From NCBI GenBank assembly GCA_003242955.1, contig QJPH01000456.1, positions 1 to 41,817 on the forward strand: a stretch of 41,817 nucleotides of DNA, in the 5' to 3' direction. This DNA is from Candidatus Methylumidiphilus alinenensis. Its GTDB lineage: Bacteria > Pseudomonadota > Gammaproteobacteria > Methylococcales > Methylococcaceae. Within the stretch, counting starts at the first letter, position 1; each line of letters begins with the position of its first letter. Positions 1 to 41,817 of this stretch are shown here, piece by piece. The notes below the pieces were generated by a model. That model was not told where the DNA came from. It searched no databases and saw only the letters and a program-made list of their open reading frames with translations. The position numbers and the translations under genes are program-made.

Positions 1-224
1 GCAAACAAATCGACTTTGGCTTCCAACAGTTCACCGACCAAGGCATAACCGGATAGCAGATTTTCCACGACCTCGTCGTCCATCCGATCACGGGATAAGC
101 TCAATCCCTGATGATCCCATGGGAAATCATGCTGAACCCGTCGCAATGATGCCTCGATCAATTGAAGGTTAAGGCATGGGCTTAATTGCTGCTTGTAAAC
201 TGGACTTGCCATACCCAACAGCAT
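1..224 (-). CDS. Unrecognised protein, N-terminal part, runs off left edge
   Basis: An open frame starts at the ATG at 222-224 (or at a second in-frame ATG at 210-212) and stays open to the window edge, about 74 codons. It begins 6 bases after the stop of the second pstS, so it is very probably the last gene of the phosphate operon. The visible part is mostly polar and helical, with a stretch rich in Asp, Glu and Leu around residues 40-70. There is no signal peptide, membrane segment or motif that I know. It does not look like PhoU, the usual last gene of pst operons, but too little is visible to exclude a remote relative. Confidence 0.55.
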   Translation of the reverse strand, partial: MLLGMASPVYKQQLSPCLNLQLIEASLRRVQHDFPWDHQGLSLSRDRMDDEVVENLLSGYALVGELLEAKVDLF

Positions 225-230
225 TACCGA

Positions 231-1283
231 TTATTGGATAGTCTCCAAAGCCTGACGCGATCGCAATACGATTTCATCGGGCAGAGGCATATAGCCGAGT
301 TCGCGGCTGTAACGCTGTCCTTCGACCAAACCGAATGCCACAAACTGCTTGAGTGCGGATGCCTTTTCCGGGTTCGGATAGTGTTGGTAAAGCAGCAGCC
401 AGCTTAGGGTCAGTATCGGATAGGCATCCTCGCCTTCGGGGTCGGGTATCAGCAAGCGCAGATTCTCGGGCATTTGCTGCGCATTACGGGCCAGCGCAGC
501 CACACCGGTGCGGTCGTTCGGTTCGACGAAACGCCCGGCTTTATTCTCCAAGCTGGCCATGGGTAGCCCAAGGCGTTTGGCAAAGCCGTATTCTAGATAA
601 CCAATCGTTCCTTCGCTGTTTTTAATGCGCGATGCCACGCCTTCGTTGCCGTGGGCCAGCATGGCACTGCCCCGCCAAGCGACTACCTTGCCGATGCCGG
701 GTCCACGGTCACGCCAATCTGGACTCACAGCGCCTAGATGATTGGTAAAGGCATAAGTAGTGCCGCTGCTATCCTGACGGACGACAAGGGTTATGTTCTG
801 GCTTGGTAGCTTTGCATCGGGATTTGCCGCCTGGATTCTGGCATCGTCCCACCGGGTGATTTTCCCGGCAAAAATGTCCTGATAAACAGCCCTAGTCAGT
901 TTCAACGGGCCGGATAGGCCATTGACATGATAGGCAAGCACGATGAGCCCCGCCGTCGCCGGCACCAGCCGGACCCCCTTTTTGACTTGTGCCATCTGTT
1001 CATCGCTTAGGGCCGCATCGCTCCCAGCAAAGTCCAACTCCTCCGCGATGAAACCACGGATGCCTTCACCGCTGCCCATTGCCGCGTAACTGATCTTAAC
1101 ATCAGGGTTGCGCTTGCCGAAAGCGTCGATCCAACGTTGGTAAAGCGGTGCAGGAAACGTTGCCCCGCCCCCGTGCAATTGCAAACTCCCGGCTTGGGCG
1201 ATGGTTCCCCAGGCAATGCTTGCGATGGCGATAACGAGTTGCACTAATAAGGATTGATTACCAAAACGGGTTTTATTGTTCAT
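231..1283 (-). CDS. pstS: Phosphate ABC transporter substrate-binding protein, second copy
   Basis: A PstS-type periplasmic phosphate-binding protein of 350 residues. Residues 1-31 form a signal peptide with a hydrophobic stretch and an A-Q-A-type cleavage site. The mature part starts with the family's G-G-A-T-F-P-A-P-L-Y segment, and the phosphate-loop region R-Q-D-S-S-G-T-T-Y-A-F-T is present near residue 170. It resembles the pstS at 4075-5109 along its whole length but is clearly diverged, so it is an old paralogue. A GGCGGAG ribosome site lies about 8 bases before the ATG. It follows pstB by 18 bases, giving the order pstS-C-A-B-S'. It may differ in affinity or expression; that is inference. 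Confidence 0.93.
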   Translation of the reverse strand: MNNKTRFGNQSLLVQLVIAIASIAWGTIAQAGSLQLHGGGATFPAPLYQRWIDAFGKRNPDVKISYAAMGSGEGIRGFIAEELDFAGSDAALSDEQMAQVKKGVRLVPATAGLIVLAYHVNGLSGPLKLTRAVYQDIFAGKITRWDDARIQAANPDAKLPSQNITLVVRQDSSGTTYAFTNHLGAVSPDWRDRGPGIGKVVAWRGSAMLAHGNEGVASRIKNSEGTIGYLEYGFAKRLGLPMASLENKAGRFVEPNDRTGVAALARNAQQMPENLRLLIPDPEGEDAYPILTLSWLLLYQHYPNPEKASALKQFVAFGLVEGQRYSRELGYMPLPDEIVLRSRQALETIQ

Positions 1284-1301
1284 CGGTTCGACTCCGCCAA
1301 G

Positions 1302-2129
1302 CTAACTAAACTCGCCACGGATGTATTCCTTGGTCAATTGTTGCTGTGGGTCTTCGAATATTTGCCGGGTATCCCCTAATTCCACCAAATAACCGGTGCG
1401 CCCTCCTGCCGATATATCGACTGAAAAGAAGGCAGTCTTGTCGGCAACCCGGGTCGCCTGTTGCATATTGTGAGTGACTAGGGCAATCGTGAACTTTTCT
1501 TTCAGTTCGACCATCAACTCTTCAATGCGCCGGGTGGCGATGGGGTCCAGCGCGGAACAGGGCTCGTCCATTAAAACCACCGTGGGTTCGGTGGCGATGG
1601 CCCTGGCGATGCACAACCGCTGTTGCTGTCCACCCGAAAGCGAAAGGCCGCTGGCCTTGAGTTTGTCCTTGACCTCGTCCCAAAGTGCCGCTTTCTTCAA
1701 TGCCTTTTCGACGCTCTCTTCGACATCGCCTTTGAAACGGTTTAGGCGCAACCCAAAGGCGACGTTATCGAAAATGCTCATGGCAAAGGGGTTGGGTTGC
1801 TGGAACACCATGCCGATGTAACGCCGCACCACCACGGGGTCCACAGTGCTCCCGTAGACATCTTGACCATGAAAATGGACGTTGCCTTCAAACCGGAAAC
1901 CTTGCACCAAGTCGTTCATGCGGTTCAGGCTGCGCAGGACGGTACTCTTGCCGCAGCCGGACGGGCCGATGAATCCAGTAATCTGGCCTTTTTTGATCGG
2001 CACATGGCTGTCCCTGACCGCCAGAAAATCGCCGTAATAAACCTTGTCCAGTTTGCAGTCGATGACGACTTTAGCTTGCGTGTCAGGTTTGACCTTCACA
2101 TTTCCTTGTTCGTTAACATTCGCTTTCAT
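1302..2129 (-). CDS. pstB: Phosphate ABC transporter ATP-binding protein PstB
   Basis: The cytoplasmic ATPase of the PstSCAB importer, 275 residues, close to the usual length. It shows Walker [10 protein letters not shown] near residue 56, the Q-loop in V-F-Q-Q-P-N-P-F, the ABC signature L-S-G-G-Q-Q-Q-R, Walker B V-V-L-M-D-E-P, the D-loop S-A-L-D-P and the switch histidine in L-V-T-H-N. The first 20 residues are a polar extension that many PstB proteins lack. The start is supported by GAGGAAACGATT before the ATG. It lies 59 bases after pstA and 18 bases before the second pstS in one operon. Confidence 0.96.
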
Positions 2130-2188
2130 AATCGTTTCCTCGAAAAATTCGATATTTTGTAATGTACATCAGTTATGTAAAATAATAA

Positions 2189-3091
2189 CTAGACTTTCTT
2201 ACGCCCTAGCACACGGGCAAGAATATTGAATAACAACACCAACATGACCAGAACCAGCGAAGCGGTCCATGCCAATTCGATCTGATTGTCATAAGGCATG
2301 CCAGAAAAATTGTAGATCAACACGGACAGCGAAGCGATGGGAGTCATCAGATCCGCTTTGCCGTTTTCGACAAACCAATAGCTGCTGAATAAGGCGGTGA
2401 AAAGCAGTGGCGCCGTCTCCCCGGCCGCACGGGCAACCGCCAGCATGACACCCGTCAAGATACCGGGCAGGGCAGTCGGCAGCACGATTTTCCAGACGAC
2501 TTGACTACGTGTGCAGCCCATTCCGTAGGCAGCATTTTTCATTGGTGCAGACACCATCCGCATGGCTTCCTCAGCCGTAAGCACCACCGTAGGCAGCATC
2601 AGCAAGGCCAAGGCAACCCCCGCCGCAGGGGCAGAGTAGGTGCCGGTCGTTAACACGACCATCGCATAAGCAAACACACCGGCCAAGATCGAAGGCAGAC
2701 CCGTCAAGGTCTTGGCGCAGAATCGCGCCGCATAGGCCACTTTGCCGTTTGGTTCCAGTTCCCCGAGAAAAATGGCGGCCATAATGCCAAAGGGGATGCT
2801 AATCAACGCACCGATCCCCACCGTCACCAGAGTTCCCACGATGGCATTGCCGAAACCCCCGCCTTCCTCGAACCCCGCCGGCGGCAGTTCGGTGAAAACC
2901 TCCAAGCTTAGCCGATGCCCACCGCGAACAATCAGCCCATAAAGCACAGAGAACAGGGGAATGCTGGCAAACATGGCGGCGATCCATGCCGCACCGCTTA
3001 ATATTGTGCTGAGCAGTGCGCGGGGTTCGACTAGTGATCGTTGTAAGTTAGGATTTTCGTTTTCCGTGAACAGGGGGTCTTGCGCACTCAT
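2189..3091 (-). CDS. pstA: Phosphate ABC transporter permease PstA
   Basis: A 300-residue inner-membrane permease with about six hydrophobic segments and the binding-protein-dependent transport signature E-E-A-M-R followed by G-x-T-x-x-Q-V near residues 190-205, which contacts PstB. Its ATG overlaps the TGA of pstC by 4 bases (ATGA), a sign of coupled translation. It pairs with PstC to form the phosphate channel. Confidence 0.95.
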   Translation of the reverse strand: MSAQDPLFTENENPNLQRSLVEPRALLSTILSGAAWIAAMFASIPLFSVLYGLIVRGGHRLSLEVFTELPPAGFEEGGGFGNAIVGTLVTVGIGALISIPFGIMAAIFLGELEPNGKVAYAARFCAKTLTGLPSILAGVFAYAMVVLTTGTYSAPAAGVALALLMLPTVVLTAEEAMRMVSAPMKNAAYGMGCTRSQVVWKIVLPTALPGILTGVMLAVARAAGETAPLLFTALFSSYWFVENGKADLMTPIASLSVLIYNFSGMPYDNQIELAWTASLVLVMLVLLFNILARVLGRKKV

Positions 3092-4059
3092 TTACCGCTC
3101 CTCATTTGTCTGGAAGATAGCGACATGATAGCCGTGCCGATCATATTCACCGCCAATGTGATCAACAGCAACACCAAAGCGGCATACATCAAAATCGGTA
3201 TTTCGCGTTCGCCCGCTTCGGGAAAGTTAAGTGCCAACAGGGCGGCGAGCGTATTGCCCGGCGAAAACAAGGACAGACTAAGTTGGTTGGAATTGCCGAC
3301 TAGCATGGCCAAAGCCATGGTTTCCCCGAGTGCCCGACCAAACCCGAGGACGAGGGCACCGAAAATACCCGCCGAGGCAGTGGGAAGTATCACCTTCAGG
3401 ATCGCCTCCCAGCGGGTCGCGCCTAGACCGAAAGCCGCCTCTTTGATGCGATAGGGTACCTGCCTTAAAGCATCCTGCGACACGGCGGCAATGGTCGGCA
3501 GGATCATGATCGCCAGCACCAAAGAGGCCGGTAACATTCCCGGCCCACTCAGGGTCGTGCTGAAAAACGGAATCCAACCAAATTCGGCATTCAGCCAGTC
3601 GGCTACAGGGCGGATGAAGGGCACTACTATAAAAATGCCCCAAAAGCCATAGACGACGCTAGGAATGGCCGCCAACAGATCGACGATGGTACGGAACACC
3701 AAGGCGAGCCGGGCCGGAAGAAAATCCTGGGTAAGGAAAATCGCCATGCTGACACCGAAAAAGCCACCGATGGCCAAAGCCAAGAACGAACTGTAAAGGG
3801 TACCCCAGATTTCTGGAAGTATTCCAAAAACCTGCTTATTGACATCCCATGTGGTTCCCGTCAGAAAACCGAGATGGTATTCCCGAATGGCAGGGATTGC
3901 TTTATAACCGATTTCCCAGAGCAGAAGCCCGACCACGCCTATGATAAACCAGGCGCAAACCATGGCTATTCCTCGGAATGAGCGATCCATCAGGTAATCG
4001 CTCTTTGAGGGGGGGCCGGAGATTTCTTCCCCGGTTAGGGCTTCTTCAAATACCTTCAT
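3088..4059 (-). CDS. pstC: Phosphate ABC transporter permease PstC
   Basis: The other inner-membrane permease, 323 residues, with a first membrane segment near residues 30-50 and a periplasmic loop before the permease core. The ATPase-contact region K-E-A-A-F-G-L-G-A-T-R-W-E near residue 210 is typical of PstC. It starts 15 bases after the stop of the first pstS and ends in a 4-base overlap with pstA. Confidence 0.95.
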   Translation of the reverse strand: MKVFEEALTGEEISGPPSKSDYLMDRSFRGIAMVCAWFIIGVVGLLLWEIGYKAIPAIREYHLGFLTGTTWDVNKQVFGILPEIWGTLYSSFLALAIGGFFGVSMAIFLTQDFLPARLALVFRTIVDLLAAIPSVVYGFWGIFIVVPFIRPVADWLNAEFGWIPFFSTTLSGPGMLPASLVLAIMILPTIAAVSQDALRQVPYRIKEAAFGLGATRWEAILKVILPTASAGIFGALVLGFGRALGETMALAMLVGNSNQLSLSLFSPGNTLAALLALNFPEAGEREIPILMYAALVLLLITLAVNMIGTAIMSLSSRQMRSGK

Positions 4060-4074
4060 GACTCGCAGATTCCA

Positions 4075-5109
4075 CTATTGAATTTTCTTGGAGGCAGCTC
4101 GCACTGCCGAAACGACATTGTCGGGGAGCGGGATATAGCCCATCTTGGCGCTAAGTTTTTGCCCCTCTGTTAGGCCATATTCTACCACGTCGCGCAGGAT
4201 TTTGGCTTTTTCGGGCGTGGCATTCTGTTGGTAGAACAGCATCCAGGTGAACGTCGCAATCGGATAGGATTTTTCGCCTTCGGGATCAAGTACCCAGGCA
4301 ATCAGGTTTTCCGGAAGTTGCGCGTTGGCCAGTGCCGCAACGCCACTCTCTGTACTCGGCATCACGAATTTTCCGGTTTTATTTTGCAACGCGGCCATCT
4401 CGACTTTAGCACCGATGGCATAAGCATATTCGATGTAGCCGATGGCACCGGGGGTTTGCTTGATCGTCGCGGTGACACCGTCGTTCTTTGGCGCGGCGAC
4501 GAATTTGTCACTGCCGGGCCAGTTCACGGTGGTTCCAGCACCGGGGCCACTCTTCCAACCGGGACTGATTGCGCTGAGATGGTTGGTAAACACAAACGTC
4601 GTGCCGCTGCTATCGGCCCTGCGCACCACAGTGATGGGCAGGTCAGGCAGTTTCATGCCTGGGTTTGCACTTTGAATGCGCGGGTCGTTCCATTTGGTGA
4701 TTTTACCCAAGAAAATGTCCGGGTAGACATCCCTAGGCAACTTCAAGCCCTTCGGGTTGCCAGACAGATTATAAGCGATCACGATTTTGCCCGCCGTCAT
4801 CGGCAATAGTACAGCGCCACCTTGGACTTTGGCGATTTCTTCGGGCTTCATCGCCGCGTCGCTGGCCGCAAAATCAACCGTACGGTTAATGAAGTCCAAC
4901 ACACCTGCGCCGCTGCCTTTGGCCTGGTAATCAATATTGGCATTTTTGTTCATCTTGCTAAAGTTCTTGAACCAAGCGGAATAGAGCGGGAACGGGAAAC
5001 TGGCCCCAGACCCTGTCAACCTCAATTTCTCATCCGCAGACGCGAGGTTGATGAAATACAAGTTGACCAAAACAAAGAGTGCTAACGACATAAAACCGAG
5101 TTTTTTCAC
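4075..5109 (-). CDS. pstS: Phosphate ABC transporter substrate-binding protein PstS
   Basis: The first gene of the phosphate operon, a 344-residue periplasmic phosphate-binding protein. Residues 1-25 are a signal peptide ending in an A-S-A cleavage site. The mature protein opens with L-T-G-S-G-A-S-F-P-F-P-L-Y and carries the phosphate-binding segments G-S-G-A-G near residue 67 and R-R-A-D-S-S-G-T-T near residue 163. A PhoB-type box sits about 74 bases upstream, consistent with induction by phosphate starvation. A diverged paralogue closes the operon. Confidence 0.96.
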   Translation of the reverse strand: MKKLGFMSLALFVLVNLYFINLASADEKLRLTGSGASFPFPLYSAWFKNFSKMNKNANIDYQAKGSGAGVLDFINRTVDFAASDAAMKPEEIAKVQGGAVLLPMTAGKIVIAYNLSGNPKGLKLPRDVYPDIFLGKITKWNDPRIQSANPGMKLPDLPITVVRRADSSGTTFVFTNHLSAISPGWKSGPGAGTTVNWPGSDKFVAAPKNDGVTATIKQTPGAIGYIEYAYAIGAKVEMAALQNKTGKFVMPSTESGVAALANAQLPENLIAWVLDPEGEKSYPIATFTWMLFYQQNATPEKAKILRDVVEYGLTEGQKLSAKMGYIPLPDNVVSAVRAASKKIQ

Positions 5110-5182
5110 TGGATGACCCCACGCTTGCGAAGATAAGGAAATTGCAGACTTACAATTATTTGCTAAAGAATAACTAAGCTAG

Positions 5183-5200
5183 ATGACAAAACGATGACCT
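5183..5200 (-). promoter_or_regulatory. Pho box upstream of pstS
   Basis: Read on the minus strand the site is AGGTCAT-CGTT-TTGTCAT: two 7-base direct repeats separated by 4 bases, matching the PhoB consensus CTGTCAT-N4-CTGTCAT at five or six of seven positions per half. It lies about 74 bases before the pstS start, a normal place for a box that replaces the -35 element. PhoB itself is not encoded in the window. Confidence 0.65.
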
Positions 5201-5316
5201 ATCCTAGCAAAACTGTTACCTTGTTTTGAACCATGCCGATGTTTTGCCTCAGTCATCGAATTGAAATAAACGGCTCATAAGCTTTGTGGGGCCAACCCAC
5301 GAATTTAAGCCTGCGT

Positions 5317-5322
5317 TATAAT
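5317..5322 (+). promoter_or_regulatory. Possible -10 element before the P-type ATPase gene
   Basis: A perfect TATAAT lies 31 bases before the first ATG of the gene at 5354. No good -35 hexamer sits 16-18 bases upstream, so this is only a candidate start of the plus-strand transcript. Confidence 0.35.
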
Positions 5323-5353
5323 GAAAATGTAGAATATTCCCGTTAAACCGTGC

Positions 5354-7396
5354 ATGTTTATGAGTAGATTAATGAAATCCTCCAATCCTTCGACCAAAGC
5401 TGGGGCATCCTTTGAAGAAATCCCGGATACGTCCGCCGGAATGGAGATCAGTCACCCGATTGATTACGCCGAACGATTTAAATACCCTGGGTTGGCGTTA
5501 GGGCTGTCCTTGGTAATTGGACCCATGGAACTGGCCGCTGGCTCCGTTCTAGTCGGTGTCGTCGTCGCACGGGCATCGCTTCCGACCTTGAAACGCACCT
5601 TGGCAAGCATCCAGACCACCGGCCGACCCTCGGTCGATCTGCTCGATACGCTATGGATACTTTTCCACACAGTGACCGGCGAACTGCTCGCGCCCGCCCT
5701 AGCCATTTGCCTTACCGAGGCCGGCAACACACTCCGCGACCTGACGGCAATGGCAGGACAGCGTCAAATGCCCGAACTGGTCCCGAACCGCCAGTATTGG
5801 ATCGAGCGAAACGGTCGCAGAAGGCTGGTGCTATTAAAGCATCTGGCCGTAGGCGACCATGTCCTGTTGGGTTCGGGCGATCTGGTCCCCGCCGACGGCA
5901 CGATGATAAGTGGACAGGGGCTGCTGGACCAAAGCGCCCTGACCGGGGCATCCGGACTGCTGTCCCGCTCGACTGGCGACAAGCTTTTTGCCACCACCGT
6001 GGTAATTAAGGGGCAGTTGGTTCTCGAAATCAAGCGGCTGGGTGGCGAAACCCGCGCATCGCGAATGGCCGAAAAAATTGCCGACAAATCGCAGCAAGAC
6101 ACGCGGGTCAGCAACCTGATGGAAGAGATGGGCAACCGGGCGGTGATACCGGCCATCGCAACGGGTGCATTTCTGTTTGCCGTCACTGGCAACGTCCACA
6201 AAGGCCTGGCACCCTTGCAACTGGATTTTGCCCAAGGCGTCGGCATCGGTGCTCCGATCCCTGTGCTCACTTCCATGCAGGTATCCACAACCAACCAAGT
6301 CCTCGTCAGGGGTGGTCACGCTTTGGAACAACTAGCGAAAGTGGATGCCGTGTTATTCGACAAGACCGGGACGTTAACCGAGCGTGGCACCGAAATCGTG
6401 GATGTCCATGTCGCAAACGGCTCGGTGTCGGTGCAAGAGATGCTCTATTGGGCCGCGTCCGCAAGCTATTACGTGCTACGCCCGTTCAGTGTTGCCTTGG
6501 TCCAACATGTCGAGCGCCAAGGGATTGTGCTGGAACCCTGTGACCCTTTGGACTATTCCGACGTAGGCGTAGTGGCGAGGGTCAAGGACAGCGAGATCAC
6601 GGTCGGCTCGATCCATTTTTTCGAAGAGCGGGGCATCGCCGTCGATGCCGAATACCATCGGATGCACAAAGGGGTCATCCTCGACCGGTCCATCCGCTAT
6701 GTGGCGAGGGACGGCGAACTGCTGGGGACGGTTTTCTATACGAATCCACTGCGGCCCGAGAGTGCCACCGCCATCAATGCCCTGCACGGACTTGGCATTG
6801 AGTGCTATCTACTAACCGGGGACAACAGCAAGGCGGCAAACGCCGTGGCCTACAAACTTAATATCAAACCCGGCAATACTTACGCTGAGGCATCCTCCAA
6901 AAGAAAGGCCGAGTTGGTCAACAAAATACGCAGCCAACACCAATCGGTCGCCTATATCGGTGACGGGACCAACGACTTGCCGGCCATGGCGAGTTCAGAT
7001 GTTGCCATATCTTTCCGCCATGCCAGCGACCTGGCCAGGGAGTCCGCCGATGTGGTTCTGCTTGATGACAGTCTTCTTGGTTTGCCTTATGGAATTACGA
7101 TGGCCCGACGGGCTATGCGCATAGTCCATCAGAATATTGTCATCGTCACGGTGGCAAACGTGGCCGTGGTGGCGGGTGGTATTTTCCTCGACCTAAGCCC
7201 GCTGGTGTCGGTCATGGTGAACAACGGCTCGACCCTGTTGGCCGGGCTGAATGGGTTGCGTCCGCTACAAGACGCTCAACGGCAAGACCCCGAAATCGAA
7301 AACGCCATGAATCGTGATGACAAGGGATTGTTAGGGATACCCTGGCGCAAGCGCAAACGTGACGGAGTGGGGCAGCTACTGACAGGGCGTGGGTAG
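5354..7396 (+). CDS. Atypical P-type ATPase with altered catalytic motifs (ATPase A)
   Basis: A 680-residue P-type ATPase of P1B-like layout without an N-terminal metal-binding domain. The phosphorylation motif D-K-T-G-T-L-T (Asp336), the T-G-D-N motif and the hinge G-D-G-T-N-D (536-541) are intact, so phosphorylation looks possible. Three other key positions are not normal. The actuator motif T-G-E reads T-G-A (197-199), removing the glutamate needed for dephosphorylation. The metal-site C-P-C/C-P-x of the membrane helix reads A-P-I-P (300-303). The nucleotide-domain H-P pair reads R-P (376-377). The ion is therefore unknown and turnover may be impaired, unless another subunit supplies the lost function. 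Three in-frame ATGs (5354, 5360, 5372) compete as starts, none with a strong ribosome site. The stop overlaps the GTG of the next gene. Confidence 0.85.
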   Translation: MFMSRLMKSSNPSTKAGASFEEIPDTSAGMEISHPIDYAERFKYPGLALGLSLVIGPMELAAGSVLVGVVVARASLPTLKRTLASIQTTGRPSVDLLDTLWILFHTVTGELLAPALAICLTEAGNTLRDLTAMAGQRQMPELVPNRQYWIERNGRRRLVLLKHLAVGDHVLLGSGDLVPADGTMISGQGLLDQSALTGASGLLSRSTGDKLFATTVVIKGQLVLEIKRLGGETRASRMAEKIADKSQQDTRVSNLMEEMGNRAVIPAIATGAFLFAVTGNVHKGLAPLQLDFAQGVGIGAPIPVLTSMQVSTTNQVLVRGGHALEQLAKVDAVLFDKTGTLTERGTEIVDVHVANGSVSVQEMLYWAASASYYVLRPFSVALVQHVERQGIVLEPCDPLDYSDVGVVARVKDSEITVGSIHFFEERGIAVDAEYHRMHKGVILDRSIRYVARDGELLGTVFYTNPLRPESATAINALHGLGIECYLLTGDNSKAANAVAYKLNIKPGNTYAEASSKRKAELVNKIRSQHQSVAYIGDGTNDLPAMASSDVAISFRHASDLARESADVVLLDDSLLGLPYGITMARRAMRIVHQNIVIVTVANVAVVAGGIFLDLSPLVSVMVNNGSTLLAGLNGLRPLQDAQRQDPEIENAMNRDDKGLLGIPWRKRKRDGVGQLLTGRG

Positions 7397-8820
7397 TGAA
7401 TTCCATCCGTGTGCTGTTTCCATGCATTTTTGCCCTAGAAATCATTTTGGCGGTCAGCCTGACGGCTGCAATTGGCTACACCAGCCAGATGAAGGAGGCC
7501 CGCGAGACCGCCGCAGATTTTTTGGCGTTGATTGGGGGCATGATCGAAGACCAGCTAGATAGGCATTTGACAGCTCCAGCAAGCCTAGTGCGGAATTACG
7601 CCAAGGAAGTGCGGAAACGCCCCGATCTGCATTTCGACGACCTCCTCAAGCCGACGCTGGTTCGCAATATGATTGACTCCTTCCAAACACAAATCCATGT
7701 TTCGCGGGGGATGAATCTGAATTTCGCCAATCCCGCCGGCCAGAACCTTATGCTGGACCGGCGGGGCTACAGCAAGCCTGTCGTAAAACTTTCCGATTTT
7801 GGCAAGGGTGGGGTAATATCGTGGTATCCATTCGACACCTTCGGCAATGGCAAGGAACCACAAGAAACCCTGCGTGTCGATTACGATCCCCGCAAGCAGC
7901 CGTATTACATCGCTGCCGTCACCGAGCAGCAACCGATTGTCTCGTCGGTTTATTTCAGTCCGTTGGTAAAGGGCGAGCCAGTCGTCACGGTGGCGGAACC
8001 CGTGTATGATGCACGAGGGCGGTTGAGGGTCGTGGTTTCCTCCGACATTGATTTGCGGCTTATCAGCATCTATCTGCAGGGATTGCGCCTGCCAGACGGC
8101 ACCGTCGTCGTCATGTTCGATTCCGACGGATACTTGATTGCCAGTTCTCTCCGGCAGCCGGTGACCCCTAACGGCCAAGCAATAAAAAGGAGTTTGCCGT
8201 CGATTCTCGAAAACCAGAATCCCACGATCCGATCCATGGCCGAGTCCATGCGAAAACAGTTTGGGTCGTTTTACCTCCCCGAATCCAAGCAGTTTCAGTT
8301 TGACGATGGGGAAGGCCGGCATTTTGCCTATGCGACTCCGCTGGCTGAAAAATTCGGGCTGAACTGGAAATTCGCCGTGGTGATCCCGGAAACTGTCTTG
8401 ATCGACAATTTGCTTCAAGGCATTCGCTCGACGTTGTGGGTTTCCCTAGTGCTACTGATAATCGCCATTGCCGTCGGGTTGTTGACTGCTGCCTGGATGA
8501 TAAACCCCATCTTAACGATGGGTGCCGTCGCTTCGGCTGTAGAAAAGAACGAAATGACCGAGCCGCCCCTGCCAGCCAGTCAGTTGCGAAGGGACACGCA
8601 CCGACGCAATGAGTTCGGACAATTGGCACAGGTGTTTTTGCGGATGATCAACGAAATAAAATCCCGCCAGAGTTTGCTTGAGGCGCAATTAGAACAGCTT
8701 CGGGTCGAAATCGACCATGAACATACGCATGCCCAAGTTCGGCAGATTTCCTCCACCGAATTCTTTCGTAACCTGAAATCCAAGGCACGCAGGCTTCGTG
8801 AAGAGCGGGGGACCACTTAG
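7396..8820 (+). CDS. Membrane Cache-domain sensor without output domain
   Basis: A 474-residue protein with an N-terminal membrane segment (about residues 7-28), a large extracytoplasmic region (about 30-345) with the double-Cache pattern (D-Y-D-P-R-K-Q-P-Y-Y near residue 156, then V-V-S-S-D-I-D near residue 214), a second membrane segment (about 348-372), a HAMP-like stretch and a C-terminal coiled coil with a short conserved-looking end. There is no kinase, methyl-accepting, GGDEF or cyclase domain. The GTG start overlaps the TAG stop of the P-type ATPase by one base, so the two are translationally coupled and probably work together. It may sense a small ligand and pass the signal to a partner; that is inference. 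Confidence 0.8.
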   Translation: MNSIRVLFPCIFALEIILAVSLTAAIGYTSQMKEARETAADFLALIGGMIEDQLDRHLTAPASLVRNYAKEVRKRPDLHFDDLLKPTLVRNMIDSFQTQIHVSRGMNLNFANPAGQNLMLDRRGYSKPVVKLSDFGKGGVISWYPFDTFGNGKEPQETLRVDYDPRKQPYYIAAVTEQQPIVSSVYFSPLVKGEPVVTVAEPVYDARGRLRVVVSSDIDLRLISIYLQGLRLPDGTVVVMFDSDGYLIASSLRQPVTPNGQAIKRSLPSILENQNPTIRSMAESMRKQFGSFYLPESKQFQFDDGEGRHFAYATPLAEKFGLNWKFAVVIPETVLIDNLLQGIRSTLWVSLVLLIIAIAVGLLTAAWMINPILTMGAVASAVEKNEMTEPPLPASQLRRDTHRRNEFGQLAQVFLRMINEIKSRQSLLEAQLEQLRVEIDHEHTHAQVRQISSTEFFRNLKSKARRLREERGTT

Positions 8821-8927
8821 GCGATTTCCAATAATGAATCCACTAAAAACATTGTCCACGAAAAACACGCAAGGCACGAACAAGGCATGCTTTTGTTTGG
8901 CTGGTTCCCAAGTTCCATATCTCATCG

Positions 8928-9864
8928 TTGGGCCTAATATGTTGTTGGTTATATGAATAATTATATAAGTGATCAAATAAGCTTTGTTGAAGCTCAAAAA
9001 TTGGTTACATCCCAGATGGGAAGGGATTTATTTTGGCGGGGCCACTCGGACGACTCATGGAAATTAAGACCAAGTGCTTATAGGGAAGGTGTATTAGATA
9101 CGGAGAATAACTTATCAGCGCATTTTTATCAAAGAGCACCATCTAGAATGGTAAACCCTCCTAAATCGGATAAGTTCCAATCTTGGTTATTTCTAATGCA
9201 GCATCACGGGTTACCTACCAGACTATTAGATTGGTCAAATTCTCCTTTGGTGGCTTTGTATTTTGCAGTGCAATCAGAGCCTGACAAAGACGGTGCCTTG
9301 GTGGCTATGGACCCTTTTTCTCTAAATAACTATTTCTTCGGACAAAGAGTAATTTTATCTGATCACTCTAGTGATGTTATTCAATTGTTTAAAAATCCTC
9401 TTCACAATAGCGTAGCTAATGTAAATAAAGTAGCTGCAATCTCTTCAACTGAAAGGAATCAGAGAATGCTTATGCAGTCTTCAAGATTTACAATTCACGG
9501 TATAACAACAGATCTTTATGAGGTAGATGAGTTAAAACCATATATCATGTCTATATTTATTAAAAAAGAGGCAAAGGAACTATTGATGTCTTGGTTATAT
9601 GATATTGGGATCAGGAAATCGTATTTATTTCCTGATTTAGATAATTTAGCAGACGAAATTAAGTCATTATCTCGAATAAAGGCATAACAATCAAAGGAGT
9701 CAAACTCGATTGATTGTTAGCAATTTTGAGGGGAAATGCAAAAGCCATTCAATCCCGGTTTCTTCCCCTAAACAGCAGCCCAAACCGGCGCTCAAGGGGA
9801 CGCGGGGTTACGCTTTGGCCTGTTTTCCACTAGTTTGGTCCGCCCGCGCCCCTTAGCTCGGGCG
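8928..9864 (+). mobile_element. Putative integron-type gene cassette carrying an FRG gene
   Basis: The stretch has the plan of an integron cassette: a GTTGGGC core (8927-8933, fitting G/TTRRRY), one gene 20 bases later, and after its stop an imperfect hairpin with attC features ending in GCGTTG at 9864. If cut between G and TT at both ends and closed, the circle restores GTTGGGC, which pairs with GCCCAAAC at the left end of the hairpin better than the present GTTGTAC does. The gene is visibly A+T-rich compared with its neighbours and separates otherwise related genes. No integrase is present, so this would be a lone cassette. Confidence 0.5.
8953..9687 (+). CDS. FRG-domain protein
   Basis: A 244-residue protein with the FRG domain: the F-W-R-G-H motif near residues 27-31, the following W-K-L-R-P-S and the very typical H-H-G-L-P-T-R-L-L-D-W stretch near residues 84-94. 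FRG proteins occur often in defence islands and mobile elements, but their activity is not established, so I give no function. No membrane segment or signal is seen. The A+T-rich codon use differs sharply from the flanking genes, which suggests recent transfer. It is the only gene in the putative cassette. Confidence 0.85.
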   Translation: MNNYISDQISFVEAQKLVTSQMGRDLFWRGHSDDSWKLRPSAYREGVLDTENNLSAHFYQRAPSRMVNPPKSDKFQSWLFLMQHHGLPTRLLDWSNSPLVALYFAVQSEPDKDGALVAMDPFSLNNYFFGQRVILSDHSSDVIQLFKNPLHNSVANVNKVAAISSTERNQRMLMQSSRFTIHGITTDLYEVDELKPYIMSIFIKKEAKELLMSWLYDIGIRKSYLFPDLDNLADEIKSLSRIKA

Positions 9865-9870
9865 TTGTAC
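9778..9870 (+). other. attC-like recombination site
   Basis: An imperfect palindrome of about 93 bases after the FRG gene. The left arm AACCGGCGCTCAAGGGG and the right arm CCCCTTAGCTCGGGCGTT pair almost fully with single unpaired bases, as in attC sites, and the right end GGCGTTG resembles the ends of Vibrio repeats. The core GTTGTAC (9864-9870) departs from GTTRRRY at its fifth base, which belongs to the receiving site rather than the cassette. Confidence 0.5.
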
Positions 9871-9919
9871 ACAAGTCCATCCATGCCGAAATGACGGGCC
9901 TCCAACACTTGTGTATAAC
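9864..9919. repeat. Inverted repeat next to the attC-like site
   Basis: GTTGTACACAAGT (9864-9876) and ACTTGTGTATAAC (9907-9919) are inverted copies differing at one of 13 bases, separated by 30 bases. It overlaps the right end of the attC-like site, so it could be part of the original target. A related pair, GCTGGTTCCCAAG (8900-8912) and CTTGGGAACGAGC (9934-9946), flanks the whole FRG segment in inverted orientation. Confidence 0.55.
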
Positions 9920-9982
9920 GGCGAGAACTCCAGCTTGGGAACGAGCTAAAGTCTTCTTCATCTAATAATTTGAGGCAGTGAT

Positions 9983-10750
9983 ATGGGAAAACTTGTTGTG
10001 GTCCATTCTTTTCGGGGTGGTACCGGAAAATCAAATATAACCGCTAATTTGGCGGCTCTTCTCGCCAGCCGTGGCAACCGTGTGGGAATAGTCGACACGG
10101 ATATCCAGTCGCCCGGCATCCATGCGCTGTTCAGCCTTGCGCCCGACCATTTCAAGTTCGCGTTGAACGACTATTTGTGGAAGCGTTGCCGCATCGAGGA
10201 AGCGGCCTACGATGTCAGCGATATACTGCGGAAATATCAGCCCGAAGCGTCAGGACACATTTATCTGATTCCGGCCAGCATGCGCACGGGCGAAATAACC
10301 CGCATTTTGCAGGAAGGCTATGATGTCGGCCTGCTGAATAATGGGTTCCAGCAGTTTATGGAAACGCTGGAATTGGATTATCTACTGATCGACACCCATC
10401 CGGGTGTCAACGAAGAAACCCTGTTGTCGGCGGCAATTTCGGATGTCCTTGTGATAATCCTCCGCCCTGACCGGCAGGACTACCAAGGCACCGCGATCAT
10501 GGTCGAATTAGCAAGGCAATTGGAGGTTCCAAAGATGCTTTTGCTAATCAACAAGGCAGTCAACCAGAAAGACTTTGCCGCGTTACGACAACGGGTCGAG
10601 TCGATTTACAGCGTTGGCGTGGCTGGTGTGATTCCGCTTTCAGAGGAAGTCGCCGTTCTTGGAAGCACCGACTTATTTTGCCTATTGCATCCCAGCCACC
10701 CGATGACCTTGGCGTTGCAATCTGCCATAGGGGAAATAATCGGTTCGTAA
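9983..10750 (+). CDS. MinD/ParA-family ATPase
   Basis: A 255-residue ATPase of the deviant Walker A class: S-F-R-G-G-T-G-K-S-N at residues 9-18, then V-D-T-D-I-Q-S-P-G-I (switch I) near residue 37 and L-I-D-T-H-P-G (Walker B/switch II) near residue 134. The usual signature lysine before GG is an arginine. The start has GAGG about 8 bases upstream. It lies between membrane sensors and ATPases rather than next to parB, minC or flagellar genes, so plasmid partition is unlikely. Positioning or regulating a membrane complex of this cluster is a reasonable but unproven role. Confidence 0.85.
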   Translation: MGKLVVVHSFRGGTGKSNITANLAALLASRGNRVGIVDTDIQSPGIHALFSLAPDHFKFALNDYLWKRCRIEEAAYDVSDILRKYQPEASGHIYLIPASMRTGEITRILQEGYDVGLLNNGFQQFMETLELDYLLIDTHPGVNEETLLSAAISDVLVIILRPDRQDYQGTAIMVELARQLEVPKMLLLINKAVNQKDFAALRQRVESIYSVGVAGVIPLSEEVAVLGSTDLFCLLHPSHPMTLALQSAIGEIIGS

Positions 10751-10763
10751 GGCGGTGATTACC

Positions 10764-10928
10764 CAGCAATTCTCATTTTGAACAAAACCGGGCGGGTTTG
10801 GAACCCGCCCCTACGAATCGACATTCTGGATCCTGTTCATAATACATTGATAATTCAAAATTAAATTGCTTGCGTAGGGGCGGGTTCCAAACCCGCCTTT
10901 ACAATCTTTGCCAAAATGAGAATTGCTG
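10764..10928. mobile_element. 165-bp MITE with 9-bp target duplication
   Basis: The ends are 17-base perfect inverted repeats, CAGCAATTCTCATTTTG (10764-10780) and its complement (10912-10928). Directly outside, GTGATTACC occurs on both sides (10755-10763 and 10929-10937) as a 9-base direct repeat, the expected target duplication. Inside, a second pair of 25-base perfect inverted repeats (10791-10815 and 10873-10897) contains GGCGGGTTTGGAACCCGCCC. There is no coding capacity. It fills most of the 288-base gap between the MinD-like gene and the next ATPase. Confidence 0.88.
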
Positions 10929-11038
10929 GTGATTACCGGTGTCATGGGAATGTAATAATCCTATCGTATGATTTTTTTTAAAAATAGCCTCTGGGAGTTT
11001 TTGCCCGGAGTGGGTGCATCGAAATTCCTTTACTTAAG

Positions 11039-14000
11039 ATGGCGAAACTAAACGCGCTACAAAGTGATCCACTGGCCGGTCCCTACGAAACGGGTCCGTC
11101 TCAACCGATGTTTGTCGGGATAGTCCATCAAGGACCCCCTGGCCGGATTCGGGTCAATGTATTCGGATTGCAACGCTGCGAACCTTTTAAGGAGGAGGTC
11201 GAGCGATTTCTGGTTGAGCTGGACTATGTGCAGTCCGCCCGAGCCAATGCGCTGACCGGCAATGTGCTGATCCAATTTCACTCGCGTGTGGCCGTAGAGC
11301 GGCTAATCGACGAACTGGAAAGCCTGGCCCGCCGGGCCAACCACGGGCGTACCCCAAATCTCGGGCGGAATGCCGCGATTGTTGGAAGCGAAAGCACACA
11401 AGTCTCGCGTCCAGCGAAACTGCGGTCCGCCCGCGCTAAGAATTCCCTTCCGACCACAACAGCTACTGCGCCCAAGGGCGACTGGCATCTGCAGACAGAA
11501 GAACAGGTCGTGCAGCGTCTAGCCAGTTCCCCGGAAGGACTGCCGGTCAGTGTGGCATTGGCCCGTTTGTCGGAGTATGGGCCGAACGCCCTCAGTGTTG
11601 CCAAGCCGCGCTCCAAATTAGGCTTACTGCTGGAGCAGTTCATGAGCCCGCCAGTCGCCCTATTGGCGGTTTCGGCTGGAATATCCATCGCGACGGGAGG
11701 CATTGCGGATGCCGTCGTCATCGCCGGGGTCGTGGTGATCAACGCCGTCATCGGGTACACCACCGAAACCCAGGCCGAGAAGACCATCAACGCCTTAGGC
11801 AAGATGACACCCTTGCACACGCGGGTGCTTCGTGGCGGTCAGTCTATGGAAATCGCCGTTGAAGACGTTGTAGTCGGCGACGTGTTGGTGTTGGCACCTG
11901 GCTCATTCATAGCGGCCGATGCACGGCTGTTGACGAGCAACCGTCTAACGGTGGCAGAATCCGCACTGACCGGCGAGAGTGTGCCCGTCAGCAAGCGTTA
12001 CGACTCCCCTGTCCACGAAGACACGCCTCTGGCGGACCGGAAAAACATGGTCTACATGGGTACCATCGTATCGGGCGGCAGCGGGTTGGCGATGGTAGTC
12101 GCCACTGGTCGCGACACCGAAATCGGCATGATCCAGACACTGGTGGGCGAGGTCGAGACACCTGATACACCGATGCAGAAGCAACTGGACCAAATGGGCA
12201 TGCAACTAGCCTTGATGAGTACGGGGCTCTGTGCCCTTATGTTCGGAATGGGCATGATGCGCGGCTATGGCTGGTTACAGATGCTAACCTCCTCGATTTC
12301 ACTGGCAGTGGCGGCAGTACCCGAAGGATTGCCGGCAGTGGCGACTAGTACCCTCGCGCTTGGAATCGGCGAAATGCATCGCCAGAAAGTACTAGTGCGC
12401 CATCTTCCGGCGGTCGAGAGCCTTGGTTCGGTCCAAGTCATCTGCTTGGACAAGACCGGCACCTTGACCATGAACGAAATGAAAACGGTGGAACTGCGTA
12501 CCCCGCAGAAGGTCATTGCGATTGCAGAAGGCCAGTCGTATTGTGATGATCGGCCGGTTGACCTCTCTAGCTTAGGCGACATCGTGCAAATGTTACGCAT
12601 TGTAAGCCTGTGCAGCGAAGTCGTCGTGACTGGCAGCCCCGGCGACTACAAGCTTGAAGGCTCCCCCACCGAGGGTGCGCTGATTGAGGTCGCCTTGGCC
12701 GTAGGCGAGGATGTCAATAATTTGCGGTTGCAATTGCCCACCGCCAAGGTCATCCACCGTGCCGAAAATAGGCCCTACATGATTACCCTACACCCGGAGG
12801 ACGGACGCTATTTCCTAGCGGTGAAAGGCAGTCCGGCGGAGGTGCTGGCCATGTGCAGCCACCAGCGGGTGGACGGCGGGACGGAAGAATTGAACGTTCA
12901 GCAGCGGACCAACGCCATCGGTCAGAACGAAGAAATGGCTGGCAAAGCACTGCGCGTGTTAGGGGTGGCCTACGGGTATGCCGACACCCTTATTGAGGAT
13001 GGGATTGCGCCTACCGATTTGGTTTGGGTCGGACTGACCGGAATGGAAGACACCCTTCGCTCCGGCGTTGCGGAACTCATGGACCAGTTCCACGAGGCAG
13101 GCATCGAAACGGTCATGATAACCGGCGACCAGAGTGCCACTGCCTTTTCGGTGGGCCAGCGCTTGCGTCTTAATGGCAACAAGCCGCTAGAGATCGTCGA
13201 TTCCTCAAGCCTCGAAAAGCTCGATCCAGAAATATTGAAGAACATCGTTAAAAATACGACGGTATTCGCCCGCGTCAGCCCTGCCCACAAAGTGAGAATC
13301 GTCCAAGCCCTGCAAGCTTCGGGACGGGTCGTCGCGATGACTGGCGACGGCATCAACGACGGCCCCGCGCTCAAGGCCGCCGACGTGGGGGTCGCCATGG
13401 GTAAGATGGGTTCGGATGTCGCCCGCTCGGTGGCTGATGTGGTGCTGGAAGACGACAACATCAGCACCATGATAACCGCCGTACAGCAGGGCAGGACCAT
13501 TTACGGCAACATCCGCAAAAGCCTGCGGTTCCTGTTGGCATCCAATATGGGCGAGGTCGAGGTGATGCTGCTTGGCACGGCCTTGGGCATGGGGGAGGTG
13601 CTAAACCCGGTGCAGCTTTTGTGGATCAACTTAGTCACTGACATTTTCCCCGCCATGGCATTGTCCATGGAACCACCTGAACCCGGCATTCTAAAACAGC
13701 CACCACGTGACCCGGATCGCCCCATACTCGACCGTGCGGACTTCATGACCATGCTGCGCGAATCGCTGGTGATGTCGGCCGGAAGCATGGGCGTTTATGC
13801 CTACAGTGCCGCCCGCTACGGCATCGGACCCCAAGCGAGCACCAACCTGTTCATGACCCTAACCGCCACGCAGTTCCTGCACTCCATCGGCTGCCGCTCC
13901 GAGCGCACCACCATTTTCGATGCCGGGGGGCGGCCATCCAATCCCTATTTGACGGCTGCTGTGGTCGGTTCCTTCGGAGCCCAACTACTGGCAGCGACCT

Positions 14001-14137
14001 TTCCGCCGTTGCGCACACTATTGCGTTTGACACCCATCGGGCCGGCAGACCTGCTGGCAATTGCCGTCGGGGCCGTCGCACCGATGTTGGTTAACGAATC
14101 CATCAAGAAAATCCAATCCGCCACCCGCGAGGAATGA
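11039..14137 (+). CDS. P2A (Ca2+-type) P-type ATPase with N-terminal HMA-like domain
   Basis: A 1032-residue ATPase. Residues 25-110 resemble an HMA-like ferredoxin fold without the C-x-x-C metal site. A linker and the cation-ATPase N-terminal domain follow (about 150-215). All catalytic motifs are intact: T-G-E-S (311-314), D-K-T-G-T-L-T (Asp471), K-G-S-P near 600, M-I-T-G-D-Q, and G-D-G-I-N-D near 769. The membrane residues match the SERCA Ca2+ sites: V-P-E-G-L-P in helix 4, S-N-M-G-E-V in helix 5 and W-I-N-L-V-T-D in helix 6. It should pump a divalent cation, most likely Ca2+, out of the cytoplasm. The ordinary family lacks the HMA-like extension. The MetK-like gene follows 11 bases after its stop. 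Confidence 0.9.
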
Positions 14138-14148
14138 GGAAGCCACCA

Positions 14149-15336
14149 ATGCCAAAACTTTTCCTATTCACGTCCGAATCGGCGACAATAGGGCATCCTG
14201 ACCGACTGTGCGATACCATCAGCGATGCGCTTGTGGACCAATTCCTCAGGCAGGATCCGTATTCGCGCATCATTGCCGAATGCGCGATCTCGAAGGGCAT
14301 GGTATTCGTTGCGGCCCGCTTCGCCTCGAAGGCCACGGTGGACATCGCACAAGCGGCACGCTCGGTGATTGCAGGTGCGGGTTATCGCAAACAGGAATTT
14401 GACACGGAAGAGTGCACAGTGGTAACCAGCCTAATTGCCATGCCCGTCGAGCAGCGCATACAGGCGGACGAAGCGGACTTGGCCACCGCAGAGTTGGACC
14501 GTTACACAGTGCATAACCAGACCACTCTATTCGGGTTCGCCTGCACCCACACCCCCGAATTGATGCCGCTGCCGGTCACTTTAGCCGGACGGGTGGCGAA
14601 GGCTCTGACCCTAGCCCGCAGCGAAGGCCGGATGCCCTACCTCTCGCCCGATTGCACGACTCAAGTCGGGGTTGCCTTCAAGGACCGTAAACCGGTTCGC
14701 ATCCATAGCATCACCGTCATTGCCGGGTTGGAAGGGCCGCAGCCGCCCGATGCTGCCGACATCCGTGCGGATCTCCATCAGGAAGTCATCGGTCAAGTTT
14801 TTGCTGACGACCCTATCAAGCCGGACAAGGATACGGAAATTTTCATCAATCCGCGCGGTGCATTCCCGAAGAGCGGCCCGATGTCACACTCGGGCATGAC
14901 TGGCAGGAAAACCGCCGCCGAAACCTACGGCTGCTATGCCCGCCACAGTGCCTCCGCCCTTAGCGGCAAGGACCCGTCGCGCATCGACCGGGTGGGTACC
15001 TACGCAGCCCGCCATGCCGCAAAAAACATAGTCGCTGCCGGACTTGCGGACGAGTGCGAGGTGCAGCTTAGTTATTCCTTGGGCCATGCCGAGCCCGTGA
15101 GCATCCAAGTGCAAACCTTTGGCACCGGAAAAGTTGGGGATGACATCATTCTGCAACGGCTGGAGGAAAATTTTGATTTCAGACTAGGCTCGATTATCCA
15201 CGACTTCAACCTGCGTCATTTACCGGCGACAAGCAAATCCGGGTTTTACCAACAACTGGCCGTCCATGGGCAACTGGGCAAATCCTTCGGCGAACTCCCT
15301 TGGGAAAAAACCGACCGCGCGGAGCGGTTGCGCTAA
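14149..15336 (+). CDS. MetK-like protein (divergent S-adenosylmethionine synthetase homologue)
   Basis: A 395-residue protein of clear S-adenosylmethionine synthetase descent: F-T-S-E-S near residue 7, G-H-P-D near 15, T-G-R-K near 251, S-G-K-D-P near 272, Y-A-A-R-H-A-A-K-N-I-V-A-A-G-L-A near 285. Both signatures of the true enzyme are broken: G-A-G-D-Q-G reads T-V-H-N-Q-T (120-125), and the phosphate loop G-G-G-A-F-S-G-K-D reads S-A-S-A-L-S-G-K-D (267-275). The active-site D-A-K-S-Q-V reads D-C-T-T-Q-V (168-173), losing a catalytic lysine, and G-D-A-G before T-G-R-K reads S-H-S-G. It is probably not the cell's main MetK; it may bind a nucleotide or have a new activity. The ATG at 14149 is chosen because AGGAAG lies 8 bases before it, while the ATG at 14134 has its ribosome site too close. 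Confidence 0.85.
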   Translation: MPKLFLFTSESATIGHPDRLCDTISDALVDQFLRQDPYSRIIAECAISKGMVFVAARFASKATVDIAQAARSVIAGAGYRKQEFDTEECTVVTSLIAMPVEQRIQADEADLATAELDRYTVHNQTTLFGFACTHTPELMPLPVTLAGRVAKALTLARSEGRMPYLSPDCTTQVGVAFKDRKPVRIHSITVIAGLEGPQPPDAADIRADLHQEVIGQVFADDPIKPDKDTEIFINPRGAFPKSGPMSHSGMTGRKTAAETYGCYARHSASALSGKDPSRIDRVGTYAARHAAKNIVAAGLADECEVQLSYSLGHAEPVSIQVQTFGTGKVGDDIILQRLEENFDFRLGSIIHDFNLRHLPATSKSGFYQQLAVHGQLGKSFGELPWEKTDRAERLR

Positions 15337-17360
15337 CCACACCGTTTATTCGGCATTTTGGGCTGGGCCACACTGGATAATAGCCCTGTGTAGGATTTCA
15401 TGGTGTTTCGCAAAGGCAGCATGGTGTTGCCGGTAATTGCGATGCCGGCAAGGAGATTGAGTGCGGCCATGGCAGCGATGCCACTGTGGAACAGTAAAAC
15501 ACTGCCGATGATGCCGCCCCCGGCGGCGACACTCATTTTGAAGCTGGTGTCTAGGTTGGAATCCAAACGATGAGACAGGTCGATAAATAGGGGCAATTGC
15601 GTCAGGTTTTGGCCCATCAACACAACTTGTGCAGTTTCTTGTGTGGCGTTAGTGAAACCCTGCAGCGAAACCGAGACATTGGCTGACTGTAAGGCGATGG
15701 CATCGTTGACACTGTTTCCCAAAAAGCAGACCGAGTGGCCCTCGTGCTGCAAGCGCTCAAGCTGGTGGGCCTTGTCTTCGGGCAGCATGCCGGCGAAGCA
15801 TTCTTCGATTCCCAGGCGTTGTGCGATCTGCCTTGTGGCTCCGACGCGATCATCGGAGAAAATGGCGAGCTTGATGTTGTGCCGCTTGAGCCCGGCGACT
15901 ACTTCCAACGCCTCGGGGCGCAATGCCGGGCGCAATTCCAATGCGCCGACCAAGGCATCGTCCACTGTCACAAACACAAGGGAATGGCCTAGCTCCGCAC
16001 ACTGCGTTTGCACCTCCTCAAGCTTTGGGGGCAGGGTCAGCCAACCGTCGCCGACAAAGAGTAGGCTACCGATGCCCACCCTTTTGCCACCGAGCCTGAC
16101 TTGGATGCCAAAGCCGTCATCGCAATGGATATTTACGGTGTCAGGCAGTTTCAATCGACACTGCTTCGCCTCTTCCACAATCGCTTTGGCGATGGGGTGG
16201 CTTTGCAATTGACCAGCCGCTGCCGCGTGGGCAAGCACTTGCCAGTTTTTAAGGTTTCCGCAAGTATGGACGCTAATCACTTCAGGTTGCTCTTGCGTCA
16301 AGCTGCCGGTCATGTCGAACACCACCGTGTCGACGGTGTGCATCAATTCCAAAGCGCGAATGTCTTTGACCAAGATGCCGTGTTCTGCGCAAAGATAGAT
16401 GAAATTCTCCAGTGCCAAGGGTGCTGTACAATTCATGTCCATGCCAGGGCGGGCCAATAGCGCCGCAAGGGCGCTGTCAGCCCCTAGCAGGGGAAGAATC
16501 GCGATGCCCAAAACGGCAATGGGCATCACGCAATCCCCCGCCAGTTTTTGTCCGCGGCGTTCGGTGGACAGGTGGTAATGCGTTGCATGGCCTATAATCT
16601 CGGTAAGCTGCATCGCCACCGTCTGCTTCCCTAACCGGTCCACACGCAAATGCAGCCAACCATGTAGCACTAGGGTATTGGCAAACACGCGATCGCCTGG
16701 ACTCTTTTCAACCGATTTTGCCTCCCCGGTCAAGCAGTGCTGATCCACGGATGCATTGCCCGCGATGATGGTTCCATCCACTGGGATTGATTCGCCGGCG
16801 TAGGCGACAACGATGTCTCCGGCCTGCACTTCATGGAATGGCGTTTCGACCTCCGCCCCGTCAACTAATAGCCAGATGGTTTGCGGCTGCTGGCCAAACA
16901 GGTGGCTCAGTTTTTGCCGGGAGAGCCTGTAACTGAGTAAGTTGATTTTTCGAGAAAGTAGAAAAGCGAAAAGGGCAAAGGCACTGCCTATGTAAAAGCC
17001 GGTAATCCAACTACCAGTCAAGACGATGGTCGTCAATCCGTTGGCTTTAAGGGTGTGTCGCTCGGTTAAGTCGAACCAGGCTGCTTTGATCCATGGCCAT
17101 TGCAGAAACGCTATCAAGGGTGTGATAGCCAAGGCCAAAGGCAAGGGGGTGAGGTAGCGGATCGTTAAGACAGTACCCAGGACCACTACACTCCATTTTA
17201 GGTTGGTTTGGCAATTCAATTCTTCGGCTTTGGCTATTTCCCCGGCACTGGGCCGAGGCTTGGCAAGCATTTGGGCCAAATTAGGCTTGGCTCGCGCAAG
17301 CGACTTCATGCCAACAATTAAGGCGGCGCTGCCCGTAAAGACAATTATCGGTAACAACAT
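15333..17360 (-). CDS. Degenerate P-type ATPase (ATPase B), probably not autophosphorylating normally
   Basis: A 675-residue P1B-like P-type ATPase with several N-terminal membrane segments and no HMA domain. The actuator motif T-G-E (Glu213) and the nucleotide-domain H-P pair (388-389) are intact, but the catalytic core is altered. D-K-T-G-T reads D-M-T-G-S (349-353), so the phosphorylatable Asp stays but its Lys partner is lost. T-G-D-N reads S-D-D-R (502-505). The hinge G-D-G-x-N-D reads G-N-S-V-N-D (548-553). The membrane C-P-C reads R-P-G (304-306). The frame is fully open, so the gene is under selection rather than decaying. The losses complement those of the ATPase at 5354. It converges on the MetK-like gene with a 4-base overlap, and DUF697 lies upstream on the same strand. 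Confidence 0.85.
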   Translation of the reverse strand: MLLPIIVFTGSAALIVGMKSLARAKPNLAQMLAKPRPSAGEIAKAEELNCQTNLKWSVVVLGTVLTIRYLTPLPLALAITPLIAFLQWPWIKAAWFDLTERHTLKANGLTTIVLTGSWITGFYIGSAFALFAFLLSRKINLLSYRLSRQKLSHLFGQQPQTIWLLVDGAEVETPFHEVQAGDIVVAYAGESIPVDGTIIAGNASVDQHCLTGEAKSVEKSPGDRVFANTLVLHGWLHLRVDRLGKQTVAMQLTEIIGHATHYHLSTERRGQKLAGDCVMPIAVLGIAILPLLGADSALAALLARPGMDMNCTAPLALENFIYLCAEHGILVKDIRALELMHTVDTVVFDMTGSLTQEQPEVISVHTCGNLKNWQVLAHAAAAGQLQSHPIAKAIVEEAKQCRLKLPDTVNIHCDDGFGIQVRLGGKRVGIGSLLFVGDGWLTLPPKLEEVQTQCAELGHSLVFVTVDDALVGALELRPALRPEALEVVAGLKRHNIKLAIFSDDRVGATRQIAQRLGIEECFAGMLPEDKAHQLERLQHEGHSVCFLGNSVNDAIALQSANVSVSLQGFTNATQETAQVVLMGQNLTQLPLFIDLSHRLDSNLDTSFKMSVAAGGGIIGSVLLFHSGIAAMAALNLLAGIAITGNTMLPLRNTMKSYTGLLSSVAQPKMPNKRCG

Positions 17361-17490
17361 GCTAATCGCCCTTTAACAGTTGACTGCGCCATGGGTTCCG
17401 GTTTGGCGTTGACAGATGGATTTAAGAGAATAGTAAAGGGTTACTCCTGTCCCTGGCACTTCCTTATCGTAGAATTCCAGAAAGTTGGGA

Positions 17491-17530
17491 AGGGTGTGCT
17501 GCCCTGCTTAAAGCCGGCAGTCAGCACCCT
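17491..17530 (-). terminator. Weak hairpin after the DUF697 gene
   Basis: Imperfect inverted repeat: AGGGTGTGCTGCC (17491-17503) against GGCAGTCAGCACCCT (17516-17530), 34 bases beyond the DUF697 stop. No U-run follows, so termination is uncertain. Confidence 0.3.
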
Positions 17531-17563
17531 ACTCGACTTGTAAGGAGGCAAGCCTGAAGCTTA

Positions 17564-18100
17564 TTACGCGACCTTGGCCGAGGCGGAATCATTCGCTGCT
17601 GCGGTTTTGGCCTCGGTCTTGCCGTTTTTCAGTTCGCGCTTGAACAGAGCCTTCATCTTGTGCGGGTCGAAATCCAGCAAAGTGCCGCCGGATTCGAAGT
17701 GCCGGGTGAAAACCTCGCCGGTGGCATAGGTTACGGATGCCGCGGTGACCGCGACACCACCGCCGCCGGCTAGGCTACCCAATAATGGGATGGTTTTGGC
17801 AAGGCTGGCTAACCCTAAGATGCCGATGACCGAGGATGCGCCGGAAAGCAGCGAGGCCAGCAGCGATTTCGTGATGTTCTCTTTGAACGGCACCCCGTAC
17901 AGTTTGGCAAGGCCGTGCACCAGCTTGATTTGCAGTGCCATGATACCGGCCAAGTCGGCTAGGGGCAAGGGTACTAGGCCAATGCCGGCCGAAGCGAGAA
18001 TATAGTTTTTGGTGAGACTGCGGGCACGAACCAGTCGTTCCGCACGGGCGGCCGCAGTGAGCGTTTCTTCAAACGAGGCTTCGGAATCAAGTATCGCCAT
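17564..18100 (-). CDS. DUF697-type membrane-associated protein
   Basis: A 178-residue protein with the DUF697 core: V-P-L-P-L-A-D-L-A-G-I near residues 41-51, then L-Q-I-K-L-V-H-G-L-A-K-L-Y-G-V-P-F near 56-72, and a hydrophobic Gly/Ala-rich pair of segments at about 85-130. The C-terminal 35 residues are charged and Ala/Lys-rich. DUF697 is often attached to GTPase domains; here it stands alone. It lies 203 bases upstream of ATPase B on the same strand, so it may belong to the ATPase system. Function unknown. Confidence 0.8.
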   Translation of the reverse strand: MAILDSEASFEETLTAAARAERLVRARSLTKNYILASAGIGLVPLPLADLAGIMALQIKLVHGLAKLYGVPFKENITKSLLASLLSGASSVIGILGLASLAKTIPLLGSLAGGGGVAVTAASVTYATGEVFTRHFESGGTLLDFDPHKMKALFKRELKNGKTEAKTAAANDSASAKVA

Positions 18101-18336
18101 GGTGGTCTCCAGTTAACTTCAAGTTGAAAGATCGAGAGTTTAGGGGGTTTTGTCCTGGCTATCCCCGTTTAGCATTAATTGTATCATTTGCCAAGTCGTG
18201 TTGAACATACAGATAAAACCAGACACATCCTACCGCGATTCCTTGCTGTGCCAAACGCGCGTAATAATCACATCCTGATTCTTACTCTATGCGGTAACGA
18301 AGTACATAAGCGCCATGACCGAATGGTGCGAATAAA

Positions 18337-18876
18337 TCACCACACCGCCGGCTGGAACTCGGCATCATTGCGGATTTCCAAATGCTCGCCGCTTTGACCA
18401 ATCACAAACAAACCCTTGCTGTAGGCGTACCGTGCCACATTGTCGGGGATCACCATCGCCGCGACCGCGCCCATGACCCGCGAGTTGGCATATTTCGGCA
18501 ATAGCCGTTTGATTTTTGCTAATCGCGCCAGATGTTCGTCCACATCTTGCTGTTTTAGATTACTTTTGCACTCGACGGCGACTAGATCCAAATCATTGAC
18601 GATCATCAAATCCACTTCAAGACCTTCATCACCGCGTTGCACGCTGACATTTTGTTGCACCTCATGGACTTTAATGCCCCTTTCCCGAAACAGGCGCACG
18701 GCGGCGGGACGAACCGCGTCTTCGATGAAATCGCCGAGCCGGTTGCCTAATTTACCGATGCTGGCGGTTACTTCTTTGATTTTTTGTTCAGTTTCTTTAG
18801 CTCTACGGTCAGTATCTTTTTGCGATTCGGCGAGTTCATGTAAAATCGCCCAAATCTCTTCGGCGGGTGAGGACAT
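18337..18876 (-). CDS. PD-(D/E)XK nuclease-fold protein (DUF3782-like)
   Basis: A 179-residue protein. Residues 5-50 form a charged helical, probably coiled-coil stretch (E-L-A-E-S-Q-K-D-T-D-R-R-A-K-E-T-E). The rest has the nuclease-fold core: E-V-D-L-M near residue 90 supplies the Asp, and V-A-V-E-C-K near residues 102-107 is the E-x-K half of the active site. Such stand-alone proteins are frequent and scattered in cyanobacteria and proteobacteria; no substrate is known. It stands alone between repeats, without an obvious operon. Confidence 0.75.
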   Translation of the reverse strand: MSSPAEEIWAILHELAESQKDTDRRAKETEQKIKEVTASIGKLGNRLGDFIEDAVRPAAVRLFRERGIKVHEVQQNVSVQRGDEGLEVDLMIVNDLDLVAVECKSNLKQQDVDEHLARLAKIKRLLPKYANSRVMGAVAAMVIPDNVARYAYSKGLFVIGQSGEHLEIRNDAEFQPAVW

Positions 18877-19060
18877 GGCTATGCTCCCTGATTCATTAAC
18901 TGATGTTACGCACGTTGGTGGTCAAAAACTCACACTAGGCGTAAACCGTGGGACAAGGATACTCCGAATACATCCGGCATCCAAACTACTTGAAGCTTGT
19001 CGAAGGGAATGGCAAGCTTCAGTTTATGGCGGACCTTGTAGATTCTGCTTTGCTCTTAAC

Positions 19061-19170
19061 GTTGCGTCGTTGCGCCGTTGCGTGAGACTTTCTTTTGACT
19101 TTCTTGCAATGCAGCATGCCATTCAATGGGCAAAGATTTTTTGTCTCACGCAACGACGCAAAGGCGCAAC
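19061..19170. repeat. Long inverted repeat
   Basis: The 28-base arms 19061-19088 and 19143-19170 are inverted copies with three mismatches, built on GTTGCG and GTGAGAC words. With the next repeat it fills most of the 347-base gap (18877-19223) between the nuclease-fold gene and the SBP56 gene; I see no gene there. Confidence 0.75.
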
Positions 19171-19175
19171 GGATC

Positions 19176-19216
19176 GTAGGGGCGAGTTCCAAACCCGCCC
19201 TAGAACTCGCCCCTAC
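19176..19216. repeat. Palindromic repeat just after the SBP56 gene
   Basis: Arms GTAGGGGCGAGTTC (19176-19189) and GAACTCGCCCCTAC (19203-19216) pair perfectly. The words CCAAACCCGCCC and GTAGGGGCG are shared with the inner repeats of the MITE at 10764, so this is the same repeat family. It ends 7 bases from the SBP56 stop and could act as its transcript end. Confidence 0.8.
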
Positions 19217-19223
19217 AACATCA

Positions 19224-20597
19224 CTATTCCGCCTTAGCCACAGCCTGCCCACCCTTGCCAGCCAAACCGGAATACAAGGCATGCGCCCCAAACCGCATCT
19301 GATGCGGACGGCCCAGCTTTTCGGCATGGAAGTCGATGGCGAACTGCTCCTTCAATTCCTTGCCGTCCCAGTGGAAGAGTTTCAAGAATTGCTCGTTGTC
19401 CTTGCCTTTCTTGTCCCAGTTAGCGAGTAATGAAGTCGTGTAATACAGCCGTTTGCCGTCCCAACTCGAAGACACCATGTTGACCTGGGAGCCAATATGC
19501 TTTTCGTAGATCTGTTTCGGTTTGTCGGGGTTGGAAATATCAAACAAACGGGTATTGCCGTCCATGAACGTGTTCACCCATAGGCGCTGATCGTCGTTGG
19601 AGATGGAAATATCCACCGGCAAGGGTATTTTGGACGGGTCGCCGATGTCAGCCACGTCTTTGGTCTGCCATTCGCCCTTGGCATCTTCGTGGATCAACCA
19701 GATTTTCGAGGTCAACGCGGTGGTGGTGAAGCAATAGTTATGCGTCTCGCCCCACGCGCAACGTATTTCCAGCGGCGCACCCGGCACGTCGAAGACTTTC
19801 TTCGGTTGCTTGGTGTGCAAGTCCCAAGTTACGACGGTGTTGCCGAAATGTTTCATTGCTTCCGGGTCGGCCAACATTTTGCCAAAATCCATCATGTAAT
19901 TGTTCCAGCCGGTGAAGGATGAGGTCACCAGCAAGTTTTTGCGGGGCAGGGCGCGGACATCATAATTGTAGCCGTCGGCATATTTGCCGGTCTTCACCGC
20001 GCCACCTAGGTCGCTGTCGGTGGGCATCCAATAGGTGGCAATGTATTCGCCTTCGTTGGTGTACTCGACCAATGCGGTGCGCCCACCATGGTCTTTATTG
20101 TTGGACAGCCCAGTGATGATCATCCGCCCTGGGAGCGCGTACATGGTATGCGGGCCGACCACGCCGCCCGATTTTTCAACAAAGTTGCTGATGGTTTTAT
20201 GCAGCTTTGGCTTGGATGGGTCGGTTTTCACGTCAAAGACAAAAATTTTGCTGGTGTCCAAGCCACCGGCCCACAGGTACTGCCGATCATCGGTGAAATC
20301 GGAATGGTGTGCCTCGTTGCGCCCACCGACGGAAAACTGATGGACGACCTTGCCGTATTGGTTCGATTTCGGATTGACATCGACTGTGACCAGTTTGTCC
20401 TGCTCGTCGCCTATGCCTTCCTCGCCCAAGGTCCAGACATAGACATAGTCTTCTTGTCCGGTGATTTTCTTCATATAGGGCGAGGCGCAGGTTTCGTCTG
20501 CCATTGACATGGATGGGAGGGCTGCAAGCCCCAATAGACCGGCGACAGCGAAGCCGGTTAGTAGCCCGCGCATCGTCTGCGTAATTTTCTTGTTCAT
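19224..20597 (-). CDS. Secreted SBP56-family protein (methanethiol oxidase type)
   Basis: A 457-residue member of the selenium-binding protein 56 family, whose bacterial members oxidise methanethiol to formaldehyde, H2S and H2O2. The first 33 residues are a signal peptide with hydrophobic core G-L-L-G-L-A-A-L and a M-A-D-E cleavage region, so it is exported. Typical segments are D-E-T-C-A-S-P-Y, N-E-A-H-H-S-D-F (His ligands of the family's metal site), L-P-V-D-I-S-I-S and the C-terminal R-P-H-Q-M-R-F-G. The start at 20597 is chosen over upstream codons because the upstream extension is encoded partly by a palindromic repeat and a GAGAGG site lies about 12 bases ahead. Whether methanethiol is the substrate here is inference. 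The DUF4242 gene lies upstream on the same strand. Confidence 0.88.
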   Translation of the reverse strand: MNKKITQTMRGLLTGFAVAGLLGLAALPSMSMADETCASPYMKKITGQEDYVYVWTLGEEGIGDEQDKLVTVDVNPKSNQYGKVVHQFSVGGRNEAHHSDFTDDRQYLWAGGLDTSKIFVFDVKTDPSKPKLHKTISNFVEKSGGVVGPHTMYALPGRMIITGLSNNKDHGGRTALVEYTNEGEYIATYWMPTDSDLGGAVKTGKYADGYNYDVRALPRKNLLVTSSFTGWNNYMMDFGKMLADPEAMKHFGNTVVTWDLHTKQPKKVFDVPGAPLEIRCAWGETHNYCFTTTALTSKIWLIHEDAKGEWQTKDVADIGDPSKIPLPVDISISNDDQRLWVNTFMDGNTRLFDISNPDKPKQIYEKHIGSQVNMVSSSWDGKRLYYTTSLLANWDKKGKDNEQFLKLFHWDGKELKEQFAIDFHAEKLGRPHQMRFGAHALYSGLAGKGGQAVAKAE

Positions 20598-20669
20598 TTT
20601 TGCATTACCTCTCTTCATTTTTATCATAAACCCGGCTACCAACTTAAGGCGGGGCAGTTTAAGGTTACG

Positions 20670-20740
20670 CCGTTCGTGGTGAGCTTGTCGAACCATGAAC
20701 GGCTAAACCGTTCACCCTTCGACAAGCTCAGGGCGAACGG
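20670..20740. repeat. Palindromic repeat between SBP56 and DUF4242
   Basis: The 23-base arms 20670-20692 and 20718-20740 are inverted copies with three mismatches, each holding GAGCTTGTCGAA or its complement. A half copy of the same word occurs near 18993-19005. It separates the DUF4242 gene from the SBP56 gene. Confidence 0.8.
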
Positions 20741-20801
20741 TTAAGCCTTTGGTATAAGTGCCCGCCTTATGTTGGTAGCCATAAACCCGAGTGACCGGGT
20801 A

Positions 20802-21074
20802 TCATTCTGCCGTGCAAGGGTCTATCTTCGTCACGATTTGACGAATGCTGTTGGCCGGAAATCCGCCTTGCTCGGCATGTTCCCGGATCATGGCTTCGTC
20901 GGGGGCAATGTACACGCAATAGATTTTATCCTGCGTGACGTAGCTTTCCACCCATTGAATTTGGGGTCCAAGGTTTTTCAGAATTGAACAGGACGTTTGC
21001 GAGATGCCTTGCAATTCTTCTGGCGACAACTGGCCTGCACCCGGAATTTCCCGTTCGATGATGTACTTCGGCAT
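20802..21074 (-). CDS. DUF4242 protein
   Basis: A 90-residue protein starting M-P-K-Y-I-I-E-R-E-I-P-G-A-G, with W-V-E-S-Y-V-T-x-D-K-I-Y-C-V-Y and H-A-E-Q-G-G-F-P in the second half, the pattern of the DUF4242 ferredoxin-like family; some members bind nickel. The start at 21074 has AGGAGA 9 bases upstream; a longer frame upstream runs through the TetR-type operator and is not needed. The operator at 21111-21122 lies in its promoter region, so the TetR gene next to it probably controls it. Confidence 0.82.
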   Translation of the reverse strand: MPKYIIEREIPGAGQLSPEELQGISQTSCSILKNLGPQIQWVESYVTQDKIYCVYIAPDEAMIREHAEQGGFPANSIRQIVTKIDPCTAE

Positions 21075-21110
21075 TAAGCATGTTCTCCTATGTTGATTGA
21101 TGTTATAAAT

Positions 21111-21122
21111 ACGACTGGTCGT
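21111..21122. promoter_or_regulatory. TetR-type operator before the DUF4242 gene
   Basis: ACGACTGGTCGT, a near-perfect palindrome in the context AATACGACTGGTCGTCT. It differs by one base from the site before the tetR gene and lies 37 bases upstream of the DUF4242 start. Confidence 0.75.
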
Positions 21123-21143
21123 CTTGAAATGGCCCAAAAATTT

Positions 21144-21740
21144 TTATACCCTGAAATACCCCCGCAGTATATTCTTACAACAGGCTTCCAACGGTCGGGT
21201 GGATCGCTCGATCTTCATGCGAAGCAATGCGCCTTGCCATGCATCGGACAGGAAGTCAGCCATATCTTCGGCTTTTAGATCCATGCGAAAAACGCCTTCG
21301 CGCTGACCGCGTTCAATGCCTTCGCTCAATTTGTCACGATACCTGTACACGGCAATGCCCAAGGCTATACGGCAAGTTTCGCTGGTGTCTCCCACTTCGC
21401 CGATGAGATTGCCCAATAAGCACCCACCACTGAAGTTCCTCTGTTTCAACTCGCTTGTCAATTCACCGAAATAACCTTCCAGCGCGACTAGAGCGCCCAC
21501 TCCCGGGTGCTTCAGCCAACCGTCCAGAAGTATGATGTATGGCTCGATGTAATGAGCGATAGAGGCCGCGCAGAATTCCTCCTTGCTGGTGAAGTAGTTA
21601 TAAAAGGAACCCTTGGGAACTCCAACGCTATTGAGGATGTTTTGAAGGCCCACGCCATGGAAACCATGTTCTGTGAACATCACGACACCTTGGTCGAGCA
21701 GTTTTTCCCGGGTGAGATGTTTGGAGGTGTTTTTCATCAT
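21144..21740 (-). CDS. TetR-family transcriptional repressor
   Basis: A 198-residue regulator. Residues 9-56 form the TetR helix-turn-helix domain, with T-R-E-K-L-L-D-Q-G, F-H-G-V-G-L-Q-N-I-L and V-P-K-G-S-F-Y-N-Y-F-T-S-K-E-E-F. The C-terminal ligand domain has Cys residues in G-G-C-L-L-G-N-L and S-E-T-C-R, as in the AcuR/YxaF-like branch. Two matching operators, one before this gene and one before the DUF4242 gene, suggest self-repression and control of DUF4242, perhaps with SBP56. The inducer is unknown. Confidence 0.9.
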   Translation of the reverse strand: MMKNTSKHLTREKLLDQGVVMFTEHGFHGVGLQNILNSVGVPKGSFYNYFTSKEEFCAASIAHYIEPYIILLDGWLKHPGVGALVALEGYFGELTSELKQRNFSGGCLLGNLIGEVGDTSETCRIALGIAVYRYRDKLSEGIERGQREGVFRMDLKAEDMADFLSDAWQGALLRMKIERSTRPLEACCKNILRGYFRV

Positions 21741-21751
21741 AGATAAATAAT

Positions 21752-21763
21752 ACGACCGGTCGT
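21752..21763. promoter_or_regulatory. TetR-type operator before the tetR gene
   Basis: ACGACCGGTCGT, a perfect 12-base palindrome, 11 bases upstream of the tetR start, in the context AATACGACCGGTCGTCT that is shared with the second site. Confidence 0.78.
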
Positions 21764-21876
21764 CTCAATAATGCAAGCCCTTTTTTATTTTCCGAACAAG
21801 TTGAAGCAGTTGGCTACAAAATAAAACCTGATTAGGAAGATTCATCAGCTATTGGCAAAAACATCGTCATACCGGC

Positions 21877-21900
21877 AGTGCGGCGACTTGTCGCCGCACT
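21877..21900. repeat. 24-bp palindromic repeat, copy 1
   Basis: Perfect 11-base arms AGTGCGGCGAC and GTCGCCGCACT around a TT centre. An almost identical copy lies at 27845-27868. It sits past the 3' end of the Uma2 gene. Confidence 0.82.
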
Positions 21901-21935
21901 CCACAAATTGTATCTCTAAAAACAACTTTCAAATG

Positions 21936-22496
21936 CTAAGGTACCCATAACCCACCCAAGGAAAATGCAATCCCGTCGAAAGGCGGGGCACGGACTTCAT
22001 CGGCTTCTTGCCAAGCGGCTTCCAGCAGCCAATGGCCCTCATGCAGGCGAAACACTTCCAAGGTGTGCAAAATAGGTTCCACCAGCCACAACCATTCCAC
22101 AGCTTGCTGGGCGTAAATCGGCATCTTGACCACGCGGTCGGTACGCGCCGTGCCAGGGGACAGCACTTCGCATACCCAATCCGGGGCTAGGGTGAAATAG
22201 GCTTCCTCGGGAAAGCTGGGCATCCGTTCCCTGCGCCAACCGGCTAGGTCGGGAACCATGATATGGCGACCTAAGTGCAACTCTGGCTCAAATAAAATCC
22301 ACCAGCCGCCGGGACCGCTGCGGCCTTGGTCGTAAGGCGGGACCAGTTCGCCGCCGATGATGGACGAGGCACGGGCATGTTTCGGCGCGGGCCGGGGCTG
22401 GGTAACCAACTGTCCGTTGAGGATTTCGCCTATCAAGTTGTCGGGCAGGTCGAATAAGTCTTCGTATTGCGCTTCTCGTAATGCGGGTTGGTTCAT
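21936..22496 (-). CDS. Uma2-family (DUF820) putative endonuclease
   Basis: A 186-residue Uma2 protein: L-I-G-E-I-L-N-G-Q-L near residue 21, H-A-R-A-S-S-I-I-G-G-E-L near 40, the active-site segments V-P-D-L-A-G-W near 81 and D-W-V-C-E-V-L-S-P-G-T near 105, then a Lys in R-V-V-K-M-P-I-Y-A. This is the restriction-endonuclease-like fold with unknown substrate. Such genes are usually single and spread with mobile or repeat-rich DNA. It starts A-L-R-E-A-Q-Y-E-D-L-F after the first residues, as usual. Confidence 0.85.
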   Translation of the reverse strand: MNQPALREAQYEDLFDLPDNLIGEILNGQLVTQPRPAPKHARASSIIGGELVPPYDQGRSGPGGWWILFEPELHLGRHIMVPDLAGWRRERMPSFPEEAYFTLAPDWVCEVLSPGTARTDRVVKMPIYAQQAVEWLWLVEPILHTLEVFRLHEGHWLLEAAWQEADEVRAPPFDGIAFSLGGLWVP

Positions 22497-23149
22497 CTGA
22501 ATCCTCTAAGCTTAAAGCCAGCCAGAAAAGTTTATTGTACCTGAATCGGCAATTCCCCAAAGGCTATCGCGCCTGCCGCTGCGCGCCGGTATTGGTCGGA
22601 CAAGGCGTGTAAGCTAGGGGCTGATACGGGTGTGCTGCCCAGCAGGCCTATCGGCCAAGCATCCCCTGCCTTTAGTCTTCCGTTTGAGACGACACAGCCA
22701 ATTAGCCTCGATTTGGACAACACTCTTTGTTGCAAACACTCTTTTCAGTGACCCGTGTCGCTGCGAATGAAATCGCTGGTTAAAGAAGGTCAAAAGCCAA
22801 ACAATTCTCCCCTACAACACCCGCGAGGGCATTCCCTCATACACAGGCCATGTAAGCACTTCTCACTTGGGCGTTACTGGAATAATATATTTATTAGTCT
22901 ATAACTAATAAAAAATACTTATAAAAAATTATATGAAAGACAATTCCCATTGTCTAGTATTATTCCCGTTGGCGTTTTTCCTGGTTCATGTGGCGAAAGG
23001 GACGCCCGAAATCCTGCGAAAGTTTTTATCCGTTTAGGAAGACTCACCTATTATGAGGCCGTTCATTGAGTCTTGGCCGTGTTATAATGAGTCATGTAGC
23101 CACATTGATGGAGTAATTACCATGCCTGCCACGCATTCCCCCCCCTCTC
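22497..23149. other. Intergenic stretch, no gene recognised
   Basis: About 650 bases without a convincing gene. The left half (22550-22740) is G+C-rich with a short minus-strand open frame that I do not support. The middle (22880-22950) is strongly A+T-rich and holds a perfect palindrome, TTATTAGT (22891-22898) and ACTAATAA (22904-22911), which could be a protein-binding site. A TATAAT at 23086-23091 lies before the pseudogene. Confidence 0.5.
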
Positions 23150-23622
23150 AAGGTTGCCGAAATACGCTCCCGCATTGAACCTGATTTGCCTGGGTTTTGT
23201 TTCCCTGTCCGGTCAAGTGGCCTCAAAAAAACCTGAGCTCCAGCGAAAAATTCAGCTTGGGTGGCCCTTATGGGGTGCGTGCTTACGGGGTAGGCGAAGC
23301 CCCCTCGGACGAGATGTTGTTGCTCAGCGCCGAATTGCGGGCTTCCCTACCCAAGCCGACACTCATCCCCGGCGAATTGGTCGGTTCGGCTTTTCTGGAC
23401 ACCGCTTGGGGTTGGCTATCCCGCGCCCCGCTACCGACGACCACAACCTAATGACGTTGGCAATTACCAGCAGCGGACAGGCGTGGGCTTGGGCCTGACC
23501 TGGGGACGCCCCGATGATTTTATGATTAGAAGCTATTTCGCTTGGCGGCTCACCGAGCCTTCCACCACAGGCACCAGCACCGGCTACCCGCAGATTTATT
23601 TTGCGTTGTCGAAATTGTTCTA
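23150..23622 (+). pseudogene. Remnant of a two-partner-secretion outer-membrane transporter (ShlB/FhaC type)
   Basis: Three frames together read as the C-terminal barrel of a ShlB/FhaC protein. The first frame gives L-S-G-Q-V-A-S-K. After an extra A in the A7 run at about 23226-23232 the next frame gives N-L-S-S-S-E-K-F-S-L-G-G-P-Y-G-V-R-A-Y. After a second shift near 23420-23455 the third frame gives T-G-V-G-L-G-L-T-W and ends Y-P-Q-I-Y-F-A-L-S-K-L-F followed by TAA at 23620-23622. The final aromatic residue is the usual outer-membrane C-terminus. The N-terminal POTRA part is absent and no TpsA exoprotein is nearby, so it is a broken fragment. Confidence 0.8.
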
Positions 23623-23729
23623 ATAATTCCAGAGCGAAAAGCCAATTTGCTGGGTTGCTTACGGTAGTCTTCCAGCCGATTTGCGGCATCCAAACCCACA
23701 CTTACTTCACGCTTTAGCACAGAACGGTC

Positions 23730-25841
23730 ATGCCCAATAAAATATGCTCCCCCACTATTCCCAACCCCGCCACAGAATCGCCGGAGTACGTCACCGAGGT
23801 TCGACGCCAGGATGTATTGCTTAAAACCGGTGCCTTGCAGAGCGCTATTTTCAACAGCGCCAACTTCTCAAGCATCGCCACTGACGAGAAGGGCGTGATT
23901 CAGATATTCAACGTCGGCGCAGAGCGCATGCTGGGCTACGATGCTGCCGATGTGATGAACAAGATCACGCCGGCCGAGATTTCCGACCCGCAGGAAGTGA
24001 TTGCGCGCGCCAAGGCACTCACCGCCGAGCTGGGAACCCCGATCACACCGGGCTTCGAGGCACTGGTGTTCAAGGCGTCGCGCGGCATTGAAGATATCTA
24101 TGAATTGACCTACATTCGCAAGGACGGCAGCCGTTTCCCGGCGGTGGTGTCGGTCACCGCGCTACGCGACGCTGAAAACGCAATTATCGGCTACCTACTG
24201 ATCGGCACCGACAACACCGCCCGCAAGCAGATCGAAGCAGAGCAGAAGCTACTCGCGCAGCGCCTGCGCGACCAGCAGTTTTATACCCGCTCCCTGTTTG
24301 AGTCGAACATCGATGCGATCATGACCACCGATCCGTCCGGCATCATCACCGATGTCAATAAACAGATGGAGGTGCTCACCGGCTGCACACGCGACGAGTT
24401 GATTGGAGCGCCGTTCAAGAATCACTTTACTGATCCGGAGCGGGCCGAGATAAGCATCAAGCGGGTGCTAAGTGAAAAAAAGGTGACCAATTACGAACTT
24501 ACTGCGCGTGCCAGGGATGGCAAGGAAACGGTGGTGTCCTACAACGCGACTACCTTCTATGACCGGGATCGGACGCTGCAGGGCGTATACGCCGCCGCAC
24601 GCGATGTCACCGAGCGTAGACGCTTGGATCAGGTGCTACAGGAAAAAAACGTCGAACTGGAAAGCTCCAGGTCTATTGCAGAAAAAGCGAACCTCGCCAA
24701 ATCGGAATTCCTTTCCAGCATGAGTCATGAGCTGCGCAGCCCGCTTAATGCCATCCTCGGGTTCGCCCAGTTGATGGAGTCCGATTCGCCACCGCCAACA
24801 CCCTCCCAAAAGGAAAGCATAGCCCAGATTCTTCAGGCGGGATGGCATCTGCTGAAGCTGATTAACGAGATTCTGGACCTCGCGAAGATCGAGTCCAGGC
24901 AGATGACTCTATCGGAAGAACCCGTGCCGTTGGCCGAAATTATGCTTGATTGCCAAAGCATGATCGAACCGCAGGCGCAACAGAGTGGCATACGAATGAT
25001 CTTTCCCCAATTCGAAAGACCCTGTTTTGTGTTGGCCGATGAGACCCGGTTGAAGCAGGTGCTTATCAACCTGCTTTCCAATGCGATCAAATACAACATC
25101 AAGCAGGGTTCGGTTGAAGTGAAATGCACCGAGAACACGCCGGGGCGTATTCGCGTTAGCATCAGGGACACTGGCGCGGGACTGTCTCCTGAACAGTTAG
25201 GCCAACTCTTTCAGGCGTTCAATCGCCTCGGACAAGAAGCGGGGGGCGAGGAGGGCACGGGCATCGGCCTGGTGGTGGCCAAGCGGCTGGTCGAACTGAT
25301 GGGCGGCGAGATCGGCGTGGACAGCACTATTGGAGTGGGAAGCGTGTTCTGGTTCGAACTCCTCTCGGTGGTTGAGCCATCCCCTTCAATGGAAGTGGGC
25401 GATGCAGCGGCAATGAGCCAACCGCATGAGCATCGTAGCGTGCAGAAGGGCAGCCTGCTCTATGTAGAGGACAACCCGGCAAACCTGATGCTAGTCGAGC
25501 AGATCATCGCTCGCCACCCCGATATTCACCTGCTGACCGCCGTGACCGGGAATAGCGGCATTGAAATTGCCCGCATTTCCCTGCCGGATGTGATCTTGAT
25601 GGATATCAACCTGTCTGACATCAACGGCTTCGAAGCCATGAAAATCCTGCGCTCAGACCCGTCCACGGTACACATCCCCATCATTGCCATCACTGCCAAT
25701 GCAATGCCCTCTGACATTGATCGGGGCTTGGAGGCAGGGTTCTTCCGTTATATCACCAAGCCGATCAAGGTCAGTGAGTTCATGGATGCGCTGAATGTGG
25801 CTTTTGAATTTGCAAAGAAAAAATCTGAAACAAACGAATAA
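23730..25841 (+). CDS. Hybrid sensor histidine kinase (PAS-PAS-HisKA-HATPase-REC)
   Basis: A 703-residue cytoplasmic kinase without membrane segments. Order: a 45-residue leader, PAS 1 (about 45-165, with R-K-D-G-S-R-F-P), PAS 2 (about 185-305), a coiled coil, HisKA with S-H-E-L-R-S-P-L-N-A (His333), HATPase with N-L-L-S-N-A-I-K-Y, D-T-G-A-G-L and G-T-G-I-G-L, and a C-terminal receiver (about 570-690) with E-D-N-P-A-N, phospho-acceptor Asp625 in L-M-D-I-N-L and the conserved Lys in I-T-K-P-I-K. The next gene, a REC-GGDEF protein, starts 3 bases after its stop, so the pair likely forms a phosphorelay to cyclic di-GMP. The signal is unknown; PAS domains may bind haem or FAD, but no such residue can be named. 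Confidence 0.93.
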   Translation: MPNKICSPTIPNPATESPEYVTEVRRQDVLLKTGALQSAIFNSANFSSIATDEKGVIQIFNVGAERMLGYDAADVMNKITPAEISDPQEVIARAKALTAELGTPITPGFEALVFKASRGIEDIYELTYIRKDGSRFPAVVSVTALRDAENAIIGYLLIGTDNTARKQIEAEQKLLAQRLRDQQFYTRSLFESNIDAIMTTDPSGIITDVNKQMEVLTGCTRDELIGAPFKNHFTDPERAEISIKRVLSEKKVTNYELTARARDGKETVVSYNATTFYDRDRTLQGVYAAARDVTERRRLDQVLQEKNVELESSRSIAEKANLAKSEFLSSMSHELRSPLNAILGFAQLMESDSPPPTPSQKESIAQILQAGWHLLKLINEILDLAKIESRQMTLSEEPVPLAEIMLDCQSMIEPQAQQSGIRMIFPQFERPCFVLADETRLKQVLINLLSNAIKYNIKQGSVEVKCTENTPGRIRVSIRDTGAGLSPEQLGQLFQAFNRLGQEAGGEEGTGIGLVVAKRLVELMGGEIGVDSTIGVGSVFWFELLSVVEPSPSMEVGDAAAMSQPHEHRSVQKGSLLYVEDNPANLMLVEQIIARHPDIHLLTAVTGNSGIEIARISLPDVILMDINLSDINGFEAMKILRSDPSTVHIPIIAITANAMPSDIDRGLEAGFFRYITKPIKVSEFMDALNVAFEFAKKKSETNE

Positions 25842-25844
25842 GGC

Positions 25845-26819
25845 ATGGCGATTCCTATGATTGGCTCATCTGATATTTTTCACGGCAAGATTCTGATTGT
25901 TGACGATCTGGAGGCTAATATTCAGCTTCTCGAGCGAATGCTGCATGGTGCCGGCTATGATTCCATCTCGTCTACGACGGATCCCCGCGAAACCTACGAA
26001 CTCCACCTGAAGAACCGCTACGACTTGATCCTGCTTGATCTTCAGATGCCCGTGATGAATGGGTTCGAGGTAATGGAGGGGCTCAAGGCAATTGACCCTG
26101 ACGACTACCTCCCCGTGCTTGTCATCACCGCGCAACCGGGCCACAAGCTGCGTGCGCTACAGGGCGGCGCGAAGGATTTCATCAGCAAGCCATTCGATTT
26201 GGCCGAGGTGTTGATGCGGGTTCACAACATGCTGGAAGTCCGCCTGTTGCACCAGGCGGTCCGCGAACACGGAAAGATGCTGGAATCCCTGGCGTGGAAT
26301 GACCCGTTGACGGGGCTTGCGAACAGACGGCTTTTCGCCGAGAGAATGTCGATGGTCATTGCCCATGCGCAAAGGAAGAAGATATCCATGGCGGTGCTGT
26401 ATCTTGATCTGGACGGATTCAAGGCGATCAACGACACGTTGGGACACGGCACTGGGGATGTTCTGCTGAAAATGGTCGCGGAACGCCTGACGGCCACGGT
26501 GCGCAAAGAAGATACAGTGGCGCGCCTGGGCGGCGACGAATTCATCATCGCGCTGCCGGAGGTCGACAGTGCCGACGGTGCGGCCAAGGTGGCGTTGAAA
26601 GTGATCGCGGCGGTGTCGCAACCCTATGCCATCGGCGGCCATACGATTAACATAACCACCAGCGCGGGTGTCAGCATTTATCCCGTCAATGGCGAGGATG
26701 CGGACACGCTGATGATGAGCGCGGACTTGGCCTTGTATGAGGCCAAGTCGGCAGGCAAGAATACCTGCCGAATCTCCAAGCGCACAGACTGGGCATCCTT
26801 TATTCGTTATAGGGAATGA
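25845..26819 (+). CDS. Response regulator with GGDEF diguanylate cyclase domain
   Basis: A 324-residue protein: receiver domain (about 13-130) with V-D-D-L-E-A-N, Asp65 in L-L-D-L-Q-M-P and the K-P-F motif, then a GGDEF domain (about 150-312) with D-P-L-T-G-L-A-N-R-R and R-L-G-G-D-E-F (G-G-D-E-F at 229-233). The intact active site means it should make cyclic di-GMP. The R-K-E-D inhibitory site lies exactly five residues before GGDEF, so product inhibition is expected. It follows the hybrid kinase by 3 bases and is probably its target. Its 3' end overlaps the convergent CZB-CBS gene by 20 bases. Confidence 0.94.
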   Translation: MAIPMIGSSDIFHGKILIVDDLEANIQLLERMLHGAGYDSISSTTDPRETYELHLKNRYDLILLDLQMPVMNGFEVMEGLKAIDPDDYLPVLVITAQPGHKLRALQGGAKDFISKPFDLAEVLMRVHNMLEVRLLHQAVREHGKMLESLAWNDPLTGLANRRLFAERMSMVIAHAQRKKISMAVLYLDLDGFKAINDTLGHGTGDVLLKMVAERLTATVRKEDTVARLGGDEFIIALPEVDSADGAAKVALKVIAAVSQPYAIGGHTINITTSAGVSIYPVNGEDADTLMMSADLALYEAKSAGKNTCRISKRTDWASFIRYRE

Positions 26820-27573
26820 ATTTTTTGATAATGTCGCCGATGCTGATGATGCCGACCAGTCTTCCGTCTTTTATGACAGGCAAATGGCGTGTCCGGGTGC
26901 TGGTCATCAAGACCATGCACTGGCTTATGGAGTCATCACATTGCACGAAAATGGTATTCGTGTCAGTCATGTCGGCGACTGTAATATCCAAAGTTGTCAA
27001 GCTCTTGATCGCTATATGTTGCATAAACCCGTGGTCGGTGAAAATCCCTAAGAATTCGCCGTTTTTATACACGGCCAAAGATCCGATGTTATGTTTCACC
27101 ATCAGTTTGATGGCATCCAATACCGGGGTATCGCTGTTCACCGAAAATACGGTTTGGTTGGTCTTGGCTTTTAAGATGTCCTTGATTTTATCTGTGGGTT
27201 TGATACTTTTTCCCGCTGGGGAATCCACTTCCTTGCTGCACTCCATGATCGCCGCGACAAGTTTAGCCGAACTTTGCCGAAAAGCTCCGCCATGCGCCAA
27301 CATCTCCCTGGCTTTGGCGGTTTCGCCAGCGTTGATGTGTTCCGCTAATTCAGCCGAAACGCGGTGGAATTCTTCGTGTTCGGCACGCATGGGTTCAAAG
27401 GATGGCAAATAGGCATAGTGGATACCCTTGCCATTAATCCACCGGCCTAGTTCGCAAAGGTGGGAACTCTGTATCGCCTTGGCATCATCTATAGCCATTC
27501 CTTCGTTGAAATGTTTTATCAGTGTCAGTTTCCATTCGGCATGTGTTTCAATTGCTTCATTAAAGATACTCAT
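26800..27573 (-). CDS. CZB zinc-binding domain plus CBS-pair protein
   Basis: A 257-residue soluble protein. Residues 5-115 form a CZB domain with the expected zinc ligands: H-A-E-W-K-L-T-L near residue 11, C-E-L-G-R-W-I near 40 and H-E-E-F-H near 66. Residues 125-255 are two CBS motifs (S-D-T-P-V-L-D-A-I-K-L-M and C-D-D-S-I-S-Q-C-M-V-L-M, each ending G-x-L-x-G-I), which usually bind adenine nucleotides. CZB domains sense zinc or oxidants in chemoreceptors and cyclases; here the output would be the CBS pair. A composite palindromic element 106 bases upstream is shared with the 4-hydroxybutyrate/PEPCK promoter region, so expression is probably linked to that pathway. Confidence 0.88.
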   Translation of the reverse strand: MSIFNEAIETHAEWKLTLIKHFNEGMAIDDAKAIQSSHLCELGRWINGKGIHYAYLPSFEPMRAEHEEFHRVSAELAEHINAGETAKAREMLAHGGAFRQSSAKLVAAIMECSKEVDSPAGKSIKPTDKIKDILKAKTNQTVFSVNSDTPVLDAIKLMVKHNIGSLAVYKNGEFLGIFTDHGFMQHIAIKSLTTLDITVADMTDTNTIFVQCDDSISQCMVLMTSTRTRHLPVIKDGRLVGIISIGDIIKKFIPYNE

Positions 27574-27678
27574 TATGTTTTTCCTTATAACGAATAGATA
27601 CAGAAAACGCTGTAAATATTTTTTTTGATTTTAAGCGATCATACTTAGGCTGTATATGCGAAAATATCCTTAGTCATT

Positions 27679-27717
27679 TGCGCAGATATACGCATCCATA
27701 TGGGTATAAATACCCAT
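27679..27717 (-). promoter_or_regulatory. Composite two-palindrome regulatory element, copy 1
   Basis: Two palindromes 5 bases apart: TGCGCAGATATACGCA (27679-27694, one mismatch) and ATGGGTATAAATACCCAT (27700-27717, perfect 8-base arms). The same pair with the same spacing lies at 33914-33952. It is upstream of the CZB-CBS gene, with the TGCG palindrome nearer the gene. The gap 27574-27980 contains no gene; a minus-strand frame at 27730-27966 is made largely of repeats. Confidence 0.75.
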
Positions 27718-27844
27718 TGAAGTTATTTTTTAGCATACTTTTCTTAAATCGTTTACCGGCGCGTCCGCCGCCGCCCATCGCGATAAGAAGGCCACCCTGC
27801 CTTTTGGGCCTAGGTCATCGATCAGCCCGATGGATGCGTTTGTG

Positions 27845-27868
27845 AGTGCGGCGACTCGTCGCCGCACT
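27845..27868. repeat. 24-bp palindromic repeat, copy 2
   Basis: Perfect arms AGTGCGGCGAC and GTCGCCGCACT around TC; differs by one base from the copy at 21877-21900. Confidence 0.82.
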
Positions 27869-27911
27869 CCAAATTGGGTGGGCTGAACGATGACCAAGGG
27901 CGACTTTTGCA

Positions 27912-27964
27912 GGGAGCGCGGCCATCTTGGCCGCCATTTTAGCGGGCGAGACGCCCACGCTCCC
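27912..27964. repeat. 53-bp palindromic repeat after sucD, copy 1
   Basis: Begins GGGAGCGCGGCCATCTTGGC and ends with CACGCTCCC, so its ends pair, and it holds an inner palindrome GGCCATCTTGGCC. A closely related copy in the opposite orientation lies at 36056-36109. It ends 17 bases past the sucD stop and may serve as transcript end. Confidence 0.8.
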
Positions 27965-27980
27965 AAGGGGTAGGGAACGC

Positions 27981-28859
27981 TTACTTACCTTGCCCCAAGC
28001 TCTCCACCATCGCCTTGCCCATTTTCGACGGGGAATCGACGATGGACACGCCAGCGGCTTTCATCGCGGCAAATTTGGCGGCTGCGGTGCCTTTGCCGCC
28101 GCTGACGATGGCTCCGGCATGGCCCATGCGCTTGCCGGGGGGTGCGGTGGTGCCGGCGATGTAACCGACGACGGGCTTGGTGACATGGGCTTGGATGTAT
28201 TCCGCCGCCTCTTCCTCGGCACTGCCGCCTATTTCGCCGACCATGATGACGCCCTTGGTCTGCGGGTCGTTCTGGAACATTTCCAATACTTCGATGAAGT
28301 CCAGACCGTGAATCGGGTCGCCGCCGATGCCTACGCAGGTGCTTTGGCCCAAACCTGCAAGGGTAGTTTGGTGGACCGCCTCATAGGTCAGTGTGCCGGA
28401 GCGGGACACGATGCCAATGCTCCCTGGGTTGTGGATGAAACCGGGCATGATGCCGATCTTGCATTCGCCGGGGGTGATGACACCCGGGCAGTTGGGTCCG
28501 ACCAGTAAGGCATCGTAGGTTTTCAAAGCGGCTTTGACGCGCAACATTTGCAGCACCGGTATGCCTTCGGTGATGCAGACGATGAGCTTGATGCCCGCAT
28601 CGGCGGCTTCAAGGATGGCATCGGCGGCGAAGGGCGGCGGCACATAAATCATGCTGGCGGTCGCACCGGTCGCATCGACCGCTTGCCGCATGGTGTTGAA
28701 TACAGGAAGTCCCAAATGGGTTTGCCCGCCACGTCCCGGCGTGACTCCGCCGACGAGCTGAGTTCCGTAGGCCAAGGCTTGTTCGGCGTGGAAAGTGGCC
28801 TGCTTGCCGGTGAAACCTTGGCACAGGAGTTTTGTGGTTTTGTCGATGAGTATGCTCAT
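27981..28859 (-). CDS. sucD: Succinate-CoA ligase alpha subunit SucD
   Basis: A 292-residue subunit with the CoA-binding Rossmann domain ([12 protein letters not shown] near residue 13) and the catalytic domain with G-H-A-G-A-I-V near residue 247 that carries the phospho-histidine. With SucC it interconverts succinate and succinyl-CoA with a nucleotide. Order on the strand is sucC, a small coiled-coil ORF, sucD. Placed with 4-hydroxybutyrate genes it probably makes succinyl-CoA for the acylating dehydrogenase at 36203; it could equally be the ordinary TCA-cycle enzyme. Confidence 0.96.
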
Positions 28860-28885
28860 GGTATAAAATATATAAGTTTAGGGGC

Positions 28886-29110
28886 TTAGGTTTCCCGAAG
28901 TTCGAGGCGACGTTCCACGCGTTCCATTCGGTCGCTAAAACGATCTATTCGGATCGATTGTTCGGCCAAGAAGACATGTTGACTGGCTAGGTCAGATTCT
29001 ATGCGCCCCAGCCGAGTTTTGATCTCTCGGATATCCTCGCGCATTTCACGCTGGTTATCCAAGAGTCTTTGCATTAGCTGCATAAGCAGTTCTAAGCTGG
29101 GTTCTGGCAT
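28886..29110 (-). CDS. Small coiled-coil protein between sucC and sucD
   Basis: A 74-residue frame, nearly all heptad-like: L-L-M-Q-L-M-Q-R-L-L-D-N-Q-R-E-M-R-E-D-I-R-E-I-K, then E-S-D-L-A and R-M-E-R-V-E-R-R-L-E-L-R. The ATG has GAGGT about 8 bases upstream and lies 101 bases after sucC; sucD starts 27 bases after its stop. It is not a normal member of suc operons. Function unknown; similar short coiled-coil frames are common in repeat-rich genomes. Confidence 0.55.
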   Translation of the reverse strand: MPEPSLELLMQLMQRLLDNQREMREDIREIKTRLGRIESDLASQHVFLAEQSIRIDRFSDRMERVERRLELRET

Positions 29111-29210
29111 GGTGTTGACCTCTTCGTTGTTTTTTCACTCATAAACAGCCAGATGCTATGATCGAAACAAGCTCGATCTTTGCCTAGGTTGTCAACGGTT
29201 GGCACGATAT

Positions 29211-30374
29211 TCACTCCTTTACCGATGCAACCACTTTCTTCGCCGCTTCGTCCAAATCTTCCGCAGGGATGATGGCAAGGCCAGACTCGGCAAGCAGTTG
29301 GCGGCCCGCTGCGGCGTTAGTGCCTTCCAAGCGCACGACCACCGGGACTTTGACATCCACTTCTTTGACTGCCGCGATGATACCCTCGGCAATCATGTCG
29401 CAACGGACGATGCCGCCAAATATATTGATCAGCACGGCCTGCACGGTGTCATCGGACAAGATCAACTTGAAGGCTTCGGTTACTTTTTCTTTAGTGGCGC
29501 CGCCGCCCACGTCAAGGAAGTTGGCAGGCTCGCCGCCATGCAGTTTGATGACATCCATCGTCGCCATGGCCAGACCGGCGCCGTTCACCATGCAGCCGAT
29601 ATTGCCGCCCAGCGTGATGTAATTCAGTCCGTGCTCGCGGGCAGCGCCTTCCTTGGCATCTTCCTGGGCCGGGTCGCGCAGCGCGGCGATGTCGGGATGG
29701 GCGAACAGGGCGTTTTCGTCAATGTTGACCTTGCCGTCCAAGGCCAGCAGACGGCCATCGGCGGTGACGATGAGGGGGTTGATTTCAATCTGGCTGGCAT
29801 CCTTGTCTAGAAAAAGCCTGTAAAGCCCTTGCATGAGTTTGGTCATCGCGTTAATTTGGTTGCCTTCCAGCCCCAAGCCAAAGGCTATTTCCCGGCATTG
29901 GTAGTCTTGCAAGCCAGCCGCGGGGTTGACTTTCTGGATAAGTATTTTTTCCGGGGTTTTCGCCGCGACTTGCTCAATGTCCACGCCACCCTCGCCAGAT
30001 GCCATGAATAGCACGCGTTCGCTGCCGCGGTCGACCAGGACACTCAGGTAAAGCTCGCGGGCGATGGGGCTGACCTCCTCCACCAGCACGGAATGCACGG
30101 GCAGTGCCACCCCGCCCGTCTGATAAGTGGCGAGGCTGGAACCCAGCATTTCACTCGCCGTTTGCTCGACGGCATCCTTGCTATCCACCAGCTTGACGCC
30201 ACCGGCCTTGCCGCGCCCACCGGCGTGAATTTGCGCCTTGACCACCCAGCGCTCGCCGCCTAGTTCATCGGCAGCGTTTCGGGCTTCCTCGGGTGTAAAG
30301 GCTGGGGTTCCAGCCGGGACTGCAACGCCATAACTGGCAAATAGGCGCTTGGCCTGATATTCGTGGAGATTCAT
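29211..30374 (-). CDS. sucC: Succinate-CoA ligase beta subunit SucC
   Basis: A 387-residue ATP-grasp subunit starting [12 protein letters not shown], as SucC does. It has [15 protein letters not shown] near residue 46, E-I-N-P-L-I-V near 197, [11 protein letters not shown] near 212, and G-G-I-V-R-C-D near 320. GAGGA lies about 5 bases before the ATG. It pairs with SucD downstream. Confidence 0.97.
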
Positions 30375-30428
30375 GGGGTTCCTCGTCTTAATTGCATATC
30401 ATAAGGCTATTGCCTTGTAGCGGGTATT

Positions 30429-30875
30429 TTAACTTAACGCTTCGGTGTCTGCCTTGCCAGGTACCATCATAGTGGCCTCTCCCACCAGCACCGTTGTGTC
30501 CTTGACGGATGCAACCGTATCCAGCACGACGCGTTTTTTTTCGGGGAGTAACTCTTTGATGGTGACTTTAGCGTGTAGCGTGTCGCCGGCGCGCACGGGT
30601 GCCTTGAACCTCAGGGTTTGGGCCACGTACACGGCGCCTGGGCCGGGTAGCCGGTTGCCGAGAGCGGCAGATATCACGCCAGCCGACAGGATGCCATGGG
30701 CGATGCGGCCTTTGAACTGGGTCTTGGCTGCATATTCCTCGTCGAAATGCAACGCTTGGTTGTCGCCCGTCGCAGCACCAAACAGCAGTATATCCGCTTC
30801 GGTGATAGTCTTGGCAAACTCCGCAGACATGCCCACGGAAAGTTCCTCAAAGTAGTAGCCACCTGCTTTGTTCAA
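30429..30875 (-). CDS. MaoC-like (R)-specific enoyl-CoA hydratase
   Basis: A 148-residue hot-dog protein with the hydratase-2 motif G-A-A-T-G-D-N-Q-A-L-H-F-D-E-E-Y-A near residues 32-48. The catalytic Asp and His keep their 5-residue spacing, although the usual N-P of G-D-x-N-P-L-H is Q-A. F-K-G-R-I-A-H-G-I-L follows. Such enzymes turn crotonyl-CoA into (R)-3-hydroxybutyryl-CoA, the PHB precursor. That fits the neighbours: the upstream enzymes should deliver crotonyl-CoA. The start is a TTG at 30873-30875, with a strong AGGAGA 5 bases upstream; no ATG fits. Confidence 0.88.
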   Translation of the reverse strand: MNKAGGYYFEELSVGMSAEFAKTITEADILLFGAATGDNQALHFDEEYAAKTQFKGRIAHGILSAGVISAALGNRLPGPGAVYVAQTLRFKAPVRAGDTLHAKVTIKELLPEKKRVVLDTVASVKDTTVLVGEATMMVPGKADTEALS

Positions 30876-30956
30876 TTTAGTCTCCTGCTTTTAGTGAAAG
30901 TAGACGCACGTGCAAGACAATGCTGCGGCGCCGAATAGACTGTTAATGTGCTTGGT

Positions 30957-32234
30957 CTAGGTTTGTGATCTCAACGTGTTTCGGAAATCAGGGTGTGCGA
31001 TGCCGATCAGCGACTCGGCCCGCTGCCTGAGGCTTTTGCCTCGCAGGTCGGCTATCCCGAATTCGGTCACGACATAATGCACATCGTTGCGCGAGGTGGT
31101 TACGCAAGACCCTTCGGATAGTACGTTCACAATCCGCGATATCGTGCCATTTTTGCCCGTGGAAGGAAAAGCGATGATCGCCTTTCCTCCGTTTGAGGCG
31201 CTGGCTGCGCGCACGAAATCGACTTGACCTCCCACCGCCGAAAACTGCCTAGGGCCGATCATCTCCGAACACACCTGCCCCCTAAGATCAACCTCCAAGG
31301 CTGAATTGATTGCGACCAAGTTCTCCACTCGGCCTGCGACTAGCAGGTTGTTGGTGTAATCTACAGACCGCATGTCGATGCTCGGATTGTCATGCGCGAA
31401 ATCGTAAAGCCTTTGGGTCCCCATCAGGAATGTCGCGGTGAACTTGCCGGGGTTGATGTTGTTGTAGCGGTTGGTGATAACGCCCTGCTCGAAAAGTTCG
31501 ACGACACCGTCGGAGAACATCTCCGTATGGATGCCCAAATCTTGCTTGCCGCCTAGGAACTTGAGCACGGCATCGGGGATGGCCCCGATGCCTAGTTGGA
31601 GCGTCGCCCTGTCCGGGATCAGCGAGGCGATGTGGGCGCCGATCTTTTCCTCCACCTCGCTGATTGTGGGCAGGGGTATCTCCGGGATGGGGTGGTCCAC
31701 CTCGACGAAGGCGTCCACCTCGGAAACATGGATGCAGTTGCCGTGGGTTCGGGGCATCTGCGGATTGATCTCGGCGATGGTGAATTTAGCCGACTGCGCG
31801 GCTTGTTGGGTGTAGTCCACCGACACCCCGAAGCTCATAAACCCGTGGCTGTCTGGCGGCGACAGTTGGATCAGTGCCACGTCAACCGGGAGAATGTTGT
31901 CGCGGAACAGACGCGGTATCTCAGAGAAATAGCAAGGTGTGTAGTCGGCGCGCCCGGAATTCACCGCCTCGCGGCTTGTCGGGCCGACGAACAGGGCGTT
32001 GTGCCGGAAATTCTGGCGGTATTGGGGTTTGGTGTATTCGCAGGCGTACAAGGAGACCATGTGGACGATTTCCACGCCGGTCAGCCTGTCTGCCTGCCGC
32101 ACCAATTCTTCCACTAGCACTTTCGGCTCGCCGGCGGCGTGGCCTAGCACAACCCTGTCGCCAGACCGAACCGCTGCAAGTGCCTGGGCGGCACCTACGC
32201 ATTTTCCTCTGAATGTTTCTTGCCAAGTAGCCAT
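30957..32234 (-). CDS. 4-hydroxybutyrate CoA-transferase (acetyl-CoA hydrolase/transferase family)
   Basis: A 425-residue CoA-transferase of the Cat1/Cat2/AbfT family. It has the substrate segment G-I-G-A-I-P-D-A-V near residue 217 and the active-site glutamate in G-I-H-T-E-M-F-S-D-G near residue 238. It should move CoA from acetyl-CoA (or another acyl-CoA) to 4-hydroxybutyrate. The substrate call rests on context: its ATG overlaps the TAA of the 4-hydroxybutyryl-CoA dehydratase gene by one base (TAATG). Acetate or butyrate as main substrate cannot be excluded. Confidence 0.85.
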   Translation of the reverse strand: MATWQETFRGKCVGAAQALAAVRSGDRVVLGHAAGEPKVLVEELVRQADRLTGVEIVHMVSLYACEYTKPQYRQNFRHNALFVGPTSREAVNSGRADYTPCYFSEIPRLFRDNILPVDVALIQLSPPDSHGFMSFGVSVDYTQQAAQSAKFTIAEINPQMPRTHGNCIHVSEVDAFVEVDHPIPEIPLPTISEVEEKIGAHIASLIPDRATLQLGIGAIPDAVLKFLGGKQDLGIHTEMFSDGVVELFEQGVITNRYNNINPGKFTATFLMGTQRLYDFAHDNPSIDMRSVDYTNNLLVAGRVENLVAINSALEVDLRGQVCSEMIGPRQFSAVGGQVDFVRAASASNGGKAIIAFPSTGKNGTISRIVNVLSEGSCVTTSRNDVHYVVTEFGIADLRGKSLRQRAESLIGIAHPDFRNTLRSQT

Positions 32235-33682
32235 TAGACTTCTATTCGTGCAATGCGCTTTGCCAAGTCCTTCTTCTTGCCGATATCGGCGAGTCTGGCG
32301 ATCATGATACGCTGTGCTTGGGGCGATCCGGCCCCGTGCATGGATTCGGTCAGGTAGCCAACGGCGGCGCGCCCTAGGGTGAGGTTTTCAATCAGGCGCA
32401 GCAGTTTGAAGCGGTTGATCGCCGTGCCGTCTCCGGCACCATTGAGGTAAAGCTCGATATACTTCTGCGTTTCAGGGTTGTCGAATTCCTTCGCCCCCGG
32501 CATTGTCACCATCAAGCCTCCCGCAATGTCCTGCAACAGGCGGGCGATTTCGTAGGGGAAGCGGGTCACGTTGTGCTTGGCGACGTTGGCGAGCAGGAGG
32601 TCCACCAAGAAATTGCCGGCCGGAGTTTCAGTGCCCTTGTAGCAGCAGGCGACGCAGCTCGACCAGATGGTTTCGTTCAGGTGGATCATTTCCACGATCT
32701 TGTCCTTGACATGGCTGGCCTTGGCGGTGCCGTTGTAGTCGGCGATTAGCGCTGCCGCGCCGATGGCCACGTCCCCGACACCCGTCTTGCAGGCATAGCT
32801 GGAGCGGTGATAGCCGGCGAAGGTATCCACCAGCCGCCCGGAGAAGTCCGTCTCGCCGTCCATGAAGATGCGCTCGCGGGGGACGAACACGTCATCAAAA
32901 ACGATGATGCATTCCTGTCCACCGTAGATGCTGCCGATGTCCAAACTCTCGCCCGGCGGGTCTTCGGTCAGGCGGGTGTCGCAAGTCTGGCGGCCGTAAA
33001 TGTAGATGATGCCATCGGCATCGGCTGGGATTGCACAGCAAATGGCGAAATCACGCTCGTCTTCCTTCAAAGCGAGGGTAGGCATGACCATGATCTCATG
33101 TGAGTTGATCGCGCCGGTTTGATGCATCTTGGCACCGCGGATCACCACACCGTCGGGTGTCCGTTCCACGACGCGGACATAGGCATCCGGTTGTTGCGAC
33201 GGGCGTAGCGAACGGTCGATCTTCGGGTCAGTCATGGCCCCGTCTACCACCCAGTCATTTTCTTCGGCGATTTTCAGGTAGTTGACGAAGCGCTTGTGGT
33301 AGTCGGTGCCATAATGCTGATCTATTTCAAACGAGGTGATGTTCGTGGCGTTGAAAGCGTCCATGCCGACGCAACGCTGGAAGCAAGTTCCACACTTCTG
33401 CCCCAGCAGGCGCTGCATCCCGACTTTTTGGTACAAATCCTCCGGGCTGTTGTGCAGATGGCAAAAGCGGTTGATCGTTTTCCCGGTCAACGCGCTAGTC
33501 GCCGTCAGGGTGCTGCGGTACTTGGGGTCTTCCGCTAGCTCGTAGGTCAAGGCAATGGAATTGATGGAGGCGGCGACGACCGGGTGTTCGGTCGGCTCCC
33601 CCGTCATGCGTTCGCCATTCATGAACACTACTAGAGGTTTTCGAGCCTTCAGGCTTTGCCTGTATTCAGAACCTGTCATCAT
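32234..33682 (-). CDS. abfD: 4-hydroxybutyryl-CoA dehydratase / vinylacetyl-CoA isomerase
   Basis: A 482-residue FAD and [4Fe-4S] enzyme that dehydrates 4-hydroxybutyryl-CoA to crotonyl-CoA. C-G-T-C-F-Q-R-C gives the C-x3-C pair (Cys99 and Cys103 when numbered from the second Met, as remembered for the Clostridium enzyme). G-Y-H-R-S-S-Y-A-C-K-T-G-V-G-D near residue 290 supplies the His and third Cys. The His-Cys spacing is 6 here, while I recall 7 (292, 299) in Clostridium; an alignment should settle this. The start at 33682 (M-M-T-G-S-E-Y-R-Q-S-L) matches family N-termini and has AGGAG 10 bases ahead; an upstream in-frame ATG at 33739 would add 19 residues. First gene of the minus-strand operon. 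Confidence 0.92.
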   Translation of the reverse strand: MMTGSEYRQSLKARKPLVVFMNGERMTGEPTEHPVVAASINSIALTYELAEDPKYRSTLTATSALTGKTINRFCHLHNSPEDLYQKVGMQRLLGQKCGTCFQRCVGMDAFNATNITSFEIDQHYGTDYHKRFVNYLKIAEENDWVVDGAMTDPKIDRSLRPSQQPDAYVRVVERTPDGVVIRGAKMHQTGAINSHEIMVMPTLALKEDERDFAICCAIPADADGIIYIYGRQTCDTRLTEDPPGESLDIGSIYGGQECIIVFDDVFVPRERIFMDGETDFSGRLVDTFAGYHRSSYACKTGVGDVAIGAAALIADYNGTAKASHVKDKIVEMIHLNETIWSSCVACCYKGTETPAGNFLVDLLLANVAKHNVTRFPYEIARLLQDIAGGLMVTMPGAKEFDNPETQKYIELYLNGAGDGTAINRFKLLRLIENLTLGRAAVGYLTESMHGAGSPQAQRIMIARLADIGKKKDLAKRIARIEV

Positions 33683-33913
33683 GGTATTGGTACTCCTCTG
33701 CGTTTCGGATATGTTAAGAATGTCTTGTTCATTGTACAATGATTACACAATCAAGTTCCTAGAATCTATATTGAGTCTAGTACTTAATAGGAAACTATAT
33801 ATTTTAAATGCTATTTTCCCTTGCAAAGCCATTTCAGAGCATCCAGTTTTTATGGGATGAATGAACGCTTATATAGAATGATGGTAATTTTAGGGATAAA
33901 TCTAATCATGTCA

Positions 33914-33952
33914 ATGGGTAATTCTACCTATATTCATACGCATATCTGCGTA
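33914..33952 (+). promoter_or_regulatory. Composite two-palindrome regulatory element, copy 2
   Basis: ATGGGTAATTCTACCTAT (33914-33931, one mismatch) and TACGCATATCTGCGTA (33937-33952, perfect 6-base arms), 5 bases apart. It is the inverted copy of the element at 27679-27717 and has the same orientation relative to the PEPCK gene (143 bases downstream) as the other has to the CZB-CBS gene. It lies between the divergent dehydratase and PEPCK operons, in a 400-base gap (33683-34095) that has no gene. The arms resemble binding sites of NarL/FixJ-type regulators (TACCCAT fits TACYYMT), but the arrangement is not that of known NarL sites. Confidence 0.75.
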
Positions 33953-34095
33953 AATGCCTACGAGAAATCACGCCTATACATCCTCCTTTTTTTAGCCTAA
34001 AGTTTACAACATAATTCAACCTTGAAATTCCCATCAATTTGTACAGAATAAACAAACTAAGATGGGAAGTTAATGACATAGGCTCAGCTTAGAAT

Positions 34096-36024
34096 ATGAA
34101 AATCGAATCGTATAACCTCAAAACCACTGCCGACGAAGCGTTGCAAAATCGAGATGACATGAATGTGATGTCAAGCAGGAGTGATAGTTTGCCTGCCACG
34201 GTTATCAGCGGCGGCACCCATCCATCGTCCCATGCCAGGCTCGTTGCATGGGTGGACGACATTGTGTCCCTTTGCCAGCCAGACCAAGTGCATTGGTGCG
34301 ATGGATCTCAGGATGAATATGACCGCCTCTGTGCGGAAATGGTGGCTACCGGCACTTTCATCCGACTCAACCCGGAGAAACGGCCAAACAGTTACCTCGC
34401 TTGCTCTGATCCTTCGGACGTGGCTCGGGTCGAAGACCGCACTTTCATCTGTAGTGAGCATGAGGAAGATGCCGGCCCGACTAACCATTGGGAGGATCCG
34501 GTCAAAATGAAAGCCACGCTCAGGCAGTTCTTTCAGGGGTGCATGCGAGGGCGCACACTGTACGTTGTGCCTTTCTCTATGGGTCCGATAGGTTCGCCAA
34601 TCTCTCACCTCGGAGTGGAACTGACCGATTCGCCTTATGTGGTCGTCAACATGCGCATAATGACCCGCATGGGTTGCGCTGTGCTGGAACATCTGGGCAG
34701 CGACGGCGACTTCGTGCCTTGCCTGCATTCTGTGGGAAAACCGCTGCAACCCGGTGAACGGGATGTCGCCTGGCCCTGCAATAAGGAACACAAATATATC
34801 GTTCACTTCCCCGAGACGCGTGAGATTTGGTCCTTCGGTTCGGGTTACGGTGGTAACGCCTTGCTGGGCAAGAAGTGTTTTGCCCTGCGCATTGCTTCTA
34901 GCATGGCCCGTAAGGAAGGGTGGCTGGCCGAGCACATGCTCATTCTGGGTGTCGAGTCGCCCCTAGGCGAGAAAACCTATATTGCCGCAGCCTTTCCCAG
35001 CGCTTGTGGCAAGACTAACCTCGCCATGCTGGTTCCGCCGGCAGGATTCGATGGGTGGAAAATCACCACAATCGGGGATGATATCGCTTGGATCAAGCCC
35101 GGAAAGGACGGACGTCTGTATGCGATCAACCCGGAGGCAGGGTTTTTCGGCGTGGCACCGGGGACTTCCGAACGTTCCAACCCAAATGCGATGGCCACGC
35201 TGCATGCAAACTGCATCTTCACCAATGTCGCGCTAACCCCGGAGGGTGACATTTGGTGGGAGGGCATGACTGATGAACCTCCTGCGAAGCTGACCGACTG
35301 GCAGGGCAAAGAGTGGACACCTCAGATCGCGAAAGAAACCGGAAGAAAAAGCTCCCATCCCAACTCCCGATTCACGGCACCTCTCACACAGTGTCCTTCG
35401 CTCGATCCAGCATCTGACGATTCGGAGGGTGTGCCGATCTCAGCTTTTGTATTCGGGGGACGCCGCTGCACGACCGTCCCGCTTGTATTCGAGGCCTTCA
35501 ATTGGAACTATGGAGTCTATGCGGCCGCCACCCTAGGCTCGGAAACGACCGCGGCCGCGACCGGCAAGGTCGGAGAGGTCCGCCGCGATCCGATGGGCAT
35601 GTTGCCCTTCTGTGGCTATCACATGGGGGATTATTTCAACCACTGGTTGCAGATGGGGCACACGATCGAGAGCCCACCCCACATTTTTTGCGTGAATTGG
35701 TTCCGCTTGGATAAGGACGGCAACTTCCTGTGGCCTGGTTTCGGGGAAAACATGCGCGTGTTGAAATGGATTGTCGAGCGTGTCCATGGGCGCATCGGCG
35801 CCCGTCAAGCACCACTCGGTTGGATGCCCCGCTACGAAGACATCGACTGGAATGGCTTGCCTTCCATCTCCAAGGAACGCTTTCAAACACTCATGTCTGT
35901 GGACACGGAAATGTGGCGGGAGGAACTTGAGTTACACGGTGAACTCTTTGAAAAGCTTAAGGAGCGCCTTCCTAGGGAAGTGGTGCTGAAGCGGGAATTG
36001 TTCAAGATGGCCCTTTGGCGTTAG
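34096..36024 (+). CDS. pckG: Phosphoenolpyruvate carboxykinase (GTP)
   Basis: A 642-residue GTP-type PEPCK, slightly longer than usual because of an N-terminal extension of about 40 residues. Seen: W-C-D-G-S near residue 74, the substrate loop [13 protein letters not shown] near 253, the P-loop F-P-S-A-C-G-K-T-N near 300, G-D-D-I-A-W near 330 with metal-binding Asp, and F-G-E-N-M-R near 545. It interconverts oxaloacetate and PEP with GTP/GDP. Beside fumarate reductase and 4-hydroxybutyrate genes the PEP-carboxylating direction is attractive, as in succinate fermenters. Later Mets at 34159 and 34168 are alternative starts. Confidence 0.94.
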
Positions 36025-36055
36025 CGACAATGGCGATGTATGCGTTCAATCCCAT

Positions 36056-36109
36056 TGGGAGCGGGGTGTCTTGCCCGCAGAAATGGCGGCCAAGATGGCC
36101 GCGCTCCCA
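36056..36109. repeat. 54-bp palindromic repeat after pckG, copy 2
   Basis: TGGGAGC at the left end pairs with GCTCCCA at the right end, and GGCGGCCAAGATGGCCGC lies inside. It is the reverse-complement relative of the repeat at 27912-27964. It begins 32 bases past the pckG stop, in the 178-base gap before the next gene. Confidence 0.8.
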
Positions 36110-36202
36110 GGGAAAGGCAGGGGGAGTGAACGCTTACATGGCGATAAGCACCTCATTTAGATTTTTTGATTATATACAAGAAGAAAGTATTGAGTTATTG
36201 AC

Positions 36203-37567
36203 ATGACTACATTGATACCGGGAACAATTCAAATAGCACTTGAAAAAGCAAGAATCGCGCAAGCGGCATTTGAGTGCTATAACCAGGAACAGGTCGATGC
36301 GATCGTCAAGGCGATTGCCAAAACCGTCTATGACAATGCAGAGTCCCTGGCCAAATTGGCTTTGGATGAGACAGGGATGGGGGTTTATGAGGACAAGGTT
36401 GCGAAGAACAAGGGGAAGTCCCAAGTTATCTGGCAACATCTTAAAAACAAGAAATCAGTCGGGATTATTGATCGCAACGAGCAGACCGGGATTATCTCCA
36501 TAGCCAAGCCGATGGGTGTTGTAGGTTCGGTCACGCCGGTCACCAATCCCACTGTCACCCCGATGAGTAATGCAATGTTCGCACTCAAGGGCCGCAACGC
36601 AATCATCGTAGCACCCCACCCAAAGGCGAAACAGGCTAGCACCAAAGCCGTCGAATTGATCAACGAGTCCATCCGCGCACTAGGCGCACCGGAGAACCTG
36701 ATCCAAATTCTTGATGTGTGTTCCACTGAACTAACCATAGCCCTGATGCAAGCCGTTGATGTGGTAGTGGCGACCGGCGGCGGGGCCATGGTCAAATCTG
36801 CCTACAGCAGCGGCAAACCTGCCTACGGTGTCGGGCCCGGCAATGTCCAGGTTATTCTGGACCGGGGCATCGACTTTGACGATGCGGCCAAAAAGATTGT
36901 TTTGGGCCGTAAGTTCGACAACGGAATCATTTGTTCCGGCGAGCAAGCCGTCATTTTCCATGAAGATGACCGGGATGCCGTCATCAAAGCACTCGTCGAA
37001 AACGGTGCGTATTACGTCACCAATCCAGCCGATGCCGATGCCCTTCGGGCCACCGTGTTCAAAGAAGGTCATCTGAACAAAGATGTCGTCGGGCAGTCCG
37101 TCGCCAAAATAGCGGACATGGCAGGGGTAAAGGTCACGGGCGACGCCAAGGTGATTTTCATCCCGTCCACCGGTGCGCCGGATGATGTGCTGCGCTATGA
37201 AAAAATGTGCCCCGTCATAACCAGTTTCACCTACAAAAACCTTGATGAAGCCATCGCCATTGCCAACTTCAACTTATCGCTTGAGGGGAAAGGCCATAGT
37301 TGTGCGGTGCATTCCGTCAACCAGGAAAACATTGAAGCCATCGCCCTAGGTGTTTATACCAGCCGGGTTGTCGTCAACCAACCCAGTTCACTGTCGGCCG
37401 GCGGGAGCTATTACAACGGGTTCGCACCCACCACCACGTTGGGTTGCGGTTCCTGGGGCAACAATAGCATCTCAGAAAACCTGGATTACAAGCATCTGAT
37501 CAATATTCAGCGCATTGGCATGCCAATCAATTTCACTCCTCCTAGCTACGACGAGTTGTGGTCATAG
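36203..37567 (+). CDS. CoA-acylating succinate-semialdehyde dehydrogenase
   Basis: A 454-residue aldehyde dehydrogenase of the acylating EutE/PduP/SucD(Clostridium) branch. It has P-V-T-N-P-T-V-T-P near residue 113, A-T-G-G-G-A-M-V near 190, the catalytic Cys244 in G-I-I-C-S-G-E-Q and the C-terminal T-T-L-G-C-G-S-W-G-N-N-S-I-S-E-N-L. Length and ends match the C. kluyveri succinate-semialdehyde dehydrogenase. It should reduce succinyl-CoA to succinate semialdehyde. Specificity is inferred from the neighbours; acetaldehyde or propionaldehyde are the alternatives. Confidence 0.87.
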   Translation: MTTLIPGTIQIALEKARIAQAAFECYNQEQVDAIVKAIAKTVYDNAESLAKLALDETGMGVYEDKVAKNKGKSQVIWQHLKNKKSVGIIDRNEQTGIISIAKPMGVVGSVTPVTNPTVTPMSNAMFALKGRNAIIVAPHPKAKQASTKAVELINESIRALGAPENLIQILDVCSTELTIALMQAVDVVVATGGGAMVKSAYSSGKPAYGVGPGNVQVILDRGIDFDDAAKKIVLGRKFDNGIICSGEQAVIFHEDDRDAVIKALVENGAYYVTNPADADALRATVFKEGHLNKDVVGQSVAKIADMAGVKVTGDAKVIFIPSTGAPDDVLRYEKMCPVITSFTYKNLDEAIAIANFNLSLEGKGHSCAVHSVNQENIEAIALGVYTSRVVVNQPSSLSAGGSYYNGFAPTTTLGCGSWGNNSISENLDYKHLINIQRIGMPINFTPPSYDELWS

Positions 37568-37604
37568 TCTAGGTTGCCCCAAACATACGTGACAGGTGGA
37601 TAAA

Positions 37605-38744
37605 ATGATGAAATTGTTACCCGTGCCGGAAATTCTGATCGGAGAGTCCTCACTCGAAAAAACGGTTTCGATTCTTGACCGGCTAAAGGCTGGCAAGGTA
37701 CTGGTTGTAACCGATTCGGGCATTGTCAAAGCAGGCATCTATGATCAACTGAAAACGCTGCTGGAAGCGGCAGGCAAAACCATTGTCCTGTTCGACAGGG
37801 TTCAGCCTGACCCGGAAATCAACCTCGTGCGGGAGGCCGTCGAGTTGGCTAGAGAGGCGGGGGTCGATGCTGTGATCGGGCTTGGCGGCGGAAGTTCGTT
37901 GGACACTGCCAAGGTGGCGGCGGCTCTCGTCACTAATCCTAAGGATATCAATGCCTATATTGGGGTGGACCTCTTAGAGAAAGACGCACTGCCCACCATT
38001 GCCATACCCACCACCGCCGGGACGGGTAGCGAGGTCACCCACATCGCCATTTTGTCGGATGATAGCGAACAACTGAAAAAGGGGATTGTGTCCGCCAAAA
38101 TGATCCCACGGTATGCCATCCTCGACCCTAAACTGACCATTGGGCTGCCGCCCTATGCCACGGCGGTTACCGGCATGGATGCGCTGATCCACGCGTTGGA
38201 GTCATTCACCTCGATCCATGCCAATGCCTATTCAGAAGCGCTTGGGCTGAGGGCCATTGAGTTGATATCCAAAAACATACGCACAGCCTTCAGCCACGGC
38301 ACCGACCTCAAGGCCAGGGAGGCCATGCTGTTTGGGAGTTTGCTGGCCGGGATGGCGTTTGCCAATGTGGGCGTTGCGGCAGCCCATGCCTTTGCCTACC
38401 CGCTAGGAGGGATGTTTCATGTCCCGCATGGGCTTTCCACCAGCTTGATGCTGATCCCGGTCATGGCGTTCAATATGACTGGGAACGAAGGGAAATACGA
38501 AATGATGGCGCAGAGCCTCACCGGTAGAAGAGACGTGACCGCCCAAACCGCACTGGACGAAATCGAGAGACTGGTTGCGGACCTAAAGCTGCCGCGAAAC
38601 CTTGCCGGGGTGAATGTTCCCGAAAGCGCCCTTCCGATTATGGCTTTAAAAGTGATGGACGTGACGCGATTGTTGGGGAACAACCCCCGCAAAGTGACAC
38701 AGGACGATGCGCTTGCCATCTATCGGTTTGCTTATGCCAGGTGA
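37605..38744 (+). CDS. Iron-containing alcohol dehydrogenase, probable 4-hydroxybutyrate dehydrogenase
   Basis: A 379-residue group III Fe-alcohol dehydrogenase: G-L-G-G-G-S-S-L-D-T-A-K near residue 91, P-T-T-A-G-T-G-S-E-V-T near 135, metal ligands in G-M-D-A-L-I-H-A-L-E (near 190) and F-H-V-P-H-G (near 268). It should reduce succinate semialdehyde to 4-hydroxybutyrate with NAD(P)H. The ATG at 37605 is chosen because AGGTGG lies 5 bases ahead; a GTG at 37596 is part of that site. It follows the acylating dehydrogenase by 37 bases, which supports a shared pathway. Confidence 0.87.
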   Translation: MMKLLPVPEILIGESSLEKTVSILDRLKAGKVLVVTDSGIVKAGIYDQLKTLLEAAGKTIVLFDRVQPDPEINLVREAVELAREAGVDAVIGLGGGSSLDTAKVAAALVTNPKDINAYIGVDLLEKDALPTIAIPTTAGTGSEVTHIAILSDDSEQLKKGIVSAKMIPRYAILDPKLTIGLPPYATAVTGMDALIHALESFTSIHANAYSEALGLRAIELISKNIRTAFSHGTDLKAREAMLFGSLLAGMAFANVGVAAAHAFAYPLGGMFHVPHGLSTSLMLIPVMAFNMTGNEGKYEMMAQSLTGRRDVTAQTALDEIERLVADLKLPRNLAGVNVPESALPIMALKVMDVTRLLGNNPRKVTQDDALAIYRFAYAR

Positions 38745-38808
38745 GCCTTACCCAGAAAGGCGGTTGAATGTCATGTTACAGCCTTTTTTAATTTCTTTGT
38801 TTATCATT

Positions 38809-38871
38809 GGCGGCAAAGGGTTGCCGCCCTACGGCCCATGTTAAGCAGTAGGTCGGCAACTCTTTGCCGAC
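38809..38871. repeat. Palindromic repeat before frdA
   Basis: The 24-base arms 38809-38832 and 38848-38871 are inverted copies with three mismatches, holding GGCAAAG and TTGCCG words. It fills much of the gap between the alcohol dehydrogenase and frdA. Confidence 0.8.
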
Positions 38872-38973
38872 ATGGACGGACATTATGTAAGTAACAAGTT
38901 GATGTTAAGCGCTGTAGCGGGAAAATTCTCGTTTGGAACAAACTTAAAACAACGTCGGGGTTTTGCAACTAAT

Positions 38974-40737
38974 ATGGAAACGATACAGACAGACATTGCC
39001 ATCATCGGGGCAGGTGGCGCAGGACTGAGGGCCGCGATTGCCGTAGCCGAGGCCGATCCGAGCCTGAAAATCGCACTCGTCTCGAAGGTTTACCCAATGC
39101 GCAGCCACACCTGCGCAGCCGAGGGGGGGGCTGCTGGCGCCATCAAGGCCGAGGATAGCCTCGAACACCATTTCAATGACACCGTGGGCGGTGGCGACTG
39201 GCTCAGCGACCAGGATGCAGTCGAGTATTTCGTCAAGGAGGCACCGCGCGAACTCGTCCAGCTAGAGCATTGGGGATGCCCTTGGAACCGTGAACCAGAT
39301 GGATCGGTTGCCGTGCGTCCTTTCGGAGGCATGGATATCAAACGCACCTGGTTCGCCGCCGACAAATCTGGTTTTCACATCTTGCACACGCTGTACCAGA
39401 CCTCGCTTCAGTACCCGTCGATCAAGTTCTACGACGAGTTCTACGCAACTGATTTGCTGGTTGATGACGGCCACTGCCAGGGATTGACCGCAATTGAAAT
39501 GCGCTCGGGGCGCATGCATCATTTCCGAGCGCGGGCGGTGATCATCGCCGGCGGCGGGGCGGGGCGCATGTTCCCGTTCAACACCAACGGGTCGATCAAA
39601 ACTGGCGACGGCATGGCCTTGGCCTACCGCGCAGGGGTGCCGCTCAAGGACATGGAGTTTGTCCAGTATCATCCCACGGGCCTGCCGAACACGGGAATAT
39701 TGTTGACCGAGGGATGCCGGGGCGAGGGTGGCATACTGGTCAACGCAAACGGTCGCCGTTACCTCCAAGACTACGGCTTGGGGCCAGAAACGCCAGTGGG
39801 GAAACTAGTCTTAAAGACCATGGAACTTGGCCCACGCGACCGCTTGAGCCAAGCATTCTTTCACGAACAGCAGAAAGGCAATACGGTTAAAACCCCATGG
39901 GGCGATTGTGTCTATCTCGACATGCGCCATCTGGGCGAGAAGCTTATCGACGAGCGCCTACCCTTCGTGCGCGAGTTGGCGACGAGCTACCTCGGCGTAG
40001 ACCCAGTCAAGGAAATGGTTCCCGTGCGGCCTGTGGTGCATTACATGATGGGCGGCATTCACACCGACATCCGTGCGGCGACCCCAATCGGCGGCCTGTT
40101 CGCGGCAGGCGAGTGCGCATGCGTGAGCATCAACGGCGCCAATCGGCTCGGCTCGAACTCGCTCACCGAGATACTCGTATTCGGCAAACGCGCCGCGTTG
40201 AGCGCCATCGAACATCTACAGTCGGCCACACACACAGTTAATGACGCAGCGCTCACGGCCCAGGCACAGGCAGCGCAGGACCGCATCCGAACATTGTTCC
40301 TGCGACCGGTGGGCAACGAATCAATCTCTGGCATGCGCAGGGAGATGATGGACACAATGGAACTGAATGCCGGCATCTACCGGACCGGGGAAGGACTTGC
40401 GGATGCGTCCACCAAGCTTGCCGAACTGCGCCGCCGTTACGCGGAGGGAGTTTCCCTGCACGACAAGACAAACGTCTACAACACCGATCTTTTGCAAGCG
40501 TTGGAACTCGGCTCCATGCTCGACTGCGCGGAAGCGCTGGTCGCTAGCGCATTGGCACGCAAGGAGTCGCGGGGTGCGCATCAGCGCCTCGACTTCACCG
40601 GGCGGGACGACGTGAACTATCTCAAGCACTCCCTGGCCTACTATCATCCTTCCGAACCGCCCCGTCTCGACTACAGCGCGGTGTCAATCACGAAATCACA
40701 GCCAGGCGTGCGCAACTACTCGGGGAATAAGAAATGA
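38974..40737 (+). CDS. frdA: Fumarate reductase flavoprotein subunit FrdA
   Basis: A 587-residue flavoprotein starting [19 protein letters not shown], like E. coli FrdA, with the covalent-FAD His45 in [10 protein letters not shown]. Also seen: [13 protein letters not shown], the active-site H-P-T-G-L-P and R-G-E-G-G, and [13 protein letters not shown]. It reduces fumarate to succinate at the membrane with quinol through FrdB and FrdC. The start is placed at 38974; the frame stays open upstream to 38872, but that part follows directly on a repeat and does not match FrdA. The resemblance is closer to quinol:fumarate reductase than to SdhA. Confidence 0.93.
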
Positions 40738-41477
40738 CTGAACGCAGTATTGACCTTGATGTTCTGCGCTACAACCCGGAGACCGACAGCGAGCCGTACT
40801 GGCAACGTTACTCGGTGCCCCATCACGACGAATGGGTGGTGCTCGACGCGCTCAACCACGTCAAAGACAACATAGACCCCACACTCAACTACCGTTGGTC
40901 GTGCCACATGGCCGTCTGCGGAAGTTGCGGCATGATGATCAACGGCAAGCCCATGCTCGCATGCAAAACCTTCATGCGTGATTTCGAGAACCTTATCCGG
41001 GTTGAGCCACTCGCGCACTTCCCGATTGAGCGTGACCTCGTCACGGTCATGGACGACTTCGTATCCAAGCTCGCCCGTGTCAAACCCTATCTGATTCCTA
41101 AGCAGCACAAGCCCGTTGAAGAAGGCGAGTATCGCCAGACACCGGCCGAACTCAACCGCTTCAAGCAGTACTCGATGTGCATCAACTGCATGCTCTGCTA
41201 CTCAGCCTGCCCCGAGTACGCACTGATCCCGAAGTTCATCGGCCCGGCGGCGATCACGCTCGCGCACCGTTACAACTTGGACTCGCGCGACGGTGGTCGG
41301 GACGAGCGAGAAGAGGTGGTGGCATCCGGCGAGGGTGTCTGGGAATGTACGTTCGTCGGCGCTTGCTCCGAGGCATGCCCCAAGCATGTGGACCCGGCAG
41401 GCGCATTACAGCAAGCCAAAATAGCAAGCACCATAGACTGGTTTAAGGAGCATTTGACATCATGGCTAAACAAGTAA
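40734..41477 (+). CDS. frdB: Fumarate reductase iron-sulfur subunit FrdB
   Basis: A 247-residue subunit with all three clusters: [2Fe-2S] Cys57, 62, 65, 77; [4Fe-4S] Cys149, 152, 155 with Cys215; [3Fe-4S] Cys159, 205, 211. The first four positions are the same as in E. coli FrdB. It passes electrons from the membrane quinol to FrdA. Its ATG overlaps the TGA of frdA by 4 bases, and its 3' end overlaps frdC by 16 bases. Confidence 0.96.
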
Positions 41478-41817
41478 GCGGCAAACCCTACCTGCGCGAA
41501 GTTTCCACTACGCAGTGGTATTTGCGTAACGAAATCTACCTGCGCTACATTGCACGCGAGTTGACGTGCGTCTTCATCGGCATCTACACGGTGATACTAC
41601 TAGTGGGTATCTGGCGCCTTTCCCAGGGTCAAGTAGCCTACGAGGCTTTCCTGCAGGCACTGCGCTCGCCAATGAGCATCGTTTTTCACCTCGTGGCACT
41701 CGCTTTTTCCGTCTACCACAGTGTGACATGGTTCAATCTCACCCCAAAAGCGATGCCCATTCAGATCGGTGAACAGTTCGTCCCTGATAACGTGATCATC
41801 GGCGCTCATTACTTGGG
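41462..41817 (+). CDS. frdC: Fumarate reductase membrane subunit FrdC, cut by right edge
   Basis: 118 residues are visible, starting [13 protein letters not shown] with two membrane segments (about 32-52 and 72-92). K-P-Y-x-R near the N-terminus, W-F-N-L-T-P-K-A near 90 and the length fit FrdC, the anchor that binds quinone with FrdD. FrdC is about 130 residues, so only the end is missing; frdD should follow outside the window. Confidence 0.9.
   Translation, partial: MAKQVSGKPYLREVSTTQWYLRNEIYLRYIARELTCVFIGIYTVILLVGIWRLSQGQVAYEAFLQALRSPMSIVFHLVALAFSVYHSVTWFNLTPKAMPIQIGEQFVPDNVIIGAHYL

Follow-up and report, generated by a model that had tools for sequence, protein, structure and literature searches.

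The methanotroph Candidatus Methylumidiphilus alinenensis carries an island of genes that would collectively convert phosphoenolpyruvate (PEP) and CO2 to (R)-3-hydroxybutyryl-CoA through succinate, 4-hydroxybutyrate (4HB) and crotonyl-CoA. The island occupies positions 27981–41817 of the window, i.e., the whole stretch of 41,817 nucleotides that was analysed. Its gene identities and diagnostic residues are confirmed, and the co-occurrence of the genes is observed in two genomes; all sequences compared are MAGs. On balance, we lean towards reading this accessory gene set as a reductive sink for low-oxygen or anoxic conditions, ending in (R)-3-hydroxybutyryl-CoA or PHB.

Gene content and diagnostic residues

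Profile and PDB searches recovered within the island every gene named in the initial annotation, with scores well above chance level. These genes and the associated elements are:

26800–27573 (−): CZB and CBS domain protein, candidate regulator or sensor (Pfam CBS 84 bits, CZB 35 bits)
27681–27720 (−): 40-bp two-palindrome promoter element, copy 1, facing the CBS gene (34/34 specified consensus positions)
27981–28859 (−): sucD, succinyl-CoA ligase alpha, core gene beside the 4HB genes (NF004230, 466 bits; cut-off 336)
29211–30374 (−): sucC, succinyl-CoA ligase beta, core gene (NF001913, 583 bits; cut-off 370)
30429–30875 (−): maoC, MaoC/PhaJ-like (R)-specific enoyl-CoA hydratase (PF01575, 83.5 bits; best PDB match 5cpg)
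30957–32234 (−): abfT, 4HB CoA-transferase of AbfT/Cat2 type (488 bits to 3eh7, 463 to 3gk7)
32234–33739 (−): abfD, 4HB-CoA dehydratase/vinylacetyl-CoA isomerase (600 bits to 1u8v; conserved FeS ligands)
33911–33950 (+): 40-bp element, copy 2, between abfD and pckG, facing the pckG operon
34096–36024 (+): pckG, GTP-dependent PEP carboxykinase, second copy (NF003253, 1010 bits; cut-off 504)
36203–37567 (+): ssadh, CoA-acylating succinate-semialdehyde dehydrogenase (succinyl-CoA reductase) of Clostridium kluyveri SucD type (535 bits to 8cei; residues)
37596–38744 (+): feadh, iron-containing alcohol dehydrogenase, presumed 4HB dehydrogenase (PF00465/PF25137)
38872–40737 (+): frdA, quinol:fumarate reductase flavoprotein (NF006686, 959 bits, cut-off 854; TIGR01176, 946 bits, cut-off 933)
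40734–41477 (+): frdB, iron-sulfur subunit (NF009051, 374 bits; cut-off 333)
41462 to the contig end at 41817 (+): frdC, membrane anchor, incomplete (118 aa; 87% to its counterpart in genome G004)

The true start of FrdA is probably 38974 and that of PckG seems to be 34159 or later, both inside the first-ATG ORF; AbfD probably starts near codon 14–20. The genes form two arms, abfD to sucD on the minus strand and pckG to frdC on the plus strand. The "divergent island" of the initial annotation is therefore divergent in transcription only: its GC content (0.553 versus 0.520, sd 0.029) and tetranucleotide distance (80th percentile) lie within the range of 120 stretches. The window also encodes an ABC transporter at 231–5109.

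AbfD scores 600 bits to 1u8v and 564 to 6vjr, versus 154 to the best HpaB oxygenase in the PDB search, and remains below the cut-off of the HpaB-1 equivalog (163 bits; cut-off 480). The entry 1u8v is named a dehydratase/isomerase of GABA metabolism; we take the protein to be that of Clostridium aminobutyricum, and its Cys99, Cys103, His292 and Cys299 to be the [4Fe-4S] ligands. All four are kept, as C119, C123, H311 and C317. By these scores and residues, the protein is assigned as a 4HB-CoA dehydratase and groups with AbfD rather than with the HpaB-type flavin oxygenases. Relatives occur in Lysobacterales, Woeseiaceae, Salinisphaeraceae and Panacagrimonas, and on plasmids of Bradyrhizobium and Sphingomonas.

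The closest solved relatives of the CoA-transferase, 3eh7 and 3gk7, are both named 4HB CoA-transferase, and the protein falls below the cut-off for butyryl-CoA:acetate CoA-transferase (TIGR03948, 333 bits; cut-off 674.8). MaoC scores 117 bits to 5cpg, an (R)-specific enoyl-CoA hydratase, and carries a D-x4-H motif, presumably the mark of (R)-hydratase-type MaoC proteins.

SSADH scores 535 bits to C. kluyveri SucD (8cei) versus 328 to AdhE. Key residues of SucD are Cys242, Lys70, Ser243, His364 and Thr365 (PMC10249356). The first four correspond to C244, K72, S245 and H365 of SSADH, so that the substrate-binding Lys and Ser are conserved; the counterpart of Lys66 is kept too, and Ser stands at the positions of Thr365 and Thr395. 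The succinyl-CoA reductase residues are also found in an unlinked 51% copy in G004, the second genome of the genus with the dehydratase, and are missing from a SauS-like copy on another contig of the genome analysed here (C3). By its residues, SSADH is thus assigned as a C. kluyveri-type succinyl-CoA reductase. The adjoining Fe-ADH is presumed to act as the 4HB dehydrogenase, a substrate suggested by gene context only: it scores 240.9 bits against the corresponding family (NF058672; cut-off 500), and 0 of the 17 families listed for the protein reach their curated cut-off. Its homologue in the G004 cluster is 90% identical.

FrdAB are, by profile, of the E. coli type. In G004, FrdC lies below its cut-off (91 bits; 143) and FrdD above (79 bits; 60). 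FrdA reads HTCAAEGG in the window and in G004, and HTVAAQGG in the four of four sister SdhA-like proteins read; we assume that Glu versus Gln near the FAD-binding His separates the FrdA from the SdhA type, a rule for which our literature search found no supporting paper. An SdhA-like protein is present besides the separate, linked FrdAB. Ubiquinol is a poor electron donor for fumarate, and MenD gave weak matches in 7/7 genomes of the genus, exceeding its cut-off in none.

Distribution, promoter element and genomic context

AbfD and the island-type FrdA are found in two of the seven genus genomes, the other five having neither. In both abfD-bearing genomes feadh and frdAB adjoin abfD–abfT. The G004 cluster lacks pckG, and ssadh is unlinked there; its contig starts at abfT, which leaves maoC out of view. 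PckG is an extra copy, a core-like one lying on contig C286. SucCD are core DNA of the genus (sucD is present in 6/6 sisters) and therefore not foreign; sucC is 77–91% identical in sister stretches, and its usual sister neighbours sit on a different contig here, sucCD having moved away from them.

Copy 1 of the 40-bp element lies 108 bp upstream of the CBS/CZB gene ATG and copy 2 lies 146 bp before the pckG ORF, each with TATACA 24 bp downstream. A third copy precedes Fe-ADH(-frd) in G004 by 438 bp (L087:3706–3745). The consensus (34 specified positions) was drawn from these same three copies; it occurred 0 times in 100 shuffles of the window, and no further copy was found in the 2.43 Mb (37%) of the genome read. 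A 49% paralogue of the CBS/CZB protein is encoded elsewhere (L260).

The host possesses pmoA and is a gammaproteobacterial methanotroph. The genome check suggested initially, for phaC, a thiolase and pyruvate:ferredoxin oxidoreductase (PFOR), gave all three: a class III PHA synthase PhaC (TIGR01836, 492 bits; cut-off 365), a thiolase and a NifJ-type PFOR (TIGR02176, 1767 bits; cut-off 911), whose POR domain is found in 7/7 genus genomes. The ORF next to phaC scores below cut-off for PhaE (TIGR01834, 104 bits; 155), yet this is its best and only family. For phaB the check gave a FabG-like SDR instead, below the PhaB cut-offs (NF042966, 147 bits versus 436; TIGR01829, 173 versus 302) and above that of a FabG-type subfamily (316 bits; 298). 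PEP carboxylase is also encoded.

Malate dehydrogenase and fumarase, the two steps recognized initially as missing, are indeed absent from the island, and neither was confirmed in the portion of the genome that was read (2.42 Mb, 37%). There, the malate dehydrogenase motif had no match, and neither a class I fumarase nor a malic enzyme resembling those of a Desulfovibrio bin (L081, see below) was found; the sole fumarase/aspartase protein passes as aspartate ammonia-lyase (521 bits; cut-off 510) and fails as fumC (545 bits; cut-off 665).

Proposed route and its alternatives

PEP would be carboxylated by PckG, and by the PEP carboxylase of the genome, and oxaloacetate converted to malate and fumarate through presumed core enzymes. 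FrdABCD would reduce fumarate to succinate, which SucCD then activates; SSADH and Fe-ADH would take succinyl-CoA to 4HB, which the CoA-transferase would activate and the radical enzyme AbfD would dehydrate to crotonyl-CoA. Hydration by MaoC may then give (R)-3-hydroxybutyryl-CoA, either as a substrate of the class III PHA synthase or to leave the cell as 3-hydroxybutyrate. For each PEP the route would use four reductant pairs along with one CO2, and electrons would therefore be removed without O2. If true, redox could be balanced and methane carbon banked as polymer without O2 as a respiratory acceptor.

The initially proposed chain to 3-hydroxybutyryl-CoA is backed step by step by gene identities, and pmoA, class III phaC, the thiolase, the FabG-like SDR and the FrdA-type flavin residue lend further weight to its suggested role as a fermentative sink ending in PHB or hydroxybutyrate. 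We infer which way the flux runs and what Fe-ADH acts on, and likewise malate dehydrogenase, fumarase, the end product and low-oxygen expression. Doubts about the sink concern the lack of MenD over cut-off, the presumed 4HB dehydrogenase, malate dehydrogenase and fumarase, and the MAG data. Steps of the route could also run oxidatively. More tentatively, we hypothesize that a Methylococcaceae methanotroph acquired a CO2-fixing PEP–fumarate–4HB–PHB electron sink under one dedicated promoter element, the CBS/CZB protein being part of its control.

Run in reverse, the pathway would lead from PHB- or acetyl-CoA-derived crotonyl-CoA through 4HB-CoA, succinate semialdehyde and succinyl-CoA to PEP via PckG, an anaplerotic and gluconeogenic route from stored PHB bypassing the glyoxylate shunt. 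Such flow is consistent with GTP-PEPCK being usually gluconeogenic, with the reversibility of the AbfD reaction, with PhaC, thiolase and SDR in the genome, and with the lack of a MenD above cut-off to serve fumarate reductase. Nevertheless, we consider it unlikely: separate FrdAB with the FrdA-type Glu are linked in both genomes despite the SdhA-like protein, AbfD and SucD of L081 come together with Frd, fumarase and a gene resembling malic enzyme, and a core-like pckG was already in the genome.

Use of external 4HB or GABA-derived succinate semialdehyde, as in C. aminobutyricum, appears quite improbable. AbfD and AbfT are of the types that serve GABA fermentation, and the plasmid relatives in Bradyrhizobium and Sphingomonas may have a breakdown role. 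However, no GABA transaminase was found among the 30 window ORFs (by Pfam or NCBIfam; 10 by Pfam alone), there would be no role left for Frd, PckG and SucCD, and AbfD would be redundant, since SSADH would take 4HB to succinyl-CoA.

An assembly or binning artefact fusing methanotroph and anaerobe DNA was also considered, as window positions 28626–34952 are 99.9% identical in a MAG titled Alphaproteobacteria (L018), whose contig switches to 65% GC DNA inside sucD, and the window sucCD lie away from their usual neighbours. We regard this as very improbable: the left half of our contig matches 7/7 genus genomes, sucD shares 95–96% identity with five sisters and 84% with the remaining one, and G004 has abfT, abfD, feadh, frdA and frdB at 90–98% on a 66-kb contig. 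The maoC–sucC junction recurs in L018, though maybe from the same strain, and it is the odd half of L018 whose composition is out of range, whereas that of the island is within it.

Half of an autotrophic dicarboxylate/4HB cycle, the other reading offered initially, gained little and is very improbable, as the NifJ-type PFOR, PEP carboxylase, thiolase and 4HB half are outweighed by a CoA-transferase where the cycle has 4HB-CoA synthetase (in the cluster), an (R)-specific hydratase indicating PHA, a pmoA-bearing host, no match to a PEP synthase/PPDK motif within the 37% of the genome (2.42 Mb) that was read, and the lack of AbfD in 5/7 genus genomes.

Comparison with known systems

With this gene set, the succinate–4HB–crotonyl-CoA module, which is typically found in anaerobes, occurs in a gammaproteobacterial methanotroph. 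Among the titles and abstract openings searched, mostly of non-subscription literature, no description of this gene set in a methanotroph was found; the 4HB-forming part of the module has been engineered into Methylosinus, according to an excerpt of that report (PMC11435153).

The succinate-to-crotonyl-CoA pathway of C. kluyveri (SucD, 4HbD, Cat2, AbfD) is alike in its reactions, with related enzymes and a shared Lys and Ser in SSADH. Here, unlike there, SucCD would activate succinate, Frd and PEPCK are coupled to the pathway, an (R)-hydratase and PHA synthase replace butyrate formation, and the host is an aerobic methanotroph. GABA fermentation by C. aminobutyricum shares the AbfT- and AbfD-type enzymes, with all cluster ligands kept, but no GABA entry gene was seen in the window and entry would be at succinyl-CoA.

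With the archaeal dicarboxylate/4HB cycle of Ignicoccus, as outlined in the part of the source consulted (PMC9802188), the island shares PEP carboxylation, fumarate reduction, succinyl-CoA reduction and 4HB-CoA dehydration; it differs in its CoA-transferase in place of a synthetase, its (R)-hydratase, its methanotroph host and its use as a putative linear sink. The same partial source reports 3HP/4HB-cycle gene sets in gammaproteobacterial Luminiphilus MAGs and proposes a carbon-fixation cycle; 4HB-CoA dehydratase alone is therefore not new to the class. Luminiphilus belongs to a different order from the methanotroph, and that part of the text mentions no linkage to Frd or PEPCK (PMC9802188).

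The Desulfovibrio bin L081 likewise combines a reductive C4 branch with AbfD and SucD within one stretch: abfD and ssadh, the latter incomplete at the contig end, are preceded by an frdCAB set whose subtype differs, by fumarase alpha/beta and by a malic-enzyme-like gene. Its FrdA scores 1004 bits for NF006383, and 391 for the window-type TIGR01176 (cut-off 933), and the gene order is different; this looks like the same logic assembled independently.

The continued activity of O2-dependent methane oxidisers in anoxic lake water is discussed as an open puzzle for which fermentation-based methanotrophy is one leading idea, and a Methylomicrobium culture ferments methane carbon to succinate, hydroxybutyrate and other products at low O2, as stated in excerpts of two reports (PMC11192741, PMC11008690). 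Mixed-acid fermentation-based methanotrophy in Methylococcales has the host order and the succinate and hydroxybutyrate products in common with the proposed sink; its gene lists in these excerpts hold mdh, fumC and sdhABCD, whereas the present genome has a frd operon plus an extension from succinate to a C4-CoA (PMC11192741, PMC11008690). The gene set offers a concrete, testable route that would use four reductant pairs along with one CO2 for each C4 unit and lead to a storage polymer.

Identity of the island genes

The host genome is a draft assembly of 6.57 Mb in 597 contigs, estimated to be 100% complete and 4.4% contaminated. ORF calling and NCBIfam, Pfam and PDB-sequence searches recovered every gene that the initial annotation had named here, with frdC truncated by the contig end:

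Minus strand: abfD (4-hydroxybutyryl-CoA dehydratase), abfT (4-hydroxybutyrate (4HB) CoA-transferase), maoC, sucC, sucD
Plus strand: pckG, ssadh (CoA-acylating succinate-semialdehyde dehydrogenase, SSADH), feadh (Fe-alcohol dehydrogenase, Fe-ADH), frdA, frdB, frdC

The HpaB-fold protein scores 600 bits against 1u8v and 564 bits against 6vjr in the PDB-sequence search, versus 154 bits against the nearest HpaB. In the alignment Cys99, Cys103, His292 and Cys299 are identical, as are Gln101, Arg102, Thr190, Glu257, Tyr296, Lys300 and Glu455 (11 of 11 positions checked). Judged by its sequence, the protein is a 4-hydroxybutyryl-CoA dehydratase and not an oxygenase. The window SSADH is closest to the succinyl-CoA reductase of C. 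kluyveri (535 bits; AdhE, 328). Residues Cys242, Lys70, Ser243, His364 and Thr365, named for the C. kluyveri enzyme in a portion of PMC10249356, correspond to Cys244, Lys72, Ser245 and His365 in the window protein, with Thr replaced by Ser. Further SSADH relatives in the genus share 51% (G004:C185, in the second genome carrying abfD) or 37–38% identity (G000:C3, in the host, and the sisters G005 and G002). The C3 paralogue, whose top family is SauS (530 bits, cut-off 600), lacks the Lys and Ser at the aligned columns, and the C185 paralogue has both.

The closest relatives of the CoA-transferase are 4HB CoA-transferases, and it falls under the butyryl-CoA:acetate cut-off. Assigning a substrate to Fe-ADH by family model was unsuccessful: no curated cut-off was reached, that of the 4-hydroxybutyrate dehydrogenase model included, so its role is taken from context. 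MaoC is closest to (R)-specific enoyl-CoA hydratase. Both FrdA and FrdB exceed the fumarate reductase cut-offs, and the island FrdA carries HTCAAEGG versus HTVAAQGG in SdhA-like proteins of four sister genomes. The Glu/Gln exchange presumably mirrors the difference between E. coli FrdA and SdhA; a literature search for a paper on this rule found none.

Assembly of the locus and a shared upstream element

AbfD occurs in two of the seven genus genomes (97% identical to each other). The only further match among 61 genomes (G041, 24% identical) is by that measure no AbfD, and a search at E 1e-100 in 398 genomes sampled from the phylum returned only the host itself. The island FrdA is likewise found in two of seven; in the remaining genomes the top match is 45–46% identical (four genomes) or 37% (G006). 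A pckG copy 80–82% identical to that of the window is present in six of the seven genomes (none in G005); the host carries this type in addition to the window copy. Since sucD is found in all seven and sucCD is core DNA of the genus, its membership in an imported module is ruled out. Plasmid carriage was rejected (among 72,556 plasmid records, 8 held an AbfD relative, with identities no higher than 57%), as was a foreign base composition of the island, by comparison with the genome.

A single fixed island is also ruled out, because the G004 cluster has abfD-abfT in one direction and feadh-frdA-frdB-frdC-frdD in the opposite one, without pckG or ssadh. Between the two arms is an ORF of 95 aa that matches no family, and both genomes share conserved noncoding DNA upstream of abfD.

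In all six sister stretches an ORF of 146–191 aa starting MT(E/K)LLAVLT comes before sucC. Four sisters (G001, G002, G003 and G006) plainly have a divergent SDR and thiolase on its far side; in G004 just the thiolase was called, and in G005 neither of the two. Host contig C12 keeps this ORF (68%) with its SDR (95%) and thiolase (83%) companions but no sucC, and DNA similarity between window and sisters stops at about window position 30431, just upstream of sucC. Therefore sucCD seems, from these comparisons, to have been relocated beside maoC-abfT-abfD, giving the run abfD-abfT-maoC-sucC-sucD.

The content of the sucC-sucD gap (window 28860–29210) differs within the genus: the host and G004 have one 74-aa ORF there, and G002 and G003 have two ORFs, of 74 and 101 aa, that on visual inspection resemble a toxin-antitoxin pair. 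Another SucD-like alpha subunit (54–55% identity), perhaps of a malate-CoA ligase, is present in all six sisters (L130 in G003, L131 in G005, L132 in G001, and in G002, G004 and G006); the same search gave no match in the host.

Aligning the abfD upstream regions of the host and G004 revealed the palindrome ATGGGTA-N4-TACCTAT. Its strict form occurs twice in 2,462,764 bases of the host genome, both times inside the window; no site differs from it by one mismatch, and 13 differ by two. An extended 40-bp element with 34 specified positions, its consensus built from the three copies listed here, reaches a score of 34 at:

Window 33911, plus strand: facing pckG at 146 bp
Window 27681, minus strand: facing the CBS/CZB gene at 108 bp
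G004 C67:3706: facing Fe-ADH at 438 bp, with the 95-aa ORF in between

The next-best score is 23 in 2,432,013 bases of the host (about 37%, both strands), and 100 shuffles of the window contained no copy. Pairwise, the copies agree at 33, 36 and 33 of 40 bases, and a TATACA hexamer follows them 24, 24 and 23 bp downstream. We read the element as a putative tandem operator upstream of a promoter. By eye, no FNR-type box was seen in the abfD-pckG gap, where the element was found instead. Its 37-bp core had 0 matches in viral contigs. The protein at window 26800–27573 combines CZB (chemoreceptor zinc-binding) and CBS domains and has a 49% paralogue in the same genome (L260).

Host and relatives of AbfD

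All seven genus genomes have matches to the left part of the window, and pmoA (PF02461) was found in three, including the host and G004; none was seen in the other four, which may reflect MAG gaps. Part of PMC8397446 describes Ca. Methylumidiphilus, to which the host may belong, as a lineage of stratified northern lakes. Other features of the window are:

10764–10930: repeat of about 166 bp, at least 17 further copies in the host genome alone
18337–18876: DUF3782/Card1-endonuclease-like gene, with numerous related copies across all seven genomes of the genus
19224–20696: methanethiol oxidase MtoX (782 bits, cut-off 650)
About 20634–20780: another repeat family, many copies in G004 and G006
21144–21740: TetR-type regulator gene, AcuR/CurR-like, below both cut-offs
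21936–22496: Uma2-family gene

The AbfD tree holds 59 rows, the window plus 58 of the 67 loci tried (L019–L085). Nine, two of them Panacagrimonas, were dropped for having no ORF of at least 400 aa (L026, L056, L057, L060, L062, L081, L082, L083 and L085), and L018, a duplicate, and L086, whose match is short, were left out. The nearest neighbours of the window and G004 proteins in this tree come from a Spirochaetales contig (79% identical; 100/100) and an Opitutae MAG (61%; 100/98), and the group stands apart from the tree's three other Pseudomonadota. With the usual caution about bins, this grouping fits a transfer from anaerobes. An alphaproteobacterial host, suggested by the title of MAG contig CAIUTH010000092.1 (L018), is ruled out: L018:6328–12716 is 99.9% identical to window 28626–34952 and switches to 65% GC DNA inside sucD, which makes L018 a probable chimera within a public species genome.

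The flanks of 69 named AbfD loci, L018 and the G004 locus L019 included, hold a CoA-transferase relative in 16, MaoC in 6, SSADH in 3, Fe-ADH in 3, FrdA in 2 and FrdB in 2; these counts are lower bounds, because flanks often end at contig ends. In four loci (three Syntrophomonas, one Bacillota by title) maoC starts 407–435 bp before abfD, and another (L020) has methylmalonyl-CoA mutase beside abfD plus a short SSADH-like fragment. In a Desulfovibrio bin (L081), abfD and a cut ssadh are preceded by genes for FrdC (156 bits, cut-off 187), FrdA (1004, 663), an FrdB relative, fumarase alpha (411, 276) and beta (247, 238) and a malic-enzyme-like protein (532, 1178).

Direction of the proposed pathway

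On established biochemistry, the route from PEP to crotonyl-CoA through malate dehydrogenase, Frd, succinyl-CoA reductase and 4HB dehydrogenase would use four reductant pairs; PckG would yield one GTP and SucCD would cost one ATP. PFOR is encoded in all seven genus genomes (1767 bits in the host, cut-off 911). Host contig C299 encodes class III PhaC (492, 365) and a probable PhaE that stays below its cut-off (104, 155). PF07167 was found in five of the seven genomes; on its own this family gave a weak match (34 bits), which was resolved by the class III model.

Further gene searches in the host covered 2.42 Mb (37%). Within this portion we found a thiolase (462 bits, cut-off 241), an SDR of FabG type scoring below the PhaB cut-offs, PEP carboxylase (891, 815) and a fumarase/aspartase protein passing only the aspartate ammonia-lyase model (521, 510; fumC, 545 of 665). 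There, motif searches gave no match for malate dehydrogenase, RuBisCO or PEP synthase/PPDK, a weak negative, and L081 proteins as queries gave none for class I fumarase or malic enzyme. A NiFe hydrogenase large subunit (host locus L220:13587–15281) best matches methanogen VhuA (418, 800).

We lean somewhat towards the reductive reading of the island, because FrdAB(CD) is linked in both genomes and L081 offers a parallel. Three points weaken it: the steps are reversible, malate dehydrogenase and fumarase are unconfirmed, and no MenD exceeded its cut-off in any of the seven genus genomes. The absence of a MenD over cut-off and the reversibility would suit a run in reverse from PHB to PEP, which we consider less probable given the Frd linkage. 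The case for an autotrophic cycle is weak.

The favoured reductive reading can be set beside reports on other methanotrophs. Portions of PMC11192741 and PMC11008690 report succinate and hydroxybutyrate production at low O2 by a Methylomicrobium culture, and part of PMC10715148 reports excretion of succinate and malate by lake isolates of Methylovulum and Methylomonas. Type I methanotrophs are said in part of a review (PMC11435153) not to accumulate PHA, with exceptions also told; the present host encodes PhaC. AbfD itself is already known in Gammaproteobacteria (PMC9802188, in part), as our own search for relatives likewise shows; to us the novelty lies in a methanotroph linking it to Frd, an additional PEPCK, SucCD and a shared promoter element.
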